A stretch of 63,175 nucleotides of DNA from an uncultured Clostridia bacterium (GTDB taxonomy: Bacteria; Bacillota; Clostridia; Lutisporales; Lutisporaceae), in contig CALGKJ010000097.1 in assembly GCA_937930535.1 (NCBI GenBank), forward strand, positions 1 to 63,175. The letters run 5' to 3'. The position numbers and the translations under genes are program-made. The number at the start of each line of letters is the position of its first letter. Position 1 is the first letter of the stretch. Shown here one piece after another: positions 1 to 63,175 of the stretch. The notes under the pieces are model-generated. The model saw nothing but the letters and a program-made list of their open reading frames with translations. It did not search any database and was not told the DNA's origin.

Positions 1-166
1 TTCTATTATTGTAAATAAATCTATTTCAGAATATCTTACCAATATGTAACAATTCAATTATATCATTGTACTCATTAAGCTTTCTATAAATATTTATAAC
101 TACTCGTTCTATGGCTGTTACACGCTGTCATCTTCAAAATCACGAATGTCATCTATAAAATAGCCC

Positions 167-208
167 AAAAATTGGGGTCAAAAAATGCACTTTTTGACCC
201 CAATTTTT
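167..208. terminator. Perfect 18-bp hairpin, bidirectional terminator-like
   Basis: The arm at 167-184 and its exact reverse complement at 191-208 surround a 6-nt loop. Each arm has a central GGGGTC/GACCCC core flanked by runs of A or T, so the structure would look like a rho-independent terminator from either strand. No gene ends immediately next to it, so a remnant of a mobile-element end is an alternative. Confidence 0.5.
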
Positions 209-300
209 GCTCATTTTTCACTTCAAAACCACAACATCTTGTGGTCAAACCCTACTTTTTCTCCTCCGAACCACAATACGTCATCAGAACTATCGCTTCA

Positions 301-356
301 ACGTGTGTTATGATAGATTGGTGATAGTAATTCGCAGTATAATTGAAGTTTACCCC
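301..356 (+). repeat. Dispersed repeat, copy A
   Basis: This 56-bp stretch matches 54265-54320 with about four mismatches in the same orientation. The shared core includes GTGATAGTAATTCGCAG and ends in a TTTACCCC run. Weaker similarity continues for some tens of bases downstream. A partial third copy lies near 58072. It may be the end of a lost insertion element; I do not recognise the family. Confidence 0.6.
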
Positions 357-1000
357 TGGGGGGTCTATAGATTTGGTAATCAGAAGCCCGAAACTCTCAT
401 AAATATGTAATCCTTAATAAAAAGATGAATTGGGGAAAATAAACCCCCGATACAAACTAATAATGTCGGAGTAAGTGCATTTTTAAAATTTTCATGTTGT
501 AGCAATAATCTGGTAATTTTTACAACCATGTCATAAAGTCATCAAGAAACTGTGGATTTGATTTAAAGTTTCATTTCATGTAATTTGCTAAGAATATAGA
601 CCAAATTTTTGAATTGCTGTTTTATAACAATTGCTAATCTTTCTACTGACTTTCTAAGGTTGTAGTAGCTTCATAGCTCAGATAAATACGCCATAGCTAC
701 TCTGATTTCCTTCTGCATTACTCACCTACAATCTGGAGAATACGTCGTAAGCAATACAGGCCTGAATCCAATTCCATTTGCCGTAGCTCAGTATTATTTG
801 ATCAATCAACATTGTATATCTTTCACCTTTATATTGAGTGCTTACACTATGTCTACTTGACTTTATAGAAAATAATACATAAAGTGTTTTGTTTATATTA
901 TACAACTAAAAACCCGAATCTTTTTCAGTGCCTCCTTATATAGCTTTTTTTATCTTATCAACCGAATTTATTATAGTCTATAACTTACTATAAAAATCTA

Positions 1001-1609
1001 TTATAATTTTTCAATTTCTTTAATGCTTCCATCATTCATAGTAATAATTTCATCAAACAACGATACTTCAGAATAATTAAATCCATGTGCAGCTATTATT
1101 ATAATTTTATTTTTTTTTACCTCCATTAAATAATTTACCACTACACTTAAGTTAATATCATCTAGTGCATTAAATGGTTCATCTAAAAGTAAAACATGTG
1201 GATTTTCCATAATTGCTTGGCAAAATGCAAGTCGTTGTTTCATACCTAAAGAATACTTTTTTACTTTTACATCTACTACATCAAGTAAATTCACTTTTTG
1301 TAAATTGTTTTCAATCTCTTTCATATTTATCTCTTTTTTTATAGAAGCCAAAAATTTTAAATTAGATCGTGCAGTTTCATGTTCTATAAAAGTTGGATTT
1401 TCAATCATAACACCATATGTATAATCAGGTTTTTCAACTGTGCCACTTGTTTCATGAATTAAATCACATAACAATCTTAATAACATTGTTTTTCCACACC
1501 CATTATGCCCTTTTAATAAGTATGTTTTCCCTTTCTCAAAAGTTAGTGAAATATCATTTAATATTTTCTTATTCTTAATCTCTTTACTTACTGATTTTAA
1601 TGTAATCAT
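1001..1609 (-). CDS. ABC transporter ATP-binding protein
   Basis: This 202-aa protein is a single nucleotide-binding domain. It has a Walker A motif (GHNGCGKT, about residues 34-41), the ABC signature YSLGMKQR, and Walker B LLLDEP, so it should power ATP-driven transport at the inner face of the membrane. It is the last gene of a minus-strand operon and overlaps the preceding membrane gene by four bases (ATGA), as do all genes of the set. The operon begins with a secreted protein, so export of, or self-protection against, that product is the likely role. It is short for an ABC ATPase but motif-complete. Confidence 0.9.
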   Translation of the reverse strand: MITLKSVSKEIKNKKILNDISLTFEKGKTYLLKGHNGCGKTMLLRLLCDLIHETSGTVEKPDYTYGVMIENPTFIEHETARSNLKFLASIKKEINMKEIENNLQKVNLLDVVDVKVKKYSLGMKQRLAFCQAIMENPHVLLLDEPFNALDDINLSVVVNYLMEVKKNKIIIIAAHGFNYSEVSLFDEIITMNDGSIKEIEKL

Positions 1610-2271
1610 GCTTCTATAACTCCTATCATTGTATTTTCAGATTTCAAATTACTTGCACCATATATCAATGCAACAATAATGATACTTTTACAAACAAACA
1701 TGCTTATTAGCATGTTTTCCCAGTTCACCGATGCAATGACAGCAAGTTGAACAATAGGGAATTTATATGACAAAAATTGACAAACTACATGCAATGACAA
1801 AACCATAAAATAAGCTATAGAAGTTCTTATGTTATTTATTTTTGCAATAATTAAAATAAGTGAGATTATAGTTAATGTCAAGAACGTTGATATCATATCA
1901 TAAATGTAGAAGCCTGTAAAAGAAAATGATACCATATAAAAAGTAAAATACACAACTTGTTTCATGCATAATATGATGAGTACATTTTTTAAGGCTACTC
2001 TTATTAGAAAAAATAGTATCCCTTTTAAACCACTACGTGCCCCAATATAATTACGTAATTGGAAGGCCGATGAAAGGCTACCTTCTATCATTGAAATAAA
2101 TATGCTCATTGTACCTATATTAAGTAATACAAGATAAATATACATTTTATTTTCAATCTTGTCATACCCTGTTGTAAGCATTTCTATAGATGTGATACTT
2201 ATTCCGTCAGTATTTCTGACGACAAGATACAATAAAAGTATTCCCGCAAAAAGTAGGAGTCTACGTTTCAT
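1606..2271 (-). CDS. ABC transporter membrane subunit, third of three
   Basis: A 221-aa hydrophobic protein with about six predicted membrane segments and no recognisable catalytic motif. It overlaps its neighbours by four bases on each side and precedes the ATPase, which makes it a probable permease subunit. The sequence does not identify a named family. Small multi-permease sets of this kind are typical of bacteriocin or peptide exporters and immunity transporters, which is the inferred role here. Confidence 0.7.
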   Translation of the reverse strand: MKRRLLLFAGILLLYLVVRNTDGISITSIEMLTTGYDKIENKMYIYLVLLNIGTMSIFISMIEGSLSSAFQLRNYIGARSGLKGILFFLIRVALKNVLIILCMKQVVYFTFYMVSFSFTGFYIYDMISTFLTLTIISLILIIAKINNIRTSIAYFMVLSLHVVCQFLSYKFPIVQLAVIASVNWENMLISMFVCKSIIIVALIYGASNLKSENTMIGVIEA

Positions 2272-2894
2272 ATCAAATACTCCTTATACCTACTTTGAAG
2301 TAATATTACCCCAATACAAATTATGTTAATTAGTGAACATAAAAGTGTTAAGACTTTCATTCCCGTTTCATTTGTAATAGTTACACTAACACTAGAATAA
2401 ATTATCAATATGACAATATTTAGTGCAAACGCTCCTAATAGTCCTAGAATTTGCTTATTGCTTTGTACAAAAACAATAAAATATACAAGATACATAAATA
2501 ATGTAAATATAAATAATCTTGTTATATTTAGAATTACAAGTTTTGTAATTGGTATATAATAACCCATCAAAAACGGAATACCCATATATATCACTAACGT
2601 GAACAAAGTATATCCACTACATAATTGAACTCCATGAGAAATAAAATATTTTAGATAATTATCCCTACAGCGTGTTACAAACATTGGTGAATTAAATGGT
2701 AATTTAAATATAAATAAGTATATAACAAAAAAAATATTCATGTCGAATAAAAATTTTCGTGGTCCGAAAAGAGCTTGCTCTAAGAATAAATATGTTTCTT
2801 GACCAACATAGTATTTTATATATTCTTCAAATATCAAATATACAATAAGACCATATAATATTCCCCATAATAATATATTCGTTTGTTTTCTCAT
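2268..2894 (-). CDS. ABC transporter membrane subunit, second of three
   Basis: A 208-aa protein made almost entirely of hydrophobic helices (about six). It has the same coupled ATGA overlaps as its neighbours, so translation is probably linked through the whole set. No soluble domain or family motif is visible. It is assigned as a permease component from hydrophobicity and operon position only. Confidence 0.7.
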   Translation of the reverse strand: MRKQTNILLWGILYGLIVYLIFEEYIKYYVGQETYLFLEQALFGPRKFLFDMNIFFVIYLFIFKLPFNSPMFVTRCRDNYLKYFISHGVQLCSGYTLFTLVIYMGIPFLMGYYIPITKLVILNITRLFIFTLFMYLVYFIVFVQSNKQILGLLGAFALNIVILIIYSSVSVTITNETGMKVLTLLCSLINIICIGVILLQSRYKEYLI

Positions 2895-3766
2895 GCTATA
2901 TAGTCCCGCCCATATCTTTTAATATTTTCCTTATAAATCGCAATAAATATTATACTACCAATCGCAATAAATGTTAACCCTATTAAACCATTAATTAATG
3001 TTGGGTGAGATGTCACTAACACCTCTCTAATATTATATATAATACTGTCAATAACAATGAAATGAGATATGCCTTCGAATAATCTATTTACATTTCCAAG
3101 TGTATTCGCAAAAATATATGTACTCATAAGAATCATAAAAGGGAACATTTGAATTATATATTTATTACTAAAAAAAATAGTACTTACTGTTGTTATAAGC
3201 AAAAGTACTATTGAATAAGCTAGCATATGCAAAATTGATAATACTAGAACTGATAAGTACTTCCCAAACGATGCACCAAATAATATAGATTGTGGGGGAA
3301 TTTGTACATTACCCTTACCAAATACAATTGTTAATGCAAAAATAACTGTAAAAAATCCAATAACATATGTAACCATATATAAAATTCGTGCAATCAGAAC
3401 TTGAATTAAATATTTTTTATATGACATTCTAGTCATAATCATAGTCCCATAATTTGATTGCATAGCGGTATATATGCTTGGACCGATTGAAACACCAAAT
3501 CCAATAATAATAATAATCCAAAACCCAACAAAAAAATCTCCTGAAAATATAAACTTCTCAAAATAGGCAAGATTTGTATAACTCGATATAATATTTGCCA
3601 CTCGTATTAAGTCAACATCCTTAGCCCCTGAGTTATAAACTGCTGTCCATTCTAGCTTTCCTAAATATGTTACATAGTAGCTACCCACTACAATAAGTAT
3701 TAACATAACAGTTAAAATTATATTAAAATTCGATTTATAATACCGTTTAAATTCTTGTTTTATCAT
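2891..3766 (-). CDS. ABC transporter membrane subunit, first of three
   Basis: A 291-aa membrane protein. One helix near residues 15-35 is followed by a soluble stretch of about 40 residues, then a further five or so helices. This resembles the general shape of ABC-2-type permeases, where a first helix and an extracellular loop precede the helix bundle. It is the largest permease of the set and the first membrane gene after the secreted protein gene, from which it is separated by about 150 bases. Confidence 0.7.
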   Translation of the reverse strand: MIKQEFKRYYKSNFNIILTVMLILIVVGSYYVTYLGKLEWTAVYNSGAKDVDLIRVANIISSYTNLAYFEKFIFSGDFFVGFWIIIIIGFGVSIGPSIYTAMQSNYGTMIMTRMSYKKYLIQVLIARILYMVTYVIGFFTVIFALTIVFGKGNVQIPPQSILFGASFGKYLSVLVLSILHMLAYSIVLLLITTVSTIFFSNKYIIQMFPFMILMSTYIFANTLGNVNRLFEGISHFIVIDSIIYNIREVLVTSHPTLINGLIGLTFIAIGSIIFIAIYKENIKRYGRDYIA

Positions 3767-3913
3767 TTTAATAATTCACACCACTCTCTTCTACAGCTTA
3801 AATAACATTTAGTACAAAAGTCATATTGTCATGTACTTTAATTACTTTTTCAGCAATTGATTGAAAAAATCTATGCAAGTTTGTCAAAAGTGTTTATCTT
3901 ATAAAACTATTAA

Positions 3914-4315
3914 TTACTTAGGATCAAATTTTAACGTTATTGTATCTGTACCTATTTGATTCCATGCGGGTTTCACTTGTGCATAATATGTATACCCAGA
4001 AGTACCTGTATTGTTAGTACCAATATACGTTGTATTAATATTAGCTACAGACACATAATCACTTCTTACCTCAAGATTTGAATTTACAAGTCGTACGCCA
4101 GGTGCTGATGTCATAGTTTTAGCCGAAGAGTAAACATTAAAATCTGCTCCTGTTGTAGTTTTCGAAGCCCCTAGCATATCACCAGTTGTTGTTGTCGCTA
4201 TAACATCATTTGTAACCTGGAAAGTACCGTAGCTACTATATGCTGCATAAGCAATTTGTAATGATAGTAAACTTATTATTAATACTATCGTAGAAATCTT
4301 TTTTAACTTTTTCAT
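3914..4315 (-). CDS. Secreted protein of unknown function heading the ABC operon
   Basis: This 133-aa protein starts at the ATG preceded by GGAGG eight bases upstream. It carries a clear Sec signal: KKLKK, then a hydrophobic core, then a likely cleavage after AYA at about residue 25. The mature part of about 108 residues is rich in Thr, Ser, Asn and Tyr, has no cysteine and looks like a beta-strand protein. I do not recognise the family. Its position upstream of a dedicated ABC transporter suggests a secreted antagonistic or envelope-active protein whose self-protection or export depends on the transporter; this is inference. Confidence 0.7.
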   Translation of the reverse strand: MKKLKKISTIVLIISLLSLQIAYAAYSSYGTFQVTNDVIATTTTGDMLGASKTTTGADFNVYSSAKTMTSAPGVRLVNSNLEVRSDYVSVANINTTYIGTNNTGTSGYTYYAQVKPAWNQIGTDTITLKFDPK

Positions 4316-4499
4316 TTTAATTACCTCCATATATTTTGGTTAACACCTACAAACTTGCATATATATTACTTACTAACATATTTCGTTTATTACGTTAGTA
4401 TTGTAATCTTAACTATATAAATCACACTAAGTAATTTACATTCTAAGACATAACCTTCGTATGGTATTTTCAGTGTCTTAGTTTATCAATCTAATAAAG

Positions 4500-4830
4500 G
4501 CACGTACTGAAATACGTATTAGGTTTAGTGATTTGTAGGAAATACTGTTTATAACCTCTGATTCTAGCTAGTCCCATAAACCCTCAAATATATTTAGATT
4601 TGGACTATATGAATGCAAGCGTTATCTAAAACTGTAACAATTTTCTCAGTTGGGTATAACTGCAAAGTTTTTTAAGTCCTCAACAGAGGCTTTGAATTCT
4701 TCTTGTTTTATGGAATCAGCCTTTACAAGCGTGTATGTAGATTTCGTAAAGAATAACCCTAAACGGTACATAATTTTTACATACCATTATTGCTGTACCT
4801 TATTACGAAGTAATTGTAAACCCATTGGAT
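4500..4830 (-). pseudogene. IS630-family transposase remnant
   Basis: Minus-strand translation gives ordered but frameshifted pieces of an IS630-type transposase. They are a helix-turn-helix end (VYNYFVIRYSNNGM), a winged segment (TKSTYTLVKADSIKQEEF), the second catalytic-Asp region (TVLDNACIH) and the C-terminal SYSPNLNIFEGLWD motif followed by an in-frame stop. Parts between these motifs are missing, so the element is long dead. No terminal repeats were identified. Confidence 0.8.
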
Positions 4831-5269
4831 AGCAAGTGAAACATTGCTATTCTTTCTGTTTGAGAATCCTACTTTATCCTGAATATTAGTGTTATAGTTT
4901 CCTTAAACATTGTTTCTTGCTCTATAATCAAAAGTCTCGGTGTTCCTGTGTTGGAGCAGAAAAAAGGGCTTAATGTCCATTATAATTATTAATGTACATA
5001 CCCACTGTATGTGCACATATATCAAACATTTTTGATATATCCACATTTAGTCACCTTTTAAATGATTATTTTTGGTAGCAATTAATTGTCTGTAATAGAT
5101 TTAGTGTGATTCATATAGGAATAAATGAATTCTGACACTACTAAACAAATTTTCTAAAACCCCATTTCCAATACCACTATAATATAACATATATTTACAT
5201 GTTATGCAATGCTTTCACAGAAAATTATTTTATTACAATTTAGTAAATATGAACTATTCTGCAGATTCC
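4831..5269. other. AT-rich gap next to the integrase; possible left prophage end
   Basis: No gene is supported. The stretch lies between the IS630 remnant and the 3' end of the outer serine recombinase, where an attachment half-site would be expected. A small hairpin occurs at about 5016-5039. Serine integrase att sites share only a very short core, so I could not find the matching right half-site by eye. Confidence 0.35.
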
Positions 5270-6682
5270 TTATTCACCTATTACTTCAACCTCTAACCCA
5301 TCAAGTAAAGTCACAACAATCTTATCCTCATCAACCACAGTCATCTTCTCCACCATTTTAAAATACAAATCCACATCAAACTGCTTGATTGGCTGGATAC
5401 ATTTAACTATCTCAATAAACCTTCTAGCAACTACCCTTTTAAGAACATCCTCCTCTTCAATCTGCTTCTTCCACTTCTCAATAAAATAATCCTTATGCTC
5501 CACCAAGGTATTAAGCACATTAACAAATACCTGATACAAAACCTTATCAGCTATATGACCACTTTCGCAACTCTTCTTACCTTTTACAGCATACTTACTA
5601 TTACATCTCCATATCAATCTTCTTCGCAGTTCATCATTGGAATTCCAAACTTTTCTGCCAAATATGCTATTGCAGTGTCCACAGATAACTCGTCCTGCAA
5701 AGGGATTGTCCACCGAAGCATAATCAACCTTGCTTATTCCATAGGTTTCAGCAAAAGTCTTTCTTCTCTTCATTTCTAGTTGTACAGCTTCCCATGTTTC
5801 TTCATCTATAATAGCAGGATGGCTGTCTTCGACTAAATATTGAGGTACTTCACCATTATTCTTCGCCCTCTTCTTGGTCAAATAATCTATGGTATATGTC
5901 TTTTGCAATAGGGCTTGCCCCTGATACTTTTCGTTACTCAGCATCTTTTGTATAGAGCCTTCATACCATGTATATTCCCCATTCCAATTAGGAACACGCT
6001 CCTCCTCAAGCTCTCTTGCTATCCTATTAGCACCCTTGCCATTAAGATAATCTGTATATATTCTTCTGACTGTTTTAGCTTGCTTCTCATTAATAATAAG
6101 GTTACCTTCGCTATCTTTATCGTAACCTAAAAACTTATTATGATTAACGATAACCTTGCCCTGCTCAAACCGCCTACGTATTCCCCAAGTAGAATTTTCA
6201 CTAATGCTCCTTGATTCATCTTGAGCTAGTGAACTTAAAATGGTCAACAAAACTTCTCCTTTTCCGTCTAAGCTGTTGATTTGCTCCTTCTCGAAAACTA
6301 CGCCTATACCTAGCTCCTTAAGCATTCTTACATAGTTTAAACAATCCAAAGTATTTCTACTAAATCTGGAGATAGATTTAGTAATAATCATGTCAATCTT
6401 TCCGGCTTTACAATCTTCAACCATTTTTTTAAACTGCTCACGTTTCTTAGTGCTAGTACCTGAAAGCGATTCATCTGCATAAATTTTCACCATCTCATAA
6501 TCAGGATGGTTGTTTATATAATTTGTGTAATACTCTACCTGTGCCTCATAGCTTGATAACTGTTCTAATTGGTCTGTGCTGACCCTGCAATACGCAGCCA
6601 TTCTCTTTTTCTGTGGTTGTATATTCTCTGCAAGACTGCTGATATTTGCTCTCGCTGGTATAACTGTAACGTTTCTCGCCAT
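5270..6682 (-). CDS. Large serine recombinase 2 (phage integrase)
   Basis: A 470-aa site-specific recombinase. The N-terminal resolvase domain has the catalytic serine in AAYCRVSTDQ (about residues 29-38) and the downstream ESRSISENS helix. It is followed by the recombinase domain (FLGYDKDSEGNL), a zinc ribbon with two CxxC pairs (CGHC near residue 336) and a coiled region. It starts at an ATG after GGAGGAG inside the 3' end of the neighbouring recombinase gene, so the two overlap by 137 bases. It is the outermost prophage gene, as expected for the integration module. Confidence 0.93.
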   Translation of the reverse strand: MARNVTVIPARANISSLAENIQPQKKRMAAYCRVSTDQLEQLSSYEAQVEYYTNYINNHPDYEMVKIYADESLSGTSTKKREQFKKMVEDCKAGKIDMIITKSISRFSRNTLDCLNYVRMLKELGIGVVFEKEQINSLDGKGEVLLTILSSLAQDESRSISENSTWGIRRRFEQGKVIVNHNKFLGYDKDSEGNLIINEKQAKTVRRIYTDYLNGKGANRIARELEEERVPNWNGEYTWYEGSIQKMLSNEKYQGQALLQKTYTIDYLTKKRAKNNGEVPQYLVEDSHPAIIDEETWEAVQLEMKRRKTFAETYGISKVDYASVDNPFAGRVICGHCNSIFGRKVWNSNDELRRRLIWRCNSKYAVKGKKSCESGHIADKVLYQVFVNVLNTLVEHKDYFIEKWKKQIEEEDVLKRVVARRFIEIVKCIQPIKQFDVDLYFKMVEKMTVVDEDKIVVTLLDGLEVEVIGE

Positions 6683-7832
6683 TTACGTTCTCCTCCTTTA
6701 TTACCGTTTTCTCCGATATATTAAGCTTGTTCACAACATCATCCTCTATGGATATGCCGTTACATGCATCTTTGCCATTTTTAATATAATTACTGCACTG
6801 CCACATTATCTTTTTACAGGAATGCTTGCTGTTCCAAGTTCTTCTCATTAATACAGCACCGCACTTACCGCATATAAGCAATCCTGATAATGGGTATCTG
6901 TTCAAATACTTAGTCGAACCTTTGGCATTTCCTTTAGCTTCGGCTCTCTTCTGCATTTCTATTTGCGCCTGCTCCCAAGCTTCCTTTGATATAATTGCAG
7001 GATGATTATCTTCTATATAAAAGCTGTCAAGCTCTCCGTTATTCCTCTTTTTCTTCTTGCTGATATGGTCTACTGTATAGGTTTTCTGTTGCATAACATC
7101 GCCCCTATACTTTTCATTCTTAAGAATGGCGGTTACACTTGTGTCATACCATTTTGCACCTGTAACAGTTGGCATTCCTTCATCATTGAGAATCCTTGCT
7201 ATTGTAAATGCCCCTTTACCTGACAAGTATTCTTCATATATCCGCTTCACAATCTCAGCTTCTTTTGGGTTTATTACCAAGTCTCCATATGCATCTTTGT
7301 CATATCCCAAGAAACGATTAGTGTTAATAACCACTTCTCCTCTTTCAAACTTTTTGCGATACCTCCATTTTACGTTCTCGCTTACGCTTCTGCTTTCTTC
7401 CTCCGCAAATGAAGAGAGGATGGAAATCATTACTTCTCCATCCCCACTCAGTGTTTTTAAATTTTCCCTTTGAAACCATATTTCTACATCAATATCCTTT
7501 AGTTCCCTTACTATTTCAAGGGTTAGTGCAGTATTACGAGAAAGCCTAGATATCGATTTAGTGATTATTAAATCTATTTTTCCTTCTCTGCAAAGCTCAA
7601 GCATCCTTTGAAACTCAGGTCTATTGTCAGTTGTGCCTGTTATACCATAGTCTGAAAACACACCTGCATATTCATATTCTGGATTATTTGATATAAGATT
7701 CTCATAATATTGTATTTGATTTTCCAAGGACTCACCTTGTTTATCTCTATCAGTGGAAACTCTCGCATATCCGCAGACTTTCTTTTTCTTTGCTTCTATC
7801 TTAACAGTCGGTTCAATTATCTTTACACGCAT
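6546..7832 (-). CDS. Large serine recombinase 1
   Basis: A 428-aa paralogue of the adjacent recombinase. The start is the ATG after GGAGGAG. It has catalytic serine motif CGYARVSTDRDKQGES, the EESRSVSENV helix, a recombinase domain (FLGYDKDAYGDL) and a zinc ribbon (CGKC then a later Cys). The C-terminus is short and reads through the start region of the second recombinase in another frame, so the usual long coiled-coil end is reduced. Two such proteins may act together, or one may serve excision or act at another site. Confidence 0.9.
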   Translation of the reverse strand: MRVKIIEPTVKIEAKKKKVCGYARVSTDRDKQGESLENQIQYYENLISNNPEYEYAGVFSDYGITGTTDNRPEFQRMLELCREGKIDLIITKSISRLSRNTALTLEIVRELKDIDVEIWFQRENLKTLSGDGEVMISILSSFAEEESRSVSENVKWRYRKKFERGEVVINTNRFLGYDKDAYGDLVINPKEAEIVKRIYEEYLSGKGAFTIARILNDEGMPTVTGAKWYDTSVTAILKNEKYRGDVMQQKTYTVDHISKKKKRNNGELDSFYIEDNHPAIISKEAWEQAQIEMQKRAEAKGNAKGSTKYLNRYPLSGLLICGKCGAVLMRRTWNSKHSCKKIMWQCSNYIKNGKDACNGISIEDDVVNKLNISEKTVIKEENVNGEKRYSYTSESKYQQSCREYTTTEKENGCVLQGQHRPIRTVIKL

Positions 7833-7868
7833 CGGCTTTACTCCTCCTATAATTGGGTACAAATTTAT

Positions 7869-7908
7869 GTAAAACAAAAGGAGGTCGGATACATATATCC
7901 AAACCTCC
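7869..7908 (-). terminator. Terminator after the SymE-like gene
   Basis: On the minus strand a GGAGGT...ACCTCC stem with a continued inner GGATA/TATCC pairing is followed by TTTTGTTTT. It sits directly after the SymE-like stop codon and before the recombinase genes, so it should end late-operon transcription there. Confidence 0.7.
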
Positions 7909-7913
7909 CTCTG

Positions 7914-8186
7914 CTATTCTCTCTTTATATTTTCTTCTGCTACCTTTTTTATTTCTTGATGCTGTATTGTTTTGTCTTGATGTTGGTTTCCTTCTTTTTC
8001 CTTACCCAATATTGATATAGTCAGATGTCCCTGCCTCTGCTCTATTACTACTTTCTGCCCTATTCTAAAACCTAGTTTCCTCAACCACTTACCGTGTAAC
8101 CGTATTGATGGTACTTCTTGATAAAGATATGCCGACTGACCTGTTACTGATAGAATCCGTATATCCTTTTCTTCACTAATATTCAT
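7914..8186 (-). CDS. SymE/AbrB-fold toxin-like protein
   Basis: A 90-aa protein whose central part (about residues 25-60) matches the SymE family pattern: P-S-I-R-L-x-GKWLRKLGF-x-x-GQKVVIE. SymE is an AbrB-fold endoribonuclease-type toxin controlled in E. coli by an antisense RNA. A good AAGGAG site precedes the ATG. The C-terminal 25 residues are hydrophilic and Gln/Lys-rich. Here it sits between the lysis and integrase genes. A divergent structured transcript starts about 130 bases upstream but does not overlap the coding sequence. Confidence 0.75.
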   Translation of the reverse strand: MNISEEKDIRILSVTGQSAYLYQEVPSIRLHGKWLRKLGFRIGQKVVIEQRQGHLTISILGKEKEGNQHQDKTIQHQEIKKVAEENIKRE

Positions 8187-8279
8187 AGCACAAGACTCCT
8201 TTCAAATATGTATTCGAAAGAAAATAAATAAAGCACACTGCAGAATTGATATAACCCTACACTGCGCCTTTTTGTATTA

Positions 8280-8490
8280 TTGTGCTTAATAGCAAATTAA
8301 TATATAATAAATACATGGTCGCTGTGACAGCTTTTGCTGTCTGTGTTAGGTAGTATGTTTACCTGCATAGGCTTCCGAGTGTTGGTCGCACTCGAAAGAC
8401 ATGGCGTCCTTATTTAGTTTCCTTGTATTACATGTTAGCTCACAAACCCTTATTTTTCAAGTCATATGTCCAATCTATCAAGACTTTTTT
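8280..8490 (+). ncRNA. Putative structured RNA divergent from the SymE-like gene
   Basis: A plus-strand promoter, TTGTGC (8280-8285), 17 bases, TATAAT (8303-8308), would start an RNA near 8315. The transcript can form a perfect GACAGC-TTTT-GCTGTC hairpin (8326-8341), an AGGTA/TACCT hairpin (8348-8364) and a CGAGTG/CACTCG hairpin (8376-8394). It then reaches a weak stem with a T run at 8459-8488, just where the amidase gene ends in the opposite direction. No reading frame is convincing. A regulatory RNA for the SymE-like gene or the lysis genes is possible; the family is not recognised. Confidence 0.45.
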
Positions 8491-9218
8491 TATCTTCTAT
8501 CATTTAAAAAAGCTACCACTCTTTTAATAAGAATGGCAGCGTATTCTCCAAGAACCATCTTTCCTTTTACAGCATTTTCATTCCAATACTCTGGCACATT
8601 GATTATTCCAAGCTTGTGTAATAGATTTATGTCACTCCGTATATTTGTATTAGTTTCTTCAAATGGTATATCAAAATACTTAAGTATCCCCTTTGCAAGA
8701 GCAGTACCTATCAGCTCAATATTAGACATAATCCATTCAGCATCCTCGGCACAATCGTGAAAAGCTACCTCCACTAAAGTAGCAACAGCATTTGTATAAG
8801 CTACTTCATACATATGCTTTTTTGTTCCGTAGAAATTAAAGCCTTCTTTAACTCCCCTATCCTCGGTAGGTGTTAATGGTGATAGTAACTCATATGCAAA
8901 TCTAGCAAGCCTTTCTCCTTCACTTCCAAAACGATAACAGAAAATTTCACTTCCTCTTGATTTACCATCACTGGCATTAGAGTGAATACTAAAATGTATA
9001 TCTACCTCTTTATCATTACTGTCTGCTACAAGCTGAGGAATAGTCATATTCAGCTTATTCCTATATACTACAATACCATGCTGCTTAAGTATTCTTTCTA
9101 CTACATCTGCCACTTCATTCATTTTTTGTTCTTCTGTACCATAGTTGTTAACTCCAATATTCTTCTCTTGTGTTGATGGACTTAAATATACTGATTTATT
9201 GCTTATTATTTTCGTCAT
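8490..9218 (-). CDS. Endolysin, N-acetylmuramoyl-L-alanine amidase
   Basis: A 242-aa phage lysin. The first about 175 residues form a zinc-dependent Amidase_3 domain: VYLSPSTQEKNIGVNNYG, EVDIHFSIHSNAS and the VEVAFHD motif holding a metal-binding or catalytic Glu. It cleaves the bond between muramic acid and the stem peptide. The remaining about 65 residues contain a small helical segment that may bind cell wall. The start overlaps the holin gene by 23 bases, a usual lysis-cassette arrangement. It has no signal peptide, as expected for a holin-dependent lysin. Confidence 0.92.
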   Translation of the reverse strand: MTKIISNKSVYLSPSTQEKNIGVNNYGTEEQKMNEVADVVERILKQHGIVVYRNKLNMTIPQLVADSNDKEVDIHFSIHSNASDGKSRGSEIFCYRFGSEGERLARFAYELLSPLTPTEDRGVKEGFNFYGTKKHMYEVAYTNAVATLVEVAFHDCAEDAEWIMSNIELIGTALAKGILKYFDIPFEETNTNIRSDINLLHKLGIINVPEYWNENAVKGKMVLGEYAAILIKRVVAFLNDRR

Positions 9219-9621
9219 CTACATTATCCTCCTTCCCAAACTGCTCCAATACCTGCTTAAGCTTTTCTGGTATAGGCAAGCCTATTTTAACGCAATTCTC
9301 TAAAACACTAATTCCTTCATTAGATAAGTAAAAGCAAATAGTTGCAGTACGAATAGCACTACCACTTTTTATCAACTGTGTATCTACTATATTCGCTATA
9401 CCAACAAGGGTAAATATTAATACTTTTTTGAAAATTCCTCTAAAGCCTATTTCACTAGAAAGCTTCCTTTCAAGTACTGCAACCATTATTCCAGTACTAT
9501 AATCGATGGTTATAAATACAACAAGTGCATATATAAAACCATCGAAGCCTCCTAAAAAGTAACCGATATATCCGCCTACTGCCGTAATTATTAGTTGTAT
9601 ACTGTTTATAATATTTTTCAT
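9196..9621 (-). CDS. Phage holin
   Basis: A 141-aa membrane protein with two to three hydrophobic helices. One contains YIGYFLGGFDGFIYALVVF and another IFTLVGIANIVD, and the C-terminus is charged. This matches the phage holin family often annotated as toxin-secretion/phage-lysis holin (about 140 residues). It immediately precedes and overlaps the amidase gene, so it should form the membrane lesion that releases the lysin. Confidence 0.88.
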   Translation of the reverse strand: MKNIINSIQLIITAVGGYIGYFLGGFDGFIYALVVFITIDYSTGIMVAVLERKLSSEIGFRGIFKKVLIFTLVGIANIVDTQLIKSGSAIRTATICFYLSNEGISVLENCVKIGLPIPEKLKQVLEQFGKEDNVDDENNKQ

Positions 9622-9653
9622 CTCTTTTACCTCCGTTTTATTTTTCTTAATAT

Positions 9654-11255
9654 TTATGGTTGAAAAGGATCTACTTTCTGAATGTTAAAATCATACTGAA
9701 TTTTCATGGTATTTGTAGGTGTCTTGGTCACTGGGCTTGGCAGCAAGGTCATTGCAGCAATAGGCTCCCATAGTGTCCAGTAGTACTGCCATTTATATAT
9801 ACTGCTGCTACTGCATGATATATAATATCTTTTAATCGCACATCCAACAGTATCTTCTAATATAGTTTGATGATCAAACCCATATTCTCTATACGAGATA
9901 TCAATAATATTAAAGCTGTTATCGGTAACAAAGGTATAGCTGCCATTAGATACAAACCAAGTGTCTGAGTCCCTTATTTGAAGCTTTAAGTCATAGCCAT
10001 TAAGTAACATTGCGTTATTTGAAAATGGTCCTGCTGGTGTTGTTATTGTACTCATATCATATAAGGCTGTTTTTGATAAATTTGAATCTGGATTGCATAC
10101 CAATATAAAGGTTTTGTTTGTTCCACCATTGCTGTATCTTAATGGAATATATAGCTTTCCGTTTTTGCATCCCATAAGTCCATTCTGCAAATAGTTGTCT
10201 ATACTGCTGTACCAGCTTGATGGTATTTCAGGAATTTGCTGACCAATAAGAGTGTAATAGTTATTTGATAGTGTTGTTTCAACCTTTGTATTATCATCAA
10301 GATTTAATCTATGAAGCTTATTGTTATATGACTTATACAGCATGTACACATAGTTATTATCCTGTGCCATTAAATAGTTTGTTGGTTTAAAGCTTGTTGA
10401 AGTCAGCTCCATAACAGTGTACAAATCAATCTCTGAATATTCCTCAGTATCAATATTGATTACTGCCATACATGACTTTGAGGTACTGCTATTTGGACCA
10501 ATTGCATATACCTTGTTGTTGTACTTAAATATCCTTAGTCTATATGTAGGGTTCGTCCCATAATTACCAGGCGTGAAGCTTGTTGCGGTTGGTGTACTTG
10601 CTTCTTTGCTTTCATAGCTGTCCAGCTTATAATTTCTTGATATTGCTTTTAGTCCATATAGGATTTCTTGAGTAGATGTGTCATATTTCATATCACACCA
10701 CCATAGCTTTTGAAATGTACCATTTGCTACACTTGTAGGAAAGTCAAATACAAAGTGTAGGTTGTTTTCTGTAAATAATGATTCATTAAGATTAATAGTG
10801 CCTTTAACTGTACTGGTTCCTGCATATACCCTTGATTTATCAGCCCAGCCAATAATATCTCCTTTTATTGACCTTGCAAAGTTAGTTTCTGGAGTTGTAT
10901 CATTTGTTAGCACAAAATGTCTAAATGGTGCTGCAAAATATGAGTATGAGCCATTTTGTTCAATATAGTTTGTGTCCTTATTGGATTGCGTACTTCCTAC
11001 CTCAGAGTCATTATACTCATACTGAATCCCCCATGGATTTCCCCTTATTCTATAGCAGAAGTAGTCCATAAAAGCCATTCTTGCTATGCTGTCAGTAATG
11101 CGGTTTTCTGTTTGTATTTCTCTCTCAAGCTTGCCTTCTTCATCAAATAGTTGGATTGTTACTATCCCTTTGATTTCAACATTTGACTTCATCTTTATAT
11201 GTTCTTGTATTTTTCCATCTACAAAGCTTTTATCATAGCCTTTTGCAATTCTCAT
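9654..11255 (-). CDS. Tail-tip or receptor-binding protein
   Basis: A 533-aa protein starting after AAGGAGG. The N-terminal about 110 residues look like a tail-attachment domain (KGIVTIQLFDEEGKL, then NRITDSIARMAFMDYF). The remainder is rich in Tyr, Asn, Ser and Thr, with recurrent beta-strand blocks of about 45-50 residues (for example LRIFKYNNKVYAIG and DNNYVYMLYK) that suggest a beta-propeller. It lies between the tail-endopeptidase gene and the holin, the usual place for the host-binding protein. The exact receptor cannot be predicted. Confidence 0.7.
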   Translation of the reverse strand: MRIAKGYDKSFVDGKIQEHIKMKSNVEIKGIVTIQLFDEEGKLEREIQTENRITDSIARMAFMDYFCYRIRGNPWGIQYEYNDSEVGSTQSNKDTNYIEQNGSYSYFAAPFRHFVLTNDTTPETNFARSIKGDIIGWADKSRVYAGTSTVKGTINLNESLFTENNLHFVFDFPTSVANGTFQKLWWCDMKYDTSTQEILYGLKAISRNYKLDSYESKEASTPTATSFTPGNYGTNPTYRLRIFKYNNKVYAIGPNSSTSKSCMAVINIDTEEYSEIDLYTVMELTSTSFKPTNYLMAQDNNYVYMLYKSYNNKLHRLNLDDNTKVETTLSNNYYTLIGQQIPEIPSSWYSSIDNYLQNGLMGCKNGKLYIPLRYSNGGTNKTFILVCNPDSNLSKTALYDMSTITTPAGPFSNNAMLLNGYDLKLQIRDSDTWFVSNGSYTFVTDNSFNIIDISYREYGFDHQTILEDTVGCAIKRYYISCSSSSIYKWQYYWTLWEPIAAMTLLPSPVTKTPTNTMKIQYDFNIQKVDPFQP

Positions 11256-11269
11256 GCGCTCTCCCTCCT

Positions 11270-12880
11270 TTATTCTAAAATCACATTTATAGTTTCTTGT
11301 ATCCGATTTTCACTTACATTTATATAATTGATTATCTCTGTACATGTAGAAGCTACAGGATTATTGGTCTGCACCACATAATTGAAGCTCACTCTGTTTA
11401 AGCTTACATCTGTGTATTTCACTTCTTCTCGTACCTCTGCATGAGGTATTTCTGAGCTTATACCGCCAGTTAGATTCCTACCATCAATGGCAAGCTGAAG
11501 TCCATTGGGCATAATGGTTAATGAACCATCATCCACACTTAACTTAGCGCTAAAGTAATGACCGCCTTCTTTTATTGCTACAAGTGCCATTGGTACTGAT
11601 AGTAGATTATCTCCTACTTGAAGCTTCTGCTTTAGGTTTGTTGGTATTAGGTTATTATCTAAACTGTACTTAATAGTAAGTGTTGCAGCAGTTGACGCAT
11701 TTACACTTAAAACAAGATAAGTCATAATATTGGTATTTCGTACAGTTCCTATGGGCATATATATGACTTCACGTTCTGCTATACTGATTGTCAGTGTACT
11801 AGGATTAGTAAAATACAGCATTGAGCTTAGTGCTTGTGAGATAGTGCTTGCCATAGCTTCACTATTTCTTGAAACTTCTGCTATGTATTGATCTAGTGTG
11901 CTTAGCGGTTGTCCTAACTCTACTCGTGTGTTTTTAGCACTTAGTATGTCCTTTTCTATTCCTATCACCTTAACCTTAATATCAATACCGAGTACACTAT
12001 GCTTTACTGTTACTATGTCCCCAACCTCTACCTGTTCCAGTGATTTATATGCTTTGTATTCTTCTGTCTGCCCAAGAAGGATAAAGTCTATCTTGTAGTT
12101 AACATCAGGGACTGCGTTTGCTTCCAAATACTTCTGTGATTCTATTCTTAATATCCCTTCACTTGTGGCATCCTTAAACTCTACTTTTTTAAGAAGTCCA
12201 AAGCTGGGATAGTCTGAATCCTCCCAAGTAGGGTTCAATATATATTTCTCAGACAGTGTTAACCCATTTGCTCCTACTGGATAAATCCATGTTGCAACGT
12301 TGTCGCAGTTCAGCTTTTCGCTAATGCCTATAATGTTTTTACCATATCTAATATGAACACCATTGTCTTTCCCCTTATTTGTGTTTATCTTAATAGTAAA
12401 GTTGTCTCTTGCTAATTCACCCTGCCATTCATTTACTAACATAAATACAGCTTCTACACCATTTTTCTTTAAAATATATTGGTTAGCAGCTTTAGTAATA
12501 TCACTTCCTACAGTGTAAATATTATGCAGTCCCAACCCTGCTATTACTGAATCAAGTGCTTCTTGGCAGGTCTTGTTTTCTAATTTTATGTCCTCTGTTA
12601 TATAATTTAGTAAATCATAAAATATGTGTCTTGCATTGGCGGTAACAACTCCTGCCTTACTATCCTTATCTGTGTTGTATATTCTAAATAGCTGTCCATC
12701 TGCTTTAATAACATTAAAAGGCTGAATATGTACAGCCTTTGGAGAATGAAGTGGATATGAGAGAGTTAACTCATATTCATTATTCAGTTTTTCTGTTATT
12801 CTGCACTCCTTACACTCGTTTAGTACAGCTAGTCCATTGCGTAAAAAATGGAGTTCCTTCCTATTATATATGTGTATCAC
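11270..12880 (-). CDS. Tail-associated (Tal-like) structural protein
   Basis: The best start is a GTG that shares one base with the stop of the distal tail gene, giving 536 aa. The N-terminal about 370 residues match the siphophage minor tail or prophage endopeptidase-tail family, including RELHFLRNG, a KADGQLFRIYN strand and the LGQPLSTLDQYIAEVS segment that ends this domain. The C-terminal 160 residues form an additional beta-rich domain. Tal proteins form the baseplate hub below the tail tube. Confidence 0.82.
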   Translation of the reverse strand: MIHIYNRKELHFLRNGLAVLNECKECRITEKLNNEYELTLSYPLHSPKAVHIQPFNVIKADGQLFRIYNTDKDSKAGVVTANARHIFYDLLNYITEDIKLENKTCQEALDSVIAGLGLHNIYTVGSDITKAANQYILKKNGVEAVFMLVNEWQGELARDNFTIKINTNKGKDNGVHIRYGKNIIGISEKLNCDNVATWIYPVGANGLTLSEKYILNPTWEDSDYPSFGLLKKVEFKDATSEGILRIESQKYLEANAVPDVNYKIDFILLGQTEEYKAYKSLEQVEVGDIVTVKHSVLGIDIKVKVIGIEKDILSAKNTRVELGQPLSTLDQYIAEVSRNSEAMASTISQALSSMLYFTNPSTLTISIAEREVIYMPIGTVRNTNIMTYLVLSVNASTAATLTIKYSLDNNLIPTNLKQKLQVGDNLLSVPMALVAIKEGGHYFSAKLSVDDGSLTIMPNGLQLAIDGRNLTGGISSEIPHAEVREEVKYTDVSLNRVSFNYVVQTNNPVASTCTEIINYINVSENRIQETINVILE

Positions 12881-13599
12881 TACAACCACCGCCAATTAGG
12901 TGTTATCTCTAGTTTTGTTACACCCCCAGTATAGGTAATTGTGTTATTTCCAATATCAAGTTTAGGAAATTCACCCGATATATTATTGTTATAATTGACC
13001 ATATCTCTATCAATTATTGAGTAAGCTTCCTCAAGCTCACTGTCTAAGATAATGAAAGGAACATCTATATCAAATAACAAAACCTCATTATTGATTATCT
13101 TAAAGCTTCCATCTCCACTACAGTACACCTTAATTACTGGCTTGCTTTCCATAGTTCCTTGATTTAAAATACTTGTCCCAATACCAGTGGTTATATTAAT
13201 TGAGGAATTATCAACCGCATATTTAAATGGCTTGCAGTTAAATATGATTACAAACTGGGAAGCTATTTTAAAAACCTGCCTAAAATCTATAGAATTGACT
13301 ACTTGTGCAACATATTTCTTATCCTGCTGAAAGGAAAATATCAAGTCACTTTCTCCTGCTGAGTACAGCCAAACTTTTACTCCATCAAGTTTATTAAGCA
13401 CATCATCACCCTTAACAGTACACTCTACAGCAATGGTTATATCCTCATAGGTCTTCTCATCATATCTTAAAGTTGAATCTCTACCCGGTACCTGGATATA
13501 TGATACCTTCCTTTTTGGGGATGGCAGTGTTGGTCTTTTGGTGATAATTATTCCATAATCTAAGTAACTATCTTTATTATCAAAACTAAAGCTTAACAC
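12880..13599 (-). CDS. Distal tail protein (Dit-like)
   Basis: A 239-aa protein starting with GTG in a one-base overlap with the tape-measure stop codon. The N-terminus (DSYLDYGIIITKRPTLPSPK, then VPGRDSTLRYD) is the typical Dit/phage-tail family beginning, and the strand pattern continues through CKPFKYAVD. Dit proteins form the hexameric ring joining the tail tube to the host-adhesion device. Position between the tape measure and Tal genes supports this. Confidence 0.87.
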   Translation of the reverse strand: MLSFSFDNKDSYLDYGIIITKRPTLPSPKRKVSYIQVPGRDSTLRYDEKTYEDITIAVECTVKGDDVLNKLDGVKVWLYSAGESDLIFSFQQDKKYVAQVVNSIDFRQVFKIASQFVIIFNCKPFKYAVDNSSINITTGIGTSILNQGTMESKPVIKVYCSGDGSFKIINNEVLLFDIDVPFIILDSELEEAYSIIDRDMVNYNNNISGEFPKLDIGNNTITYTGGVTKLEITPNWRWL

Positions 13600-16136
13600 T
13601 ATAAACCACCTCTTCCCATTGCTGCCTTTTGCCTCATAAATTCTAATTCATAAGCTAACTGCTCAATATCCTTACTTGTGTTATTAATAAAGTTTTCAAT
13701 ATGTAAAGTAATACCACTTGCATTGTTACTAACACCTTTTACCTTTTCCATAGCTTTGGCTATTAGTTCATCCAATCTATCTATAGGGATAACAGCTTCA
13801 GCTCCTGCTTCCCCGACACCTATTACACTTGGTCTATTAAATATACCGCCCTTTGCATACCAGTTTACTTCCTTTATTGGAGCTATATTAAAGCCAAAGG
13901 ACGAGCCTCCTATTACTGGCACCCAAGTAGGAACATCGAAACTCAGCTTATTTAAAGCCTTAATCATAACATTTAGTCCTTTGATAACTCCATTAATTAC
14001 CCCTTGTATAGTTTTGCCTATTCCATTCCATACATTTGAGGTAACTATTCTGATGCCTTCCCATACACTAATTACAGCGTTTGATATTGCTTGAAGTGGC
14101 AGCTTGACTATATTTACAAGCAGATTTAAGGCAGAACCGATAATATTGTTTATACCCTCAAAGACACTGCTAGTAAGGCTTTTTATACCTTCCCATACAC
14201 CCTGCCAGTCTCCCTTTATAAGACTCGTTACTATTTTTATTGCATCACTAATAACGTTTAGACCAGTCTTTACTATATTGGAAATCAGCTCAAAGGCAGA
14301 GGAAATCACACCTACAATACTATCTCCATACTTGCTCCAGATGTCTGTAGCAAAGGCTATGAAGGTTTGAAACAACTCCTTTAGTGCTTGTATAACAGTT
14401 CCTATTATTATTTTTATATCACTCCATACTTTATTTACTGTGTTTCTGAATTCTTCGTTGTTTTTATATAACACAGCAAATATTGCTATAAGACCTGCTA
14501 CCGCTCCAACGATTAATGCTATAGGAGCAATCAAGGCGGTAAAAGAAGCACCTACAGCAGTGGTTGCTCCACTGGTTGCACCAATAGCAGTTGATATTGA
14601 GCCAAAGGTAGTAAAAAGTGTTCCTCCTATAGATATAAGCTTTCCTGCTACCATAAGCAGTGGGCCTATTGCGGCTACAATTATACCAAGCTTCAATATT
14701 ATGTTCTGCTGTGCTGGACTTAAGGCTGTGAATCTTTCAATAATTTTAGTAATACTAGTTATGAACCTTTGTATTGCAGGCATTGCTTTTTCTACTGCAT
14801 CTAATAGCTTTTTGCCTAATGGCTCAAGTGCTACTGCCATTTGATTTTTTAACACAGCAAACTTATCAGCTACGGTTTCTGTGTCTTTTGCCGCTTTTTC
14901 TATAGTTTCAGGACTTGCTTTTATACTTGCAATCAGCTCATCAAGATTAAGTCTTCCTTCTCTAATAGCTGCCGCCATATCTGCACCTGCTCTTGCACCA
15001 AACATTTCCAAAGCCATAGCATTCGCTTCACCTGCTGTACCCGCTTCTTTTATACGAGTAATCATTTCTGCTAGTGCTTTGTTAGGTTCGCTTATTCCTT
15101 CTCTAGCCATCTTACTAAGGGCAATACGAAGAGAACCTACAACAAGTTCAGTGTTAACTCCCTCACGTTCAAACTTACCAAGCATTACTGCCGATGTCTG
15201 CCAATCGAAACCCATTTGTCTTAATGGTCCACCAAATTGAGTCATTAGCTGTTGAAGTTTACTAACTCCAATACCTGTACTTTGACTAACCTTAAAGGTA
15301 TAATCCAAAGCACCTGCATATTCTTCAACACTTAATCCTGCATCTTGAAACATCCTAGTTGAAGCAGGAATAAGACTATTGATGTCCTCACCTGTGATTT
15401 TAGCGAGCTTCAGCATTTGAGTTGAAAGGTTTTGAAGGGATTCTCCTGATAGACCAGTTCTAGTATTAAGGTCTGCTATAACTTGACTTGCATCAGCAAT
15501 ATTTGTATTAACAGATGTGTAAACCGCCTTGAAGTCATTATTTAAACTTTGTAAAGCTTCACCCGTTGCTCCAGTTCCAATACGAATTGTCTTATTCGCT
15601 GATTCAAAATCATTAGCAAGCTTTAAAAGTCCAGTGCCTACTGCGACAATGGGCGTTGTAACATTCATAGTTAAGCTCTTTCCTACATTTGAAAAGCCTT
15701 GTCCTATACTTTTCATCTTTGAGCCAATTCCCTCAAGACTTTTGCCCAGTTTAGTAAAGCCACTGCTTTGAACCTTTAGCTCCCTATTAACATCAGTAAG
15801 CTCACCTTCTAACTTATTCATTTCGGCTACAGCATAATTAAGCTTTATTTTAAGGTTTTCAGTGGCTTTAGCATCCTCACCTTTTTTATCTGCACTATCT
15901 TGATAGCTCTTAGTTAGTGCTTCAACCTTTGACCTTTGAAGCTCCATCTGCTTATTAAGGCTGTCTGACTTTAACCTCAATCCTTCAGTAGACTTACCAA
16001 AGTCACCTATCTTGGAGCTTGCAGCTGCAAATTCACTTTTTACAACCTTTAAGCTTCTTTGTATTTTATTTATTCCTTCTTGAAATCCCTTATCATCAAG
16101 TCCAATCCTTGCTACAACAGTGTTGCTTGCCGCCAT
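13599..16136 (-). CDS. Tail tape-measure protein
   Basis: An 845-aa protein. A coiled N-terminal region (about 1-130) precedes the TP901-type tape-measure core (GTGATGEALQSLNNDFK and following). Several hydrophobic segments between about 475 and 575 and a Gly-rich C-terminal piece with GGSSFGFNIAP follow. The protein sets tail length and passes into the host envelope during DNA delivery. Its size implies a tail of moderate length and fits a siphovirus. It follows the frameshifted chaperone gene by 18 bases with a GGAGGTGAGG site. Confidence 0.93.
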   Translation of the reverse strand: MAASNTVVARIGLDDKGFQEGINKIQRSLKVVKSEFAAASSKIGDFGKSTEGLRLKSDSLNKQMELQRSKVEALTKSYQDSADKKGEDAKATENLKIKLNYAVAEMNKLEGELTDVNRELKVQSSGFTKLGKSLEGIGSKMKSIGQGFSNVGKSLTMNVTTPIVAVGTGLLKLANDFESANKTIRIGTGATGEALQSLNNDFKAVYTSVNTNIADASQVIADLNTRTGLSGESLQNLSTQMLKLAKITGEDINSLIPASTRMFQDAGLSVEEYAGALDYTFKVSQSTGIGVSKLQQLMTQFGGPLRQMGFDWQTSAVMLGKFEREGVNTELVVGSLRIALSKMAREGISEPNKALAEMITRIKEAGTAGEANAMALEMFGARAGADMAAAIREGRLNLDELIASIKASPETIEKAAKDTETVADKFAVLKNQMAVALEPLGKKLLDAVEKAMPAIQRFITSITKIIERFTALSPAQQNIILKLGIIVAAIGPLLMVAGKLISIGGTLFTTFGSISTAIGATSGATTAVGASFTALIAPIALIVGAVAGLIAIFAVLYKNNEEFRNTVNKVWSDIKIIIGTVIQALKELFQTFIAFATDIWSKYGDSIVGVISSAFELISNIVKTGLNVISDAIKIVTSLIKGDWQGVWEGIKSLTSSVFEGINNIIGSALNLLVNIVKLPLQAISNAVISVWEGIRIVTSNVWNGIGKTIQGVINGVIKGLNVMIKALNKLSFDVPTWVPVIGGSSFGFNIAPIKEVNWYAKGGIFNRPSVIGVGEAGAEAVIPIDRLDELIAKAMEKVKGVSNNASGITLHIENFINNTSKDIEQLAYELEFMRQKAAMGRGGL

Positions 16137-16153
16137 TATTCCTCACCTCCAAT

Positions 16154-16357
16154 CTAAAAGAGAATATTATCAATGGTATCAAATGCTTCCGCTTCCTCTA
16201 TTCCATTAACTTGTTTATATATTTTAAAAAGTGCTTGAAGCTTTTTAGGGGTGCAGTTCCAAAACTGCTCTTCTGTCATTTTTAATAGGTTGGTTGCTAA
16301 ATACAAAAGCCACTCCCAGTTCCATGAATCAGAACTGGTGTGGCTTATGTTTCCCCC
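16154..16357 (-). CDS. Tail assembly chaperone extension reached by -1 frameshift
   Basis: After the GpG-like gene the -1 frame is open to a TAG at 16154-16156. It encodes about 65 residues including SWNWEWLLYLATNLLKMTEE and ending in AFDTIDNILF, and has no good start of its own. The run of five G at 16353-16357, just before the zero-frame stop, is the likely slip site, though the classical XXXYYYZ pattern is imperfect. This mirrors the G/GT arrangement of lambda-like tail chaperones. Confidence 0.7.
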   Translation of the reverse strand, partial: GGNISHTSSDSWNWEWLLYLATNLLKMTEEQFWNCTPKKLQALFKIYKQVNGIEEAEAFDTIDNILF

Positions 16358-16671
16358 ATATTTTCTTCTACCTCTGGCATTGCTGTACTCAAAGCTTCAT
16401 TTATAGCTATCCCTAATCTTTCAAGATCATTAATTCCAAGTTTCTCACCTACATCTTTTAATGTAGCTGTTTCGTCTTCTACCTTTACTGCCGCGAATAT
16501 CAATGCCCTAATAGCTTTTACTTTCATATTCTGCAAATCATCAAAGGCTTTATTCAAATCTCCATAAACCTCTTCTAGTTCACAGAAGGTGTTCATGTTG
16601 AATTTCAGTTCATATTCCTTATCACCTAATGTAAATTTAATTCCTTTATTTTTAAGTTCTGATGCTTTCAA
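16345..16671 (-). CDS. Tail assembly chaperone, zero-frame product (GpG-like)
   Basis: A 108-aa acidic, helical protein (KFTLGDKEYELKFNMNTF, CELEEVYGDL) of the tail-assembly-chaperone type. It coats the tape measure during tail assembly and is not part of the finished virion. It lies just upstream of the tape measure, and the -1 frame continues past its stop, so a longer fusion product is expected in minor amounts. Confidence 0.82.
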   Translation of the reverse strand: MKASELKNKGIKFTLGDKEYELKFNMNTFCELEEVYGDLNKAFDDLQNMKVKAIRALIFAAVKVEDETATLKDVGEKLGINDLERLGIAINEALSTAMPEVEENMGET

Positions 16672-16702
16672 TCAATATCACTTCCTTTCTAGTTTTGAGC
16701 AT

Positions 16703-16735
16703 AAAAAAACAGGGGCATTTTAATATCCCTGTTAA
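16703..16735 (-). terminator. Terminator of the inserted moron gene
   Basis: On the minus strand an AACAGGG...CCCTGTT stem with a loop of about 12 bases is followed by seven T residues. It sits between the deoxyribosyltransferase-like gene and the tail chaperone gene, inside the structural operon. That placement is typical of an independently transcribed moron. Confidence 0.7.
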
Positions 16736-16764
16736 TTCATTAAATATAAAGATTACGAAACAGA

Positions 16765-17091
16765 CTAAACATTATGGCACTCTAAATAATCAACCCTTTT
16801 TCCAGTCTTTATAGCGTATTCTATTTCAACTTTTGTACTTTCTCCTATATATCCGTTTTTGTTAATCACATAAATTTTATCAGACATATCGATTTTTCTT
16901 TTATGTATATCGTCAAGCATTACTTTAATTTCAGGAGTGATGACATTTTCAAACTCACCATCAGCATGTCCAAACAATCCTACTGAAATAACTATATTAC
17001 CTTCTAGAGTTAATTGTTTTTGTACTTTCAAGAACTCATCTTTAAACCTCGTACTCCCGCACAAAGTTATTACTTTATACTTTCCTACCAT
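16765..17091 (-). CDS. Nucleoside 2-deoxyribosyltransferase-like moron
   Basis: A 108-aa protein starting at the ATG five bases after GGAGG. The N-terminal VITLCGSTRFKDEFLKVQ motif and the C-terminal ESTKVEIEYAIKTGKRVDYL segment match the nucleoside deoxyribosyltransferase/DUF4406-like fold, which handles nucleosides or nucleotides. Catalysis is not proven, since related proteins include non-transferase members. It interrupts the tail operon between the major tail protein and the chaperone and has its own terminator, so it is an accessory gene rather than a structural one. Confidence 0.7.
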   Translation of the reverse strand: MVGKYKVITLCGSTRFKDEFLKVQKQLTLEGNIVISVGLFGHADGEFENVITPEIKVMLDDIHKRKIDMSDKIYVINKNGYIGESTKVEIEYAIKTGKRVDYLECHNV

Positions 17092-17174
17092 AATATCCTC
17101 CATTTAATTCGCCTTATACTACAACTACGAGTTATTTATTACATCTTATCAAATATTCCTACACATCTCAACCA

Positions 17175-17744
17175 CTAAACTTCAACAGGCTCACTAGGGA
17201 CAGCAGTAAACCAAGCATCAATAATAGTCATATCAATACCTACAGCATCCTCATCCCCAATAAAACGATAATTACCATCATAGTCCCTTGCAAAGAAAGT
17301 TCCCTTTAGCTTTGCACTCTTAGGCTGTGGCTTTTCCCCTTCGGTATCATATTCATCTGAAGATAACTCGAACTTCCCCTTCAACAGCCACACGTAACGA
17401 TATTTTCCATTACTCTTCTTCGATTTAAACCCTAATGCAATAGTAGGCGGCATATCATCCTTACTTTCAATTAGTATCCCCTTTATAACCTTTGCACCTT
17501 GTAGCTTGGCTCTACTTTCAAGAGCTAACTGATTTATTTCTATCTCGACATCCACTCCCTCAAAGGATGTCACAACATCTTCAACACTATCATCGGAGTA
17601 AATGTTCTCCGAATTTGACTTAGGTGTAAGCTTTGCACTTATTGCCCTTTCAAGCTTAGTGGGTACATCATAAGTAACACCCGTATTATCGTCCTTAGTA
17701 AGTAATGCTATATGTATATCCCTTAACCCTATTTGTCTTGCCAT
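17175..17744 (-). CDS. Major tail protein
   Basis: A 189-aa protein with the layout of the phi13-type major tail protein family: an N-terminal GLRDIHIALLTKDDNTGVTY, a central VEIEINQLALESRAKLQGAK and a C-terminal KGTFFARDYDGNYRF. It would polymerise into the hexameric rings of the tail tube. The start abuts the stop of the preceding tail-completion gene. Confidence 0.85.
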   Translation of the reverse strand: MARQIGLRDIHIALLTKDDNTGVTYDVPTKLERAISAKLTPKSNSENIYSDDSVEDVVTSFEGVDVEIEINQLALESRAKLQGAKVIKGILIESKDDMPPTIALGFKSKKSNGKYRYVWLLKGKFELSSDEYDTEGEKPQPKSAKLKGTFFARDYDGNYRFIGDEDAVGIDMTIIDAWFTAVPSEPVEV

Positions 17745-18086
17745 CTAAACAACCTCCTTTTCCTCTAAATAAAAAAAACGCATACCTTTATGATAGAGTC
17801 CTGTATCTTCCTCATATAAATCGGCTTCATCTAACCTTTTGAATCCTACCGCATTAAGTAATTCTTTTATGGACTTAACCAATACTGTATAATCTCCTTT
17901 TGACCATACATCTATTTGTATATAGTGGCCTGTGAATACTTCCACATCATCTTCAAAGCCTTCTCCACTTTCAATATACTCATGAAAAGTGATATAAGTA
18001 GAAGCTTTACCAGTGTACTTTTGAAAACACACTGGTACATTCAGAAGCTTTAGAGTATCAATAATCAACTTATTTATCAATATCAT
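17745..18086 (-). CDS. Tail completion/tail-terminator-like protein
   Basis: The start is the ATG preceded by AAGGGG, giving 113 aa. The sequence (LINKLIIDTLKLLNVPVCFQ, TYITFHEYIE, GHYIQIDVWS) has the pattern of siphophage tail-terminator or minor capsid components of about 115 residues. It overlaps the HK97 gp10-like gene by 17 bases and directly precedes the major tail protein, the usual slot for a tail-tube terminator. Confidence 0.75.
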   Translation of the reverse strand: MILINKLIIDTLKLLNVPVCFQKYTGKASTYITFHEYIESGEGFEDDVEVFTGHYIQIDVWSKGDYTVLVKSIKELLNAVGFKRLDEADLYEEDTGLYHKGMRFFYLEEKEVV

Positions 18087-18471
18087 CAAGTCCCCTTTCA
18101 AGCTCCTCTTTGATTATTTCATTAATTTCTCTCCTATTTTCATGAACTGACTTCTCCGCCCAATGTTGTGCAGGTATTTTGGAAGTCCCCCAGTTTGTAA
18201 ACTTCGAATAAAAGAACTTAGAATTATCCCCTTTATTCGGACCTATTTGAACAAAATCTACACCATCCTCTTTTGCAATATCCGATACCTTAATATGGTC
18301 AGCCATATGCTTCTTAGCTAACTTTGACCTAGGTGCTTTTTTCTCCATAGAGGCTTTGACCTTTTCCCCTGCTCGCTGTAGTGCATTTTTCTTTATAGCT
18401 TCACCCTTGTCACCAAGCTTATTTATTCTATCCACCAATTCCTCCATACCTTCAAGTTCAAGTTTAGCCAT
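18070..18471 (-). CDS. HK97 gp10-like head-tail joining protein
   Basis: This 133-aa protein begins at an ATG that overlaps the end of the head-closure gene. It starts with KLELEGMEELVDRINKLGDK and has the typical basic KKAPRSKLAKKHMADHI segment and an AQHWAEKSVHENR stretch, as in HK97 gp10-family proteins. These act at the head-tail interface. Order with its neighbours matches the HK97-like connector module. Confidence 0.85.
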   Translation of the reverse strand: MAKLELEGMEELVDRINKLGDKGEAIKKNALQRAGEKVKASMEKKAPRSKLAKKHMADHIKVSDIAKEDGVDFVQIGPNKGDNSKFFYSKFTNWGTSKIPAQHWAEKSVHENRREINEIIKEELERGLDDIDK

Positions 18472-18790
18472 CAACCTCCACCTCCACAGCCTTAATCTCA
18501 ATGAATTTATTAGCATATTTGATATTATCAATAGATGTTATGTTGTACTGCTTCCCTTTAAAAAGAATCCTCATATCAGCATCAATCCCATCAGTATACC
18601 GTATTACAAACTTCACCGTATTTTCCTTCTGAACAGCAGCCGCCTCAAAGTACTCTTTTCCATGAAGATTAGCTACCTTTGCCCACACATTTTTAAAGTC
18701 TATCCATTCTTCAATTTCAAATCCATTATCATTTACTACTGACTGCAATTTCTGAAATGTAATTCTGTACTTTAATTCCTCTGATCTCAT
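18464..18790 (-). CDS. Head closure/head-tail adaptor protein
   Basis: A 108-aa protein with the SPP1 gp16-type pattern: short beta strands, FQKLQSVVNDNGFEIEEW, then RYTDGIDADMRILFKGKQYN and a C-terminal IKAVEVEVDG. It would plug the portal vestibule and provide the binding site for the tail. It overlaps the gp6-like connector gene by four bases. Confidence 0.85.
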   Translation of the reverse strand: MRSEELKYRITFQKLQSVVNDNGFEIEEWIDFKNVWAKVANLHGKEYFEAAAVQKENTVKFVIRYTDGIDADMRILFKGKQYNITSIDNIKYANKFIEIKAVEVEVDG

Positions 18791-19347
18791 ATCGGTATCA
18801 CCCTATTCATTGAAAGAAGTACATTTCTAGTTTCCTCTAGCTTTGTTTTCTCATCAGGTCTGTAATCATCATATAAAAGCTTCATTTGTATTATCATTGC
18901 ATACTTTATCATCTCTGGTATATTCTCATATCCTGCAATAAACCTAATCCTTACTCCATTGACTTTTTGTAGTGGTATGCTTGGAAAATAGCAGTTGTGC
19001 TTTAGGACAATTCTACTAATAAAGCTGTCTGTATCTATTAAGTAGTTACTAGAATCAAATATATATTCTTGTCCTTCTACATCATAATACTTTATACTTT
19101 CTACACTTTGTACTGGTGAACAACTTGTAAATTCTATATATCCAATTTTAGGAAAGCAATCTAACACAAGCTCCAAGGTTTGAGTTGCATATTTCCTATT
19201 TTGATAAGCTTCACACCACTCTCTTGCTTGTTTTATGAGACTCATAATAAGAATATCATCATCATTACCATCTATTCTTAAATGCTGTTTAGCTTCATCC
19301 AAAGTAATAGGCTCTGTTATTGGTGGACTTATTATCTTAATTGCCAT
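18787..19347 (-). CDS. Head-tail connector (gp6-like)
   Basis: The start is the ATG (MAIKIISPP) preceded by AAGG, giving 186 aa. The TLDEAKQHLRIDGNDDDILI segment followed by ARKWCE-like REWCEAYQNRKYATQTL is typical of gp6/gp15-family connector proteins that bind beneath the portal. The C-terminal helical region (MIIQMKLLYDDYRP) also matches. Neighbours are the capsid region and the head-closure gene. Confidence 0.87.
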   Translation of the reverse strand: MAIKIISPPITEPITLDEAKQHLRIDGNDDDILIMSLIKQAREWCEAYQNRKYATQTLELVLDCFPKIGYIEFTSCSPVQSVESIKYYDVEGQEYIFDSSNYLIDTDSFISRIVLKHNCYFPSIPLQKVNGVRIRFIAGYENIPEMIKYAMIIQMKLLYDDYRPDEKTKLEETRNVLLSMNRVIPI

Positions 19348-19386
19348 ATGCTTCACCTTAAAAAGGAGCCTTAAAGACTCCTTTTC

Positions 19387-19827
19387 CTAACTTCTGTATT
19401 TGCTATCCAAAATAACATCAACACTTGCAAGGTTCGTAGGTTGAGCTGTTGCTCCTATCCTTACAGCAATACAGGTATATCCGTTATTAATATCAAGCTT
19501 TGAAGGGTCTATTTGAAATATTATCTGCTTATTCTTAGCTGTTTCTTGTACCACATAGCCTACTCCATGTGTACGTTCTACTTCCTCAACTGCAACATCT
19601 TCCTTAACCCATATTGGATTATCCTTTATCATTATTTTTTCATCAATACCTAATGCATCCTTTGCTTGATGCAGTGAGATTTCAGTTGCATGAGCTACTG
19701 CCTGTGTTAAATCCACTATAATCACTGCATTTACTGAGTTTTTTAAGTCTATATATGCACTCTGAATTGCATCATTTGTTGTCTTAGGCTCTACTGCTTG
19801 TACTATCTTAAATCTTTCTATAAACAT
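19387..19827 (-). CDS. Small structural protein after the capsid gene, unidentified
   Basis: A 146-aa protein that I cannot assign to a family. It has alternating strand and helix blocks (FKIVQAVEPKTTNDAIQSAY, KNKQIIFQIDPSKL) and no signal peptide or membrane segment. Directly downstream of the major capsid gene and upstream of the connector, it is most likely a head decoration or capsid-stabilising protein. Confidence 0.6.
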   Translation of the reverse strand: MFIERFKIVQAVEPKTTNDAIQSAYIDLKNSVNAVIIVDLTQAVAHATEISLHQAKDALGIDEKIMIKDNPIWVKEDVAVEEVERTHGVGYVVQETAKNKQIIFQIDPSKLDINNGYTCIAVRIGATAQPTNLASVDVILDSKYRS

Positions 19828-19837
19828 GATTTTCCTC

Positions 19838-21121
19838 CTATCTATCAGCCAATGTTACAAAGGGACTTAATGAATTAGAACCCTTGTACGGCTTTATTGG
19901 CTTATCCTTATATGGCATTCCGTTGAATTTATATATAAATCTGAATACCTGCTCATCAAATAAAAATCTTACGTGAATAGACACATCTGCTGTCGGTGCT
20001 TTTTTATCTATTCCAATATACTGTGTTGGGTCTGCTAATATGATGTCTCCCTTTTTACCTAATGGTGAACACTGCTCTATTGGTATTATTGGTCTATTTA
20101 AAAGTGTAGAATACTGTGAGGTTGCAGCTCCGCCTGACGGCATAAACACAGGTGCTCCTCCTGTTCCTATATTTAGTGCCATTGTATATAGCTGTGGTTC
20201 TATTTCTTGATTTATGTACCACACAGCATTTGCTCTTAGTCTTGCAGGCATTGAACTCCACATTCTTAGTATATTTTCATACTTTATTGTCCCTGCTTCT
20301 TGTCCTGTTTCTTTTGAAGTAGTAACTAATGCATCTGAGTTTAATATGCCTAAAGGCATTCCAACACCTGTTCCATTGATTATTGCATCATCAATTTTAA
20401 AGCTCATTTCATCGGCATAAGCTTGTTTTATTATCGCTTCAAGTGCTGTTGTATCTTGCAGTAAATCATCTGTCACATAACATAGTGCTAATAGCTTTTG
20501 CAGTGACATTTCTATTTCTCTAAACTTAGGTTTAGTTTGTGCCGCTGTATCAGCTTCTGCTACCCAGTAAGCCTGAACCCCACCCCATCTTGAGCCATTT
20601 GCCCTGCTGTTTTCATCAATACCAAGGGTTCTAAGCCTATTAGTATTTGAGCCTATAGGTATCATTCTTATTCTGTTTGCTACCTGACTTTGTGTTATCA
20701 TGGATTCAAATAAGCTTTTGATAAAGTCATTTTCAAGTAAGAATCCACCTTCTGAGGCTATGCTTTCATTAAGTCCTGTGGCTGTATTTTGGTATGTTAG
20801 CCTATTGTCCATTCTTCCACCGGGAGCTGAGGCTTTGGCTACTGCTCCTAAAAATTCGCCCATTCCTTTCCACTTCTTTTCATCATGGTTTTTAGGTTGA
20901 GCATATATTGGCTCATTTGCTGGTGTTTGTGCTTGCTTTTGTCTTTCTGCATCTATTACATCCATTTCCTTTTGTGCTTCAATTTTCGCTTTGTGTGCCT
21001 TTATTTCAGTAAGCTTTGCATTGATTTCTTCTGCCGTAGCATCCTCTTTACTTATTAGGTTTTTTGATTCTAATTCTAGTTGGTTTAGTTTTGCTAATAG
21101 TTGCTTCATCATTTCTGACAT
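19838..21121 (-). CDS. Major capsid protein, HK97 fold
   Basis: A 427-aa phage capsid protein. The first about 105 residues form an acidic, charged delta/scaffolding-like coiled region (MKQLLAKLNQLELESKNLIS), probably removed by the adjacent protease. The core starts near the TALNESIASEGGFLL-type segment (here TGLNESIASEGGFLLEN), with an N-arm and the GMPLGILNSDALV motif that is common in HK97 capsids. It would form the icosahedral shell. Confidence 0.92.
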   Translation of the reverse strand: MSEMMKQLLAKLNQLELESKNLISKEDATAEEINAKLTEIKAHKAKIEAQKEMDVIDAERQKQAQTPANEPIYAQPKNHDEKKWKGMGEFLGAVAKASAPGGRMDNRLTYQNTATGLNESIASEGGFLLENDFIKSLFESMITQSQVANRIRMIPIGSNTNRLRTLGIDENSRANGSRWGGVQAYWVAEADTAAQTKPKFREIEMSLQKLLALCYVTDDLLQDTTALEAIIKQAYADEMSFKIDDAIINGTGVGMPLGILNSDALVTTSKETGQEAGTIKYENILRMWSSMPARLRANAVWYINQEIEPQLYTMALNIGTGGAPVFMPSGGAATSQYSTLLNRPIIPIEQCSPLGKKGDIILADPTQYIGIDKKAPTADVSIHVRFLFDEQVFRFIYKFNGMPYKDKPIKPYKGSNSLSPFVTLADR

Positions 21122-21157
21122 ATTTATTTCCTACCTTTCATTTATAAAATTAATGCC

Positions 21158-21841
21158 TTAGCATTCACACGCTAAAGCAAGCTTTGATTTTAATAGTTGG
21201 ATTTGTTCTTCATCGTTAGTAATTAAAAATTCGGGTGTGTTCTTATATTTGTTTAAAAACGCCGCCTCATAATCCCTGATACATGCCACCATTTTATTTT
21301 CTTCCAATAATTCGTCTGCAAAGCCTAGGTCAACAGCTTCCTTACCAGTTAGCCAGCTCTCTTTGTCCATAAGTTCTTTCAACTTGTCCTCTGCTAACCC
21401 TGTTTTTTCTGCATATACCTCAATTATTGTTTGATTCACTTTATCTAATGTATCTGCAAGGCTTCTAAAATCATTGGAATTGCCTTCTGCAAAAGTGGAC
21501 GCATTATGAACCATTATCATAGCGTTTTTAGGAATAAATACTTTTCCGCACATGCTTATAACACTTGCTATTGAAGCACTTATCCCATCAATATATACAT
21601 TCTTAATAGCTCTATGTCTTTTAAGTTGTGAGTATATGCTTTGCCCCTCAAATACTGAACCACCGGGGGAATTGACATATATATTCAGAACTTCAATATC
21701 TCCAAGCTTGTCTAGTTCATCCTTAAAGCTGTTTGCTGTAACATCTGTGTCATCCCATTTATATGAGCTTATTACACCATAAATATATAAGTCAGCACTT
21801 TTAGAATCCTTCTTTACAAAGTTATAGTATTTATTTTTCAA
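21158..21841 (-). CDS. Head maturation protease, ClpP-like
   Basis: A 227-aa serine protease of the ClpP-like prohead type. A VYINSPGG-like strand is present (LNIYVNSPGGSVFEGQSI). The nucleophile Ser is in DGISASIASVISMCG and the His in MIMVHNAST. A later acidic residue near EKTGLAEDK or DKESWLTGKEA completes the expected layout. It lies between portal and capsid genes and would remove the capsid delta domain. Confidence 0.92.
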   Translation of the reverse strand: MKNKYYNFVKKDSKSADLYIYGVISSYKWDDTDVTANSFKDELDKLGDIEVLNIYVNSPGGSVFEGQSIYSQLKRHRAIKNVYIDGISASIASVISMCGKVFIPKNAMIMVHNASTFAEGNSNDFRSLADTLDKVNQTIIEVYAEKTGLAEDKLKELMDKESWLTGKEAVDLGFADELLEENKMVACIRDYEAAFLNKYKNTPEFLITNDEEQIQLLKSKLALACEC

Positions 21842-21844
21842 GCT

Positions 21845-23107
21845 TTAACACTTCCCTTCATTAATCATGTTAAATGTTTCTTCCCTTAGTGCCTTAAGCT
21901 GTTCTTGTTGTTTTCCTGCTTCTCCCATATTGAGAGGTTCTAAATAAATATCTCCATTAGGTATTGGATTCATATTTTCAAGCCTTCGTATATCATTGAC
22001 CGATAGCCATCCCCATTGTCTGCCCTGTGCATAGGCTTCATATCTTGACTTTATATCACCTCTTAGAAGTCCGCTGATATTAAATTCAAAGTACCTATTC
22101 TTCCTTCTTGCTTCCTTTGATAGTAGCTGTAAATTTAAATTCTCCTCCCATCTCTTAAACCAAGGAAGCATGGTATAAACAATAAATTCTAAGCTTTGAT
22201 GCTCTATGTTGTTATTTGTTGACCTTGTTAGGTCTTGTACCAAGTGAAGTGGTATTCTGAAAATCCTGCACACATCTTCTATTCTGAATCTCTTGGATTC
22301 CAAGAACTGTGCATCCGTTAGCTTCATAGTTATTTCTTTGAATTGTCCTCCACCTTCCAGTATCATTGGAACTCCTGCATTAGAAAGTCCTGTATAGTTT
22401 TTCTTAATATCCTTTTTTAGTCTTTGAAAAGCATCGTCTGAAAGCTCATTAGGATATTGGAATATTCCACTGGTTGATGCCCTATTATGGTAAAAGTTTC
22501 TTTCAAATATATCTTGAGATAACCCTATATCAATAGTTAGTGCTGAATAAGATAGTGGGGTTATTCCTATGTATCCATCTAAAGTTAATCCAGGTATGTG
22601 CAGTATTTCTGCTCGTGTTTTAGGTGTTGAGTTATCGTCTATATAGTACAGTAATCTTCCCGTTGATTTATCAATATCAATTCTTACTCTTTCCCATGAT
22701 ATTGGTCTAAGTTCTAGCAGCTCTCCATGAAGGTTGAATACCTTTTGTGCTATGAAGTTGCCGCCTAAATTAATATTTGTCATTCCAAATTCTTTAAATT
22801 GAACAGGTGTCATCTCAGCATTAGGTGCATAATGTAGTACTCCGTATTCTGCTGTATCTGTTATCTTTTTTCTATTTCCATCACCATCCTTCTCATAAAG
22901 CATTATTGGACAGCTTGCTAAGGTTTCAGAAAGTACCCTATTACATGCAAAGACTGGTGAGAAGCTCATTGCTGTTGCTGTGTTTATTCTTAAGTTATCT
23001 GTAGGAACATCTTCTCCACTTAAAAAATCCTCCGAATATTTCTGGAGGACTTCAAATAGGGCATTTTGTGGTGTTAGAAATAGCTTTAGTCTATCTTTAA
23101 ATTTCAA
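21845..23107 (-). CDS. Portal protein, HK97 family
   Basis: A 420-aa protein with the HK97 portal hallmarks: AMSFSPVFACNRVLSETLAS near residue 46, IPGLTLDGYIGITPLSYS, and a central RFRIEDVCRIFRIPLHLVQD helix-turn. It forms the dodecameric ring through which DNA enters the head. It is followed after three bases by the protease gene. Confidence 0.93.
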   Translation of the reverse strand: MKFKDRLKLFLTPQNALFEVLQKYSEDFLSGEDVPTDNLRINTATAMSFSPVFACNRVLSETLASCPIMLYEKDGDGNRKKITDTAEYGVLHYAPNAEMTPVQFKEFGMTNINLGGNFIAQKVFNLHGELLELRPISWERVRIDIDKSTGRLLYYIDDNSTPKTRAEILHIPGLTLDGYIGITPLSYSALTIDIGLSQDIFERNFYHNRASTSGIFQYPNELSDDAFQRLKKDIKKNYTGLSNAGVPMILEGGGQFKEITMKLTDAQFLESKRFRIEDVCRIFRIPLHLVQDLTRSTNNNIEHQSLEFIVYTMLPWFKRWEENLNLQLLSKEARRKNRYFEFNISGLLRGDIKSRYEAYAQGRQWGWLSVNDIRRLENMNPIPNGDIYLEPLNMGEAGKQQEQLKALREETFNMINEGKC

Positions 23108-23118
23108 GGCATCACCTC

Positions 23119-24675
23119 CTAGTCTAGGAAACTTCTCATTCCTCTTTTTTCATAGATGTTTTTGATATCACCATTATTCCTAATAGCTCTATCCAGTGCC
23201 ATAATCATTGCTACTACTCCATCTATTTTTTCAATGGACTTTGATTTGTCAGGTTTTATATTTCCTGCAGGGTCTGTTCGTATGTGAATGTTATCCATCA
23301 TCCAGTTTAATACTGGGTGTCCTCCATGAGCTATTTTCTTTTCCATTGTCAGCTCCATCATTCTTTTACTTGTGGGAGACATATCCTTAAAGCCTTGTCC
23401 AAAGGGCACTACAGCAAACCCCATACCTTCGAGATTCTGCACCATCTGCACACTTCCCCAGCGATCAAATGCTATTTCTTTTATGTTGTATTTTGTTCCT
23501 AAGTCCTCAATAAATTTTTCTATAAAACCGTAGTGAATAACGTTTCCCTCTGTAGTCTTTATAAATCCTTGCTTCTCCCAAATATCATAGGGAACATGGT
23601 CTCGTTTTACCCTCAAGCTCATGTTCTCTTCTGGAATCCAGAAATACGGAATCACATAGTACTTATCATCAGTCTCTATAGGTGGAAATACTAGTACAAA
23701 TGCCGTTATATCTATTGAGCTTGAAAGGTCAAGTCCACCGTAGCACTCCCTGCCCTTTAATTTTTCAGGGTCAACAGGAAATGAGCATTTCCCCCAAACA
23801 TCCATATGCATCCACTTTATGTCCTGTTTTAACCACATGTTTAGTCTTAATTGTTTAAATAGGGCTTCATCCCCAATGTCTTGTTTTGCTTGCTCGAAGG
23901 CTTCACGAACTCTATCTATTTTAATGGTATGTCCAAGGCTCGGGTTAGCCTTATACCAGTTTTTTTCATCTTCCCAATCATCCTTTTCTTCTAGTCCATA
24001 GATTATGGGCAGAAAGGTGGGGTCTATTCTTCTTCCTGCTAATATGTCTTTTGCTTTACAGTGCATGTCCCATCCATATCCAGTTAGTTTATTTCCTGCT
24101 GTTGTTAAGTATATGAATAAGGGTTGTTCTCTTGCATCTCCTGAGCCTGTGGTTAGCATTTTTGCAAGGTCTGGATTTGGGTATGTCCATATTTCATCTA
24201 GTATTACGCAGGATACATTAAGTCCTGATTTTGATTTTACATCTGAGCTTAGTACTTGGTAGAAGCTTCCTGTTCTTGGGTATACGATTCTCTTGATTGA
24301 GCGTACTGTTTTTGTTAATCTTGATAGTGTTCTATTGCCTTCTACAAAGTTAATACTGGTATTAAAAATTATGCTGGCTTGCTGACGGTCACAGGCGGCA
24401 ACGTATACTTCTGCATTTTCTTCTCCATCTGCACACAGCATGTATAGTGCTATGGCAGCTCCTAGCTCAGATTTTCCATTTTTCTTCCCAATTTCTACGT
24501 ATACTGTTTTATATTGTCTTGTCCCATCTTCTCTTAATGTACCGAATACTTTTTTTATTAAATCTAGCTCCCAAGGTAGAAGAATGAAAGGTTGTCCTGC
24601 CCATTTTCCTTTTGTTAGCTTTAGTTGTTGTATAAAGTTCATTGCGTGATTTGCATGGGCTTCACTATAGGGCAT
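23119..24675 (-). CDS. Terminase large subunit
   Basis: A 518-aa DNA-packaging motor. The ATPase domain has a Walker A variant in VEIGKKNGKSELGAAIA (about residues 55-71) and Walker B in VSCVILDEIWTY. The nuclease half contains the acidic residues of YGGLDLSSSIDITAFVLVF and the late AFDRWGSVQMVQNL segment. It belongs to the Terminase_1 (HK97-like) group, which fits the HK97-type portal, protease and capsid. Cos-type packaging would be expected for this family. Confidence 0.93.
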   Translation of the reverse strand: MPYSEAHANHAMNFIQQLKLTKGKWAGQPFILLPWELDLIKKVFGTLREDGTRQYKTVYVEIGKKNGKSELGAAIALYMLCADGEENAEVYVAACDRQQASIIFNTSINFVEGNRTLSRLTKTVRSIKRIVYPRTGSFYQVLSSDVKSKSGLNVSCVILDEIWTYPNPDLAKMLTTGSGDAREQPLFIYLTTAGNKLTGYGWDMHCKAKDILAGRRIDPTFLPIIYGLEEKDDWEDEKNWYKANPSLGHTIKIDRVREAFEQAKQDIGDEALFKQLRLNMWLKQDIKWMHMDVWGKCSFPVDPEKLKGRECYGGLDLSSSIDITAFVLVFPPIETDDKYYVIPYFWIPEENMSLRVKRDHVPYDIWEKQGFIKTTEGNVIHYGFIEKFIEDLGTKYNIKEIAFDRWGSVQMVQNLEGMGFAVVPFGQGFKDMSPTSKRMMELTMEKKIAHGGHPVLNWMMDNIHIRTDPAGNIKPDKSKSIEKIDGVVAMIMALDRAIRNNGDIKNIYEKRGMRSFLD

Positions 24676-24690
24676 CTTTTATCCCCCCCT

Positions 24691-25194
24691 TTAAGAATCA
24701 TCAAATAAGTCTGTTGCCTTTGGTACTCCTACTAATAACAGTTCCATCTCATCTACTGATTTGTTATCTCCTTCTATATCTACATGAAGCCTTGTTCTTG
24801 AAGCAGGTGTTAATCCAAATTCAGAGCAGAAGTCCTTCATTATTTTTAAGTAAGTCTGTGCTATTGAAACTTGAGGTACTTGTTGAATATATCCTGATGG
24901 AGTTTTAAAAATAGTCCCATGCTTTGTTAGGAATTCTTCTGCCTCCTTCCATCTTGCATAGGCTTGGCAGTATCCTGCAAAGGATGCTGTATCTACTTTT
25001 GTTAAGATACCTATAGCCTCAAGAGACTTGCTCATTCTTTTCCATTCCTTTTTAGCTTCACTGTCAAGCCATGCAGGACATTTAGGTGCTGCCTTTTCAA
25101 ACTTTGGTTCATTTTTGTTTAGTGGTCTTTTACCGGGATTGCCCTCCAACTGTTTAATTGCAGTGGGTATAGGTTTTCTGCCTCGTTGCGCCAT
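24691..25194 (-). CDS. Terminase small subunit, P27 family
   Basis: A 167-aa protein with the P27-family start (RGRKPIPTAIKQLEGNPGKR) followed by ARKKEWKRM-like SEAKKEWKRMSKSLEAIG and a SRTRLHV stretch. It recognises the phage packaging site and recruits the large subunit. The gene lies 15 bases upstream of the large-subunit gene. It is unusual that about 6 kb separates it from the HNH nuclease gene, which is next to small terminase in many related phages. Confidence 0.9.
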   Translation of the reverse strand: MAQRGRKPIPTAIKQLEGNPGKRPLNKNEPKFEKAAPKCPAWLDSEAKKEWKRMSKSLEAIGILTKVDTASFAGYCQAYARWKEAEEFLTKHGTIFKTPSGYIQQVPQVSIAQTYLKIMKDFCSEFGLTPASRTRLHVDIEGDNKSVDEMELLLVGVPKATDLFDDS

Positions 25195-25289
25195 AAGTAT
25201 ATCACCTCCACTCTGAGTATTTCTATATGCAAAAGAGCCTACTGGTGTAGTAGACTCTTGAACTGTTTTAGTATTGATTTGTTGTTGTA

Positions 25290-25496
25290 CTAGCCTCTTA
25301 TGCCTTTAAAATTGAAGTTTCCCTTCCTTATTTCCTCATGTTCTGCCTTTACTGCTTTGTCGTAATCCTTGTCCTGCTTTTCCTTTTCACTGCAAATCAT
25401 ACAAATGCAATCCGTGTTGAATCTCGACATTATTCGACCTTCTTCCAAGGAGCCTCTGCATCTATCACAGAATTTCTGTGTAAAAAATTTATCCAT
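25290..25496 (-). CDS. Small zinc-finger protein, gp33-like
   Basis: A 68-aa protein with two CxxC pairs (FCDRCRG and CICMICSEKE) and a charged C-terminal tail. It looks like a treble-clef or rubredoxin-like zinc knuckle. Similar small phage proteins are common next to terminase genes, where the role is unknown. It directly follows the cyclotransferase gene with two bases between. Confidence 0.65.
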   Translation of the reverse strand: MDKFFTQKFCDRCRGSLEEGRIMSRFNTDCICMICSEKEKQDKDYDKAVKAEHEEIRKGNFNFKGIRG

Positions 25497-25498
25497 AC

Positions 25499-25975
25499 CT
25501 ATACCCTTTCTCCTAACTCAGCTAAGCATTCTGAATATGCTGTTTGTAATTGCTTTAGGTCGATATTGTTTTCTTCATAGCCTTTTGCTATGGTTGAATA
25601 ATATGATTCCATTGGTGAAGCTGGCATGTTAGTGTATTGGCTTGCCATAATGTACACCATTGCTTTTGTAGGCTTTCCATCAATAATGACCTCCACTGTT
25701 TCTTTAATATATAAAATAGGATACCCCTCATACAAATTTAAGGCAAACTCGCAAGCTTCTGTTATTTCCCATAATACAACCTCTAGTGATGTGCCTTTTT
25801 TGGGTTCTATATTAGCAACTCCCTTGTGTACTCCTCTAAAGGTCAACTTGTAATCTTTCAATATTCCCTTGCCTATAAGCTTAGCTTTAGGGCATCTTTG
25901 CTTCATTCTGTCAACGTTTGTGTTCGAACCATAACTAACATACAATTTTGTTCTTCCAAACTTCATATTTTTCAT
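25499..25975 (-). CDS. Gamma-glutamylcyclotransferase-like (AIG2/GGCT fold) protein
   Basis: The likely start is the ATG after GGGAGA, giving 158 aa. It opens with LYVSYGSNTNVDRM, the phosphate/substrate-binding signature of the GGCT fold. The probable catalytic Glu is in FALNLYEGYPILYIKETV. Such enzymes cleave gamma-glutamyl amide bonds by cyclisation to 5-oxoproline. The gene lies directly after an amidoligase gene, a pairing known from comparative genomics of amidoligases, so it probably reverses or trims bonds made by that enzyme. Confidence 0.85.
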   Translation of the reverse strand: MKNMKFGRTKLYVSYGSNTNVDRMKQRCPKAKLIGKGILKDYKLTFRGVHKGVANIEPKKGTSLEVVLWEITEACEFALNLYEGYPILYIKETVEVIIDGKPTKAMVYIMASQYTNMPASPMESYYSTIAKGYEENNIDLKQLQTAYSECLAELGERV

Positions 25976-26048
25976 TAATCCATTCTCCCTAATAAAAATT
26001 TTGTTTGCACCAAAGGGCACTGTAGCCCTTTGGTAGCTTAGCTTAATC

Positions 26049-26954
26049 TCAAGCGGCTCTTGGTGTTCTCCACGCACTGTCCCCCGAAAGGTTGTCCATA
26101 AGATGCTGTCTGCAATTTTTAAACTCGTCACCGATAAGTCCTAATCTTAGAAGCCAGCATCTAAAGGTGTATTTCTCGTTGTCCGTTTGGGTTCTCTTGG
26201 CACTTGCACTTTTTTGGTTTAGTGCTTGGTTGCTTATTGCTAGGCAGAAAACTACGTAGCTTCTGATTTTTCCTGCATGCATGGTCCCGTTGAAAAGTCT
26301 GAATTCGATAGTGTTTTTTGTGAAGGTGCTATGTAGATTGAGTCCATGGTATCTGCTGGAATGGTAGTGTCTGCTTCGGCTTTCTGCACCGTATTGGCTG
26401 TACCAGATATCAGCAAGCTTTTCCAAGGTTTTTGGCTTTTTCTTGTTTATTGTTTCAATCAGGTTCTCGTTGACCTTCTTGCAGTACCTTACTCTTGCAG
26501 GGTCTATTTCTAAGCTTTTGTATATTAAATCTTCCTTTGAAGCCATGAGATTGACTAGGTTTTTCAAGGTGTTTGGTGTGTGATCTTTTGCACCTATGTG
26601 CACGTGGCAACCACAGCAGAGGTTGCTGTTACTTACGGCTCCCGCTTTTCTAAGTTGTCTTACTAATTCTTGTAAGGTTTCTATATCGTTTTCGTAGGTT
26701 AAGATTGGTGTAACCAATTCTACGCTGTAGCTGTTATCTGCTGATACAAGCTTGCCTCTTGATTTTTTCATTGTCAGTATGCTTGCATCTCTCATTATCT
26801 TCCATTCTCTACATTGTACAGTTATTTTGTAGGTATCGTAGTTGTCAAAGGTTCTTTCAATTTCTCCTCCTAAAAACCTTGCTGTAACCTCGGCAGCTTC
26901 TTCTCTTGTTATGCCTGTCATCTCAATTTCTACGCCAATCGTTTGATTTTTCAT
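26049..26954 (-). CDS. Amidoligase-family (COOH-NH2 ligase) enzyme
   Basis: A 301-aa protein of the amidoligase family, glutamine-synthetase-like enzymes that form amide or isopeptide bonds with ATP. Metal/ATP-binding acids are in the N-terminal GVEIEMTG. The CGCHVHIGAKDHT motif lies near residue 128, and IEFRLFNGTMHAGKI near 210. A C-terminal helical extension (TFRCWLLRLGLIGDEF ... MDNLSGDSAWR) is shared with the next upstream gene product. The substrate is unknown. The GGCT-like gene follows, so a phage-encoded peptide or protein modification is inferred. Confidence 0.87.
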   Translation of the reverse strand: MKNQTIGVEIEMTGITREEAAEVTARFLGGEIERTFDNYDTYKITVQCREWKIMRDASILTMKKSRGKLVSADNSYSVELVTPILTYENDIETLQELVRQLRKAGAVSNSNLCCGCHVHIGAKDHTPNTLKNLVNLMASKEDLIYKSLEIDPARVRYCKKVNENLIETINKKKPKTLEKLADIWYSQYGAESRSRHYHSSRYHGLNLHSTFTKNTIEFRLFNGTMHAGKIRSYVVFCLAISNQALNQKSASAKRTQTDNEKYTFRCWLLRLGLIGDEFKNCRQHLMDNLSGDSAWRTPRAA

Positions 26955-27118
26955 CCCTTGCTACCCCTTTCAGATTGTGTTTATTACCTTTCGGTAGTGT
27001 ACATATTACCTCTGTCAGGGGTACATATCCAGTTATATGTGACCAATATTATCTACAAATAACACAGCTTATTCGGCAAGTAATACAGCCATTTTTTGTG
27101 TACTGTTTACAATTTCTA

Positions 27119-27952
27119 CTATTCTTCTGTGCTTTGTGTTGGTAAACTCCTAAACGCTCCATTTCCTGATAAATTCTCAAGTAAAGTCTTTCTTACTTTT
27201 TTATATTCCCCACCATTAAATCCCAGTCTTATTAGCCATACTCTCATTGTGAATTTGAAGTTATCTGTATCTGTAGGCTTAGGGGATGCATATTTTAAGG
27301 CTTTTGCACTTTTACTTAGTAAGGTTATAAACTGAATGTATGCTTCTAATTTGTCTTGATTCAGTTGGTCGTTATAGAATTTGAAGTCTATGGTTTTGTC
27401 ACTAAAGTTGAATCCTATTCCTTGGCAGTGTTCTTGATTTTGGGTTACTACTTTCTTGAAGTCCTCCATGCTTTGGATTTCTGTGCTGTTGATGGCTTTA
27501 GTGAAGGCTGAATCTATGATGTCATAATCTACCTCAAATACCCTTTTAACTAAACCCTGTTTGCTGTAGGTCATGTTTACTATGTTTCTTAGGCTTATGT
27601 AGGTGTGTCCATCCATTGGTATGCTTACTTCAAAGCTTATTGGTTCTTGTTGTTCTGTATGCTTATCTTCTGTATTTGCTTCATCTATATTTGCAGGTGC
27701 TTCCTTATCCTCCACTGTAGAAGTATTTTGGCTAATTACCTCATCCGCAACTAATTCCTTCTCAACATCACCATTCATCAGCCTATCAAGTTCAATTGGC
27801 TCACCTTCTGCTGTTACAATAATTCCTGCCCTATCGATTATGTAGCTCTTGCCATTTATGTCTATCTGATATGCGAAACTTGGTGCTCCCATGTATCTTG
27901 CCTTTACACTAAAATGTGCTTCTAGCGTTTTAATCATTTCTTTTCTATTCAT
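27119..27952 (-). CDS. Degenerate amidoligase paralogue (phage virulence-related type)
   Basis: A 277-aa protein starting at the ATG of MNRKEMIKTLEAHF. The N-terminal 75 residues look like a separate small domain (GKSYIIDRAGIIVTAEGEPI), then comes a Glu/Thr-rich linker. The C-terminal half (about 130-277) aligns with the C-terminal half of the neighbouring amidoligase: KTIDFKFYNDQLNQDKLEAY against NTIEFRLFNGTMHAGKIRSY, and the final LIRLGFNGGEYKK ... ENLSGNGAFRS block. The catalytic N-terminal E-x-E and HVH motifs are absent, so it may be a regulatory or substrate-binding partner. Confidence 0.72.
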   Translation of the reverse strand: MNRKEMIKTLEAHFSVKARYMGAPSFAYQIDINGKSYIIDRAGIIVTAEGEPIELDRLMNGDVEKELVADEVISQNTSTVEDKEAPANIDEANTEDKHTEQQEPISFEVSIPMDGHTYISLRNIVNMTYSKQGLVKRVFEVDYDIIDSAFTKAINSTEIQSMEDFKKVVTQNQEHCQGIGFNFSDKTIDFKFYNDQLNQDKLEAYIQFITLLSKSAKALKYASPKPTDTDNFKFTMRVWLIRLGFNGGEYKKVRKTLLENLSGNGAFRSLPTQSTEE

Positions 27953-28040
27953 TGATAATACCCCCTCTGCTTTCGTTATTACATTTATCACTTATTATCG
28001 AAATATTATCAAGTTTTATATCATGGTATATGAACATTTA

Positions 28041-29237
28041 TTATTCATTTGGCAGTGTCTTGGCTACTGCATAAGCCACAGGCACACTTACTGCATTTCC
28101 TGCTTGCCGATAGAGCTGTGAGTCTGAATTTACTGACCTAGCTTTTTCAAACAGCTCATCAGAAAAACCTTGAAGTCTGAAGCATTCTTTAGGAGTCAGC
28201 CTTCTTATTCTATAGCTGCTATTATGATTAATTGCTACGCCTTGCTTGTCTGAACTTGTTAAAGTGAACATTGGCTCATCTGCATTTTTTATTCTTCTCC
28301 CGTTTTGGCGTTTGTTTTCCCTTTCAGGGGTTATTACCGCCCTTGCTTCAAGTACACCGCTATTGGCAGCAGTTCTGTTTACAATACCTGCTGTGTATCT
28401 TGCAGTAATGCATCTTGATGTTTCTGTCAGCTTTGGCTTTATTGCTGATTGGTCTATAAATATTTTGCTTCCAACACCCTTATTAGTAGTAATTGTAGGA
28501 GCTAATCCTTCTGTTGAGTACACATTTCCATCCATACCTCTTCCACTGGGGTTTACATTTCCAACACAATATAAGCCTGTTTTTGCACCGATTCCACCAG
28601 CATTACCTATTAAGGTCGTTGAAATACCATCAGGGTCATATACCCTGTAGCCCTGCATTCCTCCTATAATCTGCTTAAGAGCTGCTGTGTTTTCTCCGCT
28701 GACAGGTAATATTTTTCTTCTACCTCTGCTTCTAAGATTTGCGACAATGAACACCCGCTCTCTGTTTTGGGGGACTCCAAAATCTTTGGAATTAAGCACC
28801 TGCCAGACTGCATCATACCCTGCTTCGTCCAATTCAATGAGAACTTCAAGATAGTCCCATGAATCATTAATTGATAGTAAATTTTTAACGTTTTCAATGA
28901 GCAGGTATGAGGGTTTATCCTTTTCTTCTTTGCTTTTGAGGAGTTTAGTAAGTTCAAAATATAAGCCACTTCGTTCTCCTCTGATTCCTCTTTGTTTACC
29001 ACAAATGGCAATATCGGAACACGGGAAACCAAAGCACCAGATGTCTGCGTAGGGGATTTCTTCTGATTTAATTGTTGTAATGTCATCTCTATACCACTCA
29101 CCTTCTGTATTAAACATTGCCCTATATGATTTAACTGCGAATTTGTCTTTTTCACAGTAGCCTATACATTTATGTCCTGCAAGCTCTAGTCCTAATCTAA
29201 AGCCTCCTATTCCTGAAAAGAAATCTATGAATTCCAA
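28041..29237 (-). CDS. Phage DNA cytosine C5-methyltransferase
   Basis: A 398-aa m5C methyltransferase with a TTG start six bases after GGAGGTG. Motif I is FFSGIGGFRLG and motif IV is GFPCSDIAI, carrying the catalytic Cys but PCS in place of the usual PCQ. Motif VI is ENVKN, motif VIII QNRERVFIV, and the C-terminal motifs are RLTPKECFRLQGF and YRQAGNAVSVPVA. The recognition domain lies between about 180 and 310. No cognate nuclease is adjacent, so it is an orphan that probably protects phage DNA against host restriction. Confidence 0.92.
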   Translation of the reverse strand: MEFIDFFSGIGGFRLGLELAGHKCIGYCEKDKFAVKSYRAMFNTEGEWYRDDITTIKSEEIPYADIWCFGFPCSDIAICGKQRGIRGERSGLYFELTKLLKSKEEKDKPSYLLIENVKNLLSINDSWDYLEVLIELDEAGYDAVWQVLNSKDFGVPQNRERVFIVANLRSRGRRKILPVSGENTAALKQIIGGMQGYRVYDPDGISTTLIGNAGGIGAKTGLYCVGNVNPSGRGMDGNVYSTEGLAPTITTNKGVGSKIFIDQSAIKPKLTETSRCITARYTAGIVNRTAANSGVLEARAVITPERENKRQNGRRIKNADEPMFTLTSSDKQGVAINHNSSYRIRRLTPKECFRLQGFSDELFEKARSVNSDSQLYRQAGNAVSVPVAYAVAKTLPNE

Positions 29238-29284
29238 TTTATCACCTCCAAAAACAAAAGAGCATATAGCTGTATGTATAACCG

Positions 29285-30544
29285 CTATTGCTCCTTTATC
29301 ACATCTGAATATTTAATTTTCTCACCATCTCTTATCAGAAACACGTCTTTGTCAGTTGCTGCTTTATCAGAATTCTTGTGTTCTAAAGAATATTGATAAA
29401 ACCTTTTAACTATTACATCCGCATACTTTTCATCAACCTCTATTGTGTAACAAATCCTATCAGTCTGTTCACATGCTATCAAGGTTGAACCGCTTCCCCC
29501 AAAGGGGTCAAGTACTATAGAGTTTGTTAGGCTTGAATTTGTAATTGGGTAAACTACCAATGCTATTGGCTTTGTTGTTGGATGGTGTTCCGATTTTCTT
29601 GGTCTATCAAAATTCCATGTTGTTCTCTGTTTTCTGTCTCCATAAAATTTATGTCCTGCTGTCGGCTTCCATCCTACAAGTACTGGTTCATGGCTATATT
29701 GATAGTCACAGCGACCTAATACTAATGAGTTTTTTACCCATATACAGGTTTGATGACAAAAGAACCCTGCATCTTTAAAGGCTACTCTGAAATTAACTGT
29801 TTCTCTATCTGCATGGAATACATAAATTGTAGCTCCATCAGCCATATTTTCATACATGCCTTTATATGCATTTAGAAGAAACTCGTAGAATTTCTTATCC
29901 TCCATATTATCATTTTGGATTGTTCCTGCTGTCCCTTCATAGGATACATTATATGGAGGATCTGTCACAACTAGGTTTGCTTTCTTTCCATCCATTAAAA
30001 CCTTATATGTTTCAAGTTTTGTGCTGTCTCCACATATTAGCCTATGCCTTCCAAGCAGCCACACATCTCCCTGCTTGGTTATTGGTACTTCTGGTAGTGG
30101 CTCATCAAAGTCATCTTCTTTTATATCCTTCGAGTGAACTTGGCTGAATAAATCATCTATTTCTGCGGCATCAAAGCCTGTAAGATTTAAATCAATACCA
30201 AACCCTTGTAGTTCTTCTAATTCCAATACCAAGTTTTCTAATTCAAAGCCAGTATTCATGGTCAGCTTGTTATGAGCTAATATATATACTTTTCGTTCCT
30301 TATCTGTTAAATGATCTAATCTTATTATTGGGACTTTATCTATCTTTAATATTTTAGCTGCTTCGTATCTGCCATGACCTTCTACTATTTCATCATTCCA
30401 AATACCAATGGGGTCATTGAATCCAAAGGATTTTATTGACTCCACAATTTGATCTATTTGTTTTTCAGTATGAATTTTAGCATTATTCTTATATTTTTTA
30501 ATTTCTGTTATCGGTACATATTCTATTTTTAAATTAATATCCAC
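29285..30544 (-). CDS. ParB-domain DNA methyltransferase (N6-adenine or N4-cytosine)
   Basis: The best start is a GTG preceded by GGGAGGAG, giving 419 aa. The N-terminal ParB/Srx-like domain (PITEIKKYKNNAKIHTEKQI, VEGHGRYEAAKILKI) covers about residues 8-100. The methyltransferase domain has motif IV as TDPPYNVSYEG and motif I as LDPFGGSGSTLIACE later, a beta-class order typical of phage orphan enzymes. The product is base-methylated phage DNA. It is one of two methyltransferases placed between the HNH and terminase genes. Confidence 0.9.
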   Translation of the reverse strand: MDINLKIEYVPITEIKKYKNNAKIHTEKQIDQIVESIKSFGFNDPIGIWNDEIVEGHGRYEAAKILKIDKVPIIRLDHLTDKERKVYILAHNKLTMNTGFELENLVLELEELQGFGIDLNLTGFDAAEIDDLFSQVHSKDIKEDDFDEPLPEVPITKQGDVWLLGRHRLICGDSTKLETYKVLMDGKKANLVVTDPPYNVSYEGTAGTIQNDNMEDKKFYEFLLNAYKGMYENMADGATIYVFHADRETVNFRVAFKDAGFFCHQTCIWVKNSLVLGRCDYQYSHEPVLVGWKPTAGHKFYGDRKQRTTWNFDRPRKSEHHPTTKPIALVVYPITNSSLTNSIVLDPFGGSGSTLIACEQTDRICYTIEVDEKYADVIVKRFYQYSLEHKNSDKAATDKDVFLIRDGEKIKYSDVIKEQ

Positions 30545-30579
30545 AAATTTCTCCTCCCTTGTTAGCAATAAAAAAACAC

Positions 30580-31047
30580 CTATTCGTTATGAATGGTGGT
30601 TCCAAATCTATAATCTATTGAGCATCTTATTGAGCAAAACTTTCTGTTTTTATTGCCATAAGCCTTAAATTCTTTATCGCAGTGCTTGCAGGTAAATGTG
30701 TACCATGCCATTTTGTTTTTCTTGTCATTGTTTTCACTCCACCATGCTCGTCTGCATTTTTCTGTGCAGTATTTTGATTTTCTTCCCCTACGCTCTTGGG
30801 TGTTTATTTCCTTGCCGCAGTACAGGCATTCTCTTTGGATATTTATTGGTTCGATAACCGCATCCCTGACCTGCTGACCATAGCCGATAAGATTATTCTT
30901 TTTACATTCGTTTCTTGCCTCATCCCTGTTTATATTTAAAATATTAGCAATACTCTTATATCCATAGCCTTTTTGTCTAAGTTTTAAAACTTGATGGCTT
31001 TTTTGCTGTTTTTGCATGTTTTTTGATGTTTTTTGCATGTTTTTCAC
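30580..31047 (-). CDS. HTH and double zinc-finger phage protein
   Basis: A 155-aa basic protein. The N-terminal part has a helix-turn-helix (LKLRQKGYGYKSIANILNIN). Two treble-clef-like zinc fingers follow: CLYCGKE ... YCTEKCRRAWW and CKHCDKEF ... FCSIRCSIDY. DNA binding is very likely. Similar proteins in clostridial phages lie near late genes. The start is uncertain because three in-frame ATG codons occur within a repeated MQK-rich stretch. Confidence 0.7.
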   Translation of the reverse strand: MKNMQKTSKNMQKQQKSHQVLKLRQKGYGYKSIANILNINRDEARNECKKNNLIGYGQQVRDAVIEPINIQRECLYCGKEINTQERRGRKSKYCTEKCRRAWWSENNDKKNKMAWYTFTCKHCDKEFKAYGNKNRKFCSIRCSIDYRFGTTIHNE

Positions 31048-31140
31048 CTCTTTTTTGCTTGATTTTCGCCTAATTTCTTACAGCTCAACATGGCTCAAAC
31101 CCAGTGTTTGCAACGGTTCACACTTTTTCTCGAATTTTAC

Positions 31141-31285
31141 ACCCCGGGGCCTCTGAATTATGCGATTGTTTACGTAAAGGTAGGCAGCGGTGTAGGCGCC
31201 GCAAGGCTTAGAGGACTTCACCCCCCTCCCCCCAGGGTATATATCCACAGGTTATGCATAGCTTGTTAACAAGTTATGCACAACA
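31141..31285. other. GC-rich non-coding block with DnaA-box-like sites; cos or origin candidate
   Basis: Between the HNH gene and the zinc-finger gene, AT-rich phage DNA gives way to a GC-rich stretch with a CCCCGGGG core at 31142-31149 and C runs near 31220. It continues into DnaA-box-like sites: ATATCCACA at 31241, TTATGCATA at 31252 and an exact TTATNCACA match at 31274-31282. The last two flank a perfect 12-bp palindrome at 31262-31273. It could be the packaging site, given the adjacent HNH gene, or a replication element. Confidence 0.5.
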
Positions 31286-31310
31286 ATTATTAGTAGAGTT
31301 AATATTTTTT

Positions 31311-31664
31311 CTAGTACTTGTATTCAATGTATCTATCCTCTGTCATAGTCTTTTTGTCATGACATTTTTTACATAATGATTGCCAGTTAATTTCATTCCA
31401 AAAGAGTATGTTGTCACCTCGATGTGGTTTGATGTGGTCGACTACTGTAGCAGGAGTTATTGTTCCATTGTCTTTACACCTGACACACAAGGGATTAGCT
31501 TTTAAGAATCTACTTCTGGCTGCTCTCCATCTGCTGTCATAGCCTCTTTCCTTTGCACTAGCTCGTTCGTTTTTGTATAACCTTATATGGAACTCACAGT
31601 ATTTATCATCAGTTAGCATTGGGCATCCCGGATGCTTACATGGTTTCTTTGGTTTCATTGGCAT
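31311..31664 (-). CDS. HNH endonuclease
   Basis: A 117-aa HNH nuclease. The motif is VVDHIKPHRGDNILFWNEIN followed by SLCKKCHDKKT. Additional zinc-binding Cys occur in NPLCVRC, and CKHPGCPMLTDDKYCEFH forms a separate N-terminal knuckle. Phage HNH proteins of this type work with the terminase at cos sites. GAGGTG precedes the start. Its downstream side opens onto the GC-rich candidate cos region. Confidence 0.9.
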   Translation of the reverse strand: MPMKPKKPCKHPGCPMLTDDKYCEFHIRLYKNERASAKERGYDSRWRAARSRFLKANPLCVRCKDNGTITPATVVDHIKPHRGDNILFWNEINWQSLCKKCHDKKTMTEDRYIEYKY

Positions 31665-31742
31665 TATTGTTTCACCTCATTCTTGTATATAAAAAAACCA
31701 CCACAGATTTCTCTATGATGGCTCTCCTGTATTTTTTAATTG

Positions 31743-31980
31743 TTTTGCTATTATATATAATATCAGATTTCGATACTCTAAAACAATCAACTTTACTCTA
31801 CTCTTTTAATTTGCTTTTCAATTCTTTTGCTATTATAAATCATATCAGACTTTCATACTCTAAAACAATCAACTTTACTTTACTCTACTCTACTCTTTTA
31901 ATTTGTTTTTTAATTCTTTTGCTATTATACATAATATCAGATTTTGATACTCTAAAACAATCAACTTTACTCTACTCTTT
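31743..31980 (-). repeat. Three tandem promoter-like repeats of 82-92 bp
   Basis: Units start at 31743, 31825 and 31917; the third is truncated by the upstream gene end. Read on the minus strand, each contains a conserved TTGATTGTTTTAGAGTAT box, exactly 17 bases, then TATAAT (at 31750-31755, 31832-31837 and 31924-31929) followed by AGCAAAAG. The hexamer at the -35 position (GAGTAT) is not sigma-A-like, which suggests activator-dependent promoters. Short ACTCT repeats vary between units. The units lie directly downstream of the DUF1492-type regulator gene and upstream of HNH and the late genes. Confidence 0.75.
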
Positions 31981-32382
31981 AAAAACCTCTACACATTCCA
32001 GTGCTCGGTCATGTAACTTATAAGCATTCTGTATGCTATATCCCATATCCACTGCAATCTTCTCCCATGTTTTAAAACAAAGGTAACGAAGTTCTAGTAG
32101 AGTTTGATGCTCTGGATTATTAATCTTTTTTATGACAGATACTATTTCTCGTTTTAAATCCACAAGTTTGTCTATATCATCATTGATTTCATTTTCCAAA
32201 TCCACCATCTTACAGATTATGTTTTCCATTGAGCTGGTGCCTTTTTTAGTACCATGGGGCATATCGCTCAGTGTTGATGTTGCTTTTGTAGCCAGATCAC
32301 GTAATGATATAATCTGCTCCAGTTTACTATTGATTCGTTGGTCTATACGATAAGCCTGTCCCAAATATTCTTTAACCTTCAT
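31972..32382 (-). CDS. DUF1492/ArpU-like late transcription regulator
   Basis: A 136-aa protein. Its N-terminal two-thirds is coiled and helical (INSKLEQIISLRDLATKATS, MVDLENEINDDIDKLVDLK). It ends in a sigma-region-4-like helix-turn-helix (LELRYLCFKTWEKIAVDMGY then SIQNAYKLHDRAL). Proteins of this type control late phage genes in Firmicutes. The three promoter-like repeats just downstream are candidate targets. The start ATG follows AAGGGTAG. Confidence 0.82.
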   Translation of the reverse strand: MKVKEYLGQAYRIDQRINSKLEQIISLRDLATKATSTLSDMPHGTKKGTSSMENIICKMVDLENEINDDIDKLVDLKREIVSVIKKINNPEHQTLLELRYLCFKTWEKIAVDMGYSIQNAYKLHDRALECVEVFKE

Positions 32383-32614
32383 TTTTAACACTACCCTTCA
32401 ACCAAGGCATTTTGCAGTCATAATACTTAACTGCTATTTTATATTGCTTTTCTATGTCAAGACTAGCTAATCTTTTAAATGCATTTTCTCGAGAAGCTTC
32501 TGCTTGTTCTTTTGTTTGTGCAAAGGAACATAATTTTTCTGTACATTTTTTTACATTCAAGTTCTTACAGCTATTGCTTTTATTACGATTTATGCATATA
32601 TCATTTATTTTCAT
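32372..32614 (-). CDS. Small Cys-containing phage protein, unknown
   Basis: An 80-aa protein starting at the ATG after GAGGTGG. It has several Cys early (INDICINRNKSNSCKNLNVKK, then CTEKLC), which may form a small zinc site, then a helical charged region (QAEASRENAFKRLASLDIEK). It overlaps the helicase gene by 14 bases and the late regulator gene by 11, so it belongs to the same early operon. I do not recognise the family. Confidence 0.6.
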   Translation of the reverse strand: MKINDICINRNKSNSCKNLNVKKCTEKLCSFAQTKEQAEASRENAFKRLASLDIEKQYKIAVKYYDCKMPWLKGSVKNEG

Positions 32615-33959
32615 AAGTTCCACCTCGAATTCTCGCTCTTACTGCATTTATTAATGCATCTTGTCCAGTTTGTTTTCTTTGTAATACTTCCATCACTTGT
32701 TCGTCTATTGTTCCTTTACAGATTATGTGATGAATAACTACTGTTTCTTTTTGTCCCTGTCTCCATAGTCTTGCATTGGCTTGTTGGTATAGTTCCAAGC
32801 TCCATGTTATTGAAAACCATATAACCGTTGAACCTCCTGCTTGAAGGTTTAGTCCATGTCCTGCTGATGCAGGGTGTGCTATTGCAATAGGTATTTCACC
32901 TTTATTCCATTTTGTTATATCCTCACTTGTTAATATTTCAGTAACCTTAAACTTTTCTGCTATTCTTTCTTTATCATGCTTGTACCCATAAAAGATAAGT
33001 ACTGGCTTTCCATTCGCAGACTCAATTAAATCTTCTAAGGCTTCAAGCTTTTTACTATGTATTTTCTTAACTGCTTTGAATTCATCATATACAGCACCAT
33101 TTGCCATTTGAAGTAGTTTATTTGAAAGAGCAGCTGCATTTACTGCATCTATGTCACCATCCACAAAGGGTAGAAGCATTTCTCTTTCTAGCTTTTTATA
33201 TAAAGCTTCTTCATTTTGTGACATTTGAACCTCAACAACATTATTAATTCGTTCTGGCATTTTCAAGTAGTCACAAGCTTTCATACTAACGCAGATGTCA
33301 GAAATCTTGTTATATATTAATTCCTCTGCTCCTTCTCTTGGCTTATAGCTGAACACTATTTGTTGATTTCTTTTATCAGGAACAAAGTACTCATTTCGAT
33401 AATTGGTAATGAATCGTCCTAATCTTTCACCCATATCAAGTAGATTTATCTGACTCCATAAATCCATTAAGCTATTTGGTGCTGGTGTTCCTGTAAGTCC
33501 TATGATCCTTTTTACCTTTGGTCTGACCTTACGTAGTGCTTTAAACCTTTTAGCTTTAGGTGATTTAAAGCTTGATAGTTCATCTATTACCACCATGTCA
33601 AAATCAAATTTACAGTTTTCACATAGCCACTCTACATTTTCACGATTTATTATATAAATATCAGCTTTTGTTCTTAGTGCTGTTTCTCTTTGTTTTTCTG
33701 TACCTAGTATTTTTGAAATCCTCAACCAGTTTAAATGCTCCCACTTTTCACATTCTTTGCTCCAGGTATCTTGTGCTACTCGAAGTGGAGCTATTACAAG
33801 AACCTTAGACACTTCAAAGTAATCAAATATCAGAAGCCATATTGCTGTTAAAGTAATTACTGTTTTTCCTAACCCCATATCTAACATTAAGCCACAGGCA
33901 AGGTGCTTGATAATAAAGTCTTGAGCATATTTTTGATATTCATGTGGAACATATTTCAT
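32601..33959 (-). CDS. SNF2-family DNA helicase/translocase
   Basis: A 452-aa superfamily 2 ATPase, starting at the ATG after GGAGGTG. It has Walker A in MLDMGLGKTVITLTA (about residues 28-38), motif II as VVIDELSSF and motif III as GLTGTPAPN. The C-terminal helicase motifs include SAGHGLNLQ and YQQANARLWRQGQ, the latter being the SNF2 Q-R motif. It is a standard early gene next to VRR-NUC in this phage type and probably acts in replication or recombination. Confidence 0.92.
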   Translation of the reverse strand: MKYVPHEYQKYAQDFIIKHLACGLMLDMGLGKTVITLTAIWLLIFDYFEVSKVLVIAPLRVAQDTWSKECEKWEHLNWLRISKILGTEKQRETALRTKADIYIINRENVEWLCENCKFDFDMVVIDELSSFKSPKAKRFKALRKVRPKVKRIIGLTGTPAPNSLMDLWSQINLLDMGERLGRFITNYRNEYFVPDKRNQQIVFSYKPREGAEELIYNKISDICVSMKACDYLKMPERINNVVEVQMSQNEEALYKKLEREMLLPFVDGDIDAVNAAALSNKLLQMANGAVYDEFKAVKKIHSKKLEALEDLIESANGKPVLIFYGYKHDKERIAEKFKVTEILTSEDITKWNKGEIPIAIAHPASAGHGLNLQAGGSTVIWFSITWSLELYQQANARLWRQGQKETVVIHHIICKGTIDEQVMEVLQRKQTGQDALINAVRARIRGGTYENK

Positions 33960-34221
33960 CAAGCACACCTCCAATCTGTTCTTTACTGTCTATGCAATAT
34001 ACTAAAAATCCTAATGCTTCTAATTGCTTTTTTCTCTTTATTTGCAGTGGTCTCATTTTCTTTTCAGGAGCTTTAAGCTCAATAAAGGCAAGTCTGCCGC
34101 ACTCCATCAATATCAATCTATCTGGAACTCCTGCCATACTAGGAGATACAATTTTTAATGCTAACCCTCCACGCTTTTTCACTTCCTCTGTGAGTGTCTT
34201 TTCAATTTCACTTTCTCTCAT
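33940..34221 (-). CDS. VRR-NUC domain nuclease
   Basis: A 93-aa stand-alone VRR-NUC protein of the PD-(D/E)XK superfamily. Key residues are in SPSMAGVPDRLILMECGRLAF (the D of PDR) and FIELKAPEKK (E-x-K), followed by RPLQIKRKKQLEALG. Such proteins resolve branched DNA during phage replication. Its end overlaps the SNF2 helicase start by 20 bases. Confidence 0.9.
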   Translation of the reverse strand: MRESEIEKTLTEEVKKRGGLALKIVSPSMAGVPDRLILMECGRLAFIELKAPEKKMRPLQIKRKKQLEALGFLVYCIDSKEQIGGVLDEICST

Positions 34222-34239
34222 ATTTTACCCTTTCTTGGT

Positions 34240-34499
34240 CTTTGCCGATTAGCCTTAAAAGTCTCTATACTTCTATATATATATTTCTTATATTCTATAT
34301 ATCTTATATATATATATTTATATTTAATATGTATATATAGGCAACAATAGCAAAGACGTCGTGCAATCCTTTATATACTAGTGTTTTATACCCTTTGCCG
34401 TCAAAGTTACTTTGAGCAAATATATCGGCAAAGGGCAAATTACTTTTTTCCCATCTACGGCAATGCTTTTGCCGATGAAATGGTTGTCGGCAATACCAA
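34240..34499. other. Candidate replication origin: AT-rich stretch plus repeated CGGCAA motifs
   Basis: This 278-bp gap between the VapE-type and VRR-NUC genes has no reading frame. Positions 34270-34340 are almost pure A/T with TATATA runs. Around them lie six copies of CGGCAA or its complement TTGCCG, at 34242, 34395, 34426, 34458, 34469 and 34488. Iteron-like repeats beside an easily melted region and an initiator-like primase-helicase gene suggest an origin. Confidence 0.5.
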
Positions 34500-36869
34500 T
34501 TATTTGATTATTTCATAACCGCTAACAATTCCATAAATACCAAAACTCATCTTTTTATCTGATTTTTTCCAATCATCTATTTTAGCCATTATTGAAGCTA
34601 TCTCATTTGCATCTTGCCGTTTTAAGTTAGCTCTCTCTTTTTCAAAACACTCACACCATATTTCCATATTACAAACACGCTCACGCTTAATAGTCCCAAC
34701 TGCTGTAGTTCCAAAATCTCCACCATTTAGGAAGTTTCTTCTTTCATAAAGACTTATAGAACTCCAATTTTCGGGTAGTAATTTTTCTAAATATTCACGT
34801 ACTAAACCTTCACGATCATCACTTTCCATAGCTTCACGTTGTTCGTTTACTGCAAATTTAGCTAAGTCCTTATCTAGGAACAATGGTTCTTTTGCTTTGT
34901 GGTATACTAAGGCTTCTGCCCATATTTGCAACACCTCTTCATTAGTAATTGACCATGATGGTCTTGCTCCAACACAGGGGGTTTTCACAGGCCAAAATCT
35001 ACGATTTCCTGTGGTATCACGCAGATATCCATTTTCAGCATTTGTTGTTCCTATAAATATACATTGTCTTGGATGGGGAGTCGCTCTCCTTCCAAAGCTT
35101 GCTCTGTATATATCATTTTGCCTAGATAGAAAACTTCGCAAGGTCTCCACCTCAGCTTTTCTTAGTCCTGCTAGTTCTCCAATTTCTAAAATCCAGTATC
35201 CTTGTAATTTTTCTGCTGCTGTTTTATCTTTTGTATCTGATAAATGCAAGCTGTCTGAAAACCACTCGCCGCCAAGCTTTGATATAAGGGTACTCTTTCC
35301 AATCCCTTGTGGTCCATTTAAAACAAGCATGGTATCGAATTTACATCCAGGTGCTAGTACTCTTGCTATAGCTGAACATAAAAACTTTCTTGTTACTGCC
35401 CTAGTGTATTCATTGTCTGGTGCTCCAAGATAATCTATTAGTATGGTGTCAACTCTTTCGATACCGTCCCACTCAGGCAGCTTATTTAAAAACTCCCTTA
35501 TTGGGTGATATGAACGGTCATCAGTTACTTTTGTTACTGCTATATTATAGTTTCTTCCCGAAAAGCTACCATAGGTTAAGTCTATATAGCTAATAAGCTG
35601 GGCATCATCTGCATCTCTCCAAAACTTGCTAGGATGCTTCCATGGAACTTCTCCTTTTATCTCCATTCCATCAGCAAGCTGGTTGAATACAAGTGCTTTT
35701 AAGTGTGGGTCATTTTCAAGTATTGTAATTAGATTCTTTAATGAATTAAGTACTTCACCTTTTCTACCTATTTCAAGCTTCGTCTGCCAATCCTCATCAG
35801 TTGCATTAGAAAAATCAGCAGTACCAGTAAATTCAGTTACCGCCTGCTCCTGACGTTCTATGGCAAGCTGTCTTTTTACGTTTTCATCAGTTACGCATAG
35901 CTCCTGCATGGCTTTATATGATGGCAGCTTTGATGGGGTAGTGTCTTCATCTGTCTTACTATCCAATTCTCCAAATTTATGAATTCTTACTAAATCAAAG
36001 GCATTACATAATTTACTGCAAGCAGGGTCTGTAGCATGATGAGAAAAGGTGAATTTGTCATCATAAATAAGCACACCAGCAGTTGAGTCAGCAGGAATAT
36101 AATCGTATCTACCTTCTATTAAACTAGGGTTGTACACATCAGACAGGAATTTGTCTATAGCTGTTTCAATGCCATAAGCTCTACAGAATGCACCTATTAA
36201 ACCTTCCTTTTCTAATGGGTCAGCTTGTTTTGAAATATTGTGTTTTACTATACTTCTTTGTCTTGAGGATACAGGCCATTGACTGCTATCATGCCAATCC
36301 TTATATCTTGAAAGTACCTTGTTAGGGTCTAGTAGCACTCCTTCTTGATGCTTAAATACAAATTCACCATCACTAGATGTTGAAGGCCAGTACATTAGTC
36401 TTGTTGGTTCATAGGTGGTATCATCAAATTGTTCAATACCAATATCATATGCCACCATTCTTCCTACTGCTGTATATTCATCTGCTGTTACATTTCTTGC
36501 TAAAGGGATTATTAATCTAAGTCTTGGCTTCTCACTAGCGTGTTTATGGGTGGAATATATACAACATGTAAAATCATAAAACATATCGATTTGATCCCAC
36601 AAACTACTATCTGCATAATCCATATCTAGTGTAAGCATGGAGCGGTATTCTACAAATCCTGTTTTACGCTTACCACTCCTAAGCTTCCCACCTAAATAGC
36701 CTCCTACATCTTTAACATCATCTTGTTTAGGCTTTGGTAATTTTCTGTATTCTTCAACACTCTCAGCGGTTCTATGTGTATTGCTTACCTTCTTTATAAA
36801 GTCATTCCATGAAATATCTATGTTCTTCCATACTTTTTCTTTACGACTATTTGCTACTGCTATTTGCAT
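34500..36869 (-). CDS. VapE-type primase-helicase
   Basis: A 789-aa replication protein. The N-terminal third has primase-polymerase-like features (SMLTLDMDYADSSLW, KPRLRLIIPLAR). The C-terminal half is a VirE/VapE superfamily 3-like helicase with Walker A in LNGPQGIGKSTLISKLGGEW and ILEIGELAGL as a Walker B-like acidic motif. IFIGTTNAENGYLRDTTGNR completes it. It would open and prime the phage origin. It is followed by the candidate origin and preceded by the DNA polymerase. Confidence 0.9.
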   Translation of the reverse strand: MQIAVANSRKEKVWKNIDISWNDFIKKVSNTHRTAESVEEYRKLPKPKQDDVKDVGGYLGGKLRSGKRKTGFVEYRSMLTLDMDYADSSLWDQIDMFYDFTCCIYSTHKHASEKPRLRLIIPLARNVTADEYTAVGRMVAYDIGIEQFDDTTYEPTRLMYWPSTSSDGEFVFKHQEGVLLDPNKVLSRYKDWHDSSQWPVSSRQRSIVKHNISKQADPLEKEGLIGAFCRAYGIETAIDKFLSDVYNPSLIEGRYDYIPADSTAGVLIYDDKFTFSHHATDPACSKLCNAFDLVRIHKFGELDSKTDEDTTPSKLPSYKAMQELCVTDENVKRQLAIERQEQAVTEFTGTADFSNATDEDWQTKLEIGRKGEVLNSLKNLITILENDPHLKALVFNQLADGMEIKGEVPWKHPSKFWRDADDAQLISYIDLTYGSFSGRNYNIAVTKVTDDRSYHPIREFLNKLPEWDGIERVDTILIDYLGAPDNEYTRAVTRKFLCSAIARVLAPGCKFDTMLVLNGPQGIGKSTLISKLGGEWFSDSLHLSDTKDKTAAEKLQGYWILEIGELAGLRKAEVETLRSFLSRQNDIYRASFGRRATPHPRQCIFIGTTNAENGYLRDTTGNRRFWPVKTPCVGARPSWSITNEEVLQIWAEALVYHKAKEPLFLDKDLAKFAVNEQREAMESDDREGLVREYLEKLLPENWSSISLYERRNFLNGGDFGTTAVGTIKRERVCNMEIWCECFEKERANLKRQDANEIASIMAKIDDWKKSDKKMSFGIYGIVSGYEIIK

Positions 36870-36878
36870 AATATTTTA

Positions 36879-38816
36879 TCAATCCTTTCTGTAATATTCA
36901 CATTCATAACCATCTGCACGAAGCGGTAGTCCTTCTGCCCAAGCTGGAGGTACTCCCATTATGTCACATACCTCTTTTAGTGAGCCTTGTCCCATGTCTG
37001 CTTCTACAACTATTTCATCATGCACATGTATGATTATGTCATAGCCTTTATTGGCTACACGAAGCATAGCTTCTGCTAATAAGTCACGAGAGATAGCCTG
37101 TACAATATTTTCGACTAGCTTTGCTCCATAGGTTTCGATTCTCTCCCATTTCTTTGTAGTTCCAATGCTTTCATAGGTAATGCCTTCTCTACCAAACTTG
37201 TTTATTTCAATTCTTGGCTTAATATAGGATAGCTTTCGTCCTGATGGTAATATAATAAATAGCATTGCACTTTCATAATGTATTTGTATTTTGCCTACTG
37301 TTGTAGTTGTTCTTTCCTTTACTGCTTTAAGTGCTGCCTTATCAATATCCCACCACAGCCTTGTTATATTAGGGTTAGCCTGTCTCCACGCAGTAACAAG
37401 TCCTTTAAGTTCACTTTCCTTTATTCCCATATCAAGTGCTCCCATAGATATAAGTGCTCCAACTGACCCACCGTATCCAAAGGATAATTCTGCCAATTTC
37501 CCTTTTTGCCTTAATGGTGAGGTTTTTGTAATTTGTTTAATAGGAACTTTAAACATTTGACTAGCACTTGCTTCATATATCTTCCCATGAGTTGCAAATA
37601 CATCCATACGCCACTTTTCCTTTGCAAGCCATGCAATTACCCTTGCTTCAATAGCGGAAAAGTCTGCTACTAAAAAGCGGTGATTAGGCTTTGGAATGAA
37701 AGCTGTTCTAATAAGCTCAGATAATAAATGTGGAATGCTTTCATATAACATTTCTAATGTGTTAAAGTCATTACTTCTTAATAGGTTACGAGCAAGGGTT
37801 AAATCACTAATATGGTTTTGTGGTAAGTTTTGTATTTGAACTAATCTACCTGCCCATCGTCCAGTTCGATTTGCTCCATAGAATTGTAGAAGTCCCCGTA
37901 CTCTTTTATCAGGACATACCGAACGTTCAATCGCTTCATACTTTTTTATTGAGGTTTTTGCTAGTTGTAATCTTAAATTTAGTAATTGTTCAACTTCTCC
38001 ATCAGTTTCCTTGGCAAGGTCAGATACTGCTTTTTTAGATAGAGATTCAAGTTCTACACCATTTTCAATAAGCCACTGTTTTAGTTGTGCTACTGAGTTT
38101 GGATTCTCAAGTCCAGTAATCATTTGTGCTTGTGTAAAGGTATCCTCTTTATGCAGCTTGTCGCATTCTATCGCTTTTCTTACAAGCTCTATATCAACAA
38201 GTACACCCCTATCATTAATTTGCTGGTCTAGTATGTACAATTCTTGCTCACTATCACTTATAGGATACTTTTCTAGCTTATTACGGATTGCTATTTCTAC
38301 TTGAACATCTCTTATACAATAGTTCTTAAATGTCTCCCATTTGTCCATATCATGATGTGGATGATTTCTTGTACGCTGTTCATTGACTTTTGTTGGTTTA
38401 CATGGCACAGAGAAGTACTTGATTAGCTCCTTACCTTCCTTCATCTTTTGTTCTTCTAAGCCTAGAACCTTTGCTACTCCTTCTAGTGATAGGGGTAATC
38501 CTAACATGGCTGACTGCACTGCTGTACATTGCCATGAAGTAGGATTCAGCTTTTTATTTAGGTGCTTAGACAAGCAAGTTCTTTCAAACTGTGCATTATA
38601 TGCTGTTTTAATAATGCTTTCATTGGTTAGTGCTGTTATGATTTCATCAGTTAATTCTTCACCATTAGCTATATCAATTATTTGTATGTCATCATCATCA
38701 AAGGCATAAGCAAATAGGAGAATTTCAAATTGTGGAGAAGCGGTGTATGCGTAAACACCGCTTTTCTTCAAGTCCACATCACTGTATGTCTCAATATCTA
38801 TTGATAGGCTTCGCAT
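36879..38816 (-). CDS. Family A DNA polymerase with 3'-5' exonuclease domain
   Basis: A 645-aa phage replicative polymerase. The exonuclease motif SIDIETYSD opens the protein, with KTAYNAQFER and the NYCIRDVQVEIAI motif later. The polymerase motifs are FLVADFSAIEARVIAWLA (motif A), LSFGYGGSVGAL (motif B) and IIHVHDEIVVEAD (motif C). All catalytic acids are present. It lies between the DUF2815 and VapE-type genes, as in many clostridial siphophages. Confidence 0.94.
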   Translation of the reverse strand: MRSLSIDIETYSDVDLKKSGVYAYTASPQFEILLFAYAFDDDDIQIIDIANGEELTDEIITALTNESIIKTAYNAQFERTCLSKHLNKKLNPTSWQCTAVQSAMLGLPLSLEGVAKVLGLEEQKMKEGKELIKYFSVPCKPTKVNEQRTRNHPHHDMDKWETFKNYCIRDVQVEIAIRNKLEKYPISDSEQELYILDQQINDRGVLVDIELVRKAIECDKLHKEDTFTQAQMITGLENPNSVAQLKQWLIENGVELESLSKKAVSDLAKETDGEVEQLLNLRLQLAKTSIKKYEAIERSVCPDKRVRGLLQFYGANRTGRWAGRLVQIQNLPQNHISDLTLARNLLRSNDFNTLEMLYESIPHLLSELIRTAFIPKPNHRFLVADFSAIEARVIAWLAKEKWRMDVFATHGKIYEASASQMFKVPIKQITKTSPLRQKGKLAELSFGYGGSVGALISMGALDMGIKESELKGLVTAWRQANPNITRLWWDIDKAALKAVKERTTTTVGKIQIHYESAMLFIILPSGRKLSYIKPRIEINKFGREGITYESIGTTKKWERIETYGAKLVENIVQAISRDLLAEAMLRVANKGYDIIIHVHDEIVVEADMGQGSLKEVCDIMGVPPAWAEGLPLRADGYECEYYRKD

Positions 38817-38829
38817 ACACCTAACCTCC

Positions 38830-39369
38830 TTAGCTTAAAAAGTCTTCATCAGCATATGATGCAAAATCGTCCTCTGCTGTGCTATCTCCACTTAGCGGCT
38901 CTCCATCAGCACTCTTTAATAGATTTCCTAATCCACAAGCTATGCCTTTATTTCCGTTTTGATTAAATGCATAGAATGTGATACTCGCTTTTCCGTAGCA
39001 TCCACTATAGAATTCACTTTGGTCTAGAATAGCTTTAACATTCTTGTCTACAACTTGTGGCTTTCGTTTACTGTTGGCATTTACAAAATAGCTATTTCTA
39101 TATGCTTCATCCTCTGGACGGTCAACATCTCCATCACGAAGTGGAAGCTTAAGATTTGCAGGGATTCTACCACCCAGCTTTGCTTTACCTTCTTGCTTTG
39201 CTTCTTCAATTGCAGCTTTGATTTCAGCAATTGTTTTTTTATCAGACTTTGGGATAATCAGAGAAACACTATACTTCTCTTCTCCGCCATCTATTGATTT
39301 AGGCTCCCATACATTTGCATATGAGAAACGCACTTGACCTGTTATTACTTTTGTCTTACTATTTTCCAT
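38830..39369 (-). CDS. DUF2815 single-stranded DNA-binding-like protein
   Basis: A 179-aa protein with the DUF2815 start (VRFSYANVWEPKSIDGGEEK), YSVSLIIPKSDKK and a RPEDEAYRNSYFVNANSK segment. The acidic C-terminus ends in a DDFASYADEDFLS-like tail, as in SSB proteins. Its role is probably to coat single-stranded DNA during phage replication or recombination. It sits between the RecB-like DUF2800 gene and the polymerase. Confidence 0.87.
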   Translation of the reverse strand: MENSKTKVITGQVRFSYANVWEPKSIDGGEEKYSVSLIIPKSDKKTIAEIKAAIEEAKQEGKAKLGGRIPANLKLPLRDGDVDRPEDEAYRNSYFVNANSKRKPQVVDKNVKAILDQSEFYSGCYGKASITFYAFNQNGNKGIACGLGNLLKSADGEPLSGDSTAEDDFASYADEDFLS

Positions 39370-39371
39370 TA

Positions 39372-40505
39372 TTATATTTCCTCCTTAAAATCATCTTCTG
39401 CTGTGTTATTTGTTGTTATTACTTCTCTTTTATCCGAACTAGATACTAATGTTAATTTACCTTTTGGCTTTTCTACTAAATGTCCTAGTACTTCCTTAAA
39501 TTTCTTTTTACTCAGCAGCTTCTCCATTCCTGTAATGCCAAGTAGTGACTTGGTGTAGATATCAGTTATACCAACATCAGTACAAGCCTTAGCTACTTCA
39601 TCCTCATTTGTATATTTACGATTGGAGCGTCCTTCAACTAGCTTAAAGCCTGTCCACTGCTTACCTCTATTTATTGCTAGGTCTGTAGCATAGGTATAAA
39701 TATCACTAGCCCATGTTGAAAGCCTATCTGCTATAGATAATACTTCTTCTATTTCTTCATCTGACAAAAGAGCAGGTTTCTTAAATTCATATTTTGCTAG
39801 TGCCAATTGTTCCTCGGCTCTTGTTCGACATGTTTGCCTTGCTCTGCAAAAGCGACAGTGCTCTCCTGCAATAAACTCACCCTCTCCTTTAAAGGCAAGC
39901 TGTGCTTTATGACTTAGCTCGGTTTCTGCCCAGTTTATTAATTCGTATATAGTTATTTCATATGTAGAAATATTCTCAAGTCTTGGCTGACATATGGTCA
40001 TTCTTACTATTTGAATATCATACAGAATGTCAAATAGGTTTAATGCACCAAGGGCATATAGCTTCATTTGAGGGTTATCCTCAGCAGAAACTTGTAACCC
40101 TTTTCCATACTTTAAATCCACTACATCAAGTGTGTTATCCGCAACAATAACTAAGTCACCAGTTCCGAATCCTTCTTGTACATAATTGGAATAATCCAGT
40201 CTTTGTTCTAGTAGAATAAGTGGGTCTTTGCAGTATGATTTAACTTCTTCTATCAGCTCAATCGCAAAGTCTACGTATATATCTGTGTAGCTTTCTAACT
40301 CTTCACTATCAAAGTCACTTATGGGCTTGTCTGAATTTATTCCTAAAAAAGTACTTAGTTTATGCTCTGACAGCTCATGTGCCGCAGTTCCCTCTTCAGC
40401 AAACACACTGGTTTCCTCAGTAAAGGTTTCCTCAAGTCTTGCTGATGGTGTGCAGTGAAGCCACCTGTGAGAAGAACTGGCTGACAGTAGTGCATGTTTT
40501 GCCAT
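39372..40505 (-). CDS. DUF2800 RecB-like PD-(D/E)XK nuclease
   Basis: A 377-aa protein whose start overlaps the previous stop (TAATG). HALLSASSSHRWLHC opens the domain and EEGTAAHELSE follows. The nuclease core is GTGDLVIV with VVDLKYGKG (D and K of the PD-(D/E)XK fold). A Cys cluster (HCRFCRARQTC) suggests an iron-sulphur cluster as in Cas4/AddB-type nucleases. It probably processes DNA ends for phage recombination. Confidence 0.88.
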   Translation of the reverse strand: MAKHALLSASSSHRWLHCTPSARLEETFTEETSVFAEEGTAAHELSEHKLSTFLGINSDKPISDFDSEELESYTDIYVDFAIELIEEVKSYCKDPLILLEQRLDYSNYVQEGFGTGDLVIVADNTLDVVDLKYGKGLQVSAEDNPQMKLYALGALNLFDILYDIQIVRMTICQPRLENISTYEITIYELINWAETELSHKAQLAFKGEGEFIAGEHCRFCRARQTCRTRAEEQLALAKYEFKKPALLSDEEIEEVLSIADRLSTWASDIYTYATDLAINRGKQWTGFKLVEGRSNRKYTNEDEVAKACTDVGITDIYTKSLLGITGMEKLLSKKKFKEVLGHLVEKPKGKLTLVSSSDKREVITTNNTAEDDFKEEI

Positions 40506-40816
40506 TAGAGTGCCTCCGCTTCCTTTAGAAGCTCTTCGTAGCAAGCAGGGTTAAGGTCTGTTAACTTACTGCCTCCGTATTTTGTTATTAAAGCTTTTAC
40601 TTCTAGCTGCTTTCCTGATTGTGACTTCTCAGCTAGAGCTGCTCGTACCATCTCGGTACTAATTGGTTCTTGTTTTGTTGGTGTCGTAATTACTTCAGTG
40701 GCTATCGATTCTTCTGATGTTTCATCATTTTCCATTGCCCTTACTAATGTTTCTATATTATTAGCAAGGTCTTTTAAACCTTCCACTACATCAAGTGCTA
40801 ATTTTATTTTGCTCAT
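40505..40816 (-). CDS. Conserved early phage protein, unknown
   Basis: A 103-aa protein that opens the early operon. It starts with a helical region (LALDVVEGLKDLANNIETL), has a Thr/Glu-rich linker and ends in a compact domain (VRAALAEKSQSGKQLEVKAL, then KYGGSKLTDLNPACYEEL). The C-terminal part resembles an rRNA-biogenesis-like annotation seen in many clostridial phages, without a known function. Coupled by a TAATG overlap to the DUF2800 gene. Confidence 0.72.
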   Translation of the reverse strand: MSKIKLALDVVEGLKDLANNIETLVRAMENDETSEESIATEVITTPTKQEPISTEMVRAALAEKSQSGKQLEVKALITKYGGSKLTDLNPACYEELLKEAEAL

Positions 40817-41014
40817 TATGCTATATCCTCCTTATCTGTGTTATTCATTTTTTAATTTTGAACTTACTTAATTTTGAGTGAGTTTAAATAGTTTTTAATA
40901 CTCATCATTTACACCTCACAGCTTTATTGAACATTACTGTACATTCTTTGAATGTTTTGTTCTTCATTTGATCAAAAAAATAACCTGCCTACAGTTTCTT
41001 TATGAATAAAGCTT

Positions 41015-41317
41015 TCATACATTAAGATTGTATTGTTCGAGAATTTTTTGTGCATTTTTCTTTCTTCCACTTTTTCGAATAGTGTTGTATATTTCATCTT
41101 CATTTTGCAAGCTTTGTTCGATTTCTTTACAGAAAAATAACTTGTCTATAGTTGTTCCAAAAAAATCTGCAATTCTTTTTGCAAGTGCAAGTCCAGGTGT
41201 TCTCTTGTTGTTTTCAATCATATTAATGTAATCCGCGCATGCTCCAACTGCATCTGCTACTTCCTGTTGAGATAAACCCTTAGCCAGTCTATAATATCGC
41301 AATATCATATTCTTCAT
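41015..41317 (-). CDS. Cro-like XRE-family regulator
   Basis: A 100-aa protein with an N-terminal XRE helix-turn-helix (GLSQQEVADAVGACADYINM, then IENNKRTPGLALAKRIADFF) and a short basic tail. It is divergent from the cI-like repressor across a shared operator, and is the first gene in the direction of the lytic operon. It probably acts as Cro or as a second lysogeny regulator. Confidence 0.85.
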   Translation of the reverse strand: MKNMILRYYRLAKGLSQQEVADAVGACADYINMIENNKRTPGLALAKRIADFFGTTIDKLFFCKEIEQSLQNEDEIYNTIRKSGRKKNAQKILEQYNLNV

Positions 41318-41336
41318 TTTGTCACACTCCTTTTCG

Positions 41337-41360
41337 TTCGATACTCAATATTATATCGAA
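41337..41360. promoter_or_regulatory. Operator palindrome in the lysogeny switch
   Basis: TTCGATA at 41337-41343 and TATCGAA at 41354-41360 form an inverted repeat with a 10-base spacer. It covers the -10 box (41350-41355) of the Cro-like gene promoter and lies just upstream of its ribosome binding site. A half-site-like ATCGAA is repeated at about 41425, next to the -35 box of the repressor promoter. Confidence 0.65.
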
Positions 41361-41378
41361 TGTTTTCACGTTTGTAAA
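41350..41378 (-). promoter_or_regulatory. Promoter of the Cro-like gene and lytic operon
   Basis: On the minus strand TTTACA (41373-41378), a 17-base spacer and TATAAT (41350-41355) make a near-consensus promoter. The -10 box is inside the operator palindrome, so repressor binding should block it directly. Confidence 0.75.
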
Positions 41379-41415
41379 TAGGCGAAATGATTTTTTTGAA
41401 TATTTATTTCACTGG

Positions 41416-41444
41416 TTGACATTAATCGAACAATTTGTTATTCT
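41416..41444 (+). promoter_or_regulatory. Promoter of the cI-like repressor gene
   Basis: TTGACA at 41416-41421, a 17-base spacer and TATTCT at 41439-41444 form a strong promoter ending 26 bases before the repressor ATG. It is divergent from the Cro-like promoter with the operator between them. Confidence 0.75.
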
Positions 41445-41470
41445 ATATTAAGAAAGGTGTGGTGTATCTT

Positions 41471-41875
41471 ATGCTATTTGGTGACAGAGTAAAACAGCTT
41501 AGGCAAAATGCTGACATGACACAAGCTGAACTGGGCAAATTAATTGGTGTTTCAGACAGAGTACTAGGTTACTACGAATCCAATGAGAGATTCCCTCGAA
41601 AACAAGAAGTTATTGCAAAATTTGCTGATATATTTAATGTTTCTGTTGATTATCTTCTTGGTACAGACGGCTCTTTCATGGAGGATGCAACTAACGAATA
41701 TGGCTCTATAGGACATAAACAGGCTCAAGGTGTGTTAAAAAATATTGAAATGCTCTTTGCAGGCGGTGAACTAATGGATGAGGATAAGGATGAGGTGTTT
41801 AGAATAATTTCTGAGCTTTATTTTGATGCTAAGAAAAAAAATAAAGAGAAGTACGGTAAGAAGAAACAAGAATAA
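41471..41875 (+). CDS. cI-like XRE repressor
   Basis: A 134-aa protein starting at ATG 41471 after AAAGGTG. The N-terminal helix-turn-helix is clear: RQNADMTQAELGKLIGVSDR then VLGYYESNERFPRKQEVIAK. The C-terminal part is helical and ends in a Lys-rich tail; there is no LexA-type protease domain. Inactivation would therefore depend on the ImmA-type protease encoded 43 bases downstream. Confidence 0.87.
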   Translation: MLFGDRVKQLRQNADMTQAELGKLIGVSDRVLGYYESNERFPRKQEVIAKFADIFNVSVDYLLGTDGSFMEDATNEYGSIGHKQAQGVLKNIEMLFAGGELMDEDKDEVFRIISELYFDAKKKNKEKYGKKKQE

Positions 41876-41918
41876 TAGTTATTGTTTTTATTATACGCAC
41901 TTGTGAGGAGTGTGTGGA

Positions 41919-42434
41919 ATGAATTGTTCGAAGATTTGCAAATGTGCCAATGAACTAATAAAAACATTCGAAACAAGAGATCCATTTAAAATTGCAACAT
42001 ACATAGGAATTGATTTGAAATATATGAAGCTTCAGAATATTAAAGGCTTATATACCTATATCCTCAGAAATAGATATATTGTTATTAATGACAGTATTGA
42101 TGAAATAAGTGCTAAAATCGTTTGTGCTCACGAAATCGGTCATGACCGCTTCCACCGTGGTCTTGGAATTAATATGTTTCAAGATGAGCTGTGCATTTCT
42201 TTAATGAAAGCAAATCCTGAAATAGAGGCTAATTACTTTGCTGCGGAATTCCTTATCGCAGATAGTGATATTTTAGAGTTGCTGACTGAAAATTATACCT
42301 ATAGCCAGATTGGCTCTGTACTAGGTGTACATACAGAGCTTGCCATGATAAAGGCACAGATACTGAATAGTAAGGGGCATAAGTTATTTATTCCTTATGT
42401 TCCAGAGGCGAACTTTTTGGGTAAGATAGGGTAA
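41919..42434 (+). CDS. immA: ImmA/IrrE-type metallopeptidase
   Basis: A 171-aa protein starting at ATG 41919, eight bases after GAGGAG. The zinc-binding HEIGH motif (CAHEIGHDRFHRG, about residue 72) and the downstream EANYFAAEFLI with the third metal ligand identify the IrrE N-terminal-like protease family. In ICEBs1 ImmA cleaves the repressor to trigger excision. The pairing with the adjacent repressor suggests the same mechanism here. A strong terminator follows. Confidence 0.9.
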   Translation: MNCSKICKCANELIKTFETRDPFKIATYIGIDLKYMKLQNIKGLYTYILRNRYIVINDSIDEISAKIVCAHEIGHDRFHRGLGINMFQDELCISLMKANPEIEANYFAAEFLIADSDILELLTENYTYSQIGSVLGVHTELAMIKAQILNSKGHKLFIPYVPEANFLGKIG

Positions 42435-42438
42435 AGAG

Positions 42439-42468
42439 AATCCCAGCATTTTGGTGCTGGGATTTTTT
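42439..42468 (+). terminator. Terminator after the repressor-ImmA operon
   Basis: A 10-bp perfect stem AATCCCAGCA/TGCTGGGATT with a TTTTGG loop followed by a T run. It ends the two-gene lysogeny operon and marks the last recognisable prophage element on this side. Confidence 0.9.
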
Positions 42469-42520
42469 ACTAATACATTTATGTTTAACTGTCTAGAATA
42501 CTGTATGTATAGCTATAAAG

Positions 42521-42930
42521 CTAACTGTTTCTCTCATTCAATTCTTTTAAGGTTACTCCGTCTTCATTCTTCCACATTATAGGACCACTAGTGCTGTTAC
42601 CTAGAATAAAGTCAGAAGCTGCTGATGGACTTGTAAACAGAATTTCTCTAGTAAATTTATTATTTACTATTGTACCATCTGCTAAATATTGTTCACGCAG
42701 CTGAATAATATTATTACCAAGTGAATTAACAGATAGCTGTTCTCTTATTACACTGTCTCTATATACCACAAAACCTTCTGAGCTTTGAAATCCTTTTGAT
42801 GATACACTCCTTCATTCTCTACAGCATCTTACTCTCTAGCCGTAACAGGTACTGCACTTACGTAATCTCTCCTAATAATATATACTGAAAGTTCTATGTC
42901 TATATTCTTTAATTCAGTTTCTGTGATCAA
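42521..42930 (-). pseudogene. DUF4357-type C-terminal fragment and a second decayed fragment
   Basis: Minus-strand positions 42811-42521 encode SSKGFQSSEGFVVYRDSV followed by SPSAASDFILGNSTSGPIMW and KNEDGVTLKELNE. This is the DUF4357 domain normally found at the C-terminus of GIY-YIG or similar proteins; the rest of the protein is missing and a stop precedes it. An adjacent frame (about 42930-42795) gives a stop-broken peptide with VYIIRRDYVSAVPVTARE, probably another decayed gene. The area looks like a junction scar at the prophage border. Confidence 0.6.
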
Positions 42931-42974
42931 TAAATCTTTCTATTTATTTTATTACGAGAACACTCATTTGCATG

Positions 42975-43664
42975 TCATTCATTTTTTAGGTGGCGCATAT
43001 TATTAAATTTACACTTAGAATTTATCAAGCATTCACCACACTTTGGATTCCTTGCTGTACAAATATTAGCGGAGAAATCAAGTAGCCCATAGTTATATTC
43101 TTTAAATTCTTTTTTATAAAGTAATTCTCGAGAAATATTCCACAGTCCTTTATCAGTGTGGGGTCTTTTCTTACGTGAACTAATTTCAAAAAACCTTTCA
43201 AAGACTCTGATTACATTTGTATCAACAATTGCATACGGTTTATTAAATCCAAATGACATAACTGCACTTGCTGTATAATCTCCAATTCCCTTGATTTCTT
43301 TCAGTAAATCAAAATTTTCAGGAACATGTCCACCATATTTTCCAGAAATTATCGTGGCAATATCAATAAGTCTCTCAGCTCTGTAGAATAGACCTAATGG
43401 TCTTGTTAACTCTCTAATTTGATTAAGATCAGCTTTTGCCAAATCATTTGGAGTAGAATAATCTGTTATTAACCTATCAAATACAGGAACAACCTTTTCT
43501 GCATTGGTCTGCTGTAGCAATATTTCTGATACTAACACCTTGAATGGACTTCTGCTGTCCCTCCAAGGAAACTTCCTCCCAAATTCATTAAAATAATTAA
43601 CTATACTTTTTTTAAAATATCTAATATTATCTATTTTAACACCGTTAAAACTACTTCTACTCAT
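42975..43664 (-). CDS. Mig-like HhH-GPD T/G-mismatch DNA glycosylase
   Basis: A 229-aa helix-hairpin-helix glycosylase. FPWRDSRSPFKVLVSEILLQ is the N-terminal domain, EIKGIGDYTASAVMSF the hairpin and AIVDTNVIRVFERFF holds the catalytic Asp. The 4Fe-4S loop has C-x6-C-x2-C-x5-C spacing (ICTARNPKCGECLINSKC). The hairpin position that is Lys in endonuclease III is Tyr here. The NUDIX-like C-terminal domain of MutY is absent, and the segment YGLLDFSANIC resembles the methyltransferase-linked enzyme Mig of Methanothermobacter. Next to an m5C methyltransferase gene, it probably repairs T/G mismatches from deaminated 5-methylcytosine. Confidence 0.82.
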   Translation of the reverse strand: MSRSSFNGVKIDNIRYFKKSIVNYFNEFGRKFPWRDSRSPFKVLVSEILLQQTNAEKVVPVFDRLITDYSTPNDLAKADLNQIRELTRPLGLFYRAERLIDIATIISGKYGGHVPENFDLLKEIKGIGDYTASAVMSFGFNKPYAIVDTNVIRVFERFFEISSRKKRPHTDKGLWNISRELLYKKEFKEYNYGLLDFSANICTARNPKCGECLINSKCKFNNMRHLKNE

Positions 43665-43860
43665 TTATCCTCCATTTGAATTGTGCAAATTGATAAAATC
43701 AATTATAAAAGGTAGGCGATTTCTTTATTCTCATTCTTAAAATCATCTAGTTAAATATTTATTATACACCTTAATGAGCCTCTAAATTTAGCTTAATCAG
43801 CTCAACTTTAATATGAAGCAACATTAATTAGATACTATATAAACCTTCATTATAATTTTT

Positions 43861-45162
43861 CTAATTTGCATCAATATTATCTGAGTGAACTAAAATTTTA
43901 AGCAGTTCTTCAGCTATGAGTTTTATTATTGGAACAGACACTGCATTGCCAGCTTGTTTGTATAAGTTAGAATCAGCGTAGGGTTTATTATTATATTTCG
44001 TAGGCAGAACATACCCATTCCCAACTGGAAACCCTTGAAGTCTAAAAGCTTCCGCCGGTGTTAACTTTCTAATTCCATTTTGTACTTTTATTAGAGGGAC
44101 ATTATGACCTCCAGTCCCCATATTTGCAGTCAATGTTGGGCAGACATCACTTTTATTTTTACGCACATACATACTTCTTCTAACTTGATAGAACTGATGC
44201 ATTTCATTAATATCTTCTTCCAAGTTAATCCTGACGCCTTTTTTTAAATTATTCTTTGATTCAAATTCGTCTTGTGTAACAAAGTAGTGGGGATACTTAT
44301 CTTTGGTGTAGTAGTATTTTGAATCCTCAACCGAATAGTCAATGATTTTCTTAACATCATCAGCTCGATCCTGAGTGGTCTTTATCATCTTAAACTCTGA
44401 TAGTCGAGAAAACATGTCAAATTTTGCAGCATCTTCGGGATTTAAAAAACCAATTATATATATCCTTTCGCGATTCTGAGGTAAGTCAGAGTAAGACATT
44501 GTATTTAATACTGATTCAAAAATCTGGTATCCTGTTTTTTCAAGTTCCTGTTTTATTACTTTATATGTTCTATTGTTATCGTGCGACTTCAGATTTTTTA
44601 CATTTTCTAAGAAGAGAATCCTTGGCTTTTTATGTCTCTCACCAAGCTGATTAATCAAATCTATAATACTAAGAAATAAGTTGCCTCGCTCGTCTTCGAA
44701 TCCTTTCTGCTCGCCTGCAATGCTAAATGCCTGACAGGGGAACCCGCCGTTTAATACATCAATTTCTTCACTAAATATTACTTCATGCATTTTTTCATAG
44801 TAATTTTCGTTCTTATGCTGTATTAATTTCTTCAAATACTTTGAGGTATCTCTTATTTTTTCTTTGGCTTTTTTTATTTCTTCTTTTTTTGTCTGCGTCT
44901 TAATACTCTCTTCTAATTCAATTATAGACTTTTCCTTCTCAGCTATGACATCAGGTATTCTTTCCGGTCTGAGTATTAGATTAATATCTCCCTCTATTAA
45001 TGTATGATTAAAATTAGTTCTGTAAGTTTCACAAGCATATTCATCGATTTCATTTGCCCAGACTACCTCATATTCAGCATTATTATTCTGAGCCTGCATA
45101 AATCCATGGCAGATTCCCCCTACACCAGCGAAAAGACTTCCGACTTTAAACTTCTTCTTCAT
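43861..45162 (-). CDS. DNA cytosine C5-methyltransferase of the defence island
   Basis: A 433-aa m5C methyltransferase. Motif I is SLFAGVGGICHGF, motif IV GGFPCQAFSIAG with the catalytic Cys, motif VI ENVKN, motif VIII LPQNRERIYIIG, and the C-terminal motifs are LTPAEAFRLQGFP and YKQAGNAVSVPI. About 70 extra residues, highly charged and coiled-coil-like (EKSIIELEESIKTQTKKEEI), are inserted between motif III and motif IV, where canonical enzymes have only a few residues. It would protect the host genome in a restriction system. The Mig-like repair gene follows and the four-gene block precedes. Confidence 0.93.
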   Translation of the reverse strand: MKKKFKVGSLFAGVGGICHGFMQAQNNNAEYEVVWANEIDEYACETYRTNFNHTLIEGDINLILRPERIPDVIAEKEKSIIELEESIKTQTKKEEIKKAKEKIRDTSKYLKKLIQHKNENYYEKMHEVIFSEEIDVLNGGFPCQAFSIAGEQKGFEDERGNLFLSIIDLINQLGERHKKPRILFLENVKNLKSHDNNRTYKVIKQELEKTGYQIFESVLNTMSYSDLPQNRERIYIIGFLNPEDAAKFDMFSRLSEFKMIKTTQDRADDVKKIIDYSVEDSKYYYTKDKYPHYFVTQDEFESKNNLKKGVRINLEEDINEMHQFYQVRRSMYVRKNKSDVCPTLTANMGTGGHNVPLIKVQNGIRKLTPAEAFRLQGFPVGNGYVLPTKYNNKPYADSNLYKQAGNAVSVPIIKLIAEELLKILVHSDNIDAN

Positions 45163-45425
45163 TATTGTACCTCTTTATACTAAATTTTATTTTGTACATG
45201 ACGTATGTTACCTCTGATTTCATATATAGTCCAGTAGATAATTAATCAAACAATGTTATTGCAAAAACTTGTCCCTTAAAATTAAAAAGTTTTTTCAACA
45301 TTATTCACTCTTTCTCAATGTTTGCATATTTAAATTTTACTAGAAACACTACGACTATTCAATACTATGCTAAATATGCCTTGTTATATTTAGTAAACTT
45401 ATAAATAGCAAAATACACAAAACCA

Positions 45426-48218
45426 CTAATAGGCTTGTGTATTTTGAACAATAGAAAAAGTTTCGCCATCATATTTTATATAGTCAGATGTATAAAGTTC
45501 TTTAGGAATACACTTAATTATCAGACCCTTAAGTCTTAAATACCCTTCAAATTCATAGAGTGTAACTTTATCAACTCCATCTTTGCTCATTATATATACA
45601 ACAAGCTCATCAAAGCTGGTTATTGGGAAGTCTTGGCGAATAACAACGCCACGTATATATCTCCGATCCTTAATCTGCTGCTCAACAATTTTATAACCAC
45701 ATCTATAATCTTCAATCAGTGAAACAACTAAAAACTCATTCCATTCATATCCTATATCCGGGAAGCCCTCATAGTCAAATATTCCCTGTATGGAAAGATA
45801 TTCGGATTTATCAATAAGAACCCCAACCCTATAATTAAAGAATTCAATCTGCTCCATAGTAATGCTAAAATGCTGTCTAAAAACATATTCATCAGATGAT
45901 ACTCTAATACAGTCTTTTTCAATTAGTCCAAAAACCATACTTGCAGTCACTGGCGACCACTTTAAACGCTCTGTAAGTTCGATGTATTTTGAGTAGAAAA
46001 TTCTATCCTTTTGCTTCAAGAAGCTTAATGCTATACTTTTAGACTCTAGTCCAGTTTCTGCAAATATTGGAGTCATTATGTGAGGACGGCGGAATACATA
46101 TTTATCTGAGAAGAAGTATCCAACAATATAATAGAGGTGAACAGCCTCCTCTATATTATTATTCTTAAAGAACTCCTCCATTCTGTCAGCAGCCATTATA
46201 TAAAGTAGTTCATCACTTGTATATCCACTATTTTCGTGAAGTGCATCATTAATAATTTGGTTAAGCTCCTCAATATCAGCGGTCTGTACTTTTATATTAT
46301 CAATACTGTTAAAATAGTTGTAGCCCCACTGGATAATCCTAGATTCATTCATTATACTGTTAAAAATAACAGTGGGGCTAATCCCCTGAAGGTTCCTCTG
46401 TATTTCATCCCGATGAACACATTTTCCTTTATCAGTCAAAATCATGTTTATTCGCTCAGCAACACTGCAGAAATGCCCTTCTGGTTTCGTTAAATAATCC
46501 CTGCTGAAAGAATACTCTCCCTCATAATAGAATTTAAGCACACCATGAAGGTAGTGGTGATTATCAATACCGCTGGTCATTACTAATAAGCCTTGAAATT
46601 CGTCAAACAGCTCGCTGTAGAATATTTCAGCTCTAGGGAGAGCCTCTATATGTTCTTTTATTGTACTTATGATATGCTGAGGTACTGACATATTTTCAGG
46701 CGCTGTATATATACCTCTTCCCCTTAGTATCAAATACTCACTTATACGTGCTGTCAGCGCCCTGTTATTTTCAGGTAATTCAACCCCTTTAAATTCAGAC
46801 TTAATAATATTTCTAAGTCTACTAAGATCTTCGTCGTCATATACTCTTATCCCATTTTGAAAGTGGATTCTTACAACCTCTCGGCATAAAACGGCATAGG
46901 ACTGTTTTCCTTTCACTACATAATCGCCATAAATACGATACCCATTTAGCCGTAAAAAGTTTATGAATTCCTCAGTACCTATATATCCAATCCGGAGCTT
47001 AGTCAATCGTGATTTTACTTCTTCAAGTGATTGATATAAATAAGCTGTAGCACCAATTATTTCTTCAGCTATTTTTCCAAGGGTAGCCTCCAAATTTTTA
47101 GATACTTCATCACATTTAAGAAACATATCAGCGAAATCAAAGTACAGGTATTTTCCAGTCTGCTTCAGTATATACTGCAGCATTGTTGAGACCTTATTAT
47201 CCTTCATAAAATTATCAATGTCATCAACTCTTAAACTTCCCATTTCTGCAGTAGCATTTATTAAATCTGCTGCTAATCCAACTACCTTAACTAATTTATT
47301 AACTAATTTATTTTCAATTTGTCCAATTCGTGCTCTGCTTAAGTCATATTCTTCTCCTATTTTCTGAAGCGTATATCCTTCTGCTCTCTTAGATAAAATT
47401 TTAAATTCCTTGTCGTTTTCATATTCTCTAAATATACTGATTACAATCTCATTAAACGGCTTTATTAGGCACTTCAAAGTAGACAGCAATCCACTATATA
47501 TCTGTGTTCCAAGTTTTGATCTTAATGCTCCTGCAGATGAATATTTTAAATCTTTAATCTTTAACAAACCATTTTCTTCTATATGGTTAATTATTCTGTC
47601 GCTTATTCCGATAATTTTCAAAGAAGCTACATTAACCATTTCATTGTCGCTACATATAAATTCAAATGGGTAAAAACCATACTCTTCGGAACTTGCTTCT
47701 TTATTTTGAATGTTTAGTTCGATTATATTCTCCTCATATACCTGCTTCAGCTGTTCAATTGTTCCTACACCAATTCCTCTCAGAGCCGCCGCTTCATGAA
47801 ATATTTCAGGCGAAATGTCTTCTAATGAATTGATGTCCTTACTTCTGCACATTCTAATAAATGCCGCAGATCGTGCCACCCTTCTAAAAACATCTAATCC
47901 GCCGACCGCTATTCTGCTTACATGCTGTTCGGTACTGTCCGCAGAAAGGCAGTAGCTGACTTCTTCTATACTACATGTGGTATTCTCATCTTGGCAGAAT
48001 TTTAAGAATCGATCCCTTACCCTGCTGATTTTCGCCTCTCCCATCCACTTTACACTATATAACTGCATAAAATTAAAATCTACTAACTCTTCAGCAAAGC
48101 AAATACCATTTTCAGTGCAGTATTTAACAAATAAAGAATATTCATCTCCACAGAATACATCCTCAATCTTGTGCAAACCCGTTACCCCCACGTATATTAA
48201 ATATTTACTTTCCAGCAC
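45426..48218 (-). CDS. 930-aa HhH and sigma-region-4-like protein of the GHKL cassette
   Basis: A large protein without a recognised enzyme domain. A helix-hairpin-helix-like segment (AAALRGIGVGTIEQLKQVYE) lies near residues 143-162, and a second one resembling the RNA polymerase alpha C-terminal domain (ISDRIINHIEENGLLKIKDL) near 205-225. A sigma-70 region-4-like helix-turn-helix (AEGYTLQKIGEEYDLSRARI then GQIENKLVNKL) spans about 279-309. Winged-helix-like segments occur later (GKCVHRDEIQRNLQGISPTV). Multiple DNA-binding modules suggest a scanning or sensing subunit. It overlaps the DUF6339-like gene by 14 bases. Confidence 0.6.
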   Translation of the reverse strand: MLESKYLIYVGVTGLHKIEDVFCGDEYSLFVKYCTENGICFAEELVDFNFMQLYSVKWMGEAKISRVRDRFLKFCQDENTTCSIEEVSYCLSADSTEQHVSRIAVGGLDVFRRVARSAAFIRMCRSKDINSLEDISPEIFHEAAALRGIGVGTIEQLKQVYEENIIELNIQNKEASSEEYGFYPFEFICSDNEMVNVASLKIIGISDRIINHIEENGLLKIKDLKYSSAGALRSKLGTQIYSGLLSTLKCLIKPFNEIVISIFREYENDKEFKILSKRAEGYTLQKIGEEYDLSRARIGQIENKLVNKLVKVVGLAADLINATAEMGSLRVDDIDNFMKDNKVSTMLQYILKQTGKYLYFDFADMFLKCDEVSKNLEATLGKIAEEIIGATAYLYQSLEEVKSRLTKLRIGYIGTEEFINFLRLNGYRIYGDYVVKGKQSYAVLCREVVRIHFQNGIRVYDDEDLSRLRNIIKSEFKGVELPENNRALTARISEYLILRGRGIYTAPENMSVPQHIISTIKEHIEALPRAEIFYSELFDEFQGLLVMTSGIDNHHYLHGVLKFYYEGEYSFSRDYLTKPEGHFCSVAERINMILTDKGKCVHRDEIQRNLQGISPTVIFNSIMNESRIIQWGYNYFNSIDNIKVQTADIEELNQIINDALHENSGYTSDELLYIMAADRMEEFFKNNNIEEAVHLYYIVGYFFSDKYVFRRPHIMTPIFAETGLESKSIALSFLKQKDRIFYSKYIELTERLKWSPVTASMVFGLIEKDCIRVSSDEYVFRQHFSITMEQIEFFNYRVGVLIDKSEYLSIQGIFDYEGFPDIGYEWNEFLVVSLIEDYRCGYKIVEQQIKDRRYIRGVVIRQDFPITSFDELVVYIMSKDGVDKVTLYEFEGYLRLKGLIIKCIPKELYTSDYIKYDGETFSIVQNTQAY

Positions 48219-48924
48219 TTAGTTTAGCGGCAACTTTGCTATATATATCATCATATGATAAACAGTCAAGTATATATGTACCGCCTAATATATTTATATA
48301 CTTTGAAATTTCTCTAACAGTAAATCTATCAATCTTAATGCCACTCTTTTGCGCATCTAAAAGAGCGCTCAACATCCCCCTCATTACCGATGGGTTTTTT
48401 GTAAAATTTCTGCCGAAAACTGATTCCATATAGTCTGTATCAGTGCAGACAAATTGAGTCAGTTCATATGGATCAGTTCGATTTTGATCATATGTTATTT
48501 TCCCCATCCACCATAAGCGCGATATACCATTACGGAAAAGTGATCGCTGAATTGAGTAGTTAAATAAATAGTGATTAGCCATATCATTTGCATTCTCAGC
48601 GGGCCATCTGTATTTCATGTATTCTGAATATCTTCCAAAGCATAAACTTGCCCACATTCTTTCATCTGATGCCTGTGATTCAGACAGAAACCTCACGTGC
48701 TTATATACTCTCTTAATATTCTCAAGATCTGTTAAACTGCTCTTTGTTTGAGATGTATCAAGGTCAAAATCATCCAAGTCAAAAGAAGTCTCTAAGAGTA
48801 CTCCTTCCCCCTGGATATACTCTTCAATAGCAGCATTCCCCTTCTTTAAAAAGTTTTTATAAATATGTTCCGTATTGGTTTTAATGCTGATTAGGCTGTC
48901 TTCTGAAAAAATCTTTAACTTCAT
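48205..48924 (-). CDS. DUF6339-like protein of the GHKL cassette
   Basis: A 239-aa soluble protein. ERMWASLCFGRYSEYMKYRW, SLFRNGISRLWWMGKITYD and DPYELTQFV match the pattern I associate with DUF6339, a family of unknown function seen beside GHKL-type ATPase genes. The C-terminal INILGGTYILDCLSYDDIY is also typical. It overlaps the upstream gene by ATGA and the downstream gene by 14 bases, so stoichiometric expression with its partners is likely. The assignment is from memory of the family pattern. Confidence 0.65.
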   Translation of the reverse strand: MKLKIFSEDSLISIKTNTEHIYKNFLKKGNAAIEEYIQGEGVLLETSFDLDDFDLDTSQTKSSLTDLENIKRVYKHVRFLSESQASDERMWASLCFGRYSEYMKYRWPAENANDMANHYLFNYSIQRSLFRNGISRLWWMGKITYDQNRTDPYELTQFVCTDTDYMESVFGRNFTKNPSVMRGMLSALLDAQKSGIKIDRFTVREISKYINILGGTYILDCLSYDDIYSKVAAKLSAGK

Positions 48925-49790
48925 ACTGCATCCTCCTCGTCTCCTAATGAGAGAAATTCTAATGATTTTAACAGTGGTGTATTCAGCAGCTGCTGTGCAA
49001 ACTCAAATGAATTGATCCTATTAAATCCTTCCTCTGTGAATTCTACCCCAAACCTCTTTGCAGTCTTTCTCAATGAACGGAACCACCTATAGTCCTCATA
49101 CATAAATAAGTTTCCACATTCTCTCTTAAGTTCATCAATTACATGCATTAAGGATGGTACAATGATCATCGAATGCATAGCTGGCTGTAAATTCGGCATG
49201 CTCTTCATGTTCTTATACCTGTAGTATGCTGTTTCAGGTAGAATAACTACAATCTTCTGTTTACCTGTGTCTACCTTAATCAGCTGTACATTTTTATCTG
49301 AATTTTGTATTATACAGAATATTGATGATGTATTGGCAACGTCATCCCGCTCTTTATCAATACGAATATTTGACTGGCTGCCAACTGCTATAATACAGCC
49401 TTTATCAATGTTAAAGCGAAATCCTCTGTAATCTGGATTAAAATCTTTATTTGAATATGCAGGTATGTCTTCAGCAGCAGTAATGAATGTACATACTTGC
49501 ACCAATCCATTAAGTTTACTGTCAGAAATTATATACTCAAATAAACTTGAATCACAATTTACTGCTGTTCTAAAACAGGTCTGCGGACATTCTATATGGT
49601 GAGTATAAACCGCCTTGCCCTGTTTAATAAGCAGCTGAAGTTCTTTATTATCAGTTTCAGCACTGAGCGTAAACTTTATGTTATAGCCATCTAATGCAGC
49701 TCCTGCACTAGATGTGAATTTACTTGCACTATAATCATCTGTGTCTTCTGCCAAAACAGGATATGGATACTGTTTATATTTTATTACCAT
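48921..49790 (-). CDS. Unknown 289-aa protein of the GHKL cassette
   Basis: A soluble, beta-rich protein with no family I recognise. The N-terminal half (YKQYPYPVLAEDTDDYSASK, KAVYTHHIECPQTCFR) looks like a strand-rich domain with two conserved-looking Cys; a helical C-terminus (SMIIVPSLMHVIDELKRECG) follows. No catalytic motif is visible. It overlaps the ATPase gene by 17 bases and the DUF6339-like gene by four, so it is presumably a structural partner of the ATPase. Confidence 0.6.
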   Translation of the reverse strand: MVIKYKQYPYPVLAEDTDDYSASKFTSSAGAALDGYNIKFTLSAETDNKELQLLIKQGKAVYTHHIECPQTCFRTAVNCDSSLFEYIISDSKLNGLVQVCTFITAAEDIPAYSNKDFNPDYRGFRFNIDKGCIIAVGSQSNIRIDKERDDVANTSSIFCIIQNSDKNVQLIKVDTGKQKIVVILPETAYYRYKNMKSMPNLQPAMHSMIIVPSLMHVIDELKRECGNLFMYEDYRWFRSLRKTAKRFGVEFTEEGFNRINSFEFAQQLLNTPLLKSLEFLSLGDEEDAV

Positions 49791-51636
49791 ATGCTTTTAC
49801 CTCCATTGAACAGTAGTCAGAATACCCAATTTTGATATTTATACGTACAGGTACATCTTTAATAAAGTCTAGTTCCTTTATAAGCCCATCTGAAACATGC
49901 AGTGCCTTACCAGATACAAGCGCTGCACTGACAATTGGTGCAGTATAATTTCCACTTTCTGCAGTTAAGAAAATTTCAAGATATCCATTTGATACTGATG
50001 TCTGCGGGACAAACATAATTATATATTTACCTTCTGACTTATTTTCACATACTACTCTGATCTTTTCTGCCTTAATCTCTTTAAAAGAAGGCATTGGCTC
50101 AGACCCACCTAAGTGCGGTGCAGCTGGTTCAGGCGGTCGAGGACCTGGGTTTACTATTTTCCCACCTCCATGATTGTATCCAGAATCATCCACGTCACCA
50201 TCACTTTTTCCGGTTAGATCTTCCTCTTCATTCTTGTCACCTCTGGTTTCACTTCCAGCATTAGGCTTTCTTTTTACACGAGTAATTTCTATCTCTTTAA
50301 CTTTATTTGAAATAGTTTCTTCTTTCCCACCTTCCTTGACGTCATCTGCATCATCTGGAAGATATTCACCTACTCCTTCTGCATCAAGCTGTTCATCAGC
50401 ACTCTGCTGAGCGAGTTTTTCCAAACAGTCTTTTATATAATCATTAAGACCTTTAATAATGTTTTTGGCCATGATTGGATTATTTGAGCGCTCTGGCTCC
50501 CATTTAGTGTGCTGAGGATTCTCAAGTTTTCTTAGTATTGTATTAATTCGCTCTCCCTCAATCAGCATAATGCCACCAAAGGGTATATACCCAGAGATAT
50601 TACCTCTATCCATAATCTTCATGCCAGTTTTTCTCAACATTGCTACCTTACGGTGCATTTCCCGATCAATTAATAATCCAAGTTTAATTATTCCATAGTT
50701 CATAAAATCTGTTTCAAACCACTCAGTTTTATCAGATGTCAGTACTCTATAATATTTATCAGCATAACCGGTAATTTGGTCAGCATAAATACTCATTAGT
50801 TCAGGCAAAGTTCCCTTACTTATCACTTGTTCTCCAACATGAACGATAAGGCGCTCATTCCATATAGAACCAAGGAAATCATCAATTATTGAAATTATGA
50901 TGTCATCTTTCCAATCCTCACCAGAAAATCTGTATCCGGCTATATAAATATCTGTCCCATACCCAGCCTCTACTCTAGAGAAGTGAGGATCTAAGTCAAT
51001 AGATTCATATACGGGTGTATTTCTTTCATTACCAAAGTACCCTATCCCCTGTGTTGTTTCTCCGTCATCATCTCTGAAAGTAACAAGTCTCGAGACTCCC
51101 TGACTTGCTACTACTTCTTCATTATCGTATGTATTATAGTATACTGTTGAGAAGCTCGAGCAAGCATAAGGTGCAAATTTACCAATACCAAAAGAACCTC
51201 CTGCTGTTCCGCCCTTATCCGAAACCCCTGATGATTTTGTAAGGTTTGTCCAATCTGTATTAAGTTCTTTCTTTGAACCCCTTAAGCCAGTTGTATTGAA
51301 ATCACTTATCCTAAGCATGTTTACTTTATAGTCATTTATTTTTTCAATTGCTTCATCAAAAAAGTCTTTTGTTTTCTTTGATTTTTGATTTTTCCAAAAT
51401 TCCATGCATTTATCAAAGACTCTTCTAAGTTCACTGCTACCGGGTATCTGTGAAGGGCTCAGAGAAAAAGCAGAGAACTCAACTTTAACAGTACCTCCAG
51501 TTCCCGCATCAAGTGAATTCTGACAAATTTCTCTTGCAAGAGATTTAATTGGTGTTCCTCTAAACGTTTCGAGACCCGAATCACCTATACCCTTAATTTC
51601 ACCGTGACCGTTAGACGGAAATTTCCACTGTGCCAT
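49774..51636 (-). CDS. GHKL/Hsp90-like ATPase
   Basis: A 620-aa protein starting at the ATG after GGGGTG. Its Bergerat ATP-binding fold has an N box SLAREICQNSLDA (Glu36, Asn40, Asp43), a G1 box ISDFNTTGL (Asp112, Gly117) and a G2 box GGTAGGSFGIGKFAPYACS (about 142-160). A mid domain follows, then an acidic, low-complexity linker (about 425-510) and a beta-rich C-terminal domain. Related GHKL ATPases occur in restriction-associated clusters and include the relatives of MORC proteins. It probably acts as an ATP-driven clamp on DNA. Confidence 0.85.
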   Translation of the reverse strand: MAQWKFPSNGHGEIKGIGDSGLETFRGTPIKSLAREICQNSLDAGTGGTVKVEFSAFSLSPSQIPGSSELRRVFDKCMEFWKNQKSKKTKDFFDEAIEKINDYKVNMLRISDFNTTGLRGSKKELNTDWTNLTKSSGVSDKGGTAGGSFGIGKFAPYACSSFSTVYYNTYDNEEVVASQGVSRLVTFRDDDGETTQGIGYFGNERNTPVYESIDLDPHFSRVEAGYGTDIYIAGYRFSGEDWKDDIIISIIDDFLGSIWNERLIVHVGEQVISKGTLPELMSIYADQITGYADKYYRVLTSDKTEWFETDFMNYGIIKLGLLIDREMHRKVAMLRKTGMKIMDRGNISGYIPFGGIMLIEGERINTILRKLENPQHTKWEPERSNNPIMAKNIIKGLNDYIKDCLEKLAQQSADEQLDAEGVGEYLPDDADDVKEGGKEETISNKVKEIEITRVKRKPNAGSETRGDKNEEEDLTGKSDGDVDDSGYNHGGGKIVNPGPRPPEPAAPHLGGSEPMPSFKEIKAEKIRVVCENKSEGKYIIMFVPQTSVSNGYLEIFLTAESGNYTAPIVSAALVSGKALHVSDGLIKELDFIKDVPVRINIKIGYSDYCSMEVKAYGNKI

Positions 51637-51654
51637 ATATTTCACCCCTTATAC

Positions 51655-51885
51655 TTATCTTAACTTAAATTTCTTTTCACTTACTTCAACAGTATCGAAC
51701 TTTGTTTTTGCAGCTTTTAACTCAGTTTCTATTGCTCCAAAAATTTTAAAAATATCATCCCTACTATAATCGTAAACTGCTTTATTTGAACAATTTCCAA
51801 GAAGTCTTACCATTTCAAGGATTTTATTTGTACGAGACTCTGCTATTCGAATAAATTTCTCATTCTTTGTTTCTTTATTTTTCAT
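51655..51885 (-). CDS. Small conserved protein heading the defence operon
   Basis: A 76-aa protein starting at the ATG after GGAGG. It is highly charged and helical: IRIAESRTNKILEMVRLLGN then CSNKAVYDYSRDDIFKIFGA, with a Lys-rich end. Similar small proteins occur on plasmids and beside restriction systems; function unknown. Position as first gene of the operon fits a controller or DNA-binding accessory protein, but no helix-turn-helix is certain. Confidence 0.65.
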   Translation of the reverse strand: MKNKETKNEKFIRIAESRTNKILEMVRLLGNCSNKAVYDYSRDDIFKIFGAIETELKAAKTKFDTVEVSEKKFKLR

Positions 51886-51951
51886 ACAGATCCTCCTCAA
51901 CTAGCAAAATATGTATACTTAAAATATAACAACATTTATTACATGCGTCAA

Positions 51952-51988
51952 TTATTTTGTATATATTTAATTTATTTTGTATATATTT
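51952..51988. promoter_or_regulatory. Direct-repeat operator candidate between the divergent defence operons
   Basis: Two identical 17-base copies of TTATTTTGTATATATTT begin at 51952 and 51972, exactly 20 bases apart (about two helical turns). A related ATTTTGCATATAA lies near 52002. They lie in the 235-bp gap between the small protein gene and the nuclease gene, so they could bind a shared regulator or hold tandem -10 boxes. Confidence 0.5.
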
Positions 51989-52120
51989 TTTTTATATAAA
52001 ATATTTTGCATATAACAGCATTCTTCTTTAAATAATTTACATATATTAAGTACATCTTTATTGTAGCTTTTCAACTAGAGTGTTACAATAAAATAAAAAC
52101 TGAAATTAGGAGGCTGATTT

Positions 52121-53257
52121 ATGTTTATTAAACAGCAGAGTAAATCTTCTATAGATATATACTGTGAAACGCTACAAGCAGTTGGAGCATTGTCTCGACT
52201 AGCTTCCGATAATAATATACCTTATCTAGGATATAGAGAGGCAGAAAATATTTTTTGCGATTCATTTACAGCAAAAAATCTAGCAAGAGCAGATTGTTCA
52301 GCAGATGCCTCAAAGAATGGATTTGGCATAGGAATTAAAACCTTTTTAAATGGAACAGGTAAAACACTTCAGAAAGTCGCTGAGTTCAACAAACTAGCTT
52401 CTGAATTTAGAGGGAAAGATGCAGAACAAGTAGTTCATATTGTTTCAAACCTTCGAAATGAGCGTATACAGTTCACAAAGAGAACCTATGCTATTAAAGA
52501 TATGATTTATCATTGTATAGTACGTGATACTGGGAAAATCATGATTTATGAAACACCAATGGATGAGATAAAGATATCTGAAGTAAAAAATATCGCCACA
52601 ACATCTGGTAATATAATTACATTCAGTGATAAAATAAACGAATACAGCTTTAACATATCCAAGAGTACACTATATAAGCGCTTTATTACCGATAATATTT
52701 TAATTGATATTCCTATAATCATTTTAAAAAATCCATATGAGCTAATACGACGCCTCTTCAGTGGCTACTTCAGTGGGTCATTAATTCCGGTTTCTGAAAA
52801 ATTTGAAGAACATGTAGTACTGCCACTATTCTCTGATAAAGGGGGAAGAAATGTTCCTGAAAAAAGCGGGCTTAATCAGTGGAATGCCGCAGGGCGCCCA
52901 CGAGACCCAGATGAAATCTACATTCCTATTCCTGCTTGGATACATAGGAATTTTCCTGACTTCTTTCCAAATAGAGATATGCCTTTCGACCTGCTACTGC
53001 CAGACAGCAATACTATGCAGGCAAAGGTCTGTCAGGATGGAGGCAAGGCACTCATGTCGAATCCAAACGCAGCACTTGGAAAGTGGATGCTCCGCAGTGT
53101 CCTCAACCTAAAACAACGTGAACTGCTGACTTATGAGCGACTAAAAGTTCTCGGAATCGACTCTGTAATAATATACAAAGAATCCGACAGTAGGTATCAT
53201 ATTGACTTTAAAGAACTAGGGACATATGATGATTTTGTTATAGAACATAACTTCTAG
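52121..53257 (+). CDS. Putative restriction endonuclease with B3-like DNA-binding domain
   Basis: A 378-aa protein after an AGGAGG site. The N-terminal part has YREAENIFCDSFTAKNLARA followed by DCSADASKNGFGIGIKTFL. Glu40/Glu42, Asp62 and Lys73 fit an irregular PD-(D/E)XK nuclease core. The C-terminal about 120 residues (RPRDPDEIYIPIPAWIHRNF, LLPDSNTMQAKVCQDGGKAL, then LGKWMLRSVLNLKQ) resemble the B3-like DNA-binding domain of NgoFVII/BfiI-type enzymes. No PLD-type HxK motif is seen. It is divergent from the methyltransferase operon and is the likely cutting partner. Confidence 0.7.
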   Translation: MFIKQQSKSSIDIYCETLQAVGALSRLASDNNIPYLGYREAENIFCDSFTAKNLARADCSADASKNGFGIGIKTFLNGTGKTLQKVAEFNKLASEFRGKDAEQVVHIVSNLRNERIQFTKRTYAIKDMIYHCIVRDTGKIMIYETPMDEIKISEVKNIATTSGNIITFSDKINEYSFNISKSTLYKRFITDNILIDIPIIILKNPYELIRRLFSGYFSGSLIPVSEKFEEHVVLPLFSDKGGRNVPEKSGLNQWNAAGRPRDPDEIYIPIPAWIHRNFPDFFPNRDMPFDLLLPDSNTMQAKVCQDGGKALMSNPNAALGKWMLRSVLNLKQRELLTYERLKVLGIDSVIIYKESDSRYHIDFKELGTYDDFVIEHNF

Positions 53258-53303
53258 ATCTATACTTCAATTAGACTCACTAATGAGTTTATATTTACGC
53301 AAT

Positions 53304-53334
53304 AGTAGAACAGCTGTTATTCAGTTGTTCTACT
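53304..53334 (+). terminator. Hairpin after the nuclease gene
   Basis: A 13-bp stem AGTAGAACAGCTG/CAGTTGTTCTACT with one G-U pair and a five-base loop. It lies 47 bases after the nuclease stop but lacks a T run, so it may be a weak terminator or an RNA-stability element. Confidence 0.5.
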
Positions 53335-53652
53335 ACCGTGTACTCATGACCTTCTCCCTTTAATTTGATCCATTCCCAAAGTTAGTCTGGATGATATTGA
53401 CACTAACGTAATTTCATTAACATAAAGGTAGGATAATAACATTAACCTTGTAATTTCCATTTATACTTAATAGTGAAAGGCTTAACATTCCCATTATATT
53501 AATCAAAATATATTAATAGTAAACATAGCAGATATCCAGATATATGGTATTAAAGCCTTTAATATGCTAAAATAGGTAGTGTTATGATGTCAAAAATCAT
53601 ATGCATGATATTAAATGGACAGGCTTTATTGCCTGACTTAAGGAGGGGTAAT

Positions 53653-54036
53653 ATGCCACAAGCTGGAGATAGATATGTAGTAACAATTAAACCTTCACAT
53701 ATTGATTGGGGAGAGTACAGAAATCCTACTAATAGAACCATTATTGAAGGTGAATCTTATGTAAAGATACCATCTGATGCAGCTACACAGTATGGAATAG
53801 TTAGAGGTTCAACGTATACTGCTCATTTCACTAATGGTCATGATTCGTTTAAAATTAAAGCTTCGGGTAATGGACCTTTTACAAATGGAGTTCAATATGG
53901 TAAGCAGTTTGAGGGTATTGGTTATGGTGCATGCAAGGCATTTACACCATGGTATGTCTCATGCAATGCCCAAGTTGGTGACAGAGTGCAGGTAGAGTTT
54001 ATTTCTCCTACAGAGGTACAGTTTACGTTAGTATAA
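53653..54036 (+). CDS. Stand-alone B3-like putative DNA-binding protein
   Basis: A 127-aa protein starting at the ATG after AAGGAGGGG. It is all beta-like: PQAGDRYVVTIKPSHIDWGE, GESYVKIPSDAATQYGIVRG, SFKIKASGNGPF and VGDRVQVEFISPTEVQFTLV. The IPS...RG...G.F pattern and the C-terminal strand pair recall the B3-like domain at the C-terminus of the neighbouring nuclease. No catalytic residues are evident. It could be a specificity or regulatory factor of the defence island. The assignment rests on fold-pattern resemblance only. Confidence 0.5.
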   Translation: MPQAGDRYVVTIKPSHIDWGEYRNPTNRTIIEGESYVKIPSDAATQYGIVRGSTYTAHFTNGHDSFKIKASGNGPFTNGVQYGKQFEGIGYGACKAFTPWYVSCNAQVGDRVQVEFISPTEVQFTLV

Positions 54037-54098
54037 TTATTAAAACATTTGACATCATAACATTAAGAGCCCGAGATATGAAGTGCAAAATTCCAATA

Positions 54099-54134
54099 CA
54101 ATTCCGCAAATACTCGATATTAGCGGAATTGTTT
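54099..54134 (+). terminator. Terminator after the B3-like gene
   Basis: CAATTCCGC and GCGGAATTG form a perfect 9-bp stem around a 14-base loop, followed by TTTT. It lies 62 bases after the B3-like stop codon. Confidence 0.7.
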
Positions 54135-54264
54135 TACCCCCCTAGACCACTTTTCTGTTACCAACCTTCGTACATGCAAACATAAAACACACTTCCATAT
54201 TTCGACAAAATCCGCTACACCTTTGATACCAAGCTATCTACGCTCTATCAACGCAACTGACTCC

Positions 54265-54320
54265 ACATGTGTTTTGATAGTTTGGTGATAGTAATTCGCA
54301 GTATAATTGAGGTTTACCCC
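54265..54320 (+). repeat. Dispersed repeat, copy B
   Basis: It matches copy A at 301-356 with about four mismatches and continues into TTTACCCCC-type runs. Both copies are in the same orientation, 54 kb apart, and bracket the ABC operon, prophage and defence island. Further CCCCC-containing sequence at 54130-54142 suggests the repeat is part of a larger remnant. Confidence 0.6.
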
Positions 54321-54481
54321 CTTTTACCCCCCTATAATCAAGCAATTCTTCTATTAATAAATAGTAAATATGTTAACCTTTAGGTATTCACAATACTTTT
54401 ACACTTCAGCACTAACATCAAACCCATACCTACAAATGCTTATCTCAAAAGTAAAACTTTAATTGTGAAGTACAAGTATAA

Positions 54482-56140
54482 TCATCTAAATAGTGCTGAC
54501 ATGGCAGATAGTGAAGAAATAACACCATCAGCAGTTGCCATTCCAGAAAAAATCGGTCTATACTTTGATTTATTTCCTCTTAATTTATAGCTTAAAATAG
54601 CACCTATTGACATAGTAATATAAATACTAAAAGGCAACATAATACCACCAATTATTATTATAGGTGACAATTTGCATTTATTCAGTATAATACAAATAAT
54701 ACATGAAGTAATGATTACATATACGTTAATATAACTAGGAAGGATATTATTACTTAATGACTCTACCATACCTTTTATAGTCATCCCTAGCGTATTTGCA
54801 TATGGTATTGGCAATTGCTCCGATCCGAAAACAAATGATTTGCTGAATATATATACTAAACCAACACAAAATAACGCTCCACAAAAATTACTTAATATAT
54901 TTAAGTATATGTTCTGCTTCTTGGTAATGCCAAAAGCACTCGAAAATTCTGCATTCACTATAAAATATATTCCGGACATTTCAAATACAATCAGACTAGT
55001 AATTATCATTATAATAGTTGTTATATTTGTAGTAAAGGTAAGTAATATTATCAATATTGGTAATAAATCCTCAAGTGCAGAAAACCAAAAACCAGTTTTA
55101 GCTACGCCATGTAAGGTTGAAAAGCCAAGTATAACAGTAATAGGAACTAGTATTAGAAATATCCAAAAAGGCATTGTATTGGCAGGGTTTAAATATCTTG
55201 AAAAGAATAACATATTAAATAGTAAGAATAATATCAAAACTACGATACTTGAAGATGATGCTTTTGTAGATATAAGTTCTTTTATTGTAGTTCTTTTCAG
55301 GTTAGCATTTTCTATTTTTCTATTTTTAAGCTTCTTAATCCCCTCTGAAACGAAACTAAATATTGTAATAAAACCTTGTGTCAATATAAATGAAATTACT
55401 ACTGAAAAAATGTATGGGTTCATCAATTGTTCTACAAAGGTTTTACTGTTATAAATTAAGTAAATAATTACAGAGTATAAGAATCCAATACCCATAATAA
55501 GATAAGTATCATATCCAATTAGATATCCGATAGCAATAAGCATTGGATTATTATCAATACCAAACATACCTATAAATTTAAATGATTTTGGAATTATTTT
55601 CATTATGTTGACTAAAAACGAATATAGGGATGTTAATGAAAGAGATAGTATTAATCCATTATTTTTTTTATCCTTACTTAGTGCATTGAATAAATCAATT
55701 CTTGGCTTAACCATGGGAAACGAAAATTTATCTTTATTATCAAAATACTCATAAAAACATGAGAAAAACAATACGCCTAGAACAGAGGAAACAAGTATTA
55801 TAAAAAACATTTTTATTGAATCTGCGGTTTTGTAGCTACTACTAAAAATTAAAATTGCAGCAAAATAAGTAGCAGCTTGTCTAGTTGCTGCAATAGACCC
55901 TCTTGCAATGATTTCTGCAACAACTGCATTTTTTATTGTAAATCTACCAATCAATAATAATACTAGCAGTACTAACGCTGCTGTATCTATTGTGGAACTA
56001 ATCCCGCTTTTAAACGATAGAAATATTGAAGCCATAATTATTACACTATTTACTACTACTCCGACCACAGATGAATGGATATAGCTATTTTTGGGCAAGC
56101 CCTCTACCTGCTTTTTAACTTCTGTAACATTCTCAATCAT
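54482..56140 (-). CDS. OPT-like oligopeptide transporter of the RiPP operon
   Basis: A 552-aa integral membrane protein with about 13-15 helices. SYIHSSVVGVVVNSVIIMAS, RGSIAATRQAATYFAAIL, NPMLIAIGYLIGYDTYLIMG and the final GMATADGVISSLSAM resemble OPT/YSL-family transporters, which usually take up oligopeptides or metal chelates. It is the third gene of a unit starting with a small peptide and a radical-SAM enzyme. It may export the mature peptide, or import it for sensing. The OPT call is by pattern; another polytopic transporter family is possible. Confidence 0.65.
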   Translation of the reverse strand: MIENVTEVKKQVEGLPKNSYIHSSVVGVVVNSVIIMASIFLSFKSGISSTIDTAALVLLVLLLIGRFTIKNAVVAEIIARGSIAATRQAATYFAAILIFSSSYKTADSIKMFFIILVSSVLGVLFFSCFYEYFDNKDKFSFPMVKPRIDLFNALSKDKKNNGLILSLSLTSLYSFLVNIMKIIPKSFKFIGMFGIDNNPMLIAIGYLIGYDTYLIMGIGFLYSVIIYLIYNSKTFVEQLMNPYIFSVVISFILTQGFITIFSFVSEGIKKLKNRKIENANLKRTTIKELISTKASSSSIVVLILFLLFNMLFFSRYLNPANTMPFWIFLILVPITVILGFSTLHGVAKTGFWFSALEDLLPILIILLTFTTNITTIIMIITSLIVFEMSGIYFIVNAEFSSAFGITKKQNIYLNILSNFCGALFCVGLVYIFSKSFVFGSEQLPIPYANTLGMTIKGMVESLSNNILPSYINVYVIITSCIICIILNKCKLSPIIIIGGIMLPFSIYITMSIGAILSYKLRGNKSKYRPIFSGMATADGVISSLSAMSALFR

Positions 56141-56251
56141 TAAACATCACTCCTAATTCTTATGTCTAACAAAAACACGGATATATTATTATAATCCGAC
56201 TATAGGGTTTTTAGCTTAAAAGTTGGCTTATACAAAGCTGAAAACCTAGAA

Positions 56252-56300
56252 GGGAAGCAATAACTAAATATGAACAAATTAAGTTTTAGGGTTGCTTCCC
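56252..56300 (-). terminator. Hairpin between maturase and transporter genes
   Basis: GGGAAGCAA and TTGCTTCCC pair across a loop of about 31 bases directly after the radical-SAM stop. The following minus-strand sequence is only moderately T-rich, so partial read-through into the transporter gene is plausible. Confidence 0.5.
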
Positions 56301-56307
56301 TATACTA

Positions 56308-57771
56308 CTAGTAATCAATAATACTATCTCTCAATAAACTTATTTTTGCTAAAATTTGTGCTTCTCTCTCTCTATTTAATTCGTTTTGTCTAAGTACTTC
56401 ACTGTCAAACATTTGTGGCTTTGTTGCCGCTACCCACAGCATTTCGATAAGTTGTTCCCTCTCAAAATTGCAACTGCAAGACAGTGCATATATATCGCCT
56501 GTATTTGCTAGTGCTTGTCCCCTGCACCCACCACCACAGAAGTGCCTTACAGTACATTCTGCACATTGTTTATCTAAGTTCTTATTTATGTGTATCTTTC
56601 TTAAGTCCTTCAAAATCGGAGATTCTTTCCAAATGTTAAGAAAATCATTGTCTAAAATATTTCCACAGTTCATTGTACTATGAATAGTGTTTGCACAAGG
56701 ATAGCAATCACCATTAGGCTGAATAGCCAGTGTTCCTGTCCCAGTACCACAGTTAATCATTCTATTTAATAATTTTATATTAGATATATACATAGCTTCA
56801 AGTGTCCCAGGTATATAATTTATTAAGTCAGGATCATCTTCATACATCTCAACAACCTTTTTAAACACTACTGCATCATTTACCCTCTCTAACTTGTTTT
56901 CTTTTGCTCTACCAATACAAATAACTGGTTGTAAAAATACGGCTTTAATGCCAAGTTCTTTTGCTAAATAAAAATATTGCTCTATCTCAGCAAAAAAATC
57001 GTGTGTAATCATAGGAGATAAATGTACTTTATGACCCTCTTCAACTAGACATTTTATCCCATCAATTGTTTTTTCATATGTATTTTTTCCACGAATTTTC
57101 TCATGCGTATTTTTCGTTGCTCCATCCAAAGAAACTTGAATTTTTAAATTAGATATGCGTTTAAGTCTTATAGCTATGTCTTTTGTAATTAAAGTTGCAT
57201 TAGAAACCAAATTTATTCTATCATACCCTTTATAAGCAAAATACTCTAATATTTCGTAAACATCCTTATTCATCAAAGCTTCTCCGCCCGAAACATTAAT
57301 TCTACACGATTCAATCATATAAGGTGATATTTTGTCTATTATTTTTTTAGCGTCCTCAAATGTCATATATTGCTTTTTTAAATTAGATGCATCGATATAA
57401 CAGTGTGAACAATACAGATTACATGCATTTGTAATATTAAAGGTAAGATATTGAATAAAAAAATCTTTAGGTTCTTTTATGTCTAATTCATTGTTTTGGC
57501 CCTCATAGCTTAATGCACAAGCATCATGAAGAATATTAATTAAACTCATAAGTTCATCTATATCAGGCTCAATATCGTACTTATGTCTTACTACACTCAC
57601 TAAATCAATTATGCTTATACCATTTATATAATCAAGTAACTCTACTGTTGGTTGATTTATATATAACCAAAATGGTAATTGTGACCATATAACAATTTTA
57701 TTCTCGTCTTCGATTTTTTCAAGTATAGAATATGGTTTTAAATACATTTTTCTATTATCCAATTTTGCCAC
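56308..57771 (-). CDS. Radical-SAM SPASM peptide maturase
   Basis: A 487-aa enzyme. Residues about 15-95 look like a PqqD-type recognition (RRE) domain (LPFWLYINQPTVELLDYING). The radical-SAM cluster motif is ITNACNLYCSHCY (C-x3-C-x2-C, near 118), with a GGEAL motif later. The SPASM region has MINCGTGTGTLAIQPNGDCY and CAECTVRHFCGGGCRGQA, sites for auxiliary 4Fe-4S clusters. It should install a crosslink or other C-H-derived modification on the adjacent 28-aa precursor. The gene starts 57 bases after the precursor stop, beyond a long hairpin. Confidence 0.92.
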   Translation of the reverse strand: MAKLDNRKMYLKPYSILEKIEDENKIVIWSQLPFWLYINQPTVELLDYINGISIIDLVSVVRHKYDIEPDIDELMSLINILHDACALSYEGQNNELDIKEPKDFFIQYLTFNITNACNLYCSHCYIDASNLKKQYMTFEDAKKIIDKISPYMIESCRINVSGGEALMNKDVYEILEYFAYKGYDRINLVSNATLITKDIAIRLKRISNLKIQVSLDGATKNTHEKIRGKNTYEKTIDGIKCLVEEGHKVHLSPMITHDFFAEIEQYFYLAKELGIKAVFLQPVICIGRAKENKLERVNDAVVFKKVVEMYEDDPDLINYIPGTLEAMYISNIKLLNRMINCGTGTGTLAIQPNGDCYPCANTIHSTMNCGNILDNDFLNIWKESPILKDLRKIHINKNLDKQCAECTVRHFCGGGCRGQALANTGDIYALSCSCNFEREQLIEMLWVAATKPQMFDSEVLRQNELNREREAQILAKISLLRDSIIDY

Positions 57772-57781
57772 CCTTTCTATT

Positions 57782-57830
57782 AATAAATATAAAACTAGAA
57801 AAGTAAATCTTTTCTAGTTTTATATTTATT
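57782..57830 (-). terminator. 22-bp perfect hairpin between precursor and maturase genes
   Basis: Positions 57782-57803 and 57809-57830 are exact reverse complements around a 5-base loop; the core is AAAACTAGAAAAG. The stem begins within the precursor stop codon. On the minus strand it precedes the maturase by only 10 bases. Such a hairpin can act as an attenuator or 3'-end stabiliser, giving much more precursor than enzyme. Confidence 0.75.
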
Positions 57831-57915
57831 AATAGTCTGCACCATACTTAAGATCTAGTCTATATGGACTTGGAGTAGTTATTTTAACACGTGGTTTTTC
57901 TATTATTCTAAACAT
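57829..57915 (-). CDS. Cysteine-free RiPP precursor peptide
   Basis: A 28-residue gene preceded by AGGGGGTG. It begins MFRIIEKPRVKITT and ends PSPYRLDLKYGADY. The N-terminal KP-containing, charged part is leader-like. The C-terminal part has tyrosines at 18, 24 and 28 with Arg, Lys and Asp residues, and no Cys, so thioether (sactipeptide-type) chemistry is excluded. Carbon-carbon or carbon-nitrogen links at Tyr or Lys/Arg/Asp are possible. It has its own promoter, is followed by a long hairpin, and is directly upstream of a SPASM maturase with an RRE-like domain. Confidence 0.82.
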   Translation of the reverse strand: MFRIIEKPRVKITTPSPYRLDLKYGADY

Positions 57916-57944
57916 TATTACACCCCCTTAATAATTCTTTATAA

Positions 57945-57973
57945 AATATATCACATATATTTCCAAGCTTCAA
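57945..57973 (-). promoter_or_regulatory. Promoter of the RiPP operon
   Basis: Minus-strand TTGAAG (57968-57973), 17 bases, TATATT (57945-57950) lies about 30 bases upstream of the precursor start. It is the best-spaced promoter in the AT-rich leader region. Confidence 0.55.
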
Positions 57974-58071
57974 CAATTATTGTTAAAAATAATAAATTAA
58001 TTTATATTTTATACTATTTAACATTTGTGCTAAATACTATTATTGAAAGTTAATTTGAATACCATTATTCC

Positions 58072-58115
58072 TCATGTGGTTTGATAGACTGGTGATTGCA
58101 ATTAGCTATACATAA
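58072..58115 (+). repeat. Dispersed repeat, partial copy C
   Basis: The stretch beginning CATGTGGTTTGATAGACTGG matches the first about 30 bases of copies A and B, then diverges. It lies upstream of the RiPP operon in the same orientation as the other copies. Confidence 0.45.
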
Positions 58116-58343
58116 TATGGAATTATTTTGTAGTTTTTAGTAACTTTAATGATTTTATTTTCTACTTACATCAAGCAAGAATTTTTCTAAGAAATATACT
58201 TCATATACACAGAATCAGTCTTCACCACTGCAATTTCTATTGCAGAAGTTGCTGCCGTGCAAAAAATAAGAAATTGTGCTGATTTTATGGGATTATGAAA
58301 TAATCAGCTTAAAAACTGATTTCCATATTAAATTTAGTTTCAT

Positions 58344-58394
58344 AAAACAGTATCCATCAACTAAGGTTTAATTGGGTTGATAGATACTGGTTTT
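58344..58394. terminator. Imperfect hairpin downstream of the 162-aa gene
   Basis: AACAGTATCCATCAAC and GTTGATAGATACTGGTT pair imperfectly around a loop of about 18 bases, with T/A runs on either side. It could serve the minus-strand gene at 58464 or a plus-strand transcript. Confidence 0.45.
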
Positions 58395-58463
58395 GTTAAG
58401 TAATTAAATTTCTTAAAATTTGTGCATTTTTTGTATGTAATGTCCATTCCAAATACTCTTTAT

Positions 58464-58952
58464 TTAGAAATCTCGTGCAAATAACCAACTTAACATCATT
58501 GAACTATCTTCTGAAGAAAAACCGACTCGATTTAACACACTAAAATAAATAGGAAGTTTTAAGTGTGAAAAAATTTCCGCACCGTCGTTCCAAATAATTC
58601 CAGCGAGTGAAACTTTATTTCTAATGTCTACAAATTTAGAGATTTTTTTCTTAAATTCTTCTCCACTATAAAATTTTGAAATTCCATATACGTCATGATC
58701 TTTCTGTTCTGTAATTGGCTTGGCATATTCTACAAATTTTTCATATAACGAAACAATCTTCTCTTTTAATGAAGGAGAGAATGATTTCAATTGAGAATTC
58801 AGAATATTTCTTGCCTTCGTTTTTACCGTTTTAGGACAATCACTCCTGCTATCTATCATTTCCAACAATTCTTTTGTTAAAGTTTTTGCTGATTCTAGTT
58901 CTGCTCTCTTGAAATCATTTTCCAGAAGAGAATATTCTCGTTCAAATGCCAC
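58464..58952 (-). CDS. HEPN-like protein or fragment
   Basis: A 162-aa helical protein from a GTG start with GGGGG nearby; a stop codon lies seven codons upstream. The last about 60 residues (KKISKFVDIRNKVSLAG, IIWNDGAEIFSHLKLPIYFS, VGFSSEDSSMMLSWLF) recall the C-terminal HEPN domain of ApeA-like defence proteins. Here the RNxxxH motif is degenerate, with no His at the expected position (RNKVSLAG). The N-terminal domain of such proteins is missing, so this is probably a decayed remnant. Low certainty. Confidence 0.4.
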   Translation of the reverse strand: MAFEREYSLLENDFKRAELESAKTLTKELLEMIDSRSDCPKTVKTKARNILNSQLKSFSPSLKEKIVSLYEKFVEYAKPITEQKDHDVYGISKFYSGEEFKKKISKFVDIRNKVSLAGIIWNDGAEIFSHLKLPIYFSVLNRVGFSSEDSSMMLSWLFARDF

Positions 58953-59050
58953 ACATAGCCCCCAGTGTTAGGATAGTTGTCATAAAGAAATTTTATGCTA
59001 CGTACTTCTTCTACACAGATTATTGCTGAGACCAACCATGTGAATATCAG

Positions 59051-59137
59051 TTAACTACGCTTTTTAAAAACACTACGGTATTGCAATAAATATTGGTTCA
59101 GCATTTGTTTCATTAAATTATTGGGAATACTAATCAT
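59051..59137 (-). CDS. Possible 28-aa small protein
   Basis: An ATG eight bases after GGAGGT opens a 28-codon frame (ISIPNNLMKQMLNQYLLQYR, then SVFKKRS). The start signal is very good, but nothing else identifies it. It may be the 5' end of a decayed gene or a genuine small protein. Confidence 0.35.
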   Translation of the reverse strand: MISIPNNLMKQMLNQYLLQYRSVFKKRS

Positions 59138-59713
59138 AGTCAGATACCTCCTACGTTATTATTACCACGATTAGTATTTATAGGATTTCAGGTATTTGAC
59201 CCTGTTAATTTTATACAGTTTTCAAGTTCTGTTATTAAAAACTTGTAAAGTGGTATAATAATACTACTTATAGCTCAAAATAATAAATATACATTATGAG
59301 ACACTGGCACAGGCTTGCTATATGAGTTGTTACAGAACAGCTAACTTGACTATTAGGGGTACGACCGACATACATGTAAAAATAGGTCACATTATGGTAA
59401 ATAATACCACTATGTGACCTATTTTTAATTTATAAAACAATATTTGATTCTAGTGCAAAAAGTCGTTTTCACTGGTTTTTATGAAATTTATCATATGAAA
59501 TCGTTCACAATGACTTAAAACTAGCATTACTTAAGGAATATAATCACTTTTTCTACAAGATTCGTATTCGAATATTGTAGAAAATCACCTAAAAAGTAGT
59601 TTGTGCACTAGAATCATATTTGTAATATTACCATTAATAGTAATACCAAACTTATATAAACTTCCTTTTATAGTAGTTGAAATATGATTATGGCACTAAA
59701 TATTCATACCATG
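59138..59713. other. Gene-poor spacer
   Basis: No gene is supported between the small frame ending the HEPN-like region and the arsenic operon. A promoter-like TATAAT occurs near 59255 on the plus strand. It would lead to the hairpin at 59378-59426 after about 120-165 bases, so a short untranslated RNA is possible. The rest is AT-rich without repeats that I could recognise. Confidence 0.35.
59378..59426. terminator. Strong symmetrical hairpin
   Basis: AAAAATAGGTCACAT (59378-59392) and ATGTGACCTATTTTT (59412-59426) form a perfect 15-bp stem, extended by an inner TGGTA/TACCA pairing. The A and T runs allow termination in either direction. Confidence 0.75.
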
Positions 59714-60121
59714 TTATTTTTTCGGTTTGAGCATACAAGCACAGCCGCCGTTAAGTTCATAATCTAAGTCTTTTTTTATGGGCAACCCATTCTGCTCCCA
59801 CGCTACTACCCCACCTACGACATATGCAACTTGAGTATAGCCTTGTTCAATAAAAAATTTAGCAACCTCTGAACTCTTTAGTCCTACATTGTCTACAACA
59901 ATCAAGGGAATACATTTAGGCACTTCATCAAAGTTTTCTCTATATGAACTAAATGGAAGTAAATAAACATGTGGAAAATCGAAGACCCTATAATTAGTTT
60001 CATATTCCGGACGTATATCCAGAATTGCAGCACCATGCTGAAGATAGCAAAGAGCTTCTCGAGGAGAAAGTGGAATTGACTTTTGCTCTGAGAATTCTTC
60101 ATGAACAAAAAAAGTTTCCAT
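59714..60121 (-). CDS. Rhodanese-like protein lacking the catalytic cysteine, arsenic operon
   Basis: A 135-aa rhodanese fold: LSPREALCYLQHGAAILDIR then PEYETNYRVFD, LLPFSSYRENFDEVP, and VAYVVGGVVAWEQNGLPI. The active-site loop, normally C-x5-R/T, reads VVDNVGLKSSEV, with no cysteine, so sulphur transfer in the usual way is not possible. A C-terminal GGCACMLKPKK adds a Cys-x-Cys pair that could bind arsenic or another metal. It follows the ACR3 gene by 66 bases and is the last gene of the operon. Confidence 0.8.
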   Translation of the reverse strand: METFFVHEEFSEQKSIPLSPREALCYLQHGAAILDIRPEYETNYRVFDFPHVYLLPFSSYRENFDEVPKCIPLIVVDNVGLKSSEVAKFFIEQGYTQVAYVVGGVVAWEQNGLPIKKDLDYELNGGCACMLKPKK

Positions 60122-60187
60122 AGTAACCTTCCTTCTATATACTTCTTTTTACATATATTCTTATAACAACTATAGAATAATATTAGT

Positions 60188-61255
60188 TTAGTTACTTTGA
60201 TGCTCTTTAAACCATGGCTTGGTGTTATTAGCAATTTTGACAAGAGTAAGCATAACAGGTACTTCCACTAATACGCCAACAACTGTTGCTAGTGTTGCTC
60301 CTGATTGCAGACCAAATAATGATATTGCAACTGCTACTGCAAGTTCAAAGAAATTACTTGCTCCAATCATACCAGCTGGTGCTGCAATATTATGTGGTAA
60401 TTTCCAGAGCTTAGACCAACCATAAGCGATACCAAAGATCAAGAATGTTTGTATTGTCAGTGGTATAGCAATCAATAATATATGCAATGGATTTTTTAAA
60501 ATTGTATCTCCTTGGAATGAGAAGATAATTACTAATGTTAAAAGTAATCCGATTATAGTTATATGATCAAACTTCTTAAGGAAAGTATTTTCAAAATAAT
60601 CTAATCCTTTATTCTTAATAACCAGTGTTCTAGTTGAATACCCCAATGCAAGTGGAATAACAACAAATAAAACCGTTGATAGTATTAGTGTATTCATCGG
60701 AACCGAAACATCTCCTACACCTAGTAAAAATGCTACAATTGGTGCAAAGGCTACTAATATTATTAAATCATTAACTGCAACTTGCACTAATGTATAAGCA
60801 GAATCTCCTTTGGTTAAATAGCTCCATACAAATACCATTGCTGTGCATGGTGCTGCACCAAGAAGTACTGCTCCTGCCAAATAATCTTTAGCCAGGTCTG
60901 AAGAAATAAGCCCTTTAAATACTACATAGAAAAAGAAAGCTGCTATTGCATACATAGTAAACGGTTTAATAAGCCAGTTTGTTACGCAGGTAACAATAAG
61001 TCCCTTTGGTTTCTTGGTTGCATTAACTATGCTTGTAAAATCAATTTTTAACATCATTGGATATATCATTAGCCATATAAGTATAGCCACCGGAATAGAA
61101 ACATTATAATATTCAAATTTACTTAGAGTATCTGGAATTGACGGCAATACCTGACCTATCAAAATACCTACGATAATACAAGCTGCAACCCATAGTGTTA
61201 AATATTTTTCAAATATCCCTAACCCTTTACCTTTGATTTCTTTACTTTCTGTCAT
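60188..61255 (-). CDS. acr3: ACR3-family arsenite efflux transporter
   Basis: A 355-aa membrane protein with ten predicted helices. The ACR3 signature GAAPCTAMVFVWSYLTKGD, with the conserved Cys, is near residue 132. WLIKPFTMYAIAAFFFYVVF and the late PAGMIGASNFFELAVAVAIS with its conserved Glu are also typical. It pumps arsenite out of the cell and may be energised by the ArsA ATPase encoded upstream. Confidence 0.94.
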   Translation of the reverse strand: MTESKEIKGKGLGIFEKYLTLWVAACIIVGILIGQVLPSIPDTLSKFEYYNVSIPVAILIWLMIYPMMLKIDFTSIVNATKKPKGLIVTCVTNWLIKPFTMYAIAAFFFYVVFKGLISSDLAKDYLAGAVLLGAAPCTAMVFVWSYLTKGDSAYTLVQVAVNDLIILVAFAPIVAFLLGVGDVSVPMNTLILSTVLFVVIPLALGYSTRTLVIKNKGLDYFENTFLKKFDHITIIGLLLTLVIIFSFQGDTILKNPLHILLIAIPLTIQTFLIFGIAYGWSKLWKLPHNIAAPAGMIGASNFFELAVAVAISLFGLQSGATLATVVGVLVEVPVMLTLVKIANNTKPWFKEHQSN

Positions 61256-61336
61256 CTTAAGATCCCCCTACATTATTTTATTGTGTTATAAATAATCATC
61301 TTATTTGTCCCTAGCTGTTTTTTAGTTATGTTTACT

Positions 61337-63085
61337 CTAATTTATAAGATCATTAAGCATTTCACCCTTTACTTCTTCTGGTATCCACTCTATAACAGCA
61401 AAATGACTCTTGGATATTTCATTAACCTTATTAATCCATTGCACCTCATTGCTTGCTTTTGCTTTTAGAATAGCATTGGTTGTATTTGCTGCATATAAGC
61501 TTGAATTGATAACCCACCACTTACTGTGGATGCCAGCTCTATTTAAATCAGCTTGTAATCTCATAGCTTCATGAACTGGAGTGGTTTCGGCAAGAGTTAC
61601 TATTATAACCTCAGTTTCTGACTCATTCCTAAGCTTAGGCAAAAGCTTTCTGACTGATTCTGGAATATCTCCTTGCGAACGCTGAATCTCCCTATGGTAG
61701 CTTTGAGTGGAGTCTAGAAGCAGCAGCGTATGTCCAGTTGGTGCTGTGTCAATAACAACAACTTCATTTTGTGACCTGTCAACTATTTCGGCAAAAGCTC
61801 TAAATACTGCTATTTCTTGGGTGCAAGGCGATCTTAAATCTTCTTCTACATAAGCAATATCATCCTCGCACATTGTTTCTCTTGCTTTACTTAATACATC
61901 TTGCTTATATTTTTCAAGCTCATCTTTTTCATTGATATTACTTAGAGTGATGCCATAGCTTTCATCTAATACAAATCGTAAATGAGCTGCTGGGTCTGTA
62001 GTTGTTAAATGAACTTTCTTGCCCTTCCTGGCTAAGCCTAAAGCAATGGCAGCAGCTATTGTAGTTTTGCCTACTCCACCTTTACCCATTGTAAAAATAA
62101 CTTTTTTATCGCTGTTATATAAAGCTTCTATTATATTTTTTAACCTTGGTATATTATCAACATTTAGAGTTTCAGTATTATATTTAATATTGTTATCCTT
62201 TAAAAGTGCTCTCACATTTTCTAAGCCTGTTACATTATAAGGTCTTAAAGGTATTTTAAATGTCTTAAGCTTTTGGAGTGCTTGCGGCATATCCTTTATT
62301 GCATTTTGCTGTTTTACATAAATGGCATTTGAAAGATAGTCATCATGTTCCTCCAACATACCGTTAATAATAAGAACTTGATTGTTTACTCCAATATCTT
62401 GAAGCTCTTTAGATGCTCTTTCTGCTTCTTTTAGTGGAGATGGTTCAGGGCGAGATACAAGTATAAGTGTAGTTTTTTCTTTGTTAGCTAAATTTTCAAC
62501 TGCATTTTTATAGACTTCTCTTTTGCTTTCAAGACCAGAAAGCTGTCCTAAGCATGATGCCCCATGTGTACTTTCACTGATAAAATTACTCCATGCCGAA
62601 GGAAGTTGAAGCATTCTTAAAGTATGTCCTGTTGGGGCTGTATCAAATATTATGTGATTATATTTTAATGCTGCCTTCTCATCAGTTATAAAGCTTGAGA
62701 ATTCATTAAAGGCAGCTATTTCAACAGTACATGACCCCGAAAGCTGCTCCTCCATATTTTGAAGAACCACTTCTGGTAATTTGCCACGATAAGGGCCTAC
62801 TACGCTTTCTTTATATTCAGCAGCTGCTTTCTCAGGATCAAAGTTTGCAACTACTAAATTTGGAACATCTTTTATTGAAACGCCTTTGTTATTTAACTCA
62901 GTATTAAAAACATCCTGAAGGTTGGAAGCAGGGTCTGTACTAATAAGCATAATCTTTTTACCAATATCAGCTAATGCTACTGCTGTAGCGCATGCTGCTG
63001 AAGTTTTACCGACTCCGCCTTTCCCCGTAAAAAACAAATACTTAGTTAAATTTATTTCTGATACTTTAAAATCTTTAAAATGCAT
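61337..63085 (-). CDS. arsA: ArsA arsenite-stimulated ATPase
   Basis: A 582-aa protein with two homologous halves. Each has a P-loop: FFTGKGGVGKTSAACATA near residue 18 and FTMGKGGVGKTTIAAAIA near 330. DTAPTGHTLRML and DTAPTGHTLLLL are the signal-transduction motifs. The three metalloid-binding cysteines appear conserved: SGSCTVEIAAF, GASCLGQLSG and SPCTQEIAVF. It couples ATP hydrolysis to arsenite efflux. It lies just after an ArsD-like C-terminus at the window edge and before acr3. Confidence 0.95.
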   Translation of the reverse strand: MHFKDFKVSEINLTKYLFFTGKGGVGKTSAACATAVALADIGKKIMLISTDPASNLQDVFNTELNNKGVSIKDVPNLVVANFDPEKAAAEYKESVVGPYRGKLPEVVLQNMEEQLSGSCTVEIAAFNEFSSFITDEKAALKYNHIIFDTAPTGHTLRMLQLPSAWSNFISESTHGASCLGQLSGLESKREVYKNAVENLANKEKTTLILVSRPEPSPLKEAERASKELQDIGVNNQVLIINGMLEEHDDYLSNAIYVKQQNAIKDMPQALQKLKTFKIPLRPYNVTGLENVRALLKDNNIKYNTETLNVDNIPRLKNIIEALYNSDKKVIFTMGKGGVGKTTIAAAIALGLARKGKKVHLTTTDPAAHLRFVLDESYGITLSNINEKDELEKYKQDVLSKARETMCEDDIAYVEEDLRSPCTQEIAVFRAFAEIVDRSQNEVVVIDTAPTGHTLLLLDSTQSYHREIQRSQGDIPESVRKLLPKLRNESETEVIIVTLAETTPVHEAMRLQADLNRAGIHSKWWVINSSLYAANTTNAILKAKASNEVQWINKVNEISKSHFAVIEWIPEEVKGEMLNDLIN

Positions 63086-63105
63086 TCAAATACCTCTTTT
63101 CTATA

Positions 63106-63175
63106 TTAACAACAGTCACCCTTGCAATTACAACCTTTAGATTTAATTTTTACAGTTCCTTTCAGAAAATCTGTC
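63106..63175 (-). CDS. arsD: ArsD-like protein C-terminus, partial at window edge
   Basis: The last 22 codons of a minus-strand gene are visible (FLKGTVKIKSKGCNCKGDCC then stop). The Cys-rich end resembles the C-terminal vicinal cysteines of ArsD metallochaperones, and its position directly upstream of arsA agrees. The rest of the gene lies outside the window, so the identity is inferred. Confidence 0.5.
   Translation of the reverse strand, partial: TDFLKGTVKIKSKGCNCKGDCC

What the first reader, a model, noticed from the sequence alone, without database searches (positions are those of the whole stretch)
42975..53257. GHKL ATPase / sigma4-HhH cassette wired to an m5C restriction set
Seven co-oriented genes (76-aa protein, GHKL ATPase, 289-aa unknown, DUF6339-like, 930-aa HhH plus sigma4-like, m5C methyltransferase, Mig-like glycosylase) face a divergent nuclease candidate. 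The first five genes and both methyl-related genes are in one direction with tight overlaps among the four core genes. GHKL ATPases are known in restriction contexts, but the combination with a large protein that merges alpha-CTD-like HhH and sigma4-like helix-turn-helix modules is not a system I can name. It may sense foreign or transcribing DNA and trigger the nuclease.
Basis: partly seen in the sequence, partly recalled or inferred. Interest (0 to 1): 0.88.

Follow-up and report, generated by a model that had tools for sequence, protein, structure and literature searches.

The report
MORC-like defence cassette beside restriction-modification genes
A five-gene cassette built on a MORC-type ATPase is inherited as one unit next to a DNA-methylating restriction system, and its largest protein strings together promoter-reading-like and winged-helix DNA-binding folds and has relatives in two other kinds of phage defence, so it looks like a shared DNA-reading part that I could not find described.

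Summary
Window 42975-53257 holds eight genes: V (MutY-like), m5C methyltransferase, D (930 aa), C (DUF6339), B (289 aa), A (GHKL ATPase) and e (76-81 aa) on the minus strand, facing an NgoFVII-type restriction enzyme. A, B and C are not unnamed: they match PADLOC's candidate system PDC-M33 (E 1e-226 to 1e-89), and A carries the ExxxH signature of paraMORC2, reported in 2008 in restriction contexts. What is new is D. Among the closest relatives e-A-B-C-D is a fixed operon; D is co-inherited with A as tightly as B and C are (distance r 0.92, against 0.58 for the methyltransferase). Its predicted structure is helix-hairpin-helix segments, a sigma region-4 helix-turn-helix, then nine winged-helix units. 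The residues that read the -35 element are nearly invariant in the family but partly lost in this copy. D homologues also stand directly before BrxP in type 4 BREX and before PbeA in PbeA/PbeC systems. The restriction partner is swapped (NgoFVII, FokI-like, type III). My reading: an R-M-coupled defence module in which D reads DNA and directs the GHKL clamp. Identity and coupling are well supported; the mechanism is inference. The cassette probably rides on a prophage.

The parts
51655..51900 (-). e: small protein (81 aa from TTG, 76 aa from inner ATG), first gene of the cassette
   Evidence: Homologue beside the A gene in 44 of 99 loci; found in no other of 199 phylum genomes searched
49774..51645 (-). 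A: GHKL ATPase, PDC-M33A, paraMORC2-like
   Evidence: PADLOC PDLC04582 E 3e-226; invariant E38/Q41/D45, D114/G119, G149/G152/G154-K155, G229-T230-D231 and E374xxxH378; paraMORC2 ExxxH signature from PMC2292703
48921..49790 (-). B: 289-aa PDC-M33B; predicted Ig/FnIII-like beta sandwich (7-146) plus helical C-terminus, no enzyme fold seen
   Evidence: PADLOC PDLC04583 E 3e-100; AF2 mean pLDDT 91; Foldseek/VIA
48205..48924 (-). C: DUF6339 protein, PDC-M33C
   Evidence: PF19866 E 2e-56; PDLC04586 E 3e-89
45426..48218 (-). D: 930-aa protein: HhH segments + sigma region 4 + nine winged-helix units
   Evidence: Sigma70_r4; AF2 mean pLDDT 83; family in 20 of 99 loci; co-inherited with A, r 0.92
47469..48176 (-). 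D residues about 15-250: helical, HhH-like (alpha-CTD-like by sequence inspection; lower model confidence at 79-113 and 167-181)
   Evidence: model; no Pfam hit
47289..47426 (-). D residues 265-310: sigma region 4; -35-reading helix conserved in family (R295 24/24, E296 22/24, R299 23/24, Q300 24/24), but A296 and G299 here
   Evidence: 3n97 Z 7.6, rmsd 1.3, 36% identity over 45 residues; profile hits sigma factors at 1e-10
45450..47231 (-). D residues about 330-923: nine tandem helix-then-hairpin (winged-helix) units, spaced about 60-80 residues
   Evidence: residues 584-639 match winged helices at Z up to 10.1, rmsd 1.0
43861..45162 (-). m5C DNA methyltransferase of the type II R-M system
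   Evidence: PF00145 E 1e-74; PDLC03272 E 4e-99
42975..43664 (-). V: MutY/EndoIII-family glycosylase or nicking enzyme
   Evidence: PF00730 6e-21, 4Fe-4S motif; PDLC03398 type II nicking endonuclease 9e-44; homologues beside 5 other cassettes
52121..53257 (+). Type II restriction endonuclease with NgoFVII-type B3 DNA-binding domain
   Evidence: PF20731 8e-13; PDLC03479 9e-97; homologues follow D directly in L042 and L043

Best explanation
e-A-B-C-D is a D-containing variant of the candidate defence system PDC-M33, whose ATPase is of the paraMORC2 kind, working as a companion to a type II m5C restriction-modification system and here probably carried by a prophage. Shown by sequence: identity of A, B, C; fixed operon; co-inheritance of D; R-M proximity with exchange of the R-M partner. 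Inferred: D, a long string of DNA-binding folds, reads incoming DNA (modification state, or promoter-like sequence through its sigma-4 part); A, a GHKL dimer expected to close like a clamp on ATP binding, is loaded there with B and C as scaffold; the closed complex either blocks or condenses the foreign DNA or licenses a nuclease. None of A-D shows a nuclease domain, so cutting would be left to the partner restriction enzyme, which fits the exchange of R-M partners. Self DNA would be spared by methylation.
For: PADLOC hits to PDC-M33A/B/C; GHKL motifs and ExxxH against the paraMORC2 description and R-M context. Order e-A-B-C-D (e or not) in 15 loci including the window and D-first in 5. Distance correlations with A: B 0.94, C 0.93, D 0.92, MTase 0.58. 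m5C MTase within 7 kb in 51 of 99 loci, and 25 of 47 with full flanks, against a background I estimate at about 0.2 genes per Mb, i.e. of the order of 100-fold enriched. Exchange of partners: NgoFVII REase + MTase (L042/L043), fused MTase-NgoFVII (L040/041/051/053/088), FokI-type REase lying inside the operon between e and A (L045/046), type III R-M (L075); Sau3AI, AlwI and type I neighbours on plasmids. D homologues in type 4 BREX and PbeA/PbeC loci. No enzyme fold seen in B. VcSduA, a paraMORC3-type GHKL-nuclease, is a tested anti-phage protein (PMC12137116).
Against: No function of PDC-M33 or DUF6339 is reported in the library searched. In the evenly drawn phylum sample 7 other genomes hold the B gene, none with D adjacent, and only 2 with an m5C MTase in the 20 kb read, so D and the m5C link belong to part of the family and are not essential to the trio. 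Some trios lie in other defence surroundings (McrBC-like, Gabija-like helicase, Z1, TIR) or beside no defence gene recognised among those scanned. This D copy lacks two of four -35-reading residues. A and C were not modelled, so a hidden catalytic site in them is not excluded.
Confidence: 0.45

Rival explanations
1. D is a transcription regulator of the cassette and R-M genes (sigma-like or C-protein-like, using alpha-CTD-like and sigma-4 folds to act at promoters), not part of an effector complex.
For: Sigma region 4 with conserved -35-reading residues in the family; sigma-4 match to the structure of alpha-CTD and sigma-4 on UP/-35 DNA (3n97); first-gene position in BREX, Pbe and D-first loci.
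Against: A protein of 930 to 1320 aa with nine winged-helix units is far larger than known R-M control proteins; it is the last, translationally overlapping gene in this clade; no sigma region 2 hit; this copy has lost two -35-contact residues.
Confidence: 0.25
2. The e-A-B-C(-D) module is a guard: it stays silent while the R-M system works and kills or stalls the cell when the R-M system is inhibited or overrun.
For: Consistent partnership with, but frequent exchange of, the R-M system; the small dedicated e gene in front could be a regulator.
Against: No toxin-like domain recognised in A, B, C or D; many trios have no R-M system nearby.
Confidence: 0.15
3. Plain defence-island neighbourhood: module and R-M system act independently and are merely co-inherited.
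For: The trio occurs alone or with unrelated systems in many genomes; the MTase is inherited more loosely than D.
Against: FokI-type R-M genes lie inside the operon between e and A in L045/L046; m5C MTase in 13 of 15 D-last loci.
Confidence: 0.15

Closest known systems
PDC-M33 (PADLOC phage defence candidate, A/B/C)
   Same: A, B and C match its models over nearly full length
   Different: D and e match no PADLOC model; no experimental function found in the library searched
paraMORC2 GHKL family (Iyer, Abhiman and Aravind 2008, PMC2292703)
   Same: GHKL motifs, conserved ExxxH, R-M context, common in Gram-positives
   Different: The sections of the paper read here do not name B, C, e or D; its figures, supplements and sequences were not compared
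MZA (mzaABCDE, cited in PMC9523054)
   Same: Pairs a sigma-factor-like protein (MzaA) with a GHKL/MutL-type protein (the latter from my own knowledge)
   Different: D matches the MzaA model only in the sigma-4 stretch (15 bits, cut-off 800); no Z1 or AIPR protein found in the finding's genes
Shedu type with GHKL domain (VcSduA, paraMORC3; PMC12137116)
   Same: GHKL ATPase in anti-phage defence
   Different: The nuclease is fused to the ATPase there; no nuclease domain was found by profile in A
Type 4 BREX and PbeA/PbeC (CxC ABC-ATPase) systems
   Same: Many carry a D-family protein directly before BrxP or PbeA
   Different: No BrxP, BrxC, PglZ, BrxL, PbeA or PbeC in this cassette; type 4 BREX modifies DNA by phosphorothioation (PMC12839542)
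NgoFVII-type type II R-M
   Same: REase C-terminal domain and m5C MTase family
   Different: The window REase's N-terminal part has no hit to the PLD domain of NgoFVII in Pfam

Membership tests
PDC-M33 | Adjacent genes matching PDC-M33A, B and C models | tested here: met
   E 3e-226, 3e-100, 3e-89; overlapping genes
paraMORC2 | GHKL ATP-binding motifs | tested here: met
   invariant motif residues in 12 sequences (no Pfam GHKL model reached E 1)
[quoted passage not shown]
   E374xxxH378 invariant in 12 of 12; S5 placement by order only
paraMORC2 | S5-fold domain after GHKL; grouping with published members | not tested
MZA (mzaABCDE) | MzaA sigma-like protein over its full model | tested here: not met
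   15 bits against cut-off 800, only residues 279-309
MZA (mzaABCDE) | Z1 and AIPR partner proteins | tested here: not met
   None among the finding's nine proteins
Sigma-70 family (D) | Region 2 (core-polymerase and -10 binding) together with region 4 | tested here: not met
   Only region 4 found
Type II m5C R-M system | Linked m5C methyltransferase and type II REase | tested here: met
   activity and shared recognition site not testable here
Type 4 BREX / Pbe | BrxP-BrxC-PglZ-BrxL, or PbeA and PbeC, beside D | tested here: not met
   None among the finding's proteins
Active anti-phage system | Reduces phage plating or plasmid uptake | not testable with these tools
   Needs assays

The most novel reading that the evidence does not exclude
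The D family is an undescribed, shared promoter- or modification-reading subunit used by at least three different DNA-modification-linked defence systems (paraMORC2/PDC-M33 with R-M, type 4 BREX, PbeA/PbeC). In the paraMORC2 systems it would bring a MORC-like clamp to promoters of unmodified DNA and silence them, a bacterial parallel of eukaryotic MORC silencing.
Probability: 0.15. Interest if true: 0.88.

Novelty: new variant of a known kind. Interest (0 to 1): 0.62.

Why it matters
It turns an anonymous PADLOC candidate into a defined five-gene module with a co-inherited, unusually built DNA-binding subunit, and links it by that subunit to type 4 BREX and PbeA/PbeC systems. If D is the DNA reader, one protein family would explain target choice in several systems whose recognition step is unclear. 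If the ATPase silences rather than cuts, it would be a bacterial counterpart of MORC silencing, whose prokaryotic function is still largely open.

Tried and rejected
An iterated REase profile drifted into methyltransferases through fused MTase-NgoFVII proteins; I discarded its counts and used single-pass hits. Genome-collection scan with B alone found nothing; alignments of D and B had no stretch conserved enough to scan. Profile search of 398 genomes with the D alignment returns ordinary sigma factors nearly everywhere through the sigma-4 part; only long matches were used; likewise for BrxP, where only E below 1e-200 counted as BrxP, apart from L175, taken as BREX by homology to the L027 genes. 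No D in plasmid or phage records with the window's D, nor in plasmids with a BREX-type D; a Pbe-type D found only a sigma-factor-like protein on Cetobacterium plasmids, with no evident defence system beside it. No solved relative of A, B or C by sequence. B's fold matches are generic Ig-like sandwiches, Z 8 at most; no function is read from them. The 150-aa ORF 53584-54036 as a second REase domain: weak (E 0.049; no BLAST match). Prophage ends by empty site: no relative holds the flanks; no exact repeat of 13 bases or more between the two candidate ends. An L034 protein matching D weakly was not counted. Promoter and terminator scan near chance.
Full report
Observation. On the minus strand, in order of transcription: e (51655-51900), A (49774-51645), B (48921-49790), C (48205-48924), D (45426-48218), m5C methyltransferase (43861-45162) and V (42975-43664). 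A restriction endonuclease faces them at 52121-53257. A/B, B/C and C/D overlap by 17, 4 and 14 bases and e ends 9 bases before A; the methyltransferase follows D after 263 bases.

What the proteins are. A, B and C match the three models of PADLOC candidate PDC-M33 over nearly their whole length, and C is the Pfam family DUF6339. A has no Pfam or NCBIfam hit, but an alignment of twelve relatives shows the GHKL motifs and an invariant E374xxxH378. Iyer, Abhiman and Aravind (PMC2292703) give a conserved ExxxH in the S5 domain as the mark of paraMORC2, a GHKL family common in Gram-positives and found with R-M genes. I file A as paraMORC2-like; grouping with the published sequences was not tested. 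The restriction enzyme carries an NgoFVII-type B3 DNA-binding domain, and V is a MutY/EndoIII-type protein.

Neighbourhood survey. An even sample of 398 phylum genomes gave 8 with the B gene, the window's included; the seven others had the trio without D. A scan of the species-genome collection with the A alignment gave 80 further loci, chosen as the best matches to A and therefore centred on the window's nearest kin, plus 7 viral contigs. Of 99 loci with a usable A gene, B lies beside it in 95, B and C in 88 and e in 44; D is near it in 20, 15 as the last gene (window included) and 5 as the first. On the A tree the D-first loci form one supported group and the D label is strongly clustered (6 changes against a shuffled mean of 19). 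Several loci inside the D-last clade that lack D (L044, L049, L052) end at a contig edge before the place where D would lie. Among the D-last loci, protein distances of D follow those of A as closely as B and C do (0.92 against 0.94 and 0.93), while the methyltransferase follows less closely (0.58). D is therefore a regular part of the cassette in this clade.

Restriction partner. An m5C methyltransferase lies within 7 kb in 51 of 99 loci, in 25 of 47 with full flanks, and in 13 of 15 D-last loci. From 149 phylum genomes I estimate a background of about 0.2 such genes per Mb, so the association is of the order of a hundredfold above chance; it is partly shared by descent. The partner changes: NgoFVII enzyme and methyltransferase after D (L042, L043), a fused methyltransferase-NgoFVII protein (L040, L041, L051, L053, L088), a methyltransferase and FokI-type enzyme lying inside the operon between e and A (L045, L046), type III R-M (L075). 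On plasmids the trio without D sits near Sau3AI-, AlwI- and type I-like systems. Other trios lie beside McrBC-like, Gabija-like, Z1 or TIR proteins, and some beside nothing recognised among the proteins scanned. The small e gene was found nowhere else in 199 genomes.

D. The AF2 model (mean pLDDT 83) shows helical HhH-like segments, a sigma region 4 at 265-310 and nine helix-then-hairpin units between 341 and 923, which match winged helices best at residues 584-639 (Z 10.1, rmsd 1.0). The sigma part matches the structure of alpha-CTD and sigma-4 on UP/-35 DNA (3n97, Z 7.6, rmsd 1.3, 45 residues). The four residues equivalent to those with which sigma-70 reads the -35 element (R584, E585, R588, Q589 of E. 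coli, from my own knowledge) are R 24/24, E 22/24, R 23/24 and Q 24/24 in the family; the window's copy has Ala and Gly at the second and third. No sigma region 2 was found, so D is not a sigma factor by that test.

D elsewhere. D-family proteins stand directly before BrxP, or one gene away, in six of the eight type 4 BREX loci read (L027, L028, L032, L173, L175, and L176 by the sigma-4 stretch only; not in L177 or L178), and directly before PbeA in L029, L031, L174 and L179. Several of these loci were found through D itself, so the fraction is not an unbiased rate. The text of two recent reviews of these systems, as searched, does not mention such a protein; their figures and supplements were not read.

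Mechanism. B is predicted with high confidence as an Ig-like sandwich with a helical tail and without a recognised enzyme fold. No nuclease domain was found in A, B, C or D by profile. The most economical reading is that D reads DNA, A is an ATP-driven clamp, B and C hold the complex together, and the effect is either blocking or condensing foreign DNA or licensing the partner enzyme, with methylation marking self. Everything after the gene identities and co-inheritance is inference. The chief rivals are D as transcription regulator and the module as a guard of the R-M system.

Setting. A prophage with integrase, endolysin, tail, capsid, portal, terminase, helicase and polymerase genes runs from about 5.3 to 42.4 kb. 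G+C of the cassette (0.33-0.36) is like that of the prophage (mostly 0.35-0.39) and above that of the adjoining flanks (about 0.28-0.31), so it is probably prophage cargo; ends could not be proved.

Noticed in passing
window 5270-42434: Near-complete prophage with two tandem serine recombinases at its left end; the cassette directly follows its repressor region and shares its G+C level.
   Followed up: partly
window 28041-29237 and 29285-30568: A second m5C methyltransferase and a ParB-domain/methyltransferase fusion inside the prophage.
   Followed up: no
L027, L028, L032, L173, L175, L176: D-family protein heads type 4 BREX operons (directly before BrxP, or one gene away in L027).
   Followed up: partly
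L029, L031, L174, L179: D-family protein directly before PbeA in PbeA/PbeC systems.
   Followed up: partly
L045 1734-4226 and 13431-15839: Two D-family genes in one locus, the first followed by a Schlafen-type helicase (PDC-S41) and a Vsr-sized protein.
   Followed up: no
L033 4589-7921: A second D-family protein (1110 aa) elsewhere in the window's own genome, on a short contig, partners unknown.
   Followed up: no
window 53584-54036: 150-aa ORF after the REase with a borderline NgoFVII_C match (E 0.049).
   Followed up: partly
window 54482-57771: Large membrane protein and radical-SAM/SPASM-like protein (by eye) right of the cassette, with ABC transporter-like genes at the left end of the window: possibly a peptide-maturation cluster split by the prophage.
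   Followed up: no

Follow-up and report, generated by a model that had tools for sequence, protein, structure and literature searches.

The question raised by the locus described here is what a radical SAM/SPASM enzyme would do to a neighbouring peptide that contains no cysteine. The locus lies on the minus strand of a 63,175-nt stretch of clostridial DNA (all of which was analysed and is referred to below as the window), in the order 28-codon open reading frame (ORF), hairpin, radical SAM/SPASM gene and OPT-family transporter gene, and according to the ORF list the operon has no gene beyond precursor, maturase and transporter. A preliminary description had read it as a cysteine-free SPASM RiPP locus, which is well supported because the Shine-Dalgarno (SD) sequence of the peptide is extreme, a SPASM enzyme is adjacent and a distant second locus holds a peptide that is alike. 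It is an orphan, compact, cysteine-free SPASM RiPP locus, both real and rare, in which the whole pathway comes down to three genes and a substrate of 28 residues.

Precursor peptide and hairpin

The precursor gene (57829..57915, minus strand) encodes MFRIIEKPRVKITTPSPYRLDLKYGADY, with Tyr at positions 18, 24 and 28 and no Cys in its 28 residues, so that both the frame and the composition given for it earlier are confirmed. The Tyr residues are interspersed with Arg, Asp, Lys and Leu (PYRLDLKYG). A few nucleotides 5' of the ATG lies the SD region AAGGGGGTG (57916..57935, minus strand), the duplex of which with the anti-SD (-14.0 kcal/mol) ranks first among the 488 ORFs in the window that start with ATG and encode 20-60 aa (the runner-up being -11.6), compared to -7.2 for the maturase and -7.4 for the transporter. 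When the 529-nt upstream region was shuffled 2000 times with its dinucleotides preserved, no shuffle yielded a 20-60 aa ORF with an equal SD, and the strong ribosome binding site noted before thus stands. As a positive control, the same scan, applied to other genomes, picks up known SCIFF precursors (at ~ -10 to -12) 5' of maturases of the SCIFF type, while next to the present maturase it gave no rival short ORF with a comparable SD. The peptide is probably divided into a leader (residues ~1-15) and a core (~16-28). It has no match elsewhere in the genomes of its family, and nothing close was found in phages and plasmids. The promoter that had also been claimed could not be confirmed, since sites of the quality of TTGAAG-17-TATATT (57945..57973, minus strand; 9/12 match, TG before the -10) are indistinguishable from chance, with 30 found versus 31.9 expected.

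Towards the maturase gene follows a perfect hairpin (57777..57835, minus strand; 27 bp, 5-nt loop, -29.6 kcal/mol). No other perfect inverted repeat in the window is as long, and the genome has no second full copy of it. The hairpin begins within the last codons of the precursor and ends just 5' of the maturase SD, and is probably an mRNA processing site or a partial stop that yields an excess of precursor over enzyme. The codon of the last Tyr is inside the hairpin arm, so that RNA structure may constrain its sequence.

Maturase

The gene directly 3' of the peptide ORF indeed encodes a radical SAM/SPASM peptide maturase, as the matches to PF04055 (radical SAM, 6.6e-23) and PF13186 (SPASM, 5.7e-10) indicate; CxxxCxxC and seven SPASM cysteines are invariant across eight distant sequences. 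The protein has 484 aa when read from the TTG at 57762 (56308..57762, minus strand), which was preferred over the GTG at 57771 (487 aa) on the basis of the SD (-7.2 versus 0.2). In an AlphaFold model with a mean pLDDT of 63, the best structural matches are SkfB (Z 26.2) and SuiB (Z 26.1), both of which are RiPP maturases.

For the earlier reading of the N-terminal part as RRE-like, the evidence is suggestive. A profile search against solved structures put CteB first (E 8e-34), with an alignment that runs from profile position 36 and takes in most of the RRE of CteB, and the N-terminal ~100 residues are modelled as two short strands followed by three helices, albeit at low pLDDT (below 50) because the underlying alignment is limited to few loci. 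On the other side, this part gave no profile match to an RRE, Pfam included. An N-terminal RRE is nevertheless likely, judging by the alignment and the modelled fold.

Among the NCBIfam matches listed for the maturase, no model's curated cut-off was reached, which bears out the earlier statement that the applicable chemistry is open. The best was StsB (NF045574, 164.1 bits versus a cut-off of 625), followed by NirJ2 (150/500), heme b synthase (147/500), the mycofactocin maturase TIGR03962 (146-147 versus 265), WgkB (NF050035, 136 versus 650) and PqqE (89 versus 381). The peptide has no Trp, which sets it apart from the WGK peptides (tryglysin) and from the Lys-Trp (KxxxW) core of streptide. 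As it has no Cys either, the cysteine-containing cores of sactipeptides and ranthipeptides are lacking, and sactionine and other thioether chemistry is excluded for this precursor, as had rightly been stated. The aromatic-X-X motif of triceptides is present (Y-R-L and Y-G-A), and the 25 best matches listed included no recognisable triceptide maturase model. A SCIFF maturase is encoded separately in the genome (663.8 bits, above its cut-off), which is in keeping with a clostridium.

Relatives and a distant second locus

The search for close relatives of the maturase, which covered its own order, 391 genomes from its class, 397 from a second family within that class and 22 from a different class, found none. 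Plasmids gave only weaker generic matches, genome and viral contigs scanned with the single protein and with profiles gave nothing close, and phylum-wide matches mostly covered the core only. A DNA pattern for the N-terminal stretch [IV]VI[WF]xx[VL]PFW matched 31 viral and 21 genome sites, none of which was in a radical SAM gene. The distant full-length matches L022, L039, L040 and L185 have no similar Tyr-ending peptide.

The nearest full-length relative (27% identity over 94%, 181 bits) is encoded on MT837634.1 (L008), a human faecal contig that was deposited as phage. Both maturases have the stretch IVI[WF]xx[VL]PFW in their N-terminal part, and that of L008 likewise has StsB as its best NCBIfam match, with mycofactocin second best (131 bits). 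The two group together at 93/80 in a tree without long branches, a grouping that is lost when these are included; a first tree, in which the maturase of the window joined a long-branch radical SAM protein of its own genome (L002), was judged unreliable. Downstream of the L008 maturase lies a 27-aa Cys-free ORF, MMLASAQTGQKSESYTEVYGLGNFKEY, with an SD of -11.1 (0.35% of shuffles are as good), followed by a hairpin and an MFS transporter. Upstream of the maturase, two proteins resemble helix-turn-helix/TPR regulators and an antisense ORF of 55 aa looks like a secreted signal peptide. The locus resembles quorum-regulated RaS-RiPP loci (PMC13361665).

The two loci thus have in common a short Cys-free peptide with three Tyr residues, Tyr-Gly and an acidic residue-Tyr C-terminus, as well as a strong SD and a hairpin. 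They differ in that the peptide follows the maturase in L008 and precedes it here, that the transporter is MFS there and OPT here, and that only L008 has the two probable helix-turn-helix regulators upstream. Local alignment of MFRIIEKPRVKITTPSPYRLDLKYGADY with MMLASAQTGQKSESYTEVYGLGNFKEY is not significant (0.73 of shuffles are as good). A [DE]Y ending occurs in 1.2% of shuffles of the L008 peptide and the full pattern Y..YG..[DE]Y in 0.005%, although this pattern was picked post hoc. Because of this, and because the peptides do not align and the last Tyr codon is in the hairpin, the motif YG...[DE]Y-COOH that the two cores may share is no more than a lead. As for the invariance of Tyr among homologues, one informative relative was obtained, which is too few to judge it.

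Transporter and genomic context

The third gene (54482..56140, minus strand) encodes an OPT-family membrane transporter of 552 aa (PF03169, 9.9e-15), in agreement with the preliminary description. A search of 290 further genomes from the class gave no relative of it at E<=1e-8, and nothing close was found in plasmids and phages. An OPT protein is an unusual transporter for such a locus. OPT proteins are mostly known as importers, and the openly accessible literature searched gave neither a RiPP beside an OPT transporter nor a paper linking OPT with a radical SAM RiPP.

No protease or regulator was recognised near the locus, regulators having been checked among the ORFs at 53257-61255. On one flank lies a type II restriction-modification/PDC-M33 region and on the other a probable arsenic cluster (rhodanese, SBF-family permease and ArsA). 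Given this position and a G+C content of 29% (versus 34.5% for the window), horizontal acquisition of the locus is plausible.

Proposed mechanism and alternatives

The reading we favour, with a probability of about 0.5 (which includes the status of the locus as a RiPP locus), is that of an orphan SPASM RiPP in which a neighbouring residue is joined to Tyr. A crosslink to the Tyr ring is favoured because it is the commonest among the known Tyr-directed SPASM reactions without Cys and because Arg, Asp, Lys and Leu stand between the Tyr residues of the precursor. Precedents without Cys are the Arg-Tyr link in RRR and the Glu-Tyr link in PQQ (PMC8326336), as well as Tyr-Asp and Tyr-Arg in triceptides (PMC11002830). 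Precursor, RRE-fused maturase and OPT transporter would form a compact and presumably co-transcribed operon, in which the very strong SD of the precursor, together with a hairpin after its stop that lowers downstream expression, would provide an excess of precursor. The N-terminal half of the peptide would bind the RRE-like domain, after which the maturase, having formed a 5'-deoxyadenosyl radical at CNLYCSHC, would take a hydrogen from an Asp, Lys, Arg or Leu that stands near Tyr in the C-terminal half. The resulting carbon radical would then add to the ring of a Tyr, the likely acceptor, giving at least one C-C link (C-N or C-O being less likely) and a loss of 2 Da for each, and the product would be carried across the membrane by the OPT protein. 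The comparison base of this reading is one genome and one distant relative. Counting against it are the unaligned peptides, the dependence of the maturase grouping on the tree, the RRE without a profile match, the lack of a recognised protease or regulator nearby and the fact that OPT proteins are mainly importers.

Ranked next, because of the C-terminal Tyr, is a mycofactocin-like reaction, in which the maturase would oxidatively decarboxylate this Tyr and might link the tyramine-derived group to a neighbouring residue. Both candidate precursors end in an acidic residue followed by Tyr, and the mycofactocin maturase ranks among the best-matching families for both enzymes, but at 146 and 131 bits these are far under the cut-off, which is not passed by any radical SAM protein of the genome. 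MftA ends in Val-Tyr rather than Asp-Tyr, and the last Tyr codon could have been kept by the hairpin instead, all of which makes this option somewhat unlikely. A second reaction that involves tyramine, i.e. its excision from Xaa-Tyr-Gly to leave an alpha-keto-beta-amino acid as in spliceotides, finds its known target motif (PMC11002830) in KYG at residues 23-25 and in VYG of the L008 peptide. YG is so short, however, that it easily recurs by chance, a 28-aa precursor has no space for a leader of the Nif11 or nitrile-hydratase type, and the operon has no separate RRE partner, so that we consider it very improbable. It is unlikely, too, that the locus represents a new RiPP class with a YG...[DE]Y-COOH core, in which an undescribed SPASM reaction would take place at the C-terminal acidic residue-Tyr and the OPT protein would handle the product, perhaps bringing it back into the cell to serve as a cofactor or metal carrier.

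The maturase could also act on another substrate, or modify the precursor otherwise (by epimerisation, an ether link or a heterocycle), given that its closest listed NCBIfam model is that of a sactipeptide enzyme (StsB) and that SPASM enzymes catalyse many reactions (PMC8326336). With no Cys for a thioether, and with the peptide as the only adjoining short ORF with such an SD, this is improbable. The combination of a short ORF, a very strong SD and a strong hairpin could, finally, point to a regulatory leader peptide, i.e. an attenuator of the downstream genes instead of a substrate, and in L008 the peptide likewise precedes a hairpin and an efflux-like MFS gene. Yet the hairpin arms have no rival partner in the peptide region (24% and 52% of shuffles pair equally well or better), the maturase SD lies outside the hairpin, the downstream gene is of the peptide-maturase type and the L008 peptide sits downstream of its radical SAM gene, which leaves attenuation distinctly improbable.

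Comparison with known systems

The locus matters in that Cys-free SPASM maturases have repeatedly been a source of new bond types, and the present one passes no listed family cut-off. StsB/GggB (streptosactin) and the streptococcal RaS-RiPP systems are similar in that a tiny precursor, a transporter and a radical SAM/SPASM enzyme lie side by side (PMC13361665), StsB being the best listed match for the maturases of both loci. The maturase of the window, however, scores 164 of the 625 bits required, its precursor cannot form a sactionine, its transporter is of the OPT family and no Rgg-type regulator or Rgg/SHP pair was recognised at the locus. CteB, the top match of the profile search of solved structures, aligns through most of its RRE region, but the thioether chemistry of CteB and the SCIFF ranthipeptide maturases requires Cys and the SCIFF maturase of this genome is a separate gene. 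With mycofactocin (MftA/MftC) the locus shares a SPASM enzyme of the same broad group and a C-terminal Tyr, whereas the score below the cut-off and the Asp-Tyr end are different. Known chemistry at such Tyr residues includes decarboxylation with a Val link in mycofactocin and tyramine excision at Xaa-Tyr-Gly in spliceotides (PMC8326336, PMC11002830); the latter (PlpX/PlpY) share Xaa-Tyr-Gly with the peptide, while the locus has neither room for a Nif11/NHLP leader nor a separate RRE protein. The RRR core motif of the ryptides, which carry an Arg-Tyr C-C link, is absent, but at the level of the peptide these RaS-RiPPs are alike in lacking Cys and in having Tyr beside Arg.

Further short open reading frames

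Upstream of rSAM-SPASM genes in five other loci (L022, L044, L041, L019 and L039), an ORF of about 33 amino acids, e.g. MFGKLGGRKATLNMSIDGFCVSFRCWGHRVTIG, is conserved, and the distance between these ORFs and the matched part of the rSAM-SPASM gene is about 200-700 nt. Their Shine-Dalgarno (SD) duplex energies reach -14.6 kcal/mol at the strongest, and they look like a further candidate family of RiPP precursors. In L022 and L039, response-regulator-like genes lie close by.

Another locus of a RiPP-like kind is found in a related genome of the same family (L186 in G006), where a 26-aa ORF, MAKEKKSKFVSPKVRKVACIPCMSLE (706-786, numbered along the rSAM-coding strand; SD -16.0 kcal/mol), comes before one gene for a PqqD-like protein and two for radical SAM enzymes. 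Within the window itself, the SD of a 28-aa ORF, MISIPNNLMKQMLNQYLLQYRSVFKKRS (59051-59137, minus strand; -11.6 kcal/mol), ranks second among the 488 short ORFs.

The human faecal contig MT837634.1 (L008), which carries the faecal relative, has a 55-aa ORF (3106-3273, minus strand) on the strand opposite its probable regulators. The encoded peptide is hydrophobic near its N-terminus, likewise ends in Tyr and may be a secreted signal peptide.

Other features of the window

Prophage-like genes, including a tape measure/minor tail protein and a family A DNA polymerase, occupy about 13599-38816 (minus strand), and the second longest perfect inverted repeat of the window, with 19-bp arms, lies at 166-209.

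The candidate defence system PDC-M33 A/B/C (48205-51645, minus; 43861-45162, minus; 52121-53257, plus; scores 751, 333 and 297, respectively) adjoins a cytosine methyltransferase and a restriction enzyme, both of type II. A 150-aa protein (53584-54036, plus strand), weakly matching a B3-like C-terminal domain (E 0.049) that is also present in the adjoining restriction enzyme, is possibly a duplicated DNA-reading domain.
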